A stretch of 36,439 nt of DNA. Origin: a virus. The first letter of the stretch is position 1. Every line of letters begins with the position of its first letter. Location of the stretch: the IMG/VR virus record IMGVR_UViG_3300025070_000005, positions 1 through 36,439 of that record; one strand, given 5' to 3'. Positions 1-36,439 of the stretch are shown here, in pieces. The notes beneath the pieces were generated by a model that saw nothing but the letters and a program-made list of their open reading frames with translations, made no database searches and had not been told where the DNA came from. A program made the position numbers and the translations under genes.

Positions 1-20
1 AATAACAAACTTTGAGAATT

Positions 21-155
21 ATGGCCGAACAAATTAAACACGCAGAAACTAAAGTAGAATTTTTTAAAGATGCCTTTGCTGAAACGGGTGATAAGTATTA
101 TTACGAACAGGCTAACAACTGGATTAACCACATAGCTGATTTGAAGAATAACTAA
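21..155 (+). CDS. 44-aa leader protein, unknown function
   Basis: The ATG at 21 opens a 44-codon frame ending at TAA 153-155. The product is small, charged and probably helical (begins MAEQIKHAETK, ends ADLKNN), with several aromatic residues in the middle (KYYYEQANNW). I do not recognise a family. The ORF is the only one inside the 186-bp repeat and exists in a second identical copy on the other strand (29578-29712). The 12-bp inverted repeat arms touch its start codon and its stop codon, so translation would open the stem. It may act as a leader peptide, or be a real small early protein made from two loci. Confidence 0.6.
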   Translation: MAEQIKHAETKVEFFKDAFAETGDKYYYEQANNWINHIADLKNN

Positions 156-186
156 TTCTCAAAGCACCGAAGGTGAGTAGGTGCTT
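153..186 (+). promoter_or_regulatory. Attenuator-like alternative hairpins at leader end
   Basis: AAGCACC (162-168) can pair with GGTGCTT (180-186). The inner CACC can instead pair with GGTG at 172-175 across three bases. Bases 153-164 can pair with 10-21 around the start codon of the leader ORF, and this uses three bases of the hairpin. These folds exclude one another, as in transcription attenuators. In copy 1 the stem is followed by AATTTAAA; in the inverted copy it is followed by TTTTAATT, which looks more like a terminator. Inference from sequence only. Confidence 0.45.
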
Positions 187-207
187 AATTTAAACAGAGG
201 AATGATT

Positions 208-417
208 ATGAAACACTTTGAAAATTACGAAAGAATAATAGCACACTCTGAAAGGTCTGCTGGAAATGAATCAGTTGGTGAAATGTGGGTGGAAACTAAA
301 TCATTTGATAAAAGTATTCCCGTTTCAGAAATAATTGAGTGGGGAAAAAGAACGAGTGGCAAATTACATTTAACGATTGATGAAGGAACGGTAAAAGATG
401 AGCCGTTATCATTTTAA
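208..417 (+). CDS. Hypothetical small early protein (69 aa)
   Basis: First full gene after the leader. I start it at ATG 208 (MKHFENYERI) because an AGAGGA stretch sits 7 bases upstream; an in-frame ATG at 202 is too close to that stretch. The product is soluble, mixed charge, with WVETKSF and WGKRTSGKLHL segments. No family recognised. The same spacing of AGGAAT/ATGAAA follows the leader copy on the other strand, where it starts a different 24-codon ORF. Confidence 0.7.
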   Translation: MKHFENYERIIAHSERSAGNESVGEMWVETKSFDKSIPVSEIIEWGKRTSGKLHLTIDEGTVKDEPLSF

Positions 418-495
418 TTGTATGCAACGATTACGTGTAAGAATAGTTGCCGAATAAGAACGAAATTTAATTAATATATCTAAAAATAAAACCCG

Positions 496-714
496 ATGAA
501 TAAAGACGAAAAAGAATTTATGAAAGTGTGGGAATACCTCACTACAACAGCAATGGAAAAAATGAACATTACCAGAAGAACTGCTGAATTAAGAATAAAC
601 GCAATTAGAAAAAGCGGAATATTAACTGAATTAGGCGACCCAGACGGACAGCCTTTTCAAATAGGAATTGATGTGGCAATGAGAATACCTCAATTAGGTG
701 AAAAAGAAGATTAG
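496..714 (+). CDS. Hypothetical protein, possible winged-helix fold (72 aa)
   Basis: ATG at 496 after a 78-bp gap containing a weak GCAAC/GTTGC dyad. The segment NITRRTAELRINAIRKSGIL has the look of a recognition helix followed by a short helix, as in small DNA-binding proteins; this is a guess from pattern alone. The C-terminus is acidic (GEKED). Likely part of the early rightward operon. Confidence 0.6.
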   Translation: MNKDEKEFMKVWEYLTTTAMEKMNITRRTAELRINAIRKSGILTELGDPDGQPFQIGIDVAMRIPQLGEKED

Positions 715-789
715 GGTTTTATTTTTCTTTGAGTTAAGAAACTACTTAAATTAAAATACACGAACCTAGGGCAATTATTTTTACACGGT

Positions 790-850
790 GTTGTAAACTG
801 GTTGCCATCTTCACAACATTTGCGCAAAGATTGGGCAACTTGTTTACAAC
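790..850 (+). other. Long imperfect stem-loop in early intergenic gap
   Basis: The 172-bp gap between neighbouring genes holds a 61-nt hairpin. GTTGTAAAC (790-798) pairs with GTTTACAAC (842-850), GTTGCC (801-806) with GGCAAC (834-839) and ATCTT (807-811) with AAGAT (827-831), about 20 pairs in all. The 3' arm is followed by ATAGG and then ATGAATAATACTA; related words occur beside the stem-loops at 3566-3609 and 26131-26200. It could be a processing or termination signal, or a dispersed element. Confidence 0.6.
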
Positions 851-885
851 ATAGGATAACATGAATAATACTAACAAGGTAGTAA

Positions 886-1101
886 ATGACTAAATACAAC
901 CACCTAAGAAATTTCTTAAACAATTCAGAGATTATAAAACCTAGTTCATTAGCTAGGGTTGTCGGATGGGATAAATCTCTTATGTCTAAATGGCTAAACG
1001 AGAAAGAGGGTAGGAATATCCCTGAAAGAGTATATCAAAAGATATTGAAAGAGTTGGAAAAGATTAAATATGAACCTATTGGAGAACGTGATGGAAATTG
1101 A
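886..1101 (+). CDS. Small helix-turn-helix DNA-binding protein (71 aa)
   Basis: Residues 15-47 (IIKPSSLARVVGWDKSLMSK onward) look like a helix-turn-helix of the Cro/XRE kind: a helix with SLARVVG, a turn with WD, and a recognition helix SLMSKWLNEK. Length fits a one-domain phage regulator. It sits directly after the long stem-loop in the early operon and overlaps the next gene by 11 bases. Target unknown. Confidence 0.7.
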   Translation: MTKYNHLRNFLNNSEIIKPSSLARVVGWDKSLMSKWLNEKEGRNIPERVYQKILKELEKIKYEPIGERDGN

Positions 1102-1306
1102 GAAGGGGTTTATCTTTTATCACAATCAAGGCGGTACAGGTTATAAAAGCTATGTAGTTGATATTATCAAAGATGGTGAAAAATCCTTAGTTATTTGGAA
1201 GTGGTACGGTAAACATAAGCAATGGTGGCATTACAAAATTGAGAATTTATGGGGTTTCGAACACGCTTTTGAACTCGGATCATACAAACAAGAAAATAAC
1301 TTTTAA
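1091..1306 (+). CDS. Hypothetical protein (71 aa), tryptophan-rich
   Basis: The ATG at 1091 (MEIEKGFIFY) is preferred over one at 1070 because GGAG lies 7-10 bases upstream and the shorter form overlaps the previous gene by only 11 bases. The product is rich in Trp and Tyr (VIWKWYGKHKQWWHYKIENLW) and looks like a small beta-rich fold. No family recognised. Confidence 0.65.
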   Translation: MEIEKGFIFYHNQGGTGYKSYVVDIIKDGEKSLVIWKWYGKHKQWWHYKIENLWGFEHAFELGSYKQENNF

Positions 1307-1316
1307 CGGAGAATGA

Positions 1317-1646
1317 ATGAATAAGCCAGAGATAACAAAAGGAAATTGGAAATGGGGAATGACGGGAAAAACAAAAGATGGATTTGTTTGTGCCTTAAAT
1401 TCTGACTATACAATTTTTGACACGGTAAGTCCAAACCCTATAAGGGAGCCTGATAAAAAAGCCATATCTGCTGTACCTGAACTGATAGACGCTTTGATTG
1501 AGACTGATAAAGACCTTTGCGTATTAGAAACAACAATGAGACAAATAGAAAAATCAGATTCAAGAGCAGAAGGAATGGTTGAGTTAGTTATAGAGTGGAG
1601 AAAAAGAAATAAACAAGCACTATTAAAAGCAGGTTGCTATGAGTGA
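1317..1646 (+). CDS. Hypothetical phage protein with APELIDAL-type motif (109 aa)
   Basis: Contains KAISAVPELIDALIETDKD around residues 48-66, matching a short motif (A..I..APELL.AL) common in small early phage proteins of unknown function. The N-terminus (GNWKWGMTGKTKDGFVCAL) resembles the small beta segment often found with it. It overlaps the next gene by 8 bases, which indicates translational coupling. Confidence 0.7.
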   Translation: MNKPEITKGNWKWGMTGKTKDGFVCALNSDYTIFDTVSPNPIREPDKKAISAVPELIDALIETDKDLCVLETTMRQIEKSDSRAEGMVELVIEWRKRNKQALLKAGCYE

Positions 1647-1842
1647 GATAATACAAACGTTAATATTGATAATATGCTTAATGCCTGTTTATTTAGGTCT
1701 TGTAATAACAACTGTTCTTCATTGGACTTTAACCGCTCCCTTGTTGCTTACGGTTAGCATGTTTATAAGAGAGGTTCCGTTTAAAATATTTATTGAAAGG
1801 AATGTAGATATAACTAAAAGTTTATGGAGTGATTGGAAATGA
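1639..1842 (+). CDS. Small membrane protein (67 aa)
   Basis: Two hydrophobic stretches (about residues 4-25 and 27-44) predict membrane insertion, followed by a charged C-terminal tail (RNVDITKSLWSDWK). Start overlaps the upstream stop region; the stop overlaps the next ATG as ATGA. Function unknown; roles such as superinfection interference are possible but unsupported. Confidence 0.65.
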   Translation: MSEIIQTLILIICLMPVYLGLVITTVLHWTLTAPLLLTVSMFIREVPFKIFIERNVDITKSLWSDWK

Positions 1843-2144
1843 CTAAGGTAGAAGAATTAAAGGAAAAGGCTGAATATTCCCTAGTAAGAGATAACGGAGA
1901 AAAACAAAATGGCTATCATTTTGAGAATCCTGAAAAGTTAAACGCCTTTGTGCAAGCAGTACGTGAGGAGGAGAGGGATAGTGGCAGACCTTCTGAATCA
2001 GACATACGAAAAGCATCAAATACTAAATGCAATTACTTGCCCGACTACGAAAACAGCCCTGTGTCAGATATAGAAAGAAGAGGTTTTGTTGCCGGGTGTG
2101 AGTGGGTTGTTAGTTTTTTAACCCAACCAACTAAGGAGAAGTGA
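1839..2144 (+). CDS. Hypothetical protein (101 aa)
   Basis: Start at ATG 1839 (MTKVEELKEK), giving a clean ATGA overlap with the previous stop; an upstream TTG at 1833 is less likely. The C-terminal part RRGFVAGCEWVVSFL resembles the ending of small phage proteins that carry an F..G..W motif. Soluble, highly charged. No function assigned. Confidence 0.7.
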   Translation: MTKVEELKEKAEYSLVRDNGEKQNGYHFENPEKLNAFVQAVREEERDSGRPSESDIRKASNTKCNYLPDYENSPVSDIERRGFVAGCEWVVSFLTQPTKEK

Positions 2145-2266
2145 TGGAATCAATTATTGAAATGATGGGTAATCCATATTGCGACCATTTAATGTATATG
2201 GAATTATTAGAAAGAAGAGATGATATTGATGATAAGATTAACGAAATAGAGGCATCCAATGAATAA
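2144..2266 (+). CDS. Hypothetical microprotein (40 aa)
   Basis: ATG 2144 uses the last base of the previous stop codon (TGATG), and the stop at 2264-2266 overlaps the next ATG at 2259 by 8 bases. This double coupling is the main support. The product is acidic and helical (begins MESIIEMMGN, ends KINEIEASNE). Unknown family. Confidence 0.55.
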   Translation: MESIIEMMGNPYCDHLMYMELLERRDDIDDKINEIEASNE

Positions 2267-2624
2267 CCAACTAGAAATAGTTTGGAAAAAATACCCTCAG
2301 CTTTTAATTGGCTTTGAATTTAAAATAGATCTTAAAAGCGGAACCATTATAAAGAAGCTAACAGGTATTCCGTATAAAGGCGCTTTATCCTTCGATTTAA
2401 TTTCAGGCGCTGTTAATGCAGAGCAATGCACCCTACTAACCCGAAGCATTGATAGCTTGACGGATGAGGAGCTTCTTGAAGCTGAATCTACATTCAATAT
2501 CCCAAGTTATAAATCTGTAACAAAGTGGTTGATGGATAACAAAGAAAGATTAGATGTATTTATTTGGCTTCTTTCAAAAGGAATATGGACAGGCTCTAAA
2601 GAAGGCGTGGAGGTAGTGGAGTGA
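2259..2624 (+). CDS. Hypothetical protein (121 aa)
   Basis: Soluble protein with a helical C-terminal half (SYKSVTKWLMDNKERLDVFI). The segment DSLTDEELLEAESTF is acidic. No recognised domain. Its stop overlaps the GTG start of the next gene, continuing the coupled chain. Confidence 0.65.
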   Translation: MNNQLEIVWKKYPQLLIGFEFKIDLKSGTIIKKLTGIPYKGALSFDLISGAVNAEQCTLLTRSIDSLTDEELLEAESTFNIPSYKSVTKWLMDNKERLDVFIWLLSKGIWTGSKEGVEVVE

Positions 2625-2830
2625 GTGAGATAATAGAAAAACCAAATCAACTAGATAAAACAGAAACGATAAATATATGCTCTGATTATGATTTAGGGTG
2701 TCGAGAAGATGAGAAAACAGATATTAAAATCTGCGAGAGGTGCTTCTATGGTATTGGGTTTGAAGATTGTGATTCATGGAACGGTGCAGATGGATATTGT
2801 CCGATTTTAAGACTAACCCCTAACAAGTAG
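2621..2830 (+). CDS. Cysteine-rich small protein, likely zinc-binding (69 aa)
   Basis: GTG start at 2621 overlaps the upstream TGA. Six cysteines are spaced in CSDYDLGC, ICERC, EDC and GYC segments, a pattern that fits one or two structural zinc sites. No catalytic motif seen. The same opening residues (MSEII) begin the membrane protein gene at 1639, with a matching run of bases around the start. Confidence 0.65.
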   Translation: MSEIIEKPNQLDKTETINICSDYDLGCREDEKTDIKICERCFYGIGFEDCDSWNGADGYCPILRLTPNK

Positions 2831-2834
2831 AGAG

Positions 2835-3029
2835 ATGGAAGAAATATATTATTGGATTGGATTAATCATTTTTTGGTCAATAGCAACTGGTGGCATTCTT
2901 ATAATTATTGGTTTTTTGTTTGCCCAAATACTAAATGAAGCAGGAAGGCAATTTAAGGAGTTTTGGATAATTGTTGATTTTGCAAAGCATAGAAAAGAGT
3001 TTAAAAAATGGATGGAGGAAAGAGAATGA
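2835..3029 (+). CDS. Small single- or two-pass membrane protein (64 aa)
   Basis: A long hydrophobic N-terminal block (WIGLIIFWSIATGGILIIIG and following residues) should span the membrane; the C-terminal half is basic and charged (AKHRKEFKKWMEERE) and likely cytoplasmic. Stop overlaps the next ATG as ATGA. Could be an accessory lysis or host-takeover protein; nothing decides this. Confidence 0.65.
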   Translation: MEEIYYWIGLIIFWSIATGGILIIIGFLFAQILNEAGRQFKEFWIIVDFAKHRKEFKKWMEERE

Positions 3030-3283
3030 AACCAATACAAGTAACAATTCAAAAGCCTGAAGCCGAAGATTGGGATAAACCATATACATCAAGTCATAAG
3101 TTTGATTTGTATCATTGGAATGCTTACATGATTATTGAAGAGGTTTCAAAGAGTAATTTCAATGCTTCTTTAGTAATGATAGATAGACCTGAAGATGTTG
3201 AATTAGGGGATTTCAAAACCCTACCCGAAGCCCAAGAAGCCTGCTTCCAACACTACCTTAAAGAGATAGGAGAAGAGATATGA
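3026..3283 (+). CDS. Hypothetical protein (85 aa)
   Basis: Start at ATG 3026 (MKPIQVTIQKP), preceded by GGAGGAAAG and overlapping the upstream TGA. The C-terminal segment LPEAQEACFQHYLKEIGEEI resembles a helix seen at the end of other small early phage proteins. No function assigned. Confidence 0.65.
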   Translation: MKPIQVTIQKPEAEDWDKPYTSSHKFDLYHWNAYMIIEEVSKSNFNASLVMIDRPEDVELGDFKTLPEAQEACFQHYLKEIGEEI

Positions 3284-3338
3284 ACGGATTTGGGTATGGC
3301 ATAGTAAGCCTACGGATTTGAAACTAAAAATTATAACA

Positions 3339-3542
3339 ATGGCAATAAAAGACAGAACAGCAAAAGTGCAAGCACTTAGGACAGCAACAGCAAGCCTTTA
3401 CGCATCTCTCTCAATAGATTGGGAAGATGCAGATATGGATGATGTAGAAAAAATAAACAAGCACTTAAAAAGGCTTGCGGAATCAATGTATAAAAGGGCA
3501 GTAAAAATGGGTGGAGACTTTAACCCTTACACGGGATTTTAG
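3339..3542 (+). CDS. Hypothetical helical protein (67 aa), last early gene
   Basis: I start at ATG 3339 (MAIKDRTAKV); an in-frame TTG lies at 3318. Predicted to be all-helical with a basic C-terminus. It is followed at once by the stem-loop at 3566-3609, so it probably ends the early rightward transcript. Confidence 0.6.
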   Translation: MAIKDRTAKVQALRTATASLYASLSIDWEDADMDDVEKINKHLKRLAESMYKRAVKMGGDFNPYTGF

Positions 3543-3565
3543 TAGGCTTATTTGCTATACCCTGT

Positions 3566-3609
3566 GTTGTATGGCGAGGTACGAGCGTACCGTTTTAATG
3601 GCATACAAC
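3566..3609 (+). terminator. Nested stem-loops with T-run after the early operon
   Basis: An outer stem GTTGTATG (3566-3573) / CATACAAC (3602-3609) encloses a tight hairpin GGTAC-gagc-GTACC (3578-3591) followed by GTTTT. The inner part fits an intrinsic terminator with a short stem. The 3' arm runs straight into the 60-bp repeat described next. Confidence 0.5.
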
Positions 3610-3660
3610 ATAGTATATGCTCAATACGCATATTCCTAAATATTCAGAATAAGATGAACA
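3601..3660 (+). repeat. 60-bp dispersed repeat, left copy
   Basis: Aligned with the reverse complement of 26131-26190, 56 of 60 bases match and all four differences are C/T transitions. Both copies follow the 3' end of a transcription unit and begin inside the 3' arm of a stem-loop. Together they bracket the 22.5-kb structural module in inverted orientation. Confidence 0.85.
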
Positions 3661-3753
3661 AACTAGGCTACACAACATTAATAATTGTACCTATGCTAAA
3701 AAAACATTAAATTCAAGTGGTATTTCTAAATAAATAATTTAACAAACCACTCA

Positions 3754-3761
3754 TATCTTTA
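3754..3761 (+). promoter_or_regulatory. Possible late promoter -7 box
   Basis: TATCTTTA matches the Bacteroidota -7 consensus TAnnTTTG except for the last base and lies 4 bases upstream of the first late ATG. No TTG is found at the -33 position. If real, the mRNA would be almost leaderless. A similar box precedes the gene at 22945. Confidence 0.3.
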
Positions 3762-3765
3762 TCTT

Positions 3766-4053
3766 ATGTCAGAAGGACAAACTTACACAGAGCACATAAA
3801 GCGGTTCGAAAGCACGTTGGATAAATTTGAAGGGGTTTTAGAAAGACAGGCAAAAGACCTGAGCGATATAAAACAAGCTTTACTTGGCTCAAAGTTTGGA
3901 GAGAACGGTATCGTTAAGCGTTTAGAGATAGCAGAGAACGAGGTAAGGGACTTGAAAGGATTTAAAGACCGTATTGTATGGATTACAATAGGAGTAGGAT
4001 CGGGAAGCGGTGCTGGAGTGTTTGCAATTTTAAAACTAATATTTAATATTTGA
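3766..4053 (+). CDS. Coiled-coil protein with C-terminal membrane anchor
   Basis: 95 aa. Residues 8-65 are heptad-like and charged (FESTLDKFEGVLERQAKDLS and similar), and residues 70-95 form a hydrophobic, glycine-rich segment (VWITIGVGSGSGAGVFAILK). This layout resembles haemolysin XhlA-like or holin-accessory proteins that sit with lysis genes. First gene of the late module, next to a second membrane protein. Role in lysis is inference; the endolysin lies at the other end of the module. Confidence 0.6.
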   Translation: MSEGQTYTEHIKRFESTLDKFEGVLERQAKDLSDIKQALLGSKFGENGIVKRLEIAENEVRDLKGFKDRIVWITIGVGSGSGAGVFAILKLIFNI

Positions 4054-4055
4054 TT

Positions 4056-4361
4056 ATGGGAAAGCCTTTAAGAGAAACAGCGTTATTCAGAACGATAACA
4101 GGAAAGAACAAAACAGGGAAGTTTATACACTCGGTTATTGACGTGTCTCCTTTACCTAACTTTCACGAAGTATTCAAAGCAAGGCTAAAGGACAACCCTA
4201 ATCTAAGCCTTCCAGAGCTTGCCAAAGAGAGCTTCAAGAGCATAGACTGGTTTAGAACGATTGCAGGTGTTGCGGTTGTTATAGCGTACCTTAAGGGATG
4301 GGTTAGTGCTGAACAGTTAGGCGATATTAAAGACTTTATACTCCAACTATTGCCACAGTAA
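4056..4361 (+). CDS. Small membrane protein, candidate holin (101 aa)
   Basis: Start at ATG 4056 (MGKPLRETAL); the TTG six bases upstream is less likely. A single clear membrane segment (FRTIAGVAVVIAYLKGWV) lies near residue 70, followed by a short amphipathic tail ending ILQLLPQ. Size and layout fit a one-pass phage holin, and the neighbour at 3766 is also membrane anchored. No signature motif confirms it. Confidence 0.5.
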   Translation: MGKPLRETALFRTITGKNKTGKFIHSVIDVSPLPNFHEVFKARLKDNPNLSLPELAKESFKSIDWFRTIAGVAVVIAYLKGWVSAEQLGDIKDFILQLLPQ

Positions 4362-4412
4362 AACCGCCCTTTCAGATACCATGAATACAACATTACACAC
4401 GGTGGATACAGA

Positions 4413-4598
4413 ATGAGTTATTATGGAATTTGGTGCAATAAGCACGAAGTATTTATAATAGGTGATGATGATAGGGTTATTTACTACCCATTAATGGAAA
4501 TAGCTAAAATTCATGCGGATAATTTAAACTATATTAATAACACTGACACTTACACATCAAAAGAGTTTAAATGTATAAACAAAACACATCCTTCTTAA
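4413..4598 (+). CDS. Hypothetical protein (61 aa)
   Basis: Short soluble protein beginning MSYYGIWCNKHEVF, with two cysteines and an aromatic N-terminus. Lies between the membrane proteins and the packaging genes. No family recognised. Confidence 0.5.
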   Translation: MSYYGIWCNKHEVFIIGDDDRVIYYPLMEIAKIHADNLNYINNTDTYTSKEFKCINKTHPS

Positions 4599-4600
4599 AC

Positions 4601-4717
4601 ATGGAAAGAATCATTCAGGGATTGTTAATAATGGCTGTGAGTGATTTAAAAGAAGAACCCGATTCTAAAAAGAAAGATAAAGCACTGTATAATTTAAGTA
4701 GGTTGATTAATGGCTAA
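4601..4717 (+). CDS. Hypothetical microprotein upstream of terminase (38 aa)
   Basis: ATG 4601 (MERIIQGLLIMAVSDL) to TAA 4717. It starts two bases after the previous stop and overlaps the terminase small subunit start by 8 bases, which suggests coupling. Lysine-rich middle (DSKKKDKAL). Unknown function. Confidence 0.5.
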   Translation: MERIIQGLLIMAVSDLKEEPDSKKKDKALYNLSRLING

Positions 4718-5111
4718 AGTAGGAAGACCTTTAAAGTATAAGACAGTTGAAAAGCTAGATTCAGCAATAGATGAATACTTTGAGGAATCCCTAAAAACTA
4801 AAGACAAAGATAACGGGGATAGGATATTTATTGACCCACCAACCATAACGGGATTAGCTTATCATTTAGGGTTTGCGAGCCGTCAGAGCATGTATGACTA
4901 CGAAGAAAGAGAAGAATTTTCTTACAGTATAAAAAGAGCGTGCCTTAGAATTGAAATAGCTCACGAACAAAACTTATTCAGCACAGGCGCAACAGGTTCT
5001 ATATTTTGGCTTAAAAACAGAGGTTGGAAAGATAAGGTAGAAACAGATCTTAATGTTAATCAACTTCCATCATTGCTAGTTGAAGTAGTAAAGCCTAATG
5101 AAAGTAAATGA
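4710..5111 (+). CDS. terS: Terminase small subunit
   Basis: 133 aa. Recognises phage DNA and recruits the large subunit for packaging. The N-terminus (VGRPLKYKTVEKLDSAIDEY) and the helix-turn-helix-like stretch ITGLAYHLGFASRQSMYDYE fit the gp3-like DNA packaging family. The GSIFWLKNRGWKDK segment near residue 100 is typical of this family. It directly precedes and overlaps the large subunit gene by 14 bases. Confidence 0.85.
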   Translation: MAKVGRPLKYKTVEKLDSAIDEYFEESLKTKDKDNGDRIFIDPPTITGLAYHLGFASRQSMYDYEEREEFSYSIKRACLRIEIAHEQNLFSTGATGSIFWLKNRGWKDKVETDLNVNQLPSLLVEVVKPNESK

Positions 5112-6294
5112 AACTCTATATAGTTCACTAAAGAAACCAAAACCTATCAATGTTCAGCAGGGTGGAACTTCAAGCGGTAAAACATACGGTATCTTACAAC
5201 ACTTACTAGAAGAGGGTGCAAGGAATAACAATGAGATTATTACCGTTTATGCTGAGGATATTCCAGCTTTAAAAGCAGGGGCTTACCGAGACACTCAGCA
5301 TATACTAGAATCCGAACCTGATTTAAGAAAGTGGTATCCATTAGAAAAAGGGTATTGGAATAAATCAGATAGGATATTTAAATGCAAGTCAGGATCAATC
5401 ATAGAATTTAATTCGTACAGCTCTGAATTAGATGCAAGGCAAGGTAAGAGAGATAGATCATTTGGTAATGAAGCGAATGCTATTCCTTACGGTATATTTG
5501 AGCAAATCAATTTGAGAACTAAAAAGCAATCTATTATTGACTTTAACCCTTCCGCTCGATTTTGGGCGCACGATAAGTTATTTGGATTGAGCGAGGTTGA
5601 GTGGAATGTAACCACCTTTAGAGATAATGCCTTCATAGATGAAAAAACGATTGCTAAGATATTAAGCTACGAACCAACTCCAGAGAACATAGAAAGAGGT
5701 ACGGCAAACGAGTATAGATGGAAAGTATACGGGCTTGGAGAGGTTGGAAGATTGGAAGGGTTGATATTCCCTGATTTTATAGTAGACTCTTATTACCCGA
5801 AAGAATACAAATGGCGAGTGTTTGGTATGGACTTTGGCTTTACAAACGATCCTACAACATTGGTTGAGATTAGATATGCACACGGCAACTTATACTGGAA
5901 GGAGCATATTTACGAGACAGGATTAACTAACCCTGATATTTGTGATAAGTTAGAGCGATTAGGAATGGATAAGAGAGATTTAATAATAGCCGATAGCGCA
6001 GAACCTAAGTCAATCACAGAGATAAAACGCAAAGGATGGAATATAAAGGGCGCTGTAAAAGGTAAGGATTCAATCAATCAAGGGGTTGATGCAATTAAGC
6101 GGTATAAATCGTATATTCATAGTGGAAGTAAAAACTTAATTGAAGAATTTAGCTCGTATATTTGGGATAAAGATAAAGATGGAAACCCGACAAACAAGCC
6201 TATTGACAAGTTTAATCATGGTATTGATGCAGGAAGGTATGGATTAAGCATGAAATTACTTCACTCAAAGAAACTACAAATATTTAGCGTATGA
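5098..6294 (+). CDS. terL: Terminase large subunit
   Basis: 398 aa, motor ATPase and nuclease that packages DNA into the prohead. The Walker A-like loop GGTSSGKT is at residues 22-29. The C-terminal RNase H-like nuclease shows FGMDFGFTNDPTTL near residues 241-254 with the metal-binding Asp, and IADSAEP near residue 297 with the second Asp. Length is usual for the PBSX/Terminase_3-like group. The stop overlaps the portal ATG as ATGA. Confidence 0.92.
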   Translation: MKVNETLYSSLKKPKPINVQQGGTSSGKTYGILQHLLEEGARNNNEIITVYAEDIPALKAGAYRDTQHILESEPDLRKWYPLEKGYWNKSDRIFKCKSGSIIEFNSYSSELDARQGKRDRSFGNEANAIPYGIFEQINLRTKKQSIIDFNPSARFWAHDKLFGLSEVEWNVTTFRDNAFIDEKTIAKILSYEPTPENIERGTANEYRWKVYGLGEVGRLEGLIFPDFIVDSYYPKEYKWRVFGMDFGFTNDPTTLVEIRYAHGNLYWKEHIYETGLTNPDICDKLERLGMDKRDLIIADSAEPKSITEIKRKGWNIKGAVKGKDSINQGVDAIKRYKSYIHSGSKNLIEEFSSYIWDKDKDGNPTNKPIDKFNHGIDAGRYGLSMKLLHSKKLQIFSV

Positions 6295-7751
6295 GCCTTT
6301 TAAATAGAATATTCAAAACTTCAGGAACTAAAGACCTGTTAAAAAAGCAAGCCGAAATGAATAGGATTAATAGGCAAATATTTAGGTACATGTCAGGGAA
6401 TACCCCTGTATGGATAGATGATAATCCAGAGGCTTATATTGACGATGCGTTTTCATTTAACCCCGATGTATATTCGATTGTATCACAGATGACAAAGGCA
6501 GCAAGTGCCGTTCCGTTTGTTGTTAATGAAGTTGTAGATGAAAAGAAAGCCCAAAAATACGACAGGTTATTAAAAAGCCAGTCTTACAAATCAGGCACTA
6601 AGTGGATTAATCAGGCTAAGAAATTAAAAGAAGAAGCATTCGAAGAAGTAAGCCCTGATAATGATTTATATAAGCTACTAGAAAGACCTAACCCCTTGCA
6701 AGCGTTTCCTGAGTTTATAGAGAACTTACTAGGGTTTAAGTTTATAACAGGTAACACGTACGCTCACGGTGTAGAATTAACAGATGGTCGATTTGGTGAA
6801 ATGTGGGTTATGCCTGCTCAGTATGTTAGGATATTGGCAGGGGCTGATATTGAAGGTTTAATTAGTGGGTATAATTTAGACTACATAGGATATAAAGAGC
6901 CTATCCCTGCTGAGTCGGTAATGCACTTAAAATACTGGAACCCAGATTATAGCTATGCAGGTTCTCACTTGTATGGGATGAGTCCTTTGAAGGCGTTTAG
7001 GAGAGCGATAAAAAACAGCAACGATGGAAGTACAGCGTTAAGTAAAGCGTTTCAGAATATGGGAGCAAGCGGAATGGTGTTTCCTGATGATCCTGATGTT
7101 GGAGAATTAACAGAAGAACAACGATCACAGATTGAGCGATTCTTTAAGCAGAAGGGTGGCAATCCCGATAACTACAAGTCAGTTCTTGCTACTTCAGCCA
7201 AGTTCGGATATACAGCTTTTGGAATGTCGCCTGTTGATTTAGAGATACTTTCTTCTATGCGTGAATCGAGAAGAATTATATGTAATGCATACGGCTTCCC
7301 TTCTATACTGCTGAATGATAGCGAGAAAACAACATATAACAACATGCAGGAAGCCAGAAAACAACTGTATATGGATGTATTGATACCTGAGCTTGTTAGG
7401 ACGTATTCAGAGTTGAATAGATGGTTAACACAGCCGTACAAAGTTGATGGTGTTCAGAAGCCTGCTAGGTTTAACGATAAAAATTACCGTATTGATTTCG
7501 ATGTAAGCGGCATCGAAGCCCTTGCAGATGACATGAAGGCTAAAGCAGAATGGTTAAATACGGCTTGGTGGGTTACGCCTAATGAAAAGCGTTCTGAGAT
7601 GGACTTTGAAGCAGATGAAAATCCTTTGTTTGATGAGCCGTGGATTGGAATGAGCCAACTGCCATTGTCAATGATTACAGGCGCACCCGAAATGACAGAA
7701 GAAGAGAAAAGTGTTGCATTGTTGGAGTACGCTAAAAACGGCACTAACTAA
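6291..7751 (+). CDS. Portal protein
   Basis: 486 aa, HK97-type portal forming the dodecameric DNA channel at one capsid vertex. Seen: FNPDVYSIVSQMTKAASAVP near the start, SVMHLKYWNPDYSYAGSHLYG in the middle, and the segment around IICNAYGFPSILLNDSEKTT typical of phage portals. Follows terminase and precedes the head morphogenesis gene, with one-base stop/start contact at both sides. Confidence 0.92.
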   Translation: MSLLNRIFKTSGTKDLLKKQAEMNRINRQIFRYMSGNTPVWIDDNPEAYIDDAFSFNPDVYSIVSQMTKAASAVPFVVNEVVDEKKAQKYDRLLKSQSYKSGTKWINQAKKLKEEAFEEVSPDNDLYKLLERPNPLQAFPEFIENLLGFKFITGNTYAHGVELTDGRFGEMWVMPAQYVRILAGADIEGLISGYNLDYIGYKEPIPAESVMHLKYWNPDYSYAGSHLYGMSPLKAFRRAIKNSNDGSTALSKAFQNMGASGMVFPDDPDVGELTEEQRSQIERFFKQKGGNPDNYKSVLATSAKFGYTAFGMSPVDLEILSSMRESRRIICNAYGFPSILLNDSEKTTYNNMQEARKQLYMDVLIPELVRTYSELNRWLTQPYKVDGVQKPARFNDKNYRIDFDVSGIEALADDMKAKAEWLNTAWWVTPNEKRSEMDFEADENPLFDEPWIGMSQLPLSMITGAPEMTEEEKSVALLEYAKNGTN

Positions 7752-8515
7752 TGAATCCAATTTGTATAACGGAATCGCAGAAATCTGTCTATTTTAAAAC
7801 CTTTGATAGAAAGCGTTGGCAGTTCTTAAACGCTTATACAGAGGTATTCAAGAACGCACTTATTAAACAGATTGACCCTGTGTTAAAAGAGCTAGATAAA
7901 GGGATAAGCGAAGCACTTAATCAGGTTGATATTATAAGCCCTGAGCCCATACGTCAAGCGTACAATCGTTTATACTCACAGGTTGGTAGCTACTACGCTA
8001 CCAATGTTTTTAACGGTCTTAAATCGGGAGAATCGTTTCAGACCAAAAACCAAGATGATATATTTTTGCGGTTTATGCAAAGCTGGGTTGAACTAGAGGG
8101 TGCTGAATTAGTGGTTAACATAACAGCTAACACAAAGGCGTATCTAAAACGAATACTAGAAAAGGGGATAGAAGACAACTTAACTACTGAAGAAATAGCC
8201 CGAAACATGCGAAATAGTGGAAGAATAGCGGGCATAACAAGGGGTAGGGTAATAGCGAGAACCGAAATTATAAGAGCCTCAAATATAGGCAGTTTACAAG
8301 GTGCTAAATCATCTAACCTGAATTTAAGAAAAGAATGGTTGGCAACTAGAGACGACAGAACGAGAGTAGATCATGGTGTTTTAGATGGTCAGATAATAGA
8401 TATAGATAATGAGTTTAATGTTGGAGGTGAGACAGCTAGATACCCTGGAGATATTAAACTAAGTGCCTCACAGAGTATTCAATGCAGATGTACTCTAGCT
8501 TATGTGCCTGTATGA
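7751..8515 (+). CDS. Phage head morphogenesis protein (SPP1 gp7 / Mu gpF-like)
   Basis: 254 aa. Minor head protein that joins the portal and procapsid. The C-terminal domain carries ARTEIIRASNIGSL and the conserved cysteine-containing end SIQCRCTLAYVPV, both typical of the Phage_Mu_F domain, with the DDRTRVDHGVLDG segment between. Stop overlaps the ATG of the glycosyltransferase at 8512. Confidence 0.88.
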   Translation: MNPICITESQKSVYFKTFDRKRWQFLNAYTEVFKNALIKQIDPVLKELDKGISEALNQVDIISPEPIRQAYNRLYSQVGSYYATNVFNGLKSGESFQTKNQDDIFLRFMQSWVELEGAELVVNITANTKAYLKRILEKGIEDNLTTEEIARNMRNSGRIAGITRGRVIARTEIIRASNIGSLQGAKSSNLNLRKEWLATRDDRTRVDHGVLDGQIIDIDNEFNVGGETARYPGDIKLSASQSIQCRCTLAYVPV

Positions 8516-9102
8516 TATTTATCACTTCATATGACAGACCTAAAATGTTGCTTCGATTACTAAAAGAGTTGCAAGGTGAAAAAGTGGTTGTTATAGATGA
8601 TGGCAGTTCGTATGACCCTGATGAGCATTTAGAATATTGCGAATATTACAGAGTGTCACACAAAGGGAAAAGTGGTTTCTGGGTTAATTGGAACTTCATG
8701 TTAGAACTCGCTAAAGAATCAAACGATAATGAGTTTATATTTTTACCCGATGATATTTATGATTTTGATATACAAAGGTTGAGGAAAGACTATACTGAAG
8801 GCGCTTTGAATGTGTTAGATGTAGGCGCTGACAGAGGGTGGGCGCCTAAAGGGTATGTAGATTGTGGATTCATATGTGATAGAAAAGTTTTAGAGGCTTT
8901 ACAGTGGAGATTAGAACCTGTACACATTAACAGGTTTGATAATCCTAATATTTCAAGTGGCGTAGGTCAACAAATGAGCTTTAGATTGTGGATGAAGGGA
9001 ATACCGATGTATCTTAATGGTAATTACGCTAAACACGGCACCCATGAGTCTAAGATGCATAAAGAAGAGCGCTTAAAGAATCCATTATGTACGACCCTGT
9101 AA
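8512..9102 (+). CDS. Glycosyltransferase-like protein, GT-A fold
   Basis: 196 aa from ATG 8512, which overlaps the upstream TGA as ATGA. The N-terminus MIFITSYDRP followed by KVVVIDDGSS fits the nucleotide-sugar-binding start of GT-A enzymes, and FLPDDIYDFD (residues 77-86) gives a DxD-like metal site. Residues further on (GFICDRKVLEAL, GVGQQMSFRLW) fit the acceptor half. It starts a three-gene trio with a methyltransferase and another glycosyltransferase, set between head genes. Acceptor unknown; a virion protein is the natural guess. Confidence 0.78.
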   Translation: MIFITSYDRPKMLLRLLKELQGEKVVVIDDGSSYDPDEHLEYCEYYRVSHKGKSGFWVNWNFMLELAKESNDNEFIFLPDDIYDFDIQRLRKDYTEGALNVLDVGADRGWAPKGYVDCGFICDRKVLEALQWRLEPVHINRFDNPNISSGVGQQMSFRLWMKGIPMYLNGNYAKHGTHESKMHKEERLKNPLCTTL

Positions 9103-9584
9103 AATATTGGAGTAAGAGAACTAACCCTAACAGATACGACACATTACAAACTTGGGATTTAAAAGTGTTAAAACCTTTATGCAATGAAGCTCAAACTATA
9201 CTAGACTATGGATCTGGAAACGGTAGGACATTCTCACTATACAAAGGTAAAGATGTAACCTGTTTTGATATAACAGATATTCATTTAGATGTATTAAAGT
9301 TAAAATCCGATATAAATACCCTATCATCATTCGTTTTTATAAAAGATAAGCCGTTAGAAGGGAAATTTGACATAGGTATATTAAATAAAGTACTATTACA
9401 TGAAGAAAACCCTGAATATATTATAGAAACGGTTAGTAATGTTTGTGATAAAGTGTTTATATCAACGGGTATAAATTGTGATTCAGGGCATTGTTTTGAC
9501 CACGACTATAAAAAACTATTAAAAGATTATGATATAATGGAATGGGATTTAACAGGTAATGATTTAACGATAGTGATATGTTAA
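9087..9584 (+). CDS. Class I SAM-dependent methyltransferase
   Basis: 165 aa. Motif I ILDYGSGNGRTF (38-49) binds SAM, the acidic CFDITD (59-64) follows strand 2, and FDIGILNKVLLHE looks like motif IV with the nearby active region. No target-recognition domain or NPPY/DPPY motif is visible, so DNA methylation is unlikely. Sandwiched between two glycosyltransferases with 16- and 7-base overlaps, it may O-methylate a sugar. Confidence 0.8.
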   Translation: MYDPVKYWSKRTNPNRYDTLQTWDLKVLKPLCNEAQTILDYGSGNGRTFSLYKGKDVTCFDITDIHLDVLKLKSDINTLSSFVFIKDKPLEGKFDIGILNKVLLHEENPEYIIETVSNVCDKVFISTGINCDSGHCFDHDYKKLLKDYDIMEWDLTGNDLTIVIC

Positions 9585-10225
9585 TTACAGCTAATTTCGC
9601 AACTTGGAGCGCTAGAAAGGGGTGGATAGATAAAGCCGTTAGCTCAATTATAGATCAGGTTGATATAGTTAGGGTGTATTATAACGACTACGCGCCTAAA
9701 AAAAGAAATGATATTATTCAATACACAGGCGAAGATTTAACCGATAGAGGTAAGTTTTACGGTATAGGAAAAGGAGAAATAGCGTTTACATGTGATGATG
9801 ATTTATTATATCCACCTGATTACGTGGAATCTACTTTAGAAAGAATGAAAGAATATCCTAATTGTGTTGTAAGCTATCACGGTCGTAAACTGAAAGGTAA
9901 AGGGCTTAATTATTACAGAGGTCATGAAACATATCACTGTTTACAGCCATTGTCATTCGATAAAACCATAGATGTGGGTGGTACGGGGGTAATGGCTTTC
10001 AATACCAATGATATATTACCCGATGTTTGTTCGTATAGTCAGCAAAAGATGTCAGATATACTAATGGGATTAGAGTGCAAAAAGAAAGGTATAAAATCCA
10101 TATGCCTTAAACATAATTTCGGATGGTTGCAAGTATTAACAAATGTAAAGTCTATTTATAACGACCAAGTCATGAATTGCGACGAGCAGAACAGGTTAGC
10201 TGACGAAATATTTTTATTTAATTGA
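9578..10225 (+). CDS. Second glycosyltransferase, GT-A fold
   Basis: 215 aa. TCDDDLLYPPDYVESTLERM near residues 71-90 matches the DxD motif and following helix of family 2-like glycosyltransferases; VGGTGVMAF near residue 130 fits the acceptor-site loop. It overlaps the methyltransferase by 7 bases and ends the trio; the prohead protease starts 58 bases later. Not closely similar to the first glycosyltransferase by eye, so the two may act in sequence. Confidence 0.8.
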   Translation: MLITANFATWSARKGWIDKAVSSIIDQVDIVRVYYNDYAPKKRNDIIQYTGEDLTDRGKFYGIGKGEIAFTCDDDLLYPPDYVESTLERMKEYPNCVVSYHGRKLKGKGLNYYRGHETYHCLQPLSFDKTIDVGGTGVMAFNTNDILPDVCSYSQQKMSDILMGLECKKKGIKSICLKHNFGWLQVLTNVKSIYNDQVMNCDEQNRLADEIFLFN

Positions 10226-10283
10226 TATATTGGTATATATCAGTTTCATTTCGTATTTTATAGCCGAAACTAAGATTAAAATC

Positions 10284-10979
10284 ATGTATAAACAGCTCTC
10301 GCACGAAATAAAAGATATTGATGAACAGGGAATAGTTACGGCTTACGCTAATGTATACAATGTTGAAGATTCAGATGGAGATATCTCAGCACAGGGTAGC
10401 TTTAGAAAGACAGCGACGGAGCAACGTAAAAGAATACGTGTTTTAAAAGACCACAATCCTACACAATCATTAGGAGTTCCGATTGAGATTAACCCCGATG
10501 ACCCGAAAGGATTATTAACCGTAACAAAGTTTAATCTTAAAAAAGATTTAGCAAAAGATATGTTTACGGATATTAAATTATACATGGAGCACGGTCTTAA
10601 TGCAGAGTTATCTATTGGATACAGCGTACAGAAAAGAAATACAGACGATCCGAGAATAATTGAGGAGTATAAACTCTTTGAGTATTCGTTTTTAACGGGA
10701 TGGGCTGCTAACGAACTTTCAACCGTTACAGGTATTAAAAACGATGTGCCTAACGGTATTAAATCCCATTACGCGATATTAGAACTTATTACTAAAGCTT
10801 ATGACATGGACTATTCAGATTCACGTCTAAAGCAGATTGAAACTTTATTGATTTCACTTACTCAGGAGCCAGAGCAAAGCCACTACTCTAAAAGTCAAGC
10901 CGAAAAAATATCAGAAGTATTCAATTCATTTAACAAAAAATCAAAAATTGAAGGAATTTTCAATGAGTACAGAGATTAA
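10284..10979 (+). CDS. Prohead protease, HK97/U35 family
   Basis: 231 aa from ATG 10284 (MYKQLSHEIK); an upstream frame extension from 10230 adds a hydrophobic run that the family lacks. Cleaves the scaffold part of the capsid protein during maturation. His57 in LKDHNPTQSLG and Ser110 in AELSIGYS are the expected catalytic residues. Its 3' end overlaps the capsid gene by 17 bases. The 58-bp gap upstream has a GATATA/TATATC dyad. Confidence 0.9.
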   Translation: MYKQLSHEIKDIDEQGIVTAYANVYNVEDSDGDISAQGSFRKTATEQRKRIRVLKDHNPTQSLGVPIEINPDDPKGLLTVTKFNLKKDLAKDMFTDIKLYMEHGLNAELSIGYSVQKRNTDDPRIIEEYKLFEYSFLTGWAANELSTVTGIKNDVPNGIKSHYAILELITKAYDMDYSDSRLKQIETLLISLTQEPEQSHYSKSQAEKISEVFNSFNKKSKIEGIFNEYRD

Positions 10980-12234
10980 AGAACAAGATGTAGCTGAAGT
11001 TCTTGAAAAAGGACTTGACAGCGTAAAAGCAAAGATTGATACCGATATAAAACGAGTAGAATCGGATATTGAAAACTTGCAAGAAAAAATGAACGAGCAA
11101 GCTAAGAGTTCGGGAGATGTTGAATCTTCTCTAAAAACTCAACTAGCTAATGCTGAAAAAACTATCACAAGTTTAAAAGAGCGCCAAGATGCTTTTGAAA
11201 CTCAGAACGGGCGCTTAGGTGCTAAGGCAGAGCAAAAAGGATTCGGTGAATTGCTTAGAAAAGGACTAGAGGACAATGCTACTAAGCTAAAAGCCTTTAA
11301 AGACAATCGTTCGCCAATTTCTATGGAGCTAAAAACTCTTATGAATACTAAAGCGACTATGACTGAGGCTGATAACCTTACAGGAACCGTGATTGATCCA
11401 ACTAGAGTACCGGGCGTTAAGTATGATCCAGAACGAAGACAGCGTATTAGACAGTTCTTACCACAGGGCACTACTAACAGTAATGCAATTTGGTATGTTC
11501 AAGAAACGGCATTTACTGACAATACAAATGTTGTAGCTGAGGGAGCCTTAAAGCCAGAGAATGATTTGGATTTAGAGCAGAAATCAGCAGCGGTTACTAA
11601 GATTGCGGCTCACTTTGATGTATCTGAGGAAATGTTAGACGATATTTCTTATCTAGCTTCTCACATATCTCTAAGAGGTACTGATAAGTATTACAACAAA
11701 GAAGATCAGCAGTTACTTTATGGTACAGGGCTATCTAATCAGTTGGAAGGTCTTACTGTGAGTTCTACGGATTACGCTTTGGATGAGTACACAGGCGACT
11801 CAAACGCTCAGGAGTATGATATCCTACTTGAAGCACATAAGCAGTTGCGCAACCAAAACTACATGCCGACAGCTAACTTGGTTTCTATTGATAGATACTT
11901 TCAGTTATTGAGACGTAAAGATACCGATGGAAGATATATCCTTCCTCCGGGCGTAACATTTGATAACGGTGTTATCCGTGTGATGGGGACTCCTATCATT
12001 GCTAGTAATGCACTATCAGATGACGACTTCTTAGTTGCTGACTTCCCGATGTTAACTACACTGTTCGACAGATCGGGTGTTAATGTTAGGTTCTACGATC
12101 AGAACGAAGATAACGCTGTTAAAAACCTTGTAACGGTAGTGATTGAAGGTAGGCTTGCTTTACCTACTTACTTGCCGAATGCAGGTCGATATGGCGACTT
12201 TAGCACTGCGATTACGAACGCAGGAAACAGCTAG
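10963..12234 (+). CDS. Major capsid protein, HK97 fold
   Basis: 423 aa from ATG 10963 (MSTEIKEQDV). Residues 1-100 are a coiled-coil delta domain rich in Lys and Glu, which the protease should remove. The body begins near MTEADNLTGT and contains the usual FLPQGTTNSNAIWYVQET and GTGLSNQLEGLT segments of Phage_capsid proteins. C-terminal NLVTVVIEGRLAL fits the P domain. An RNA-like fold overlaps the end of the gene. Confidence 0.92.
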   Translation: MSTEIKEQDVAEVLEKGLDSVKAKIDTDIKRVESDIENLQEKMNEQAKSSGDVESSLKTQLANAEKTITSLKERQDAFETQNGRLGAKAEQKGFGELLRKGLEDNATKLKAFKDNRSPISMELKTLMNTKATMTEADNLTGTVIDPTRVPGVKYDPERRQRIRQFLPQGTTNSNAIWYVQETAFTDNTNVVAEGALKPENDLDLEQKSAAVTKIAAHFDVSEEMLDDISYLASHISLRGTDKYYNKEDQQLLYGTGLSNQLEGLTVSSTDYALDEYTGDSNAQEYDILLEAHKQLRNQNYMPTANLVSIDRYFQLLRRKDTDGRYILPPGVTFDNGVIRVMGTPIIASNALSDDDFLVADFPMLTTLFDRSGVNVRFYDQNEDNAVKNLVTVVIEGRLALPTYLPNAGRYGDFSTAITNAGNS

Positions 12235-12286
12235 AAATAGCTCAGGAAACTTGGAGTTTAAGAGAGGTTCGATTCCTCTCTTTCCT
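12222..12286 (+). other. tRNA-like T-arm/acceptor fold after capsid gene
   Basis: GAGAGG (12262-12267), loop TTCGATT (12268-12274), CCTCTC (12275-12280) is a perfect T-arm with the UUCRANY loop consensus. Directly after it TTTCCT (12281-12286) pairs with AGGAAA, present both at 12244-12249 and at 12222-12227. An AGCT-agaaat-AGCT mini-stem (12229-12242) could stand for the D-arm. No proper anticodon arm or D-loop GG is found, so it is not a normal tRNA. It could be a processing signal, a weak terminator, or a captured tRNA 3' end. Confidence 0.5.
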
Positions 12287-12306
12287 CAACACTTAAATAC
12301 AATGCT

Positions 12307-12528
12307 ATGAAAGTTAAATTTAACGAAATAACGTACTACAAAGGCAAACATTACAACGAAGGCGACTCTATAAACGTAGACAGCCGTATTGGTGGTGCGT
12401 GGATTCAAACAGGAAAAGCAAATGAAGTATCTAGCAAAAAGACCGTTCGCTCATCCAAGCGAAAACAGGCTGACTCAGATGGGGGAGAGATTAATATTCC
12501 CAGAGACGATAGCAAAAAAGATGATTGA
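12307..12528 (+). CDS. Small head-associated protein (73 aa)
   Basis: The N-terminal 45 residues (KFNEITYYKGKHYNEGDSIN and on to WIQTGKANEV) match a small beta domain often encoded between capsid and connector genes in phages. The C-terminal 30 residues are low-complexity and basic/acidic. This tail is read over the start of the next gene in another frame (107-base overlap). Confidence 0.65.
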   Translation: MKVKFNEITYYKGKHYNEGDSINVDSRIGGAWIQTGKANEVSSKKTVRSSKRKQADSDGGEINIPRDDSKKDD

Positions 12529-12697
12529 AAAAGGGCTTATAACAACGGCTTATAAGACTAAGGAAGATAAAGAAGCTACTAAGATTTTAAAAAAGTCAAA
12601 GGATTTATCTCTTAATCAAGTTGCAGAATGGGTTTCGGTAGGTAAAGAATTAGACTTTAAAGGCGATAACAGAAAAGGAGTTGAGCAATACAAATGA
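12422..12697 (+). CDS. Small head-associated protein, overlapping (91 aa)
   Basis: ATG 12422 (MKYLAKRPFAHPSENRLTQM). The pattern GERLIFPETIAKKMIEKGLI resembles the end of the same small beta domain as in the preceding gene (a G..I......A..MI..G arrangement), so the two may be distant paralogues. Helical C-terminal half. Its start lies inside the previous gene, its stop overlaps the connector ATG. Confidence 0.65.
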   Translation: MKYLAKRPFAHPSENRLTQMGERLIFPETIAKKMIEKGLITTAYKTKEDKEATKILKKSKDLSLNQVAEWVSVGKELDFKGDNRKGVEQYK

Positions 12698-13251
12698 CAT
12701 CTTCCATGAAAAGTGTAAATCATGGTAATAACATCTTGGAAAAGATTACCTTTTCTGATAAGGGAGATATGCCTATTACTATTCTTGAAGCTAAAGAATG
12801 GTTGCGTAGGCAAGGTCAAGGTTGCGAAGATGATATCGTTGAAAGCCTGATTGAAGATGTTATTGATGAAATGGAAGTTATAACAAACAGCTCTTTAGTT
12901 TCTCAAACTATTACGGCTGTTTATGAGACGTACGGAGACACGATAAGCCTTCCGTATTCTCCTGTATCTGCCATTACAAGTGTTAAAACGCTATATAAAG
13001 GCGTTGAAACCACATTAACAGCCAGTACGGATTACTATTTACAGGGCGACACACTTTATATGTTGAATGTAGGATATACAGGATTAGAAGTTGTTTATAC
13101 TTCAGGTGGTTACTTTCCTAATGGATTAAGAAACGCTGTATATCAGGCAATACTTACTAATTATAATGATCGTGAAGATAATGTATTAGGTGGTGTTACT
13201 AAGGTGCCTAATAATTCCAGAAGAAAAGCGCTTAGATATAAGAGGTACTAA
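12694..13251 (+). CDS. Head-tail connector (HK97 gp6-like)
   Basis: 185 aa. The segment ITILEAKEWLRRQGQGCEDD followed by IVESLIEDVIDEMEVITNSS is the hallmark helical start of the gp6/YqbG-like connector family. Forms the ring below the portal. One-base contact with the next gene. Confidence 0.85.
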   Translation: MTSSMKSVNHGNNILEKITFSDKGDMPITILEAKEWLRRQGQGCEDDIVESLIEDVIDEMEVITNSSLVSQTITAVYETYGDTISLPYSPVSAITSVKTLYKGVETTLTASTDYYLQGDTLYMLNVGYTGLEVVYTSGGYFPNGLRNAVYQAILTNYNDREDNVLGGVTKVPNNSRRKALRYKRY

Positions 13252-13619
13252 TGATAACTAAGGCTAAAAAAAAGCACACGGGAGATTTTAAGCAATGGGT
13301 ATCGTTTGAATATGTTACCAATACTAGCGATAGCATGGGTGGTGGTACTGAATCTTGGACTCATTTAACCGAGGACTGGGTTAACATTATCCCTTTATCA
13401 GCCTCGCAACGGTTGCAGATGGGTGCTCAGGGCGTTGGTACTACGCATAGAATCCAATTAAGATACAGAGATGATTTAGATGCTTTGGGGTATGCTCGGG
13501 GAGAGTATGACAATTTACTCAGAATGATATATGGCACTCGTAATTTTAATATCCAGTATGTGATAAACGAATATGAAGAAGGGTATTATTTCGAAATGGC
13601 TGCGGAGGAATGGGTATGA
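13251..13619 (+). CDS. Head closure / head-tail adaptor protein
   Basis: 122 aa. Beta-rich protein with VSFEYVTNTSDSMGGGTESW and a WVNIIPLSASQRLQ segment that match the Phage_H_T_join (SPP1 gp16-like) pattern, plus RIQLRYRDDL. Gene order connector, adaptor, gp10-like, tail terminator is the usual one. Confidence 0.82.
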   Translation: MITKAKKKHTGDFKQWVSFEYVTNTSDSMGGGTESWTHLTEDWVNIIPLSASQRLQMGAQGVGTTHRIQLRYRDDLDALGYARGEYDNLLRMIYGTRNFNIQYVINEYEEGYYFEMAAEEWV

Positions 13620-14125
13620 GTTTTACCGTAGAAATGAGAGGAATTAACGCAGTTGTAAGAGACTTAAAAAAACTCGGGCACGATGTAGGTGAAGAAACAG
13701 ACAAGGCTATGGGATATTCAGCTCGGGTTATAGAAAGAGATGCTAAAAAAAATGTAGATGTAGATACGGGAGATTTAAGGGCGTCTATACATTTGGTTGA
13801 TAAATTTTTGGAGAAAGAAGTAAAGACCGATAAAACACACGCGCCATTTGTAGAGTTTGGAACTAAATCAAAAGTAGATATACCTTCAGGGTTAGAGTCT
13901 TATGCAATGCAATTTAAATCAAGCGGTGGTAATTTTGCTGATTTATTAGAGTCTATAAAAGGGTGGTGTTCGAGAAAAGGAATAGATAAAGAGTTTGCTT
14001 ATCCGATAGCTTTAAAGATAGCACAAAACGGGGTAAGTGCGAGACCATTTTTATTCCCTGCGTATAGAAAAGAGATACCAAACCTTGAAAAGAAACTTGA
14101 AAGAATAGTGAGTAAAGCGAGATGA
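13616..14125 (+). CDS. HK97 gp10-like tail/neck component
   Basis: 169 aa from ATG 13616, overlapping the upstream stop; an in-frame ATG at 13610 would add two residues. VDVDTGDLRASIHLVD, APFVEFGTKS and ARPFLFPAYRKE are the three family motifs of HK97-gp10-type proteins. Confidence 0.85.
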   Translation: MSFTVEMRGINAVVRDLKKLGHDVGEETDKAMGYSARVIERDAKKNVDVDTGDLRASIHLVDKFLEKEVKTDKTHAPFVEFGTKSKVDIPSGLESYAMQFKSSGGNFADLLESIKGWCSRKGIDKEFAYPIALKIAQNGVSARPFLFPAYRKEIPNLEKKLERIVSKAR

Positions 14126-14553
14126 ACGATGTAAAACAATCTTTGCAAACAGCTTACTATGCTTTATTGAATGGTAATATAACTTATTCGAGTACGGCGG
14201 TGCCTGTTTATGATGTTATGAATGTTCCGCAGTCTCCTGATTATCCTCATATACTGATAACGGATTACACTCAGGTTGATGATAGCGATAAAAGCAGTTT
14301 CGGGGAAGAGATAACGGTTGATATTGAGATTATAGACAGAGCCGAACAAAGAGCAAGCAGGGCGGGATTGTTTTCAATAGTAAATCAGATTAAAAACATT
14401 ATACGAGTACGACCTGAGGCTTTTGATGTTTCGGGTTGGAACATATTCAATACAAACTTAGACACAGAAATTACAATCCCTAAAGAGTTCGATGGAAACT
14501 ACATTTATTTTGGGTCTCGAATTACCTTTAGACATTCAATAGAAGAACTTTAA
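14122..14553 (+). CDS. Tail terminator / tail completion protein
   Basis: 143 aa. YPHILITDYTQVDDSDKSSF followed by a DIEIIDRAEQRAS strand resembles the Gp17/DUF3168-type tail terminator. It sits in the expected place, between the gp10-like gene and the tail tube gene, with ATGA contact upstream. Confidence 0.75.
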   Translation: MNDVKQSLQTAYYALLNGNITYSSTAVPVYDVMNVPQSPDYPHILITDYTQVDDSDKSSFGEEITVDIEIIDRAEQRASRAGLFSIVNQIKNIIRVRPEAFDVSGWNIFNTNLDTEITIPKEFDGNYIYFGSRITFRHSIEEL

Positions 14554-14571
14554 CCACTAAATAACACAATC

Positions 14572-15000
14572 ATGGCAAAATTTAACGGAACAGCAATCAT
14601 ACTAGATGCAGACGGCTCGGCTGTCGCTCATGTTGAAAATGCAACATTAACAATTAACAGAGAACTACCAGAAGCGAACGATAAAGACTCCGCTCCGTGG
14701 GCTGATCATTTAGATGAGGCAGGTTTAATGGATTGGGAAATTTCATTCGATGGTAATGCAGATTGGAGCCAAACAACTGGAAATGTGGAAACACTATTCG
14801 ATTTGTTGGTTGCTAGAACTGCGGTAACTACTATTTTCGGCATTGATCCTGCAGAAGTCACTGGATTAAGCGTTGGATTAGCTTTCTCGGGTAGTGCTTC
14901 ATACAATAGCGTAGAACTTGGCGCACCTGTTGAAGAAACGGCTCCAATTTCAGGTACAGCGGTAGGAAAAGGAATACTTAACAAAATAGCTAATTCATAA
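14572..15000 (+). CDS. Major tail tube protein
   Basis: 142 aa. Beta-rich protein (NGTAIILDADGSAVAHVENA; WEISFDGNADWSQ; GLSVGLAFSGSASY) with the features of TP901-1-like tail tube proteins. Next gene is the tail chaperone, then tape measure, as usual. Stop overlaps the chaperone start by one base. Confidence 0.85.
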   Translation: MAKFNGTAIILDADGSAVAHVENATLTINRELPEANDKDSAPWADHLDEAGLMDWEISFDGNADWSQTTGNVETLFDLLVARTAVTTIFGIDPAEVTGLSVGLAFSGSASYNSVELGAPVEETAPISGTAVGKGILNKIANS

Positions 15001-15308
15001 TGAAAGGCAAACAAACCGTACATCTTAAAGGAAAAGACATTGAGCTATCGTTTACCGTTGGAGCAATGGAAGATTTTCAAGAGTATCTAAAATCTGAAGG
15101 CGTTGAAGGTGGGCTTGATGATGCTATTTCTGAAATGAAATATTTCCGAAAGCTCATAGAGATACTTACTGATTATGCAGGGAATAAAGTAGATGCTTCA
15201 GAATTTAAGTATTTAGAGTTCTCTGAGATTAGTAAAGTTACTCAGTTAATGACTTCAGCGACAGAGAATATAACGGTGGGAAACGAACAAAAGGCAAAGG
15301 GGAAATAG
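15000..15308 (+). CDS. Tail assembly chaperone, short (G-like) form
   Basis: 102 aa, analogue of lambda gpG. Helical, acidic; needed for tape measure folding and tube assembly. The last in-frame codons are AAG GGG AAA TAG. The heptamer A AAG GGG at 15296-15302 allows a -1 slip that makes the longer product. Known biology: many siphophages make G and GT forms this way. Confidence 0.85.
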   Translation: MKGKQTVHLKGKDIELSFTVGAMEDFQEYLKSEGVEGGLDDAISEMKYFRKLIEILTDYAGNKVDASEFKYLEFSEISKVTQLMTSATENITVGNEQKAKGK

Positions 15309-15616
15309 ACCTTAACGAGGTTTATAAACTTTGTCTCGGTCGTTTTGGTCTTTCTTATAATGAGGCTCGTAATATCTCGATGTGGGAGTTTTACACTAAG
15401 TTAAATTACTATATAGAGTTAAAGCAGGAAAAGCTATTTGAATATCAGATACTAACTGCAATAGCTTTAAATCCTCATACTAAGAAGCCTTTAAATCCTG
15501 ATAAGTTAATACCTATAAAAGGGCAAGTTAAAAACGAGTTAACCCCTGAACAGCGAAAACAGAACATTGAAAACTTAATGAGGTTATATAGACGTGGCAA
15601 ACGCTCTGAATGTTAA
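15000..15616 (+). CDS. Tail assembly chaperone, -1 frameshift fusion (GT-like)
   Basis: After a -1 slip at 15296-15302 reading continues as EIDLNEVYKLCLGRFGLSYN and stays open to the stop at 15616. There is no good independent start for this second part before ATG 15380, and the frame is open upstream through the slippery site. The extension is helical and basic at the end (RLYRRGKRSEC). It overlaps the tape measure start by 23 bases. Confidence 0.8.
15296..15302 (+). other. -1 ribosomal frameshift slippery heptamer
   Basis: AAAGGGG read as A AAG GGG fits X XXY YYZ: both tRNAs can re-pair after slipping one base back (AAG to AAA, GGG to GGG). It is the only such heptamer between the end of the G frame and the start of the open -1 region, two codons before the zero-frame TAG. 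Confidence 0.8.
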
Positions 15617-17447
15617 AATAGGTGGAGATATAAGCGAGCTTGAAAAAGCCCTTAGTCAAGCCGTGTCTAAAATTAAGAATGCAGGTAAGCAGGTAACAAG
15701 TGTTGGTAAAACGCTTACAGCCTCGATAACGGCTCCGCTTACAGCTATCGGGGTTGCCTCACTTAAAACGGCTGCGGATTTTGAGACCCTTCAACAATCC
15801 ATGAACTCGTTAAACGGCTCGGTTGAAGAGGGTACTAGAAACTTTAGGAGACTAAAGGAATTTAGTGCAGGAACTCCGTTTCAATTACAGGATTTAGCCA
15901 AAGCCCAGAATATGCTTCAGGGTTTTGGGTTAAGCGCTGATGATGCTTTCGATTCTCTTTCCATGATTGGAGATATTGCGGCTATATCAGGCGGCTCGAT
16001 TGACGGCATCGGTATTGCTTTCGGTCAAGCTGCTGCGGAAGGTCGTTTAATGACTCAGGATATACGACAGCTTATCAATCAAGGCGTGCCTGCTATCAAG
16101 TTACTAGCTAGTACTATGAATGTAGCTGAGTCCGATGTACTGGATTTAGCTTCACAGGGTAAAATTAGCTTTGAAATACTTCAACAATCTTTCAGGGATG
16201 CCACTTCAGAAGGCGGTATGTTTGCTAACGGGATGGAGCAACAATCTAAGACGTTGAACGGATTATTTTCTACCTTAAAAGACAATGTATCTATTGCAAT
16301 GGCTGAAATAGGAAATTCTATTGCGGATGCTATGAATTTAAGAGAAGTAATACCTGCAATGATTGAAAGAATAAAGGGTGTTACGGAGTGGTTTAAGAGC
16401 TTGTCAAAAGAAGCTAAAACGACAATGGTTAATATAGTTCGGGCTATTGCTTTGGTTGGACCGTCTTTAGTTGCTTTGGGTGCTACAATTACAGGAATAG
16501 GTATTGCTATATCTTTGCTTACATCCCCTATTACATTAGTGGTTGGTGCAATCGCAGGATTGGTAACGGCTATCATTTACATGAGGGATAACTGGGAAGC
16601 TGTAACAGAGCGTATGAGTGATTGGGGTTGGTGGCGCAATATGTTGGTTGATATGGCGCAATTCTTAATTGAGTATTCTCCTATTTCATTACTAATTAAG
16701 CAGGTTAATATGTTGCTTAGGTTTCTTGATGTTACAGAGATACCTAACGTATTTGAAGGTATAGCGGATTCGCTTGAAGGGCTAAAAGTAGAAACGAAAG
16801 AGTACGAGAATGAATTTGGAAGCCTAAAAGATGCTTTCTTAAATACGTTCAAAGAATTTACGGGTATTGATTTAGGCAATATGTTCACCCCTGTAAAAGA
16901 AGGTGCTGAGATTGCTAAAGTAGCCGTTCAAACAGTAAGCGATAGTACAGGCGTGTTAGCTCTCAATCTTCAGGATTACTACGTCAAAACAAGAGATTCA
17001 GCTAGAAAAGCAAGCGAGGAAATAAGCAATGCCTCAATGTTTGCCATGAGTGTTGCTAATGAGTTTACTAATTCATTCGGTCAGGGAATGGCTAATGTAG
17101 TTGTTCAGGGCGAAAGATTGGTTGATGTGCTTAAAAACATAGGTAGATTGTTAGCGAGTTCAATTATTCAAAAAGCCTTATCCGTATTCCTCACGGGTGG
17201 CTTGGGTGGTGATGGATTCTTTGGCTCGGGTGGTGGATTGTTTGGTAAGATATTTGGTGTAAATGATGCTTTAATAACATCGGGCGGTGACGTGGTTAAA
17301 TTTCATCCTGATGATAACATATTAGCCATGAAAGACTTTTCAAACCTAAATACAGGCGGAATGCAAAGAGTTGAAGTGTTTGGATCGTTAAACGGTCAGG
17401 ATTTATTTATTAGCTCTAATCGTGGTTCTAAAACATACGAAAGATAA
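15594..17447 (+). CDS. Tape measure protein
   Basis: 617 aa, GTG start at 15594 (MANALNVKIGGDISELEKAL). Sets tail length; at about 0.15 nm per residue this suggests a tail near 90 nm. The N-terminal part with GKTLTASITAPLTAIG and GIAFGQAAAEGRLMTQDIRQ matches the tape measure N-terminal domain. A hydrophobic block near residues 280-330 (VGPSLVALGATITGIG and following) is the likely membrane segment. Short compared with many siphophages. Confidence 0.9.
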   Translation: MANALNVKIGGDISELEKALSQAVSKIKNAGKQVTSVGKTLTASITAPLTAIGVASLKTAADFETLQQSMNSLNGSVEEGTRNFRRLKEFSAGTPFQLQDLAKAQNMLQGFGLSADDAFDSLSMIGDIAAISGGSIDGIGIAFGQAAAEGRLMTQDIRQLINQGVPAIKLLASTMNVAESDVLDLASQGKISFEILQQSFRDATSEGGMFANGMEQQSKTLNGLFSTLKDNVSIAMAEIGNSIADAMNLREVIPAMIERIKGVTEWFKSLSKEAKTTMVNIVRAIALVGPSLVALGATITGIGIAISLLTSPITLVVGAIAGLVTAIIYMRDNWEAVTERMSDWGWWRNMLVDMAQFLIEYSPISLLIKQVNMLLRFLDVTEIPNVFEGIADSLEGLKVETKEYENEFGSLKDAFLNTFKEFTGIDLGNMFTPVKEGAEIAKVAVQTVSDSTGVLALNLQDYYVKTRDSARKASEEISNASMFAMSVANEFTNSFGQGMANVVVQGERLVDVLKNIGRLLASSIIQKALSVFLTGGLGGDGFFGSGGGLFGKIFGVNDALITSGGDVVKFHPDDNILAMKDFSNLNTGGMQRVEVFGSLNGQDLFISSNRGSKTYER

Positions 17448-20400
17448 TGGCAGAAAGATTTTACGCTGACCATACAACCACAGAAACAGGCGAAGATATC
17501 CGTGTTGAGATTCACGATAGTGATTTTGTGGGTTCGGCTTCCAAGCTGAAAGGAACGGGTGCAGGATGGGCTTCACGATCCGTACAACAACTAGACCCGA
17601 GAAACCCGTTATCAAGTCCTGTTCAAAAATCTGAAGTATCAGTTTCATTGTGGGTTGAAAGCTCCTCATTAATTGATGATTTATTTTCAAGCGAAGAAGG
17701 CAGATTTACACTTATCTATGATAAAGATTCAACGGAATACTTTGAAGGAACTATACTTCCTGATTTATGTGATTATGATTACTTAGAAGATAGTGCTTTA
17801 TGGAAGCTAACTATAAAAGCTAAAGATTTATCCATATTAGAGGGTGAATATTATACCGATGATGGAACTATTTCAGGAGCGCTTGAAACAGGAAGAGTTA
17901 CGGTTATTGAGGCAATAGCCGATATACTGCCGTATTCTAAGACAATAAAAACGCATACATCGTGGATAGTTGATGGAACAACTACATCAAACGATTATTT
18001 AAGGCAAGTTTATATAGATAAATACGCACTTAGAACTTATGCACGAACGGGAGACGAGTCAGACGAGCCTATAACTAAGCTGACAGCTTTAGAATGGATT
18101 CTTAAATCTAATGGACTGATACTAAAACAAGAAAACGGATGGGTTTTAGATCATATAACAGCCATGTCAAACCCTGCATCGGTATTAGAGTCAAATTACG
18201 ACACTTCAGGTACGTTTAGTTCTGCATCGAATGTTGATTTAACAAATACAGCAACGATAGTTATAGGTAGTCCATACAATCATAACCCGGGTATTAAATC
18301 GGCTCGATTAAAATACGACCACAGAACAAAGATAAGCGGTATTGTTTATCCGAGTGTTATTGAGTTAGTTGATGCAGGAACAGATTCTTTTTCACAGTTA
18401 TTTATAAGTGACGGAAGCCAAACATTATCGCTTTCATTTACAGTGAATGCTGAGACTGATGAAACTGAGGCGTCAATGGATGCTAGGGTTCGTATTACAT
18501 CGGGAAGCTATTATTTACAGGACGACTTATCGTGGGATACAACGGTTAATAGTTATGTAGAGTTTTCACTAACAAAAGGAAAACCCTTGTCAGGTGGTGG
18601 TAATGTTTGGAGAGGCAGTTTTTCCATAACAACCGATGACATACCCGATGCAGCGGACGGAACTTTAACCGTTCAATTTGCAGGTGCTACGGGTGGTATA
18701 GATTTTGCGGACACTACGGAATATTACGATATTGGATTTTCAATAAATAACTCGGTAGCTCAAGAAAAATCAACATACATAGATTATCAACTGACCCAAA
18801 CGGGAACACAATCAGTTAGGGCTGGGTATGGAAGCGTTTACTTTGGTGATGGTCCTGTTGGGTATTCAAGAGGCGCAATAACCACCGATTCAGGTGGTAC
18901 GGCTTTCACGGCTGATGATTGGGCGAGAAGAGGTGAGGTTTCCTTTGTTAACCATGCTGAAATATTATTAAGAGAGCTGTTAGATGTTCAGAGAAAATCA
19001 AGAAACCGTATAAGTGCAACCGTAAAATCGGGTTTATCCTTTGGTGATATTATTTCTTATGATAGCACTAATTACTATGTGTTAGGTGGGTCTCAGGATG
19101 GCTATACAGGAGTCTCAAAAGTTGAATTACTAGAAGTTGATATACAAACAGGTACAGATACATTTGAAGATTTACCCAAGTTTGAAGAAGAGGCTGTTTC
19201 AGGTAGTGCAAGCACTTCAGGAGGAACAGGGCTAGATGTTACAACGGCTGATGCTAGGTATTTAAAACAAACTAGTAATTTATCTGATATAGATGATGCG
19301 TCTACGGGGAGAACTAATTTAGGTGTAGCAATAGGCTCAGATGTTCAAGGACATAGTGATGCTTTAGATGATATTTCTTTATTAGATGATTCTGACGGTA
19401 ATTTCATAGTAGGTAGCGCTACGGGATGGGTCGCAGAATCAGGAGCTACGGCAAGGGCTAGCTTAGGAGCTAACGATGCAAGTAATTTAACGACGGGCAC
19501 ACTACCAAGCGGAAGAGTGTCAGGTTCTTACACGGGAATTACAGGGGTTGGTGCTTTAAATGCAGGTTCTATTTCTTCTGGATTTGGAGCGATTGACATA
19601 GGCTCGAGCACGTTAACGGCAGGGGCGGCACAAATAATAGGCGATGCCTCTTTAGCTCAGATATTGGTTACCACAAACGCAAATAGTGGAGAGTCTCGAT
19701 TAAGATTAAGACCTGATAACGGTTTACAGGGTGGGTTAGATCTTATAGCCGATGAAACAAATAAAGAAGCTATAATACAAACAAATAACTCTGCTCTTTG
19801 GGATTTAATCTTCAAGATAAGGGGGAGTGATGGAACCAATGAGCGATTTAGGATAGCTAAAGACGTAATAACATCAACAGTAAACTTAAATATAGGAAGT
19901 AATGCATTAACGGCAGGGGCGGCACAAATAATAGGCGATGCCTCTTTAGCTCAGATATTGGTTACCACAAACGCAAATAGTGGAGAGTCTCGATTAAGAT
20001 TAAGACCTGATAACGGTTTACAGGGTGGGTTAGATCTTATAGCCGATGAAACAAATAAAGAAGCTATAATACAAACAAATAACTCTGCTCTTTGGGATTT
20101 AATCTTCAAGATAAGGGGGAGTGATGGAACCAATGAGCGATTTAGGATAGCTAAAGACGTAATAACATCAACAGTAAACTTAAATATAGGAAGTAATGCA
20201 TTAACGGCAGGAACGGGTACATTTGGTGGTACAGTATCCGTAGATAGGGCGGTTGTTATAAGAGATGCCGGAGATACACAGGCATCCTCATTGTCATTAT
20301 ACGAAAGTGGGTCTATTGACGTTTTATTAAGAAGCGACACGGGGACTTCTTATTTGTGTGCAACGGGTGGAGAGTTAGCGGTTGGTGGCGCTTCTCAGCT

Positions 20401-21790
20401 AGGTTCTGCTAAATTAAGCGTTCATGGTGCGTTAACTGCATCAGGGCTTGGTACTCTTAATTCGTTGGGTGTTACGACTACTTCAACATTTGGCGGTAAT
20501 GCTACTTTTGAAAGCAATCTATTTATTGAGGGTGGGCTTTTTGCTAGAGAGTTTATAGTAGATGTTACCAAAGTTCAGTTTGATAACTTAATGACTGTCG
20601 GTGGTGGTAAAGTTGCTAGTGTATCAGGAAGCGCAGGAAGTGAGACAATAACATTTGAAGATGAAAATGGAACCGAAATAGTACCTGTCGGATTAGATGA
20701 TATTGTTCACATTCAAGTAAGGTCGGGAACTACGTTTGGAACGATAGTAAAGAACATTTATAGAAGAGTTGATAACATAGCTACTAATGATATCGAACTA
20801 ACCACTTCAGGAATTACGTGGACAACGGGAGACGATGTTGGGAGTATAGAAGTTGGCGATGATATATTTGTACAGGGTAATCCGACAGATGCAGATAGAG
20901 ACCATTATATTAAATTCGATATCTCGGGTGTTACGGTTCCAAGAGTAAGCGTATTTGATAACGTGATTGATGTGGACGATGATGGCGACCTTCGTATGGT
21001 TTGGGGAGGTATGGACGGAGTATTTGGGGTTACAGGCGATGAAATTGGAATAGGCGTTGGAGATTCTACATTATCAGGAAACCATTTTTTACTTACTGAT
21101 TCACAGGCTAGTTTGAAGCTTGATAACTATGCACTTTCCGCAGGTACGGGTTCGGCAATTATAGGAATGCAATCAGGTAATGCAAGTGATGAGGCTTGGC
21201 TTTGGGGTGGTTCTAATCAAACCGATGGCGCAAGTGTTACGAATGCAAATACTAAGTTCTTTGTGCTTAACAACGGAAAGATTGTTTATAACGGAATGGG
21301 TAAAATTATTTACTCTCCTATGCAAGTTGCGGACTATGGTTCGGACACAGCGGAAGCCTCAGACCCACAGAATAGCGAATGGACTTGTTTAGCTCAAACA
21401 TCGGGCGTTGGAAACAGCGACTCAGACAGCAGAGTTGCAATCGTTAGTAGGTTTAGAAAGCAGTTTGGACTTGATAACATAAATGTGAATTTCTTTGCAG
21501 AATATGCGAGAACGAGTTCTTCAACGGCTTTATATACGAATGAAGTTCAGGTTGTAATTAAAACGGTTGCAGGGGTAACACAAAGTACTAGTACTTACAC
21601 GGTTACAGGCTCAACACATTCCGAGTTTGATGAAGATATAGACATAAGCGCTTTAACCGATGGCGACATTTATTCGATTGAAGTAATTAGATATGCAGAT
21701 GTAGAAATTAATTCAGGTGATGAATTTGACACAGCAACGAACAGAACCAATTTAAGAGGTGATGTTTACATAACAACTAGTCCAGAATAA
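17447..21790 (+). CDS. Tail tip/fibre protein (1447 aa)
   Basis: Residues 1-550 look like a tail-tip hub or distal-tail type region (MAERFYADHTTTETGEDIRV; LDPRNPLSSPVQKSEVSVSL). From about residue 600 the protein becomes fibre-like: SNLSDIDDASTGRTNLG, GATARASLGANDASNL and repeated xIGSxxLTAG words. Residues 723-918 are a perfect 98-residue segment present twice. The C-terminus (from about 1290) is a beta-rich domain with no recognised chaperone peptidase. It is the best candidate for receptor contact. Gene follows the tape measure with one-base contact. Confidence 0.82.
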   Translation: MAERFYADHTTTETGEDIRVEIHDSDFVGSASKLKGTGAGWASRSVQQLDPRNPLSSPVQKSEVSVSLWVESSSLIDDLFSSEEGRFTLIYDKDSTEYFEGTILPDLCDYDYLEDSALWKLTIKAKDLSILEGEYYTDDGTISGALETGRVTVIEAIADILPYSKTIKTHTSWIVDGTTTSNDYLRQVYIDKYALRTYARTGDESDEPITKLTALEWILKSNGLILKQENGWVLDHITAMSNPASVLESNYDTSGTFSSASNVDLTNTATIVIGSPYNHNPGIKSARLKYDHRTKISGIVYPSVIELVDAGTDSFSQLFISDGSQTLSLSFTVNAETDETEASMDARVRITSGSYYLQDDLSWDTTVNSYVEFSLTKGKPLSGGGNVWRGSFSITTDDIPDAADGTLTVQFAGATGGIDFADTTEYYDIGFSINNSVAQEKSTYIDYQLTQTGTQSVRAGYGSVYFGDGPVGYSRGAITTDSGGTAFTADDWARRGEVSFVNHAEILLRELLDVQRKSRNRISATVKSGLSFGDIISYDSTNYYVLGGSQDGYTGVSKVELLEVDIQTGTDTFEDLPKFEEEAVSGSASTSGGTGLDVTTADARYLKQTSNLSDIDDASTGRTNLGVAIGSDVQGHSDALDDISLLDDSDGNFIVGSATGWVAESGATARASLGANDASNLTTGTLPSGRVSGSYTGITGVGALNAGSISSGFGAIDIGSSTLTAGAAQIIGDASLAQILVTTNANSGESRLRLRPDNGLQGGLDLIADETNKEAIIQTNNSALWDLIFKIRGSDGTNERFRIAKDVITSTVNLNIGSNALTAGAAQIIGDASLAQILVTTNANSGESRLRLRPDNGLQGGLDLIADETNKEAIIQTNNSALWDLIFKIRGSDGTNERFRIAKDVITSTVNLNIGSNALTAGTGTFGGTVSVDRAVVIRDAGDTQASSLSLYESGSIDVLLRSDTGTSYLCATGGELAVGGASQLGSAKLSVHGALTASGLGTLNSLGVTTTSTFGGNATFESNLFIEGGLFAREFIVDVTKVQFDNLMTVGGGKVASVSGSAGSETITFEDENGTEIVPVGLDDIVHIQVRSGTTFGTIVKNIYRRVDNIATNDIELTTSGITWTTGDDVGSIEVGDDIFVQGNPTDADRDHYIKFDISGVTVPRVSVFDNVIDVDDDGDLRMVWGGMDGVFGVTGDEIGIGVGDSTLSGNHFLLTDSQASLKLDNYALSAGTGSAIIGMQSGNASDEAWLWGGSNQTDGASVTNANTKFFVLNNGKIVYNGMGKIIYSPMQVADYGSDTAEASDPQNSEWTCLAQTSGVGNSDSDSRVAIVSRFRKQFGLDNINVNFFAEYARTSSSTALYTNEVQVVIKTVAGVTQSTSTYTVTGSTHSEFDEDIDISALTDGDIYSIEVIRYADVEINSGDEFDTATNRTNLRGDVYITTSPE
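19613..19906 (+). repeat. Fibre gene duplication, unit 1 (294 bp)
   Basis: Identical, by direct reading, to 19907-20200; the unit is 98 codons so the frame is kept. The first 11 bases of the unit (TTAACGGCAGG) occur a third time at 20201-20211, which suggests unequal exchange at that word. It encodes a segment from LTAGAAQIIGDASLAQ to VNLNIGSNA. Confidence 0.9.
19907..20200 (+). repeat. Fibre gene duplication, unit 2 (294 bp)
   Basis: Second copy of the in-frame 294-bp unit, with no visible base change from unit 1. Lack of any synonymous drift points to a recent duplication, or to a collapse/expansion by the assembler. Confidence 0.9.
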
Positions 21791-21793
21791 ACC

Positions 21794-21964
21794 ATGATAT
21801 CAGAAAAAGGGAAGGAACTAATTCAGAACGTAGATAAGCAAGGATTGCTTGAATTGCTATCACAGGATTTAGGCAGTCTTAAATTATCTGATCCTGAACA
21901 TAGGCAAATACAGAGCATTTTAAGAGCTTACAATCAATGCCTTTCAGAGAAGAAAGATAAATGA
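21794..21964 (+). CDS. Hypothetical helical protein (56 aa)
   Basis: ATG 21794 (MISEKGKELIQNV) to TGA 21964, coupled to the next gene by ATGA. Amphipathic helices rich in Leu and Gln (GLLELLSQDLGSL). Unknown function; conserved placement directly upstream of the exonuclease would support a partner role. Confidence 0.6.
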   Translation: MISEKGKELIQNVDKQGLLELLSQDLGSLKLSDPEHRQIQSILRAYNQCLSEKKDK

Positions 21965-22908
21965 TTAACTACGATAACCACAAAGAGTTAATCTTATCAT
22001 TGGATAGTAGAGGGCTGTCATCTTCTGAGATAGCTGAAGTATTAGGAATGAAAACGCCTGATAAAAACTTTCTACCACGATCAATAAGGCAAGCTTTACA
22101 AAGATGGGGAAGGGGTAAGGGTAGAACCGAGCCTGCAAAGATATTGGTTTTTGACATTGAATCTTCGCCAATGGTTACTTATTCATGGCAAGCAAAAACA
22201 AGATACATAACCCCTGATAAAGTTATATCAGATTGGTTTGTTATTTGTTGGAGTGCTAAGTGGTTATTTGATGATGAAATAATAAACTGTTCAGTTACAG
22301 AAGAAGAGGCTTTAGAGAAAGACGACAAAAGGGTTGTTGGCGAATTATGGAAGTTACTCAATGAAGCGGATATAGTAATAGCTCACAATGGAGACAATTT
22401 CGATATTCGTAAAATGAATGCGAGGTTTGCTAAACACAAAATGAACCTACCATCTCCATACTCTAGCATAGATACATACAAGAGCGCCCGTAAGCGGTTA
22501 AATTTAAGCTATTACAGGCTTTCTTATATAGCTGAATACTTTGGGTTAACTCAAAAGAAACAAGACACTAATTTTAAGATGTGGGTTGATTGCTTAAACG
22601 GTGATAAGTCCGCTTTGGATAAAATGCAAGGGTATTGCGACCAAGATATAAGAGTATTGGAAGATGTATATCTTTATTTAAGACCATACATTCAACCTCA
22701 TCCAAATTTAGGGCTTTACATTGAAGAAGAATCTAATATGTGCCCTTCGTGTGCTTCGACTGATTTAGATAAATGCGGAACGTATGCAACAACGGTTAAT
22801 TTGTATGAAGCGTATCGTTGTAAAAACTGCGGTTCTCTAACAAGGGCAAGAAAACATTGCCTAACAAAAGAAGATAAGGAAACGATAACGAGTTCTATAC
22901 CTAAGTAA
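21961..22908 (+). CDS. DnaQ-like 3'-5' exonuclease with HTH and zinc ribbon
   Basis: 315 aa. Residues 1-50 form an HTH-like start (GLSSSEIAEVLGM). The nuclease core shows Exo I VFDIESSP (Asp65, Glu67), Exo II AHNGDNFD (141-148) and Exo III YCDQD (Tyr225, Asp229), the DEDDy set. The C-terminus carries a four-cysteine zinc ribbon (CPSC and CKNC). The fold is that of DnaQ/PolB-type proofreading domains and YprB-like RNase H proteins. It is unusual that it lies among tail genes. Confidence 0.85.
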   Translation: MINYDNHKELILSLDSRGLSSSEIAEVLGMKTPDKNFLPRSIRQALQRWGRGKGRTEPAKILVFDIESSPMVTYSWQAKTRYITPDKVISDWFVICWSAKWLFDDEIINCSVTEEEALEKDDKRVVGELWKLLNEADIVIAHNGDNFDIRKMNARFAKHKMNLPSPYSSIDTYKSARKRLNLSYYRLSYIAEYFGLTQKKQDTNFKMWVDCLNGDKSALDKMQGYCDQDIRVLEDVYLYLRPYIQPHPNLGLYIEEESNMCPSCASTDLDKCGTYATTVNLYEAYRCKNCGSLTRARKHCLTKEDKETITSSIPK

Positions 22909-22944
22909 TTTAGATAAAGTTATGAAAATTCATTATATTTAGTT

Positions 22945-23700
22945 ATGAGCAATTACAAACCATTTAGAGACGATGCTAGGTTTTGGCAAGGTGATACATT
23001 AGCGTACAGCTTCACGTTTACGGAAGATGATGTAGATTTAAACCTAACTACATTCGATGATATTGTCGTTGAATTTAAGAACAGAGATACGACTGTATTT
23101 GAACACTCTGTATCTGATGGAGACTTAACAATCTCGGGTGGTGGTAATAATAAGATTTCAGGGGTTGCAAGTGCTACGACAATGGATATAGCTGTCCGAA
23201 AGTATGATATGGTAGTTTACTTTACGAGTGGTACTGTAAAAAACACGTGGGTATCTTTAGACGTTCTGATTATCAACGAGAACAAAAGCGGAAGTAGTAC
23301 AGGCTCGGAGTTCACGGTAAACATTGATACGACAGCTACAACGGTTACAGGACAAGCGAGTGCGGTAGTAGTAGAGCCTAACGGTGTTATCTTAGTTGAT
23401 GGGCGTTACAGCGGAAATTCAGGTACTAAATACGATGATATAGACTTAGCCATTACCGCAGCTAGGGCAAGGATAGCCGATGATTGGAGTAAAGCGACTA
23501 TTAAGGCTTATTTAGATGCAAGCGGAGACCCTATCGGATTAGGAACGAGTGATATTTTAGCATTAAGAGCAGAAGGGATATTCTTTGAAAGCCCGTTCGA
23601 TGCTTGGGAAGATTTTGTATTTGTAGGCGGAAATTTAAACAATGACGATTTACTCTATAACATAGACAACGAAAATTTAAAAATAGACTTGGTGAATTAA
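22945..23700 (+). CDS. Tail/baseplate protein with BppU-like N-terminus
   Basis: 251 aa. The start FRDDARFWQGDTLAYSFTFT followed by DVDLNLTTFDDIVVEFKNRD matches the N-terminal beta domain of upper baseplate proteins (BppU type). The remainder (VEPNGVILVDGRYSGNSG) is likely a receptor-binding or linker part. TATATTTA at 22934-22941 just ahead of the ATG may be a promoter box. Confidence 0.6.
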   Translation: MSNYKPFRDDARFWQGDTLAYSFTFTEDDVDLNLTTFDDIVVEFKNRDTTVFEHSVSDGDLTISGGGNNKISGVASATTMDIAVRKYDMVVYFTSGTVKNTWVSLDVLIINENKSGSSTGSEFTVNIDTTATTVTGQASAVVVEPNGVILVDGRYSGNSGTKYDDIDLAITAARARIADDWSKATIKAYLDASGDPIGLGTSDILALRAEGIFFESPFDAWEDFVFVGGNLNNDDLLYNIDNENLKIDLVN

Positions 23701-23701
23701 A

Positions 23702-24163
23702 ATGGGATTATCATATAAAAAAGATGCAGTACCTTCAACATTAAGAGAGGGAGAATTTGCCGTAGTTGACGGGGTTACTTATGTGGGTAATTCTAGTAAT
23801 GAGCCTGTTTTGGTTTCAGGAATTGAAACGGCTTTTATAGGGGTTGTAACATTTAATCCATCAACATCCATTTCTATATCCGAAATCAAAAACGGTATAG
23901 GAACTTATACGCTTTCGTACACGTCGGGACCTGATAGGTACAGAATTGATTTTGATGACGCTCTTTATAGCGATTTTTCAAATATATCTATCAGGTATGG
24001 AAATACAATAGCCAATGGATTATCTTTCCCTAATGGTCTTCCTATAATTCATTCTTCTACAAAATTAAGAATAGAGTTCACAGACCCTTCTAATCATGCA
24101 GGTACTGTCATATACGGTTCTCCAAAGGTTATTTACGTGTATATTGATGTAATCAGGTCATAA
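23702..24163 (+). CDS. Putative tail-tip protein (153 aa)
   Basis: Opens with a short fibre-collar-like sequence (LREGEFAVVDGVTYVGN) seen in phage tail proteins that carry a display of fields before a distal domain. The rest is a beta-rich domain ending KVIYVYIDVIRS. Two bases separate it from the upstream gene, and its stop overlaps the next ATG. Confidence 0.6.
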   Translation: MGLSYKKDAVPSTLREGEFAVVDGVTYVGNSSNEPVLVSGIETAFIGVVTFNPSTSISISEIKNGIGTYTLSYTSGPDRYRIDFDDALYSDFSNISIRYGNTIANGLSFPNGLPIIHSSTKLRIEFTDPSNHAGTVIYGSPKVIYVYIDVIRS

Positions 24164-25233
24164 TGCCTAACGCACTCATTATAGGGATATCAGACACTTT
24201 GAATCATGAATTAATAGTTCGTGATTCATTTCTTACCTACGCTCCTAGCGGATGGGATGCTGATATCATTATGGGTACGGAAAATCCTGATTTAATTGAC
24301 AATCAGTATGTAGTTGCTACTTTAGAAATGGGTGGTCAAATAACCTATACTGAATTAGATGGATTTAGAAACTACATATCCAACAACTCACAATACGACA
24401 TCATTATATGCTCTTACTACCTTGAAGGGATTGCATCTGTTTTAGAGGCAATAGTAAGTATTGAAGATAGAGTTTTGTTTATGCCTTTAGTTGGTGGTTC
24501 GGCTAGAAAAAAGAATAACATCATTTATTGTGGAGTAGGTGAAACATCAAACACGATATCAAGCGATAGCAGTAGAATTGAATGCTTCGATAAAGCTACT
24601 TTATTACAATCATCAAGACAATTAACTCCTTCTTATGTAGTGCCTTCAATCGCAGGGAAAGCTTGTTCACTAGTTGATGCAGGACTTACTAACACTCAGG
24701 TTCGCCAAGCCTTTAGAAGCAATTTAAACGACACTTGGACTCAAACAGATGGATTTGGTAAAGTACCATCTAGTTTAACCGTTCCCGAGAGCTACGACAT
24801 TGAGCCTGTAAACAACTTTAGTTTTATAGGTTATGCAAGTTCAACCTATTCAGAGTACACTTTATTTGAAGGGCAAACGATTGATAGTGTTCGTATTTAT
24901 ATGGACGACCAACTTTTATGGGATGGTAACGGAACCGAGAACACACTTTCAGCCACTACATACGCTCCATACGATACAAGGGTAACATACCGAGCTTTAT
25001 TTGAAGATTTTACTTACACATTTGACCAAGACGATGAAGGCGAACACGTATTCAAAGCCGTTGCAGTAGTTGATGATGTAGAATCAGATGCAGAGATTTT
25101 TAGTAAAGAAACGCTAACACTTACACAGGCTATTTTAGAAAACTATTTCGGTGTAAGTTATGACAATCCCGAACCAGCACCACCTGAACCCGTAGAGCCT
25201 GACCCCGAACCCGAAGACCCGAAGACCCGATAG
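24163..25233 (+). CDS. Tail-tip protein with degenerate subtilisin-like domain (frameshifted at 3' end)
   Basis: 356 aa as read. Residues 1-210 resemble the subtilase (S8) core: QYDIIICSYYLEG matches the DVINMSLG strand, VLFMPLVGG matches the AAGN turn, and TPSYVVPSIAG (155-165, Ser157) lines up with GTSxAxPxVAG of the catalytic Ser helix. No convincing HGT motif for the catalytic His is seen, so it may be inactive. A beta domain and a Pro/Glu linker follow. An 8-bp tandem duplication then shifts the frame, giving a premature TAG at 25231-25233. Confidence 0.6.
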   Translation: MPNALIIGISDTLNHELIVRDSFLTYAPSGWDADIIMGTENPDLIDNQYVVATLEMGGQITYTELDGFRNYISNNSQYDIIICSYYLEGIASVLEAIVSIEDRVLFMPLVGGSARKKNNIIYCGVGETSNTISSDSSRIECFDKATLLQSSRQLTPSYVVPSIAGKACSLVDAGLTNTQVRQAFRSNLNDTWTQTDGFGKVPSSLTVPESYDIEPVNNFSFIGYASSTYSEYTLFEGQTIDSVRIYMDDQLLWDGNGTENTLSATTYAPYDTRVTYRALFEDFTYTFDQDDEGEHVFKAVAVVDDVESDAEIFSKETLTLTQAILENYFGVSYDNPEPAPPEPVEPDPEPEDPKTR

Positions 25234-25517
25234 TTCCCGACCCCACACAACCGACAGCCGTACGAGTTGGAACGACTGTAACAGTTACAGCTAATGAACT
25301 GGGAACTAGTCAAAAACTCTTCCGTAAGCTACGAACTAACGATGAATGGGTACAAGTAGCGACTGCAACCGATGGAGTACTTACAGATACCGTTGATGAA
25401 GCTAAGAACTACATATACGCTATTAAGATAGCTAACTCAACAGATGAATCCGATTACTCGGAACCTGTGTATGTAGCAGGGGTTAAATCAACTCCGATAG
25501 TTAGTCTTATATATTAG
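25213..25517 (+). pseudogene. Out-of-frame Fn3-like C-terminal extension of the tail-tip gene
   Basis: GAAGACCC occurs twice in tandem (25213-25220, 25221-25228). Removing one copy restores an open frame that reads PEDPIVPDPTQPTAVRVG and continues to TAG 25515-25517, about 95 further residues with an Fn3-like look (VTVTANELGTSQKLFRKL; YIYAIKIANSTDESDYSEPV). There is no start codon to translate it alone. The long open frame with normal composition says that it was recently coding, or is still expressed by phase variation or frameshifting. Confidence 0.75.
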
Positions 25518-25968
25518 ATAAGAACTCTAATCCTTCATCAAAAGGACGATACACTCCGTTTATACGGCTCCAAGTTGCTTTTCTATTTCCTGTGTCAAGA
25601 TGAAACATAGTTCTACGCTTGAAGTTGTACGTGGTATCGGGGTAAATTCCAATTCCTGAGAAGTTTACCTTTTTTGCTATTGAGAAAAAGTCATAAGCAT
25701 TAGCATAGGCGTTAAGCGTATGAGCTTCAAAAAAAACATCTATTGCCTTCACTTCACCCCATTTATTTATGTTGTGTTGCGAGTTGCTATCATCTTCCCT
25801 ACCTATTGCATCTTTGTGTGGGCTTATTATAATCGGTGCGTTCCATATATTACGCAGGACATCCAATCTCACTAATAGTGAAGGGCACATATCATCGAAC
25901 CAATTCCTACCGTTACGATTAAACTCTGACTTCTTAAAGTGTGTTAATTTATCTTCCATTGGTTTCAT
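25507..25968 (-). CDS. Endolysin, M15-family zinc peptidase
   Basis: 153 aa. Likely cuts peptidoglycan peptides (D,D- or L,D-bonds). His65 in NSQHN, Asp77 in VKAIDVFF and His123/Asp125 in MFHLDTG form the zinc site in the order typical of Peptidase_M15_3; SGIGIYPD before the last motif also fits. It lies at the far end of the leftward operon, convergent with the late module, overlapping the extended tail-tip frame by 11 bases. No signal peptide, so it should need a holin. Confidence 0.82.
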   Translation of the reverse strand: MKPMEDKLTHFKKSEFNRNGRNWFDDMCPSLLVRLDVLRNIWNAPIIISPHKDAIGREDDSNSQHNINKWGEVKAIDVFFEAHTLNAYANAYDFFSIAKKVNFSGIGIYPDTTYNFKRRTMFHLDTGNRKATWSRINGVYRPFDEGLEFLSNI

Positions 25969-25974
25969 TTTTAG

Positions 25975-26076
25975 TTAATGGATAAGCACCCCTAACAGCT
26001 GGACTTTCACCGTGTTTTTCGGGGTTGCTGGTTTGAGTGCGGTACTATCAACCCTTTTTCCCTTCCATTGTTTCAT
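25975..26076 (-). CDS. Possible microprotein upstream of endolysin (33 aa)
   Basis: ATG at 26076 (complement), stop 25975, six bases before the endolysin start. Basic N-terminus (MKQWKGKRVD) and a hydrophobic end (TVKVQLLGVLIH). No family; kept because it fits between coupled genes. It may be non-coding. Confidence 0.35.
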   Translation of the reverse strand: MKQWKGKRVDSTALKPATPKNTVKVQLLGVLIH

Positions 26077-26130
26077 TTTTATTGAATTTTCATCGTTAGT
26101 TCAGATTTTTTGATACTAATTAAATAGTAT

Positions 26131-26190
26131 TATTCATCTTATTCTGAATATTTAAGAATATGCGTATTGAGCATATACTATGTTATGTGC
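26131..26190 (-). repeat. 60-bp dispersed repeat, right copy (inverted)
   Basis: Reverse complement matches 3601-3660 at 56 of 60 positions. On this strand it follows the end of the kinase gene, whose stop codon (26183-26185) lies inside it. A short GTTAT/ATAAC stem (26182-26186, 26196-26200) takes the place of the longer stem at the left copy. Confidence 0.85.
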
Positions 26191-26650
26191 AAGCTATAAC
26201 GTCTTTTAAATATTGTCCTGTGCTTAATTCAATCTTTTTACAACCAATCTGATTTTGCAATTGTGTTATCCATTCAGTCCAGTTATCACTTACCAGTTTA
26301 ATAAAACTTTCATTGCTTCCTCGTTGTTTATACCTTTCTATAAACTCTTGTTTCAAGTCAATATTTGGGTAAACAAGAGTAAAGTGAAAACCTTCTTTAA
26401 CAAGTGCATCCCTTACAACTTCGTGGCTACTTATAAGTATAATATCTACTTTACCCAAATTTGCCTTAATATGGTCTATGTAATTTTTAGGAAAAAAAGC
26501 TTTATCAAACTTACTACTATCACTATCTAAAACTTTTAGCTTAGAATGGTTGTAAAGGTAACTTTTGCCAACTGCTGGAAAGCCTGCACATAACAACGTG
26601 GATAATTCATTGATATTTTCTGCATTTTTGGAATCTAATTGTTTACTCAT
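26183..26650 (-). CDS. P-loop kinase-like protein
   Basis: 155 aa. Walker A GFPAVGKS at residues 23-30 and DSDSSKF at 42-48, followed by IILISSHEVVRDALV and the ERYKQRGSNESFI segment. This set is shared by small phage NTPases annotated as nucleoside/nucleotide kinase-like. Substrate not known. A leftward gene, flanked on both sides by AT-rich gaps with stem-loops, so it may be an independently acquired cassette. Confidence 0.7.
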   Translation of the reverse strand: MSKQLDSKNAENINELSTLLCAGFPAVGKSYLYNHSKLKVLDSDSSKFDKAFFPKNYIDHIKANLGKVDIILISSHEVVRDALVKEGFHFTLVYPNIDLKQEFIERYKQRGSNESFIKLVSDNWTEWITQLQNQIGCKKIELSTGQYLKDVIACT

Positions 26651-26712
26651 AATTTATTGTTTATTAATTAATATTTATTCTTTTTGTCGCAACGAAATCA
26701 TACACACAACCG

Positions 26713-26796
26713 TTATAATACAACTAAAATCACTATTCCAGTCCCTATCGTTATAATCAATGCTATTGTTAGCTTAAAGGCTTTTATTCTGTTCAT
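26713..26796 (-). CDS. Membrane microprotein (27 aa)
   Basis: ATG overlaps the upstream TGA as ATGA. After a basic start (MNRIKAFK) nearly all of the peptide is a single membrane helix (LTIALIITIGTGIVILVVL). Coupling and composition support it; function unknown. Confidence 0.5.
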   Translation of the reverse strand: MNRIKAFKLTIALIITIGTGIVILVVL

Positions 26797-27098
26797 TTCT
26801 TAATCTGAATTAACCCCTTTTCAATTAACTTAATTTGAGTTTCAAATATTGCTCGCATCCAATCCTGATAAGAAACCTTGCCCGAATCAGCGTGTTTGTG
26901 GCAATCATCACAGCCATAAGCGCCCCAAAAATCAGGGCTTTTAGTTCCCATTCCCTTTAAAGAGCTTGGAGCGTGGCAAAATACCGTACTTGCTTGCCTA
27001 TGGTTGCATACGTTTTCAATCCTGAATGCGCATAGCTCCCCGTGAGCGCTTCGAGTTATTGATTCTGATTTTATTACGGGTGGTTTAGGAAACATCAT
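26793..27098 (-). CDS. DUF1364-type HNH-like protein
   Basis: 101 aa. RSAHGELCAFRIENVCNHR, VFCHAPSSLKGMGTKSPDFW and GAYGCDDCHKHAD reproduce the order of conserved residues in DUF1364, a Cys/His metal-binding protein in phage recombination regions. It may be a structure-specific or HNH nuclease. Next to RusA, as in other phages. Confidence 0.8.
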   Translation of the reverse strand: MMFPKPPVIKSESITRSAHGELCAFRIENVCNHRQASTVFCHAPSSLKGMGTKSPDFWGAYGCDDCHKHADSGKVSYQDWMRAIFETQIKLIEKGLIQIKK

Positions 27099-27454
27099 TC
27101 TACATCCTCAATTTCAATTATAGTGTAAACTGATTTATTGTTTTTTGCTTTTTCCCATCGGGGTTTAAACTCAACTATTATAGAAGGCTTATCATCTTTT
27201 ATAACTCCTGAACTAACTAATCCGTCTCCCCAATGCTTGAAACTTGCACATAAATTATCCCAGTCAGGAGCTACCACGCTTGCCCGTGTATAAGTGATAA
27301 TAACCTTACCTTTATGCTTGTTGGGTTTCTCCGATATTATAGCCCATTTTATGGCTGTTTGTCGCTTTTTCTTAGCATGGAAGTGTTCACGGATCAATCC
27401 GTTTTTTCCATTTAAAGTTGGTGTTACAAAATCAAATTCAAGGCGTTGCTTCAT
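27095..27454 (-). CDS. rusA: RusA-family Holliday junction resolvase
   Basis: 119 aa. VVAPDWDNLCASFKHWGDGL followed by SSGVIKDDKPSI carries the conserved acidic residues (Asp64, Asp66, Asp77, Asp87/88) of RusA. It resolves branched DNA made during replication and ERF-driven recombination. ATGA contact on both sides. Confidence 0.88.
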   Translation of the reverse strand: MKQRLEFDFVTPTLNGKNGLIREHFHAKKKRQTAIKWAIISEKPNKHKGKVIITYTRASVVAPDWDNLCASFKHWGDGLVSSGVIKDDKPSIIVEFKPRWEKAKNNKSVYTIIEIEDVE

Positions 27455-27675
27455 TTTAAATAGTATCTGTTATTCTTCTTTTCAATTTCTACACACGTTC
27501 GCATTTCTGCTAACCTTCTTAATCCTTGCCTTTCACAAATATCAAACTGATCTAATATATCCGACAACTTAAAACCTTTGTATTCAAACTTAGAATAAAG
27601 CCAAATATAAATTAGCTTTGATCCAAAACTCATATCAAGGTCGTTAATAGTCTCTATGAAATCAGATGTTATCAT
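27451..27675 (-). CDS. Small winged-helix-like protein (74 aa)
   Basis: FGSKLIYIWLYSKFEYKGFK then LSDILDQFDICERQGLRRLA fit a helix, helix, recognition helix plus wing (IEKKNNRYYLK at the end). Probably binds DNA; no closer assignment possible. Overlaps its neighbours by 4 bases on each side. Confidence 0.6.
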   Translation of the reverse strand: MITSDFIETINDLDMSFGSKLIYIWLYSKFEYKGFKLSDILDQFDICERQGLRRLAEMRTCVEIEKKNNRYYLK

Positions 27676-27890
27676 ATTCTCTTTTTAGTCAGCTTGTAAG
27701 CCCCCTCCTTTTTTGTAAGATAACCTTTTTTAATTAGCGCTTTAATGTTCTGTGTTACGCTGTGAGGCGACCTAAAACCAAACGCTTCTTGTATTACAAT
27801 ATAAGTAGGAAAAACGCCCTTATCAGATTTATAATCTTTTATGTAGTTTAAAAACTCTAATTGCTTCAATGTAAGTTGTTTGCTATCCAT
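27672..27890 (-). CDS. LexA-type winged-helix DNA-binding protein, domain only
   Basis: 72 aa. LTLKQLEFLNYIKDYKSDKG, FPTYIVIQEAFGFRSPHSVT and IKALIKKGYLTKKEG reproduce the LexA N-terminal domain. The peptidase domain of LexA is absent, so it cannot be self-cleaved. It could compete at SOS boxes or act as a phage regulator. A 130-bp AT-rich gap upstream may carry its promoter, but I see no consensus there. Confidence 0.75.
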   Translation of the reverse strand: MDSKQLTLKQLEFLNYIKDYKSDKGVFPTYIVIQEAFGFRSPHSVTQNIKALIKKGYLTKKEGAYKLTKKRI

Positions 27891-28021
27891 CTTTATTTAA
27901 TATATGTATAATTAATATTGATTGCTACTTTAATATTATGTATTTTATATGTGCAAGCATGAGAAACAGCTTGGCACGTTCATAACAAAATTATGTTCGA
28001 TCAGGTAAAGAGCCGTGTATC

Positions 28022-28138
28022 TTAAAACGTATATGGCAGGAATATTCTTTTTTCATAGGGGCTTTTTTCTTTTGTTTCTTTACTTATGTTTACGGTGTTC
28101 TTTCCTTTGGTTTGTTTTCTTTTTAAGAAAGTGTTCAC
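28022..28138 (-). CDS. Basic microprotein (38 aa)
   Basis: GTG start overlaps the previous TGA (GTGA). Very rich in Lys and Arg (NTFLKRKQTKGKNTVNISKE), ending FLPYTF. Might bind nucleic acid. Low confidence because of composition and GTG start. Confidence 0.4.
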   Translation of the reverse strand: MNTFLKRKQTKGKNTVNISKETKEKSPYEKRIFLPYTF

Positions 28139-28227
28139 TTCTTCCTCTCCAATATAATAACCCCGATTATAATCAAAGCCAAATATGCTACAATCATTAA
28201 GTAGGATATAATTTGATGTTCGCTCAC
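28135..28227 (-). CDS. Membrane microprotein (30 aa)
   Basis: GTG start within the stop region of the previous gene. Central hydrophobic helix (YLMIVAYLALIIIGVIIL) with a basic end ERKK. Similar in style to the 27-aa peptide at 26713. Function unknown. Confidence 0.5.
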   Translation of the reverse strand: MSEHQIISYLMIVAYLALIIIGVIILERKK

Positions 28228-28439
28228 TTCATCCTCACTATTATTGGTGTTTTACCTTCGTAACTTATTACATTTTTATTTTCTCGTAACATCCTGATAA
28301 ACTGTTTCCTATTTGTAGAAATCAGAATAGTAAATCGCTTCACTCCGTGTATCTGATATTGATTCATCATTTCCATCAGGCAATCCAAAGGACTGCTTTC
28401 TGATATATCTCCTAGCGTTCGTGAAGTTCTTCCATCCAT
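28224..28439 (-). CDS. Hypothetical protein (71 aa)
   Basis: Soluble, mixed alpha/beta, with KRFTILISTNRKQFIRMLRE in the middle. No family recognised. Part of the chain of small leftward genes downstream of the structured RNA. Confidence 0.55.
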   Translation of the reverse strand: MDGRTSRTLGDISESSPLDCLMEMMNQYQIHGVKRFTILISTNRKQFIRMLRENKNVISYEGKTPIIVRMK

Positions 28440-28469
28440 ACAAAAGCATTAGTATTAATATTAAGTAAA

Positions 28470-28667
28470 TCATTCTATGCCTAATATAGATTTAGCTTGT
28501 TTCATAGCCTTATACTTCTGCATAGTGTCTAAGTCAATCGGGGTGTATGCTGTACCAATTTTAGCCATTGCGCCCATTACAAAGAGTTTATTACCCTGCC
28601 TGTCGAAATCTACTTTGCATTCTTTTTCCTTACCTGCAATCTCTAGTTTAATATCAAGAGTTTCCAT
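28470..28667 (-). CDS. Hypothetical protein (65 aa)
   Basis: Beta-rich first half (LDIKLEIAGKEKECKVDFDR) and helical second half (DTMQKYKAMKQAKSILGIE), like small tail-chaperone or DNA-replication accessory folds, but no match recognised. Start overlaps the previous TAA by one base. Confidence 0.6.
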   Translation of the reverse strand: METLDIKLEIAGKEKECKVDFDRQGNKLFVMGAMAKIGTAYTPIDLDTMQKYKAMKQAKSILGIE

Positions 28668-28732
28668 TATTCTTTTATCCTTAGATTTTTAATATCAACG
28701 CCAAACTTATCAGCTACTTTAAATTTACTCAT
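28667..28732 (-). CDS. Microprotein (21 aa)
   Basis: ATG overlaps the upstream TGA and its TAA overlaps the next ATG, so it is placed by double coupling. Reads MSKFKVADKFGVDIKNLRIK then E. May serve only to link translation. Confidence 0.35.
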   Translation of the reverse strand: MSKFKVADKFGVDIKNLRIKE

Positions 28733-28899
28733 TCCGAAACTCCTTTAAGTTTATTTATCTCTGTTACAAGCTCATTTATCTTTTCTATTAAAACGGCAAT
28801 GTTTTCAGATGTAGATTCGGGAACTGCTTTATATTCGTAACCATCAGGTTTTGAATACATGTTTGGCATATCCCATATTGAAATTTCTTTAATACTCAT
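28729..28899 (-). CDS. Hypothetical protein (56 aa)
   Basis: Start at the ATG at 28899 (MSIKEISIWDMPNMYSKPDG). The frame also has an ATG at 28956, but that extension would run through the inverted repeat 28927-28973 and looks unlike protein. The C-terminus is a coiled-coil-like helix (ENIAVLIEKINELVTEINKL). Confidence 0.6.
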   Translation of the reverse strand: MSIKEISIWDMPNMYSKPDGYEYKAVPESTSENIAVLIEKINELVTEINKLKGVSE

Positions 28900-28924
28900 T
28901 ATTCTATATTTAGTTAAAATTAAT

Positions 28925-29390
28925 TGAGCCGATTGAGGGATATGCTCCCCCTTCATCCATTGCAGAATCGGCTTCCAGAAACAACATAATTAACTGGTTT
29001 ATGTTTTACTGGATTATCCAGTTTAAAATAAGGCTCACTAACTGCTTCAGGGCTTAGTGAGTGGTGTGTTTCGTTACGTCTTTCAAAACCCGATACGCCT
29101 GAAGATCACCGCTTCCTTAAAATGTTGAGTGAGGACAGGATTCGATACCTGTAAGATGGTTTGTTGCTTCGATGCTTTAATCCATTTAGGAGTGTCCACA
29201 TGGGTCTTATCCATCTACCCGTTATAGCGTTTACTTATCGCATTGCCCGTAGTCTGGATTATTCGGTTAATAACCTATTTTTATGCGCTTTCGCCACCTC
29301 ACTCAGTTTCAAGGAACCCGAACTAAACACCGCTTTCATGTCTCTTTTGCTTCTAGGAAAGCAGGGCGTCCTAGAACATTCGGGTTCCAA
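28925..29390 (-). ncRNA. Candidate large ornate structured RNA
   Basis: A block of about 470 bp without a credible gene, packed with long complementary arms: 28927-28934/28966-28973 (8 bp), 28983-28989/28999-29005 (7), 29008-29013/29017-29022 (6), 29034-29041/29054-29061 (8), 29126-29134/29297-29305 (9), 29135-29139/29148-29152 (5), 29154-29159/29211-29216 (6), 29313-29322/29379-29388 (10) and 29351-29358/29369-29376 (8). Loop bases 29045-29051 pair with 29098-29104 (7 bp), a pseudoknot. Minus strand is preferred because all nearby genes and the strong promoter at 29744-29774 point that way; a TATATTTA box near 28911 keeps the plus strand possible. Size and phage setting recall GOLLD and ROOL RNAs, but membership is untested. 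Confidence 0.6.
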
Positions 29391-29452
29391 TTTCATTAAA
29401 TTCAAAGAACTGTTTAAAACCCGATTATGCTCTCACACACAATCGGATAATC

Positions 29453-29527
29453 TCATTTGCTTATTTTACTGATAAAATCGTCTTTCAGCGTTTCGTTTAT
29501 TTCGTTTACTATCTCGGAGGTTTTCAT
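29453..29527 (-). CDS. 24-aa ORF after the inverted leader copy
   Basis: ATG at 29527 preceded by AAAGGAATTGAT, the same spacing as at the right-hand end of leader copy 1. Product MKTSEIVNEINETLKDDFIS then KISK. A CCGATT/AATCGG stem (29421-29446) followed by TTTT on this strand comes shortly after the stop. It may be only a leader for the RNA downstream. Confidence 0.4.
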   Translation of the reverse strand: MKTSEIVNEINETLKDDFISKISK

Positions 29528-29546
29528 ATCAATTCCTTTTAATTAA

Positions 29547-29732
29547 AAGCACCTACTCACCTTCGGTGCTTTGAGAATTAGTTATTCTTCAAATCAGCTA
29601 TGTGGTTAATCCAGTTGTTAGCCTGTTCGTAATAATACTTATCACCCGTTTCAGCAAAGGCATCTTTAAAAAATTCTACTTTAGTTTCTGCGTGTTTAAT
29701 TTGTTCGGCCATAATTCTCAAAGTTTGTTATT
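29547..29732 (-). repeat. 186-bp leader repeat, inverted copy
   Basis: Exact reverse complement of 1-186. Flanks differ immediately at both ends. It starts 12 bases downstream of the -7 box of a strong promoter, the same arrangement as at the right contig end. Confidence 0.95.
29578..29712 (-). CDS. 44-aa leader protein, second copy
   Basis: Identical in sequence to the ORF at 21-155. The absence of even one synonymous change argues that the copies are kept alike by gene conversion or arose recently. Here it leads into the structured RNA block instead of a gene run. Confidence 0.6.
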   Translation of the reverse strand: MAEQIKHAETKVEFFKDAFAETGDKYYYEQANNWINHIADLKNN

Positions 29733-29743
29733 AATTGCTTACA

Positions 29744-29774
29744 CAAAGATAGTAAACTCTAAATTTAAAGTCAA
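29744..29774 (-). promoter_or_regulatory. Bacteroidota-type promoter for the inverted leader unit
   Basis: On the minus strand TTG (29774-29772), 20 bases, TATCTTTG (29751-29744), a full match to TTG-N20-TAnnTTTG. A dyad GTTAAC-TAAA-GTTGAC overlaps the -33 element and could be an operator. Confidence 0.75.
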
Positions 29775-29793
29775 CTTTAGTTAACAATTATTT

Positions 29794-30084
29794 TCAATTA
29801 ATCATTTGCATAGTTCCGTACCCGTGTTTTAGTACGTGAGATTGATACCACCTGTCGTTAATTAGCTCATTATGTTTTTTCACGCTCTTATAAACTGTTA
29901 CTCTCGTTCTGTTTAGAAATTCAGATATTTTTTTAATCGGAATACTTTGAGATTTACAAAGCGCTATAAACCCATGTCGGTACATACAAAGCTCCTGCAA
30001 CTGGTTAGGGGATGTAAGGTCGCTTACTATTATCCCGTGTTGCTTACAATAGAATTTTGCTAGGTTTTGGATGGATGGTTTCAT
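29794..30084 (-). CDS. DnaA C-terminal-domain-like DNA-binding protein
   Basis: 96 aa. LAKFYCKQHGIIVSDLTSPN, then a helix with GFIALCKSQSIPIKKISEFL and RTRVTVYKSVKKHNEL, which resemble the DnaA domain IV order of helices with its signature position. No ATPase part. Probably binds double-stranded DNA; might recognise DnaA-box-like sites in the phage origin or regulate. Confidence 0.6.
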   Translation of the reverse strand: MKPSIQNLAKFYCKQHGIIVSDLTSPNQLQELCMYRHGFIALCKSQSIPIKKISEFLNRTRVTVYKSVKKHNELINDRWYQSHVLKHGYGTMQMIN

Positions 30085-30335
30085 TTTATATCTTTTTTTG
30101 ATATAAGTTCAATTTCTTTATTTAATCTTTTGTTTTTATCGAAACCCCTTGATTCCTTTCTAAGCCTTTCCAATCTTTCAATGAGAACTTCTTTAGGCTC
30201 TTCAACTAATTCAATAGTAACCTTATATTTTCGATATTCTAAAAAATTTATATTGCATGGTTCTTCTTTTTTTAATTGATTAATCGTGTATGTATTTTCT
30301 AAATCTTTAAATGTTTCAAATTCAATTTTTTTCAT
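30081..30335 (-). CDS. Hypothetical protein (84 aa)
   Basis: Charged; beta-rich middle (NFLEYRKYKVTIELVEEP) and a long basic helix at the end (LIERLERLRKESRGFDKNKR). No family recognised. Stop overlaps the next ATG by 4 bases. Confidence 0.6.
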   Translation of the reverse strand: MKKIEFETFKDLENTYTINQLKKEEPCNINFLEYRKYKVTIELVEEPKEVLIERLERLRKESRGFDKNKRLNKEIELISKKDIK

Positions 30336-30339
30336 AATC

Positions 30340-30717
30340 CTATCCTGTTATTTTTTTATTTGGTTGTGATGTTAAATGCCAAGCATCACATTTTTTACAA
30401 AAGTATCTTCTCGATTCCTTTCTTGATGAATTAAAACTAAGCAAGCACCTACTAAGCCATTTCCTTGACTCTTCATCAGTAAATGACCTTTTACCACACC
30501 CTAAAGGCTCACTAATGTTCATGTATTCAGCCGTAAACTCTTTAAAGTCCTTCATGTTTTCATTTATGTATTTAATTATTACTGGCATTTTTGGGGTTTG
30601 CTCAGGTCTTACCTTTTTGCCATAAAAATCAGTAGCTACGTTTGATCTGTGAATGTTGTATTTATCCTTTAGGTACTTCATTACATCATCGTAATTTTTA
30701 GTCTCTGAATATTTCAT
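30340..30717 (-). CDS. Hypothetical protein with C-terminal zinc knuckle (125 aa)
   Basis: Helical N-terminal part and a C-terminal CKKCDAWHLTSQ segment, a Cys-Cys-His arrangement common in small replication-associated phage proteins. It is coupled to the DnaC-like gene by 4-base overlap, so a role near replication is plausible but not shown. Confidence 0.6.
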   Translation of the reverse strand: MKYSETKNYDDVMKYLKDKYNIHRSNVATDFYGKKVRPEQTPKMPVIIKYINENMKDFKEFTAEYMNISEPLGCGKRSFTDEESRKWLSRCLLSFNSSRKESRRYFCKKCDAWHLTSQPNKKITG

Positions 30718-31475
30718 CCCGTTATTTTATTTAGTAATTGTTTTTGCCTTTTATCGGCTTCGTCTTGCCTGTGATCGTAATCTGGGAACTCAATCAAAAC
30801 TCCCATTTCCTCAACACGGCTTGCCACTCTAGGGTGGTAGGGTAAATCTTTAATATCTACATTAGAAGTAAATATTGTCGGTTTGCCTGATTGATACCTA
30901 GTGTCTATAATTTCCAAAACTTTATCGTGTCGCCAATCTGTTTTTTTAGCTTCGAATCCTATTTCATCCAATATCAACAAAGGAACACTTTTAATTACGT
31001 TCAATATTCTAAGAGAGCTTATATCTGAATTGCTAAACGATTCCTGAAACAAAGTAAATAAATCATTCATTGTATAAATTTGACTAGCTACCTTGTTACG
31101 GTTGTAAAGTTCGTTCGCTATTATACAAGCTAGTAAAGTCTTTCCACATCCGACAGAGTCCGAATAGAAGTACATTCCAATACCTTCTTTAGATAACCCT
31201 TCCCATTTGGTCAGATATGCCTCTGCTATTTTTTTAATCTTCGTATATCCTCTTTCTTTATCTGTGGTGAAGTCAACTAATAGTTTACCTTCGTACTTAT
31301 TCGCTTGCTCAGAGCCGTACGCATAGCACAAAGGCTTTAAACTATCCGCTTGGATGTCTTGCATCGAAAAAGTAATAGGGTCGCCTATACTCGATTTTTT
31401 AGTCGATTTGATCGAGTATGCTAATTCGCTCTCTTCCATTATTTCGCTTAGTTTTTGGGGTTGCCTTGTTTTCAT
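30714..31475 (-). CDS. DnaC-like helicase loader ATPase
   Basis: 253 aa. Walker A SDSVGCGKT (105-113), Walker B LLILDEIG (Asp170, Glu171), sensor region PTIFTSNVDIKDLP and an Arg-rich lid (VASRVEEMG). Loads a replicative helicase, here that of the host since no phage DnaB is seen. It overlaps the initiator gene by 77 bases, so the two are tightly linked. Confidence 0.85.
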   Translation of the reverse strand: MKTRQPQKLSEIMEESELAYSIKSTKKSSIGDPITFSMQDIQADSLKPLCYAYGSEQANKYEGKLLVDFTTDKERGYTKIKKIAEAYLTKWEGLSKEGIGMYFYSDSVGCGKTLLACIIANELYNRNKVASQIYTMNDLFTLFQESFSNSDISSLRILNVIKSVPLLILDEIGFEAKKTDWRHDKVLEIIDTRYQSGKPTIFTSNVDIKDLPYHPRVASRVEEMGVLIEFPDYDHRQDEADKRQKQLLNKITG

Positions 31476-32094
31476 CTTTAAACCACACTGATTGCATTTT
31501 TAATTTCCAGTTCTTAATTACGTTATCCCGTGAATCTCTCCAATACTTTCTTTTAGGATTATCTTCTACCGATGCGTTATACATATTGTAAGCTCTTTCA
31601 GCTACATCTAAACTATAACCGTTTTTATTGAAGTAATCTTTAACCTCTTCCAAAGTGGGAATGAAAGAAACTTTAGTTTCGCTATATTCTTCTTTATTAT
31701 TCTTACTTGTAGTATTAATACTTGTACTATTATCTTTTAGGTTTTCTGACCACCCCTCTTTAGATTTATTGACCACCCCCTTTCGATTTTCTGAATACCC
31801 CCTTTCGATTTTCTGAATAGGGTAAATGTTTCTTTGCTTCACTTCTTTTCCTTCATTTATGTACTCAACTATAACATGGTTATTCTCTTTTAAAGATTTA
31901 ACCCAAAGGCTTACAGTAGATGTGCTTACCCCGTACAATTCAGCGAAATAAGAGTTTGAAGCATAACAGTAACCGTGTTTATTACTTAATGCTGTTATCT
32001 CTCCGTAGAATAGCTTTTGAGAGCCTGAAAGGGAATTATCGTACCTAACACTAGATGGTATTATAGCATAATAGTTTGGTTTGTCTTTACTCAT
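31399..32094 (-). CDS. Replication initiator-like protein with winged helix
   Basis: 231 aa. Residues 1-85 look like an HTH_36/RepA-type winged helix (SGSQKLFYGEITALSNKHGY; YFAELYGVSTSTVSLWVKSL). Residues 90-140 are a low-complexity linker, encoded by four ~22-bp direct repeats and an AT-rich tract. The C-terminal part (LEEVKDYFNKNGYSLDVAER) resembles the DnaC/DnaI-contact domain of phage initiators. The layout is that of lambda O, in which the origin lies inside the initiator gene. Confidence 0.75.
   Translation of the reverse strand: MSKDKPNYYAIIPSSVRYDNSLSGSQKLFYGEITALSNKHGYCYASNSYFAELYGVSTSTVSLWVKSLKENNHVIVEYINEGKEVKQRNIYPIQKIERGYSENRKGVVNKSKEGWSENLKDNSTSINTTSKNNKEEYSETKVSFIPTLEEVKDYFNKNGYSLDVAERAYNMYNASVEDNPKRKYWRDSRDNVIKNWKLKMQSVWFKDENKATPKTKRNNGRERISILDQID
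31730..31818 (-). repeat. Four iteron-like direct repeats, candidate origin
   Basis: On the minus strand: 31818-31797 and 31796-31775 are identical 22-mers (ATTCAGAAAATCGAAAGG then GGGT), 31774-31752 and 31751-31730 are diverged copies (GGTCAATAAATCTAAAGAGG and GGTCAGAAAACCTAAAAGAT). Because 22 is not a multiple of three, the copies are read in different frames, so selection for protein sequence does not explain them. A 12-bp palindrome AGTATTAATACT and an AT-rich tract follow at 31670-31729. Confidence 0.7.
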
Positions 32095-32149
32095 TTTGCT
32101 TGTAGTTTAAAATTAAAAAGCCCCTGAAAGAACCTACCGCTAATATTCT

Positions 32150-32229
32150 TTGGCGTGGCAGATGGAAACGTTCTGCTGAATACGATAGGCTCTCGCAAGA
32201 GCTTTACTTTCCGTGTTATCCGACGCCAA
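32150..32229 (-). promoter_or_regulatory. Structured 5' leader of the initiator gene
   Basis: The 245-bp gap between SSB and the initiator gene holds nested helices: TTGGCGT (32150-32156)/ACGCCAA (32223-32229), GGAAA (32164-32168)/TTTCC (32208-32212), and GCTCT-cgca-AGAGC (32189-32202). On the minus strand it begins about 20 bases after a promoter and ends about 55 bases before the initiator ATG, with a GGGGCTTTTT run in between. It could be a regulatory leader or a small RNA of its own. Confidence 0.55.
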
Positions 32230-32248
32230 TCAGATTCAGTAATTACAC

Positions 32249-32279
32249 TAAATATACCTATATGGTTGGTTTAATGCAA
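32249..32279 (-). promoter_or_regulatory. Promoter for initiator/helicase-loader genes
   Basis: Minus-strand TTG (32279-32277), 20 bases, TATATTTA (32256-32249). Spacing is exact and the -7 box departs from TAnnTTTG only at the last base. Confidence 0.65.
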
Positions 32280-32308
32280 TGGTTAAAAGTGTAAGGTTTA
32301 AAATATTC

Positions 32309-32337
32309 TGTCACAAATTTAGTGGATATTTGTGACA
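32309..32337. promoter_or_regulatory. 10-bp inverted repeat after SSB gene
   Basis: TGTCACAAAT (32309-32318) and ATTTGTGACA (32328-32337) are perfect complements with 9 bases between them. On the minus strand the stem is followed by GAATATTTT. It can serve as SSB terminator or as an operator of the promoter 30 bases downstream. Confidence 0.55.
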
Positions 32338-32339
32338 AG

Positions 32340-32771
32340 CTAGAAGGGAAGATCTTGACCATCATCAAAGTCTTTCCCTAATTCTACGGGTGAACTTTGC
32401 GAGTTGTTTTGCGGGTTCTTTGGAGCGCCACCTTGATAATTATCGCTTTTACTATCTAACATAGTCATTTGCAAAGCCTTTATCTCAGTTGAATATCGCT
32501 TCTCTCCGTCTTTCTCCCATGAACGGGTTTCGATTTTGCCTTCTACATAGACAAGTGATCCTTTTTTTAGGTAGTCTCTGCATACCTCAGCCAATCTACC
32601 CCAAGCTACGATGTTATGCCATTGAGTGTTTTCTACTTGCTCTCCGTTCTTATCTTTATACTTCTCGCTAGTTGCTATTGAGAAATTTGTAACGGTTGAA
32701 TTTCCTACTTGTTTTGATTCAGGGTCTTTTCCAATCCGACCTATTAATTGTGCTTTATTTAGTGAACTCAT
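32340..32771 (-). CDS. ssb: Single-stranded DNA-binding protein
   Basis: 143 aa. OB-fold start LNKAQLIGRIGKDPESKQVG, the WHNIVAWGRLAEVCRDYLKK core and KGSLVYVEGKIETRSWEKDG strand. Linker rich in Asn/Gln/Ser and the acidic tip DDGQDLPF that binds partner proteins. Ends the upstream recombination block; the initiator promoter follows. Confidence 0.95.
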   Translation of the reverse strand: MSSLNKAQLIGRIGKDPESKQVGNSTVTNFSIATSEKYKDKNGEQVENTQWHNIVAWGRLAEVCRDYLKKGSLVYVEGKIETRSWEKDGEKRYSTEIKALQMTMLDSKSDNYQGGAPKNPQNNSQSSPVELGKDFDDGQDLPF

Positions 32772-33012
32772 GTGTGTTTATTTTTATTTTTGGATAAATT
32801 GTAATTGTTGATTTAATATCTTTGTGCTTGCCTTCTGAATATACCTTCCCTTCATCTATGCAATATACCGTTGATACGGTTTTTAAGTCGCTAATTTGAT
32901 GCGTTGCTTTTACGTGGTTGTGAATGGGTTCTTGTACTAAGAATATTAAAGATGCCATAAACCCCACGCCTAGTATAATACTAAATAAAAGCACTAATAA
33001 ACTCTTCATCAC
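32755..33012 (-). CDS. Small membrane-anchored protein (85 aa)
   Basis: A hydrophobic N-terminal helix (SLLVLLFSIILGVGFMASLI) acts as anchor or uncleaved signal; the rest is a small, probably periplasmic domain (VSTVYCIDEGKVYSEG). Overlaps SSB by 17 bases and the upstream gene by 32 bases. Confidence 0.6.
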   Translation of the reverse strand: MMKSLLVLLFSIILGVGFMASLIFLVQEPIHNHVKATHQISDLKTVSTVYCIDEGKVYSEGKHKDIKSTITIYPKIKINTHEFTK

Positions 33013-33169
33013 TCACCTCATCTGTATAAATTAAATGTTCGCAATCTCCGTTTTCATCGGGAGAAAATTCATCATAAGATTGCCTTTCTAAATCAGGTGG
33101 TGCGCAAAATCTCCAGCACATATCAGATAAATGGCAATCTTTATTAGTACACATTGTTATATCAGCCAT
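32981..33169 (-). CDS. Cys-rich small protein, zinc-binding type (62 aa)
   Basis: MCTNKDCHLSDMCWRFCAPP is a run of four closely spaced cysteines, and QSYDEFSPDENGDCEHLIYT holds a fifth. This motif order recurs in small phage proteins of unknown role next to recombination genes. Start shares one base with the upstream stop. Confidence 0.65.
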   Translation of the reverse strand: MADITMCTNKDCHLSDMCWRFCAPPDLERQSYDEFSPDENGDCEHLIYTDEVSDEEFISAFI

Positions 33170-33390
33170 TATTTCACCTCTTTATAACTTCGTTTAGCTT
33201 TTACATCGTTTATAGCCCACTTACTAACTCCGTAAATCTTAGATAGCTCCTTAGTGCTTAAATTTGAAGCCCGTATTTCTCTTACATCTTCGTGAGTTAG
33301 TTTGTTAGGCTTAGTTTCTTCTTGAACAAAATTATATGGTAGCATGTCGCCTGACCATTCTTTATAGTTCGTTGCTCCGTTTCCTTTCAT
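33169..33390 (-). CDS. HTH protein, paralogue of next gene (73 aa)
   Basis: Start at ATG 33390, giving ATGA contact. The C-terminal 45 residues, LTHEDVREIRASNLSTKELS and KIYGVSKWAINDVKAKR, form an HTH similar residue by residue to the upstream gene. Comparable domains sit at the end of phage homing-endonuclease-related proteins, but the nuclease part is absent here. Confidence 0.7.
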   Translation of the reverse strand: MKGNGATNYKEWSGDMLPYNFVQEETKPNKLTHEDVREIRASNLSTKELSKIYGVSKWAINDVKAKRSYKEVK

Positions 33391-33590
33391 TTCACTCCTT
33401 TGTATGTGTTGTAGTTTTTGACGTTGCAAATAACGCTTTCGCTTCGTTCGTAAATCTTTGCTAACTCTTTGCTAGGCTTATCTGATTTTCTAATTTCCCG
33501 AACTTCATCCCGGGTTAAAGCCCTTTTCTTAGTTGATTTCTTCTTACCAAAACCGTAAGGCATTGGATAGGTTTGATTAGTAAAACTCAT
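33387..33590 (-). CDS. HTH protein, paralogue of previous gene (67 aa)
   Basis: LTRDEVREIRKSDKPSKELA and KIYERSESVICNVKN match the neighbour over about 45 residues, indicating tandem duplication followed by divergence. The N-terminal 20 residues differ. Probably DNA-binding. Confidence 0.7.
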   Translation of the reverse strand: MSFTNQTYPMPYGFGKKKSTKKRALTRDEVREIRKSDKPSKELAKIYERSESVICNVKNYNTYKGVK

Positions 33591-33769
33591 TTACTACACC
33601 TCATTAAAAATTTATGTTTAAGTACAAAATTCCATCCTTTATTAAACGCATTAGCCTGAGCGTTCCATCTTCCGAACCTGTTAAAGGTTCTCTCACAATT
33701 GCCTTTAGTCTCAATACAGGCTGTTAAGCCCTCGTTGTATGCCTCGTTTCTTCTTTTGGAGCTAATCAT
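33587..33769 (-). CDS. Hypothetical protein (60 aa)
   Basis: Basic, with RRNEAYNEGLTACIETKGNC and NAQANAFNKGWNFVLKHKF segments and aromatic/Asn repeats. No family recognised. Overlaps both neighbours by 4-8 bases. Confidence 0.55.
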   Translation of the reverse strand: MISSKRRNEAYNEGLTACIETKGNCERTFNRFGRWNAQANAFNKGWNFVLKHKFLMRCSK

Positions 33770-34022
33770 TTTGAAATGTAATCTGATTTTCAGAAGAAGT
33801 AATAGATCCGCTTAATCCGTATTCCATAAACGGAAGATATTGAGAATTTTCACTTATACCATTCTTAGCTTTTTTTAGATACTTCCTTTCCATATCTTTT
33901 GGATTATCAAAATATTTACCCATCTCTTTAAACATTTGTGTTCGTGAAGTGAATACTATCTTTTGACAGCCTACACTTACAATCCATCCGTTTAATACAC
34001 CTTCAATTTTTATGTCTTTCAT
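33762..34022 (-). CDS. Hypothetical conserved phage-type protein (86 aa)
   Basis: GVLNGWIVSVGCQKIVFTSR followed by YFDNPKDMERKYLKKA is a pattern seen in small phage proteins of recombination regions (NGW..SVGCQ). Function unknown. Confidence 0.6.
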   Translation of the reverse strand: MKDIKIEGVLNGWIVSVGCQKIVFTSRTQMFKEMGKYFDNPKDMERKYLKKAKNGISENSQYLPFMEYGLSGSITSSENQITFQND

Positions 34023-34072
34023 TTTGTTTCCTGTATTTTGGCAATAAACCTAATCTATTGCCGATTTAAAGT

Positions 34073-34480
34073 TTATAAATACCTTTTATGACTTGATATA
34101 TGATCGTCAATCTGTCTTTTGTTTTGCCTGTATTCATCAGGAGTTGGAATATAACACCCTTGCATCCCTGAATAGTCTCTTATCCAATCTATGAAGTCGG
34201 TAAGCTCTTTAGAGTCCATCCCTCTAGTTCTCTTTAGAAACTTATCTCCGTTCTTTTCATAAACCATAAACGAGCAATTCCTTTTTAGAAGTGTTTTAGC
34301 TTCATCTAAAGTATAACCAAATTCAATGGCAAAGATTGATATGCAAACATGAAGGTAAGAGTTTTGTGTTAGCGTTCTTTTTTCCCTTATCTCTGTTAGT
34401 TCAACCTTTTTATCTTTTAGGGTTTTAAGCCTAGCCTTGAATTTGTTTGCATCGTATGGTTTAGAAAGATCGTAAATCAT
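34073..34480 (-). CDS. NinB-like recombination-associated protein
   Basis: 135 aa. Starts MIYDLSKPYDANKFKARLKT and has VELTEIREKRTLTQNSYLHV near residues 26-45, like the RT..QN..LH signature of NinB/Orf-type proteins that help load annealing proteins on SSB-coated DNA. Second half (GYTLDEAKTLLKRNC; DFIDWIRDYSG) also fits. Directly downstream of ERF, which supports the role. Confidence 0.65.
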   Translation of the reverse strand: MIYDLSKPYDANKFKARLKTLKDKKVELTEIREKRTLTQNSYLHVCISIFAIEFGYTLDEAKTLLKRNCSFMVYEKNGDKFLKRTRGMDSKELTDFIDWIRDYSGMQGCYIPTPDEYRQNKRQIDDHISSHKRYL

Positions 34481-34483
34481 AGG

Positions 34484-35044
34484 TTATTTAATATGTCCAG
34501 CTTCTTTTGATATGTTAACAAAGTATTCCATGTTCAATTTATTAACAGCATATTTATCCCTAAGCTTGTATGGATTGCCACCATTTCGAACCCATTCTTC
34601 TGCTTTATCCCATTCCTCCATGCCCTCATTGAGCCACTCTTTATCATCTGATTTTTTCGATGGTTTACTATCTTTTGGTTTACTTGATCCTTTAGAAGCT
34701 AAATTTGCATCATCATCTTCTGCCTCAATTCCTAAAAGAGATTGGAGGGAATATCTTCTGTAATAAGTTATTGCAGAACCAATCTTTTGCGGATCGTTAA
34801 TTTCAGGTAGGGGTATAAAAGATTCGACAGTTTCACCCGATCCAAAATCCATTATAATGGTTCCAACCTCTCCGTTTTTTATAGGCTGTAAAAGCAACAA
34901 GTCATGTCTTATAAATTCAGGTCTTAATGTTTCAATCAGTTGGTTTACATCAAAATACCTAGACTTATAAAAAGGGTTTTCGCTATCCTTTTTCATCTTA
35001 TCCATTGTTGATGTTATTTCAAATAGTTTTTTATAGATGCTCAT
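34484..35044 (-). CDS. erf: ERF-family single-strand annealing protein
   Basis: 186 aa. IGSAITYYRRYSLQSLLGIE and EDDDAN near residues 88-114 are the ERF signature; FYKSRYFDVNQLIETLRPEF near the start fits the domain too. The C-terminal part after a Lys/Ser-rich linker is probably a partner-binding tail. Mediates recombination and concatemer or circle formation with NinB-like protein, SSB and RusA. Confidence 0.88.
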   Translation of the reverse strand: MSIYKKLFEITSTMDKMKKDSENPFYKSRYFDVNQLIETLRPEFIRHDLLLLQPIKNGEVGTIIMDFGSGETVESFIPLPEINDPQKIGSAITYYRRYSLQSLLGIEAEDDDANLASKGSSKPKDSKPSKKSDDKEWLNEGMEEWDKAEEWVRNGGNPYKLRDKYAVNKLNMEYFVNISKEAGHIK

Positions 35045-35484
35045 TTCTTCACCATTTTTAAAGATGTTGTGTAACTTGATTCAGCAGGCGGTATAACCTC
35101 ACCATGAACTACAAGCTGTTTATTTTGCTCATTCATTTGTAAGGCTTTTTTCATCAGGTTTTCACGCTCTTTTTTAGAAGTCTCGATCCCTTGCCATTCT
35201 TCATCATGCTTGTAGGAATAGTTTGAACGCCCTGTTAATTGAACATCAAACCCATGATAAACCAACTCTTCTTTTTCTCCATACTTTTGCCGTTCATCAA
35301 TAGCAATATCTTTTATTCTATTTAATACTTGGCTTAGCAATTTGCTTTGACTGTATAACAAAGCATACGCTTCCATTGGATTCATTAACCCTTCATCAAC
35401 CCTTTCTTCGATTGATAAAAAGTCCTGATGTGCTATCTCTTGCAACCCTACTTCCTGTCCGTAGTTTCCTTGTACTTCACTCAT
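35041..35484 (-). CDS. Hypothetical protein upstream of ERF (147 aa)
   Basis: Helical, with YALLYSQSKLLSQVLNRIKD and the FDVQLTGRSNYSYKHDEEW segment typical of phage proteins next to annealing genes (similar to siphophage HNH-less helper proteins). May be a recombination accessory. ATGA contact on both sides. Confidence 0.6.
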   Translation of the reverse strand: MSEVQGNYGQEVGLQEIAHQDFLSIEERVDEGLMNPMEAYALLYSQSKLLSQVLNRIKDIAIDERQKYGEKEELVYHGFDVQLTGRSNYSYKHDEEWQGIETSKKERENLMKKALQMNEQNKQLVVHGEVIPPAESSYTTSLKMVKK

Positions 35485-35633
35485 TTATTTTCTCCTATTT
35501 TACCGTAAGGCGCTTCTGTTACTGAAACCACCTTAGCTTGATTGTCGTATTTGTCGTTAATTTCTTTAGCTATCTGATTAGCTTCTTCTTCGTTGTTGAC
35601 ATACATATCTATTGTTACAGCGTATCTTTTCAT
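35481..35633 (-). CDS. Hypothetical protein (50 aa)
   Basis: ATG at 35633 (MKRYAVTIDMYVNNEEEANQ), stop overlapping the next ATG as ATGA. The beta strand plus helix pattern KRYAVTIDMYVNNEEEA looks like half of a small ferredoxin-like fold. Missed by length cut-offs but clearly coding by coupling. Confidence 0.65.
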   Translation of the reverse strand: MKRYAVTIDMYVNNEEEANQIAKEINDKYDNQAKVVSVTEAPYGKIGENK

Positions 35634-35914
35634 AGTTCCTTTTGTATTTGTTCTTCAATAACTTCAAATAGTAATTCGTTAGTCTCAACATCAGGAGCGT
35701 ATTCTAAAGCCCATTCAGATTGAGTTACTTCCGTTATGTAGTCGTATTTGTCAATAGCTCCTTTTCCAATTAGGAATACAGCATCTTCAAAATCGAGTTC
35801 TTTTTCCATTGCTCCGAATCCAGTTTCAAATCGAGGCGAACCTGATAACGCACTATCGCAATGTCTTTGCTCGTACACTCCGTTATAGTTCATGTTTACT
35901 AGAGGTAAGTTCAT
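35630..35914 (-). CDS. Hypothetical acidic protein (94 aa)
   Basis: Acidic with many aromatic residues; PLVNMNYNGVYEQRHCDSAL near the start, and an acidic helix at the end (ETNELLFEVIEEQIQKEL). DNA mimicry is possible for such proteins but not supported here. 4-base overlaps on both sides. Confidence 0.6.
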   Translation of the reverse strand: MNLPLVNMNYNGVYEQRHCDSALSGSPRFETGFGAMEKELDFEDAVFLIGKGAIDKYDYITEVTQSEWALEYAPDVETNELLFEVIEEQIQKEL

Positions 35915-36120
35915 TTCTTTTCCACCAATTCAATATTAAGATTAAGTAAATCCATCAACTTTTTTATGTCCTCAGACTTTAAACATCTATTAGAAGATGA
36001 AAAGTTATATAAGGACTGTTTTGGTATCCCTGCATTTTCAGCAATTTGATACATTTTCAAACCCGTTCTTGATTTATACTCGTGTAACTTTCCGTTTAGT
36101 TTGTGGTCAAATTCATTCAT
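35911..36120 (-). CDS. Cro/CI-type HTH regulator (69 aa)
   Basis: KMYQIAENAGIPKQSLYNFS is a classical HTH and the downstream helix (SEDIKKLMDLLNLNIELVE) completes an XRE domain. First gene of the leftward operon, directly next to the divergent promoter region; probably binds there and controls one or both directions. Confidence 0.78.
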   Translation of the reverse strand: MNEFDHKLNGKLHEYKSRTGLKMYQIAENAGIPKQSLYNFSSSNRCLKSEDIKKLMDLLNLNIELVEKK

Positions 36121-36150
36121 TTATTATTGGTCTATTTAAAATTGCTTTTC

Positions 36151-36181
36151 ACATTATACGGATATTTATTAACCTAAACAA
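36151..36181 (-). promoter_or_regulatory. Leftward early promoter
   Basis: Minus-strand TTG (36181-36179), 20 bases, TATAATGT (36158-36151). Drives the HTH regulator and the recombination genes. TTTTCACA at 36146-36153 overlaps the -7 box and is the mirror of TGTGAAAA at 36200-36207, which flanks the other promoter. Confidence 0.55.
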
Positions 36182-36211
36182 GAACTATTTTCTTTATTTT
36201 GTGAAAAAAGA

Positions 36212-36243
36212 TTTGCATATATCAAAAAAGGGTTGTAGATTCT
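36212..36243 (+). promoter_or_regulatory. Rightward early promoter
   Basis: TTTG (36212-36215), 20 bases, TAGATTCT (36236-36243), then the 186-bp leader starts 10 bases later. Same geometry as the promoter of the inverted leader copy, but with a weaker -7 box. Confidence 0.6.
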
Positions 36244-36253
36244 CTCAAGCAAC

Positions 36254-36439
36254 AATAACAAACTTTGAGAATTATGGCCGAACAAATTAAACACGCAGAA
36301 ACTAAAGTAGAATTTTTTAAAGATGCCTTTGCTGAAACGGGTGATAAGTATTATTACGAACAGGCTAACAACTGGATTAACCACATAGCTGATTTGAAGA
36401 ATAACTAATTCTCAAAGCACCGAAGGTGAGTAGGTGCTT
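36254..36439 (+). repeat. 186-bp leader repeat, right contig end
   Basis: Same as 1-186. If the molecule is circular these are one and the same copy, and the genome length is 36,253 bp. The partial context here shows what precedes the leader: promoter and divergent regulator. Confidence 0.95.
36274..36408 (+). CDS. 44-aa leader protein (same as 21-155)
   Basis: Repeat of the ORF at 21-155 through the terminal overlap; it should be counted once if the contig is circular. Confidence 0.6.
   Translation: MAEQIKHAETKVEFFKDAFAETGDKYYYEQANNWINHIADLKNN

Follow-up and report, generated by a model that had tools for sequence, protein, structure and literature searches.

In this marine bacterial virus, two identical and opposed copies of a tiny first gene appear to open one set of genes each. 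The window, by which we mean the whole stretch of 36,439 nucleotides analysed here, carries the same 186 bp at positions 1–186, at 36254–36439 and, as the reverse complement, at 29547–29732, with 0 mismatches. The identity with sharp ends noted in the preliminary description is exact, and a search of the record from which the window comes locates the repeat at these three places and nowhere else. Because the longest direct terminal repeat of the contig is 186 bp, the stretches at 1–186 and 36254–36439 are one physical copy. Drawn as a circle, the genome has 36,253 bp and two copies of the repeat, R and R', which are mutually inverted. The genome may also carry physical direct terminal repeats of 186 bp; the contig ends are already explained by the repeat itself. 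What is new relative to the preliminary description is that R and R' flank a recombination and replication module (segment B) as inverted repeats. The features of the window are as follows.

1–186, + strand: repeat copy R, heading the + unit (A-left); exact identity, physically the same as 36254–36439
36254–36439, + strand: R again, as the terminal redundancy of the contig; exact identity
29547–29732, − strand: inverted copy R', heading the − unit (A-right); exact identity
21–155 (also 36274–36408), + strand: 44-aa ORF (MAEQIKHAET...) in R, from codon usage and a predicted helical hairpin of pLDDT 95.8
29578–29712, − strand: 44-aa ORF in R', from sequence identity
10–21, + strand: left arm of a 12-bp perfect inverted repeat (CTTTGAGAATTA), containing the A of the start codon
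153–164, + strand: right arm of the 12-bp perfect inverted repeat (TAATTCTCAAAG), the stop codon being its first bases
162–186, + strand: hairpin AAGCACC-N11-GGTGCTT, from sequence and folds; the last hairpin base is the end of the repeat
29744–29774, − strand: putative promoter P2, TTG-N20-TATCTTTG, 6/6 box positions, +1 predicted at about 29739
36213–36243, + strand: putative weak promoter P1, TTG-N20-TAGATTCT, 4/6 box positions, +1 predicted at about 36248
187–29546: segment A, with early small and virion genes (+) and then the − unit
29733–36253: segment B, running from the promoter end of R' to that of R; the repeat does not fix its orientation
34484–35044, − strand: Erf-like ssDNA annealing protein (phrog_2324, 9e-36), candidate driver of R x R' recombination

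The + strand of segment A carries early small genes, TerS, TerL, portal, capsid and tail genes. The − unit headed by R' contains a small ORF, a structured RNA-like stretch, a LexA-like domain, RusA, HNH and an endolysin-like gene. Segment B, which is 6.5 kb long, encodes HTH, Erf, NinB-like, SSB, DnaD-like and DnaC-like proteins, all on the − strand as drawn.

Outside the sharp edges of the repeat, R and R' share only AAGCAA on the 5' side and a start-region likeness on the 3' side. The AAGCAA match (−1 to +5) is on its own within chance, and the 5' flanks are at chance level (1227/5000 as good); for the 30-nt 3' flanks, 8 of 1596 start-region pairs within the window score as high. Taken together, these two similarities look slightly as if an older, longer duplication had had its core homogenised.

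The 44-codon gene, its putative promoters and its predicted transcript

The repeat consists of 20 nt of 5' UTR (1–20), the 44-codon ORF (21–155) and a downstream hairpin region (156–186). The ORF, proposed earlier as part of a leader, looks like a real gene with phage-like codon usage. Its mean LLR is 0.24 per codon, compared with medians of 0.17 for 146 true-gene windows and −0.16 for 80 wrong-frame windows; the score equals or exceeds that of 86% of the true-gene windows, and none of the 80 wrong-frame open windows scores as high. Both copies hold this open frame with the codon usage of the genome, as expected for a duplicated gene. An ATG ORF of at least 44 codons arises by chance in 29 of 3000 shuffles of the repeat. 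The 44-aa product is confidently predicted to be a two-helix hairpin, as AlphaFold, run on the single sequence, gives helices at residues 2–22 and 25–43 with a mean pLDDT of 95.8. Searches for relatives of the protein gave no homologue in IMG/VR viral contigs except in the same virus, zero homologues in GTDB genome contigs, nothing credible among phage records (best E 6) and no match in Pfam, PHROGs or NCBIfam; it is also absent from the 25,662 frames of at least 30 aa taken from the fetched loci, the same virus aside. With Foldseek, the model matches only generic helical hairpins, and no match reaches E <= 0.001.

The earlier placement of a promoter 10–12 bases upstream of each copy holds for P2, which matches 6/6 box positions and ends 11 nt from the repeat, but P1, ending 10 nt from the repeat, matches at just 4/6. 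The motif TTG-N18-21-TAnnTTTG has four full matches, on both strands, among which P2 alone has a spacer of 20. A study of F. psychrophilum (PMC9723704) places the promoter box at −12 to −5 and gives a median 5' UTR of 24 nt. With +1 placed according to this flavobacterial box position, the predicted 5' UTRs are 27 nt (from 29739) and 26 nt (from 36248) long, and the repeat begins at +8 and +7, respectively. Because such a length is ordinary for the phylum, the ORF is better described as a plain first gene than as a 'leader'. Judged from their sequence, P1 and P2 are presumably active as promoters, and the first gene is probably transcribed and translated. The idea of a shared leader on two opposed units is thereby retained in that the same 186 bp heads both, as a first gene rather than a leader; it is fair to read the 186 bp as an element common to both units, or as a common first gene at the least.

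The attenuator-like hairpins described earlier are reduced to one hairpin, weakly; the fold of the whole repeat RNA is ordinary (z −0.84, 39/200 shuffles equally stable), and the U-tract lies outside the repeat and is unequal, being CUUUUAAUU at one copy and CUUAAUUUAAA at the other. A transcription attenuator would have its terminator hairpin and U-tract inside the conserved element; with an ordinary fold and tails that differ between the copies, it was dropped as the leading idea. Around the − strand copy no terminator-like site was found by a scan with a loop limit of 8 nt, the loop of this hairpin being 11 nt. The 12-bp arms enclose the ORF, and an inverted repeat of length 12 was reached in 1 of 3000 dinucleotide shuffles. 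How often the 12-bp stem and the hairpin are predicted to form varies with the sequence that follows the repeat: before A-left, the predicted occupancies are 0.15–0.30 for the stem and 0.81–0.85 for the hairpin, and before A-right they are 0.68 and 0.37–0.38. Rfam gives no match for the whole window, at the gathering threshold or at E 1; a search restricted to 28850–29800 returns only a weak + strand U12 match under its cut-off.

Other assemblies and relatives

Contig 3300025118_000094 (29,732 bp), compared in two stretches that are both identical (L001, 1–17748; L035, 17748–29732), equals window positions 1–29732, its two ends coinciding precisely with the outer edges of R and R'. A further contig of this virus, 3300006736_001879, equals positions 20089–29669 and terminates 123 nt inside R'. 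No second near-identical record was found for module B, so that B and its joins are known from the window's contig alone, and the DnaC of B has no relative among IMG/VR viral contigs and is found in 0/19 relative records. A linear genome with inverted terminal repeats, as suggested by L001, was considered and rejected, since B has the Erf, NinB, SSB, DnaD and DnaC-like genes and since Erf and SSB are linked to the terminase in relatives.

At each of its ends, segment A joins the repeat on the hairpin side, and segment B always joins it on the promoter side. Either orientation of B therefore fits. Since both ends of A meet one and the same end of the repeat, there must be two inverted copies, provided that the joins are correct. 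As drawn, Erf lies on the strand opposite to TerL; GC skew tracks gene direction and leaves the orientation of B unfixed. The orientation as drawn is not certain.

Relatives were collected by a portal query (31 loci, one of them the same virus) and by an Erf alignment (54 loci); Erf alignment against GTDB genome contigs confirmed nothing. The polarity set comprised 56 sequences, namely the 54 Erf loci and the cultured phages P12024S and 11b. Erf is on the same strand as TerL/portal in 28/32 and on the opposite strand in 4/32, 24 more being not assessable; three of the opposite-strand loci (L085, L086 and L090) appear to represent a single virus, and the 28 same-strand loci, too, were counted without dereplication. 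In four relative loci (L063, L065, L069 and L073) a − unit diverges from Erf; it contains small nuclease-like genes and, in 3/4 as drawn, SSB. In relative G003, Erf and its upstream neighbour are on the − unit, opposite TerL. With gene order so varied, the polarity of the early module is labile in the group. The drawn orientation of B is thus unusual, yet not impossible, and inversion of B gives the common Erf-to-terminase polarity.

The search of related phages for paired inverted leaders, which had been proposed as a check, found a longest inverted repeat of 31 bp in 117 fetched sequences (1.65 Mb, overlapping), from which distant inverted pairs could escape because these sequences are mostly stretches of up to 20 kb. 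The relatives examined have neither an inverted pair of this kind nor the gene for the 44-aa protein, and the check is not decisive since those phages lack the gene altogether. Direct repeats of 73–106 bp with 76–85% identity occur in 8/12 whole relative contigs, a count that leaves out the local tandem and terminal repeats of G018. The 18 aligned elements, from 7 contigs, are promoter and 5'-UTR segments that stop at start codons; many of them carry AATAACAAA-like leaders, as does the window. In G003, a 26-bp core is common to the head of the − unit and to + units. Given the direct promoter/5'-UTR repeats in the 8/12 contigs, reuse of unit heads is normal in the group. Among the viruses examined, the long identical coding repeat is peculiar to this one.

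Explanations for the repeat

The reading that we prefer, and to which we give an even chance, is that a first cistron has been duplicated and that its two 186-bp copies are identical through recency or recombination. Each copy would then comprise the tail of a short 5' UTR, the gene of 44 codons and a downstream hairpin, with a different promoter in front of each, and both units would open by making the same small helical-hairpin protein. Copy identity would come from recent duplication or from ongoing conversion by recombination; for such homogenisation, the Erf, NinB-like and RusA-like proteins together with the perfect 186-bp homology would suffice. The span of the identity over coding and non-coding parts argues for a duplicated gene, as does the predicted 5' UTR of 26–27 nt, which is close to the flavobacterial median (24 nt). 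The codon usage, the AlphaFold model, the residual flank similarity, the inverted placement around B and the reuse of unit heads among relatives also count in its favour. Against a plain gene copy, the elements of the relatives include the promoter and end at the start codon, from which this repeat differs, and the 12-bp arms, one taking in the first base of the start codon and the other the stop codon, are left unexplained. A side effect of the duplication would be that B is invertible in principle by homologous recombination, since the two copies make an inverted repeat around it, with exchange of P1 and P2 between the units.

Frequent use of this possibility would make B an invertible module that flips at R/R' via the homologous recombination of the phage, so that the population would hold two isomers of the genome, with P1 and P2 swapped between the early/late unit and the ncRNA unit. 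We consider this rather unlikely. The joins of A at the hairpin end and of B at the promoter end are consistent with both orientations, and an ambiguous B would be expected to stop contigs at R/R', where one contig, consisting of A flanked by two complete copies of R, ends and the other halts 123 nt into R'; however, short-read contigs commonly break at repeats. Inverting B would restore the same-strand polarity of Erf and TerL seen in 28/32 relative loci, but polarity is labile, as G003 shows, and B may be fixed in the orientation drawn. Erf, NinB-like and RusA-like proteins are phage-encoded, whereas no invertase, integrase or resolvase is present among the 66 listed ORFs (PHROGs), so that flipping would need homologous recombination by Erf and its partners. 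The fuller proposal that B flips between the first-gene copies via the phage's own annealing protein, so that operons swap promoters and the population holds two transcription programmes, is in our estimate unlikely; in the open-licence literature searched, no phage replication module inverting between leader-gene copies was found. Flipping of the module would amount to recombinase-free exchange of promoters within a phage; it would also warn that a viral genome assembled from short reads, if it holds inverted repeats of such size, may be drawn either way.

Inverted duplications are known at inversion breakpoints in Drosophila. A one-off inversion of B that, through staggered breaks or template switching, left 186 bp at each breakpoint as a functionless duplication would account for a segment bounded exactly by inverted duplications and for a polarity opposite to that of most relatives. 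But a blind break would not provide each copy with a promoter-like motif on its 5' side and a plausible start region on its 3' side, and we hold this origin to be distinctly unlikely. A shared cis-acting RNA of the putL/putR or nut type, whose transcript alters RNA polymerase or binds a phage protein and makes both units termination-resistant, would fit the position just after promoter-like motifs of two opposed units, the identity of the non-coding parts, and the long-range 12-bp stem with its hairpin. However, the compact stable RNA fold of such an element was not found, the repeat being no stabler than its shuffles, the sequence reads as a coding gene and Rfam gives nothing at E 1, which makes a cis-acting RNA very unlikely. 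Finally, one repeat copy could have been created by misjoining in the assembly. B and its joins come from the window's own contig only, and the exact 294-bp tandem repeat elsewhere indicates that assemblies of this virus are repeat-sensitive; yet both A–R joins are also present in 3300025118_000094 and the A-right join in 3300006736_001879 (the samples may be related or the same), and two ends of A on one same end of R need two copies. An artefact is therefore highly improbable.

Known systems and neighbouring features

Cluster K mycobacteriophages carry SAS/ESAS, short sequences repeated at many gene heads; these are much shorter than the 186-bp repeat, have many copies and are not known to lie around a module. 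In HK022 the put sites occupy the place of the lambda nut sites. The repeat is like HK022 putL/putR and lambda nutL/nutR in that a related element lies behind the promoters of two early units, P1 being weak here. As described in PMC9378689, putL and putR are similar, not identical, RNAs of about 70 nt each, with two stem-loops, which are located downstream of the early promoters PL and PR and act as RNA. The earlier statement that no described phage system has such a form cannot be upheld in view of this precedent. In contrast to put, the repeat is 186 bp long, identical and protein-coding, with an ordinary fold energy.

Phase-variation invertible segments of bacteria and phages are similar in their perfect inverted repeats and in segment ends with outward promoter-like motifs. 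Unlike in those segments, no site-specific recombinase gene was found among the ORFs, B carries replication genes, and flipping is no more than a possibility. The repeated promoter/5'-UTR elements of the relatives are similar in that several units of one genome share 5' heads, but they are 73–106 bp long, 76–85% identical and mostly on one strand, include the promoter and end at the start codon. The general form, shared unit heads, thus has precedent; here it is an identical coding repeat, inverted, around a replication module. A mere duplicated first gene would still be a compact case of operon-head reuse and would provide a small, confidently folded, homologue-free protein for testing.

Several other features of the window and its relatives were observed. 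The tail-region gene of 1447 aa contains an exact 294-bp tandem duplication (19613–20200, +), the copy number of which may be an assembly matter because 3300006736_001879 begins inside it. The early module of Erf, SSB and helicase loader switches strand relative to the terminase among close IMG/VR relatives (G003, G011, G015, L063–L073). On the − strand at 28910–29450 there is an RNA-like stretch of 541 nt, with a fold far below shuffles (z −3.28, 0/100), no Rfam match at E 1 and no convincing phage relative. Its inner 180 nt have tRNA-like ends, GAGTGAGG ... ACAGG-TATCGAAT-CCTGT-CCTCACTC, resembling an acceptor and a T-arm; ARAGORN calls neither a tRNA nor a tmRNA by default, and relaxed settings give implausible calls only. 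Ahead of the endolysin-like gene, positions 25985–26100 (−) are rich in G/C runs with possible stems and have no Rfam match. A second inverted intergenic pair is present at 3601–3665 (+) and 26125–26190 (−), 92–95% identical over 60–66 nt, with one copy per unit and a weaker third copy at about 846–884 (+).

What the first reader, a model, noticed from the sequence alone, without database searches (positions are those of the whole stretch)
28925..29390. Candidate large ornate non-coding RNA in a phage
About 470 bp lack a plausible gene but contain at least nine long perfect complementary pairs (5-10 bp), including nested 10-bp and 8-bp arms (29313-29388) and a 7-bp loop-to-downstream pseudoknot (29045-29051 with 29098-29104). 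Such density is far above chance for AT-rich DNA. Phages are known to carry large ornate RNAs (GOLLD, ROOL); this one lies behind its own strong promoter and a duplicated leader. It may be a new family.
Basis: partly seen in the sequence, partly recalled or inferred. Interest (0 to 1): 0.85.

Follow-up and report, generated by a model that had tools for sequence, protein, structure and literature searches.

The report
Phage tRNA-shaped RNA with swappable core
The region encodes a structured RNA built like a transfer RNA whose decoding arm has been replaced by a different folded RNA segment, and it belongs to an apparently undescribed family spread through many viruses of bacteria.

Summary
The structure is real and is an RNA, on the minus strand. 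Its core (29126-29305) is a tRNA-like frame: an acceptor stem, a Leu-type D arm (GUGGCG...ACGC) and a T arm with an odd 8-nt loop (UAUCGAAU). In place of the anticodon and variable arms it has a pseudoknot-like segment, and a hairpin is inserted in the D loop. It has no Rfam match and ARAGORN misses it.

It is one of a large phage-borne family. In T-arm-only scans, 53 of 79 distinct T arms have the D arm upstream, and 44 of those 53 have a perfect 7-bp acceptor although its sequence differs (mean 6.72 pairs against 3.71±0.16 shuffled). Covariation exceeds all 500 shuffles. A covariance model built without the window hits it once (76 bits, E=1.9e-19). An exact T-arm scan of 84,980 cellular species genomes found two copies, both beside phage genes.

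The frame lacks an anticodon arm and usually the elbow bases. Its central segment is hypervariable and swapped between related phages while flanks stay constant. I infer that it is matured as a tRNA and presents a changeable RNA payload, perhaps for counter-defence; function is untested. The outer helices (29313-29388, 28927-29104) rest on one sequence. GOLLD/ROOL membership is not supported.

The parts
29126..29305 (-). tRNA-like core RNA, whole
   Evidence: Held-out covariance model R1 hits 29128-29303 minus, 76.1 bits, E=1.9e-19, only match in the window; family covariation
29297..29305 (-). 5' strand of the acceptor-like stem (UGAGUGAGG; the family's 7-bp part is AGUGAGG)
   Evidence: Pairs with 29126-29134; acceptor covaries in 46 cores
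29292..29294 (-). 5' strand of the D stem, GCG, inside the conserved GUGGCGAAA
   Evidence: Pairs with CGC 29227-29229
29239..29287 (-). hairpin inserted in the D loop (CGCAU/AUGCG closing stem), followed by AUAAGUAAACGC
   Evidence: Same-position stem in 11 D-insert members, combined p=1.7e-8, window p=0.014; covaries in A2
29153..29226 (-). central segment ('payload') in place of anticodon and variable arms; possible H-type pseudoknot S1 GGGU/ACCC, S2 AGAUGG/CCAUCU
   Evidence: window p=0.04; family-wide Fisher p=1.6e-5; anticodon arm absent family-wide
29135..29152 (-). T arm ACAGG-UAUCGAAU-CCUGU, 8-nt T loop
29126..29134 (-). 3' strand of the acceptor-like stem (CCUCACUCA), flush with the T stem
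29313..29388 (-). upstream domain: 10-bp stem GGAACCCGAA/UUCGGGUUCC enclosing an 8-bp hairpin whose loop can pair with 29328-29336 (possible pseudoknot)
   Evidence: (z=-4.0, 0/200 shuffles); single-sequence evidence only
29402..29410 (-). boxA-like GUUCUUUGA upstream of the RNA
   Evidence: motif upstream of 10/63 members on the sense strand against about 1.5 expected, none antisense
29421..29446 (-). hairpin CCGATT...AATCGG before the boxA-like site
   Evidence: 29395-29460 z=-2.7 on minus
29744..29751 (-). TATCTTTG, Bacteroidota-type -7 box (candidate promoter)
   Evidence: consensus recalled, not tested
28927..29104 (-). downstream helices: CUUCAGG/CCUGAAG loop pairing, hairpin CUCACUAA/UUAGUGAG, hairpin ACUGGA/UCCAGU, terminal hairpin AGCCGAUU/AAUCGGCU
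   Evidence: weak folding excess (28925-29125 z=-1.65); no homologues to test, membership in the RNA uncertain

Best explanation
The core is a phage-encoded, tRNA-framed non-coding RNA. It is transcribed leftward, probably from the Bacteroidota-type promoter near 29750 and past a boxA-like site. An acceptor stem stacked on a T stem plus a Leu-type D stem gives it the shape that host tRNA-maturation enzymes (RNase P at the 5' side, tRNA 3' processing) recognise, so the RNA can be cut out and stabilised like a tRNA (inferred). It has no anticodon arm and no conserved discriminator base, so it does not decode and is probably not charged with one fixed amino acid. The frame instead holds a folded payload, often pseudoknotted, that is replaced as a block between related phages. 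The most likely use is that the payload, shown on a tRNA-shaped body, binds and blocks or decoys a host factor, possibly a tRNA-sensing or tRNA-cleaving defence, with arms-race turnover explaining the hypervariability. Shown: frame, covariation, phage-borne distribution, lack of anticodon arm, payload exchange. Inferred: expression, maturation, target. My confidence in the structural identity is about 0.93, and in the payload/counter-defence mechanism about 0.3. The number below is for the statement as a whole.
For: T-arm-only scans: 53 of 79 distinct T arms have TGGCGnAA within 260 nt upstream (background 2.8%), and 44/53 have all 7 acceptor pairs at fixed positions, mean 6.72 against 3.71±0.16 with partners shuffled. 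Pair count on 46 cores: 98.4% of cells paired against 69.2% shuffled, 166 double changes against 45, covariation score 0.782 against 0.174, 0/500 shuffles. D-insert stem p=1.7e-8. Window-free model hits the window once. Anticodon arm absent family-wide while 9/9 tRNA-Leu controls have it. 40/46 short D loops lack GG. Discriminator A26 C16 U19 G3. boxA-like site enriched on the sense strand only. Same flanks with unrelated payloads (L026/L056: up 0.90, down 0.99, middle 0.67 against 0.68 shuffled) and the same element with unrelated flanks (L013/L019, L002/L005). Phage-borne: 2 hits in 84,980 species genomes, both beside phage genes, and 1/299 genomes by model. A CCA-adding enzyme gene lies 69 nt upstream of the element in the L024 group.
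Against: There is no expression, processing or binding evidence of any kind. A counter-defence role is inferred only from phage-borne distribution and payload turnover; neighbours are not defence-related and not conserved. No antisense target was found in the members' own loci. The pseudoknot is significant in only a subset of members, and only marginally in the window (S1 is 4 bp). T-loop constancy is partly imposed by the search patterns.
Confidence: 0.4

Rival explanations
1. An aminoacylated, tmRNA-like adaptor: the RNA is charged (Leu-type D arm) and enters the ribosome or another aminoacyl-tRNA pathway, with the payload replacing the tmRNA pseudoknots.
For: Leu-type D arm and acceptor/T-arm minihelix; LeuRS does not need the anticodon (recalled knowledge); CCA-adding enzyme beside the element in the L024 group.
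Against: Discriminator base not conserved (A26 C16 U19 G3); acceptor sequence free apart from pairing; elbow bases G18G19 mostly absent and T loop non-canonical; no tmRNA match at the window.
Confidence: 0.15
2. A host-takeover RNA: a tRNA mimic that occupies ribosomes, EF-Tu or tRNA-modifying/processing enzymes to shut off or redirect host translation.
For: tRNA-like shape, phage-borne distribution, presence in unrelated phages.
Against: A conserved target predicts a conserved payload, but payloads are unrelated between phages with near-identical flanks.
Confidence: 0.2
3. A true tRNA gene interrupted by an unusual intron, spliced to a normal tRNA.
For: Acceptor, D and T arms present; some members sit among tRNA genes.
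Against: No anticodon stem next to the D stem (below shuffle level; 9/9 controls have it); the 8-nt T loop and the missing elbow bases would spoil the spliced tRNA; no group I/II intron match.
Confidence: 0.05
4. The whole 470-nt region is one large ornate RNA of GOLLD/ROOL type (multimeric cage), with the tRNA-like core as one domain.
For: Further strong helices and possible pseudoknots on both sides; boxA-like site in front; L003 has a similar layout (by inspection).
Against: No Rfam match; the outer helices have no covarying homologues; most family members are bare 100-200 nt units without such flanks.
Confidence: 0.15
5. A mobile or selfish RNA element that spreads between phages and has no function for the phage.
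For: Identical elements in unrelated flanks (L013/L019, L002/L005); variable genomic location.
Against: No encoded mobility protein; payload replaced inside constant flanks and frame; boxA-like regulation.
Confidence: 0.1

Closest known systems
tmRNA (SsrA), tRNA-like domain
   Same: Acceptor and T arm of a tRNA with the anticodon arm replaced by a long, pseudoknot-containing segment
   Different: Leu-type D stem is present; T loop is UAUCGAAU; no recognisable tag ORF region or tmRNA match at the window; payload hypervariable; discriminator not conserved
tRNA-Leu (class II tRNA, RF00005)
   Same: 7-bp acceptor flush with a 5-bp T stem; D arm GUGGCG...AGACGC
   Different: No anticodon arm, no regular variable arm, D loop without GG, 8-nt T loop; not found by ARAGORN or by Rfam RF00005 at the window
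GOLLD and ROOL RNAs
   Same: Phage-borne, ornate, pseudoknotted RNAs of unknown function; often near tRNA islands, tRNAs sometimes inside GOLLD (PMC12286853)
   Different: No Rfam match; core is 100-200 nt rather than over 600 nt; defined by a tRNA frame
Phage tRNAs that counter tRNA-cleaving defences (retron-Eco7, PrrC)
   Same: Phage-encoded tRNA-shaped RNA in the phage-host arms race (PMC11555353)
   Different: Those are complete decoding tRNAs that replace the cleaved host tRNA; this one cannot decode
Engineered 'tRNA scaffold' for RNA expression
   Same: A foreign RNA held in place of the anticodon arm so that it is processed and stabilised as a tRNA (PMC3753655, listed; details recalled)
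   Different: Natural, with altered T and D loops

Membership tests
tRNA (RF00005) | Acceptor stem flush with T stem | tested here: met
tRNA (RF00005) | Anticodon arm following the D stem | tested here: not met
   4 or more of 5 pairs in 12% of members against 19% of shuffles; controls 9/9
tRNA (RF00005) | 7-nt T loop UUCRANN and D-loop GG (elbow) | tested here: not met
   Window T loop UAUCGAAU; 40/46 short D loops lack GG; D-arm-only sample mostly UAUC(G/A)AA(U/C) or another non-canonical loop
tRNA (RF00005) | Detection by ARAGORN / Rfam at the window | tested here: not met
tmRNA | Match to a tmRNA covariance model | tested here: not met
   (none at the window); ARAGORN tmRNA none
tmRNA | Tag reading frame and alanylation identity (G3-U70) | not tested
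   Tag frames not searched systematically; acceptor position 3 is variable
GOLLD / ROOL | Match to the Rfam covariance models | tested here: not met
   no match up to E=10
GOLLD / ROOL | Multimeric RNA cage | not testable with these tools
   Needs cryo-EM or sedimentation
New phage tRNA-framed RNA family described here | Acceptor + GUGGCGnAA D arm + 8-nt T loop + covarying stems | tested here: met
   Held-out model, E=1.9e-19. Seeds were gathered with patterns taken from the window's own D and T arms, so part of the score is by construction

The most novel reading that the evidence does not exclude
Phages use a natural 'tRNA scaffold': a constant, elbow-less tRNA frame, matured by the host as if it were a tRNA, that displays interchangeable RNA payloads acting as inhibitors or decoys of host factors, a class of RNA-based counter-defence or takeover devices separate from both tRNAs and tmRNA.
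Probability: 0.35. Interest if true: 0.95.

Novelty: new variant of a known kind. Interest (0 to 1): 0.84.

Why it matters
It adds a covariation-supported RNA family to phage genomes that current tools miss: Rfam finds nothing at the window, and ARAGORN reported none of the inspected members of the window's type. Standard annotation therefore leaves these genes blank. A tRNA frame without an anticodon and with a swapped, hypervariable core implies a non-decoding use of tRNA shape by viruses, and payload turnover points to a specific and changing target. Same-flank, different-payload pairs (L026/L056/L085) form natural allelic series that make the function directly testable.

Tried and rejected
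Protein-based search for relatives with the helicase-loader and DnaA_C-like proteins gave none. BLAST of the region against phages gave none. Rfam at E up to 10 gave only chance-level SCARNA7 and U12 matches. Coding explanation: no family match for overlapping ORFs. Plus strand as the RNA strand: it folds about as well, but the tRNA D/T-arm sequences, the boxA-like site and the covariance model all point to minus. A conserved pseudoknot in every payload: only a subset is significant. Antisense targets in own loci: none. Single conserved neighbour gene: none. Bacteroidota -7 box just upstream of acceptors: only 5/63 sense against 3/63 antisense, suggestive in L004 and L036 only. Larger D-insert subfamily by pattern: one new locus, L160. 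Literature searches found no earlier description; the library lacks most subscription journals. D-arm scan of 13 virus records with one fixed spacing gave zero and was uninformative.

Full report
What the sequence shows. The window is a 36,439-base virus record. It carries terminase large subunit, portal and major head protein genes. The excess of perfect arms is real but moderate: four arms of 8 bp or more against 0.6 in shuffles (0/100), and folding z-scores of -2.5 (minus) and -3.0 (plus). Genes on both sides run leftward, so the RNA is most likely on the minus strand. Rfam has no match, ARAGORN finds no tRNA or tmRNA, and overlapping ORFs match no protein family.

The tRNA-like core. On the minus strand, 29305 to 29126 reads UGAGUGAGG-UG-GCG-AAA-[hairpin CGCAU...AUGCG]-AUAAGUAAA-CGC-[74 nt]-ACAGG-UAUCGAAU-CCUGU-CCUCACUCA. 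This is an acceptor stem flush with a T stem, a tRNA-Leu-type D stem with a hairpin inserted in the D loop, and no anticodon arm. Searching viral contigs with the T arm alone (19 bases) returned 19 and 77 loci for two T-stem variants. Most carry the same frame, [7-nt acceptor]-TGGCGnAA-(n)-AGACGC-[20-200 nt]-T arm-[acceptor partner].

Is the family real? In the T-arm-only sample, 53 of 79 distinct T arms have TGGCGnAA within 260 nt upstream, against a 2.8% background. At the fixed acceptor positions, chosen without looking at pairing, 44/53 pair 7/7 and the mean is 6.72. Shuffling partners among members gives 3.71±0.16 (whole set). On 46 distinct cores, 98.4% of cells pair (69.2% shuffled), with 166 double changes (45 shuffled) and a covariation score of 0.782 (0.174±0.017 shuffled; sliding the partners by 1-3 columns gives 0.10-0.18). 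All seven acceptor pairs show changes on both sides. This cannot be chance or decayed tRNA genes.

The window's subfamily. Eleven members have a stem inserted in the D loop, with a combined p of 1.7e-8 and p=0.014 for the window. An alignment of eight of them without the window keeps four helices, three of which covary: 14 pairs with double changes against 6.7 shuffled, score 0.599 against 0.200. A covariance model built from these eight finds exactly one match in the window, 29128-29303 minus, 76.1 bits, E=1.9e-19, and also finds most other family members. Caveat: these seeds were collected with patterns taken from the window's own D and T arms, so conserved bases there score by construction. 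The acceptor and D-insert pairings do not. L045 and L044 have terminases 71% and 36% identical to the window's, and L003 has an SSB 50% identical, so relatives of this phage carry the same frame with other payloads.

Departures from tRNA. A stem of the right size directly after the D stem is rarer than in shuffles (12% against 19% with 4 or more of 5 pairs), while nine ARAGORN tRNA-Leu controls all have it. In 40 of 46 short D loops there is no GG. When loci are chosen by the D arm only, without any condition on the T arm, the T loops are mostly UAUCGAAU (14) or UAUCAAAU/C (6); some other members have GGG-UGAAAGU-CCC, and a canonical UUCAAAU appears once. D-loop GG and T-loop UUC are contact partners in a normal tRNA elbow (established knowledge), so both sides of that contact are missing together. 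The base after the acceptor is not conserved (A26, C16, U19, G3), which speaks against one fixed aminoacyl identity.

The payload. The segment between D and T arms varies from about 20 to nearly 200 nt. Interleaved helices abutting the T arm are significant in a subset (L034, L046, L050, L100, L028 at p of 0.01 or less; the window GGGU/ACCC with AGAUGG/CCAUCU at p=0.04; 47 members combined p=1.6e-5), but a nested arrangement is also enriched (p=1.4e-4), so the pseudoknot is not a family-wide rule. Payloads are exchanged. In the GGATGGG group, flanks are often 0.87-0.99 identical while middles are at shuffle level (L026/L056: up 0.90, middle 0.67 against 0.68, down 0.99). L052/L073 behave alike. 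Conversely, L013/L019 and L002/L005 carry identical elements in unrelated flanks. No long sense or antisense match of payloads to their own loci was found.

Distribution and expression signals. The same T arm was found exactly in only two of 84,980 species genomes. Both contigs carry phage-type genes (NinB, HNH and DnaB on L158; YopX- and ParB-like on L159). The model found nothing further in 299 genomes of the phylum of L158's host. A plasmid search found nothing. Among named phages, a short combined D/T-arm query hits 87 records, mostly phAPEC8-type E. coli phages in which the T arm is unannotated, as part of a 76-nt tRNA-like element in L093. A boxA-like GTTCTTT(G/A) lies within 300 nt upstream on the sense strand in 10/63 members (about 1.5 expected) and never antisense in those ten; the window's is at 29402-29410. 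That this is the Bacteroidota rRNA-type boxA is recalled knowledge, not tested. Neighbouring genes are not conserved (portal, scaffold, terminase, ThyX, clamp loader, Erf, primase, helicase). One group (L024) has a CCA-adding enzyme gene 69 nt upstream.

Outer parts. 29313-29388 is a strong domain (z=-4.0 on minus) with a possible internal pseudoknot. 28927-29104 holds several further helices with weak folding excess (z=-1.65). Their only sequence relatives, L009 and L011, are identical to the window, so no covariation test is possible. By inspection, L003 also has a boxA-like site and a hairpin domain ahead of its tRNA-like core.

Mechanism. The best-supported reading is a tRNA-framed RNA that borrows tRNA maturation and presents a changeable payload; the counter-defence role is the least certain step. 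Phages already use whole tRNAs against tRNA-cleaving defences (PMC11555353), which makes a non-decoding variant plausible but does not show it. Rivals (aminoacylated adaptor, translation takeover, intron-bearing tRNA, ornate multimer, selfish element) are given with tests. GOLLD/ROOL similarity is one of kind only (PMC12286853).

Noticed in passing
window 1-213, 29520-29732, 36254-36439: A leader of about 190-213 bp (with a possible 44-aa ORF, 29578-29712 minus, and a terminator-like hairpin at 29545-29572) is present three times: 1-213 at 95.8% and 36254-36439 at 100%, both inverted relative to 29520-29732. The 186-bp inverted pair flanks 29733-36253, which might invert; the copy at the contig end could also be an assembly feature.
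   Followed up: partly
L147, L142, L144, L128, L133, L134: A second class of expanded tRNA-Leu-like phage RNAs with the same D arm but a T arm GGG-UGAAAGU-CCC, some beside a real tRNA gene.
   Followed up: partly
L093 1675-1750 of the reverse complement; phAPEC8-type E. coli phages: An unannotated 76-nt tRNA-like element with the same 8-nt T loop is kept across dozens of named Phapecoctavirus-type records.
   Followed up: no
L160 around 11046-11109 minus: A D-insert member whose extra segment appears to sit in or beside the T arm, with no UAUCGAAU loop.
   Followed up: no
L024, L029, L033, L043: A phage-encoded tRNA nucleotidyltransferase (CCA-adding) gene lies directly upstream of the tRNA-like element on the same strand.
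   Followed up: partly
L103 2217-2429: A permuted tmRNA (RF04321, 49.6 bits) about 300 nt downstream of a family member (1808-1917), in the same phage.
   Followed up: no
window 19613-20211: A tandem duplication of about 294 bp inside the 1447-aa ORF 17447-21790 (identical 305-bp matches).
   Followed up: no
contigs IMGVR_UViG_3300042288_001089 and 3300044647_001355 (L018, L020, L132; L007, L019): Single phages carry several different members of the RNA family; L117 carries two copies with identical payloads.
   Followed up: partly
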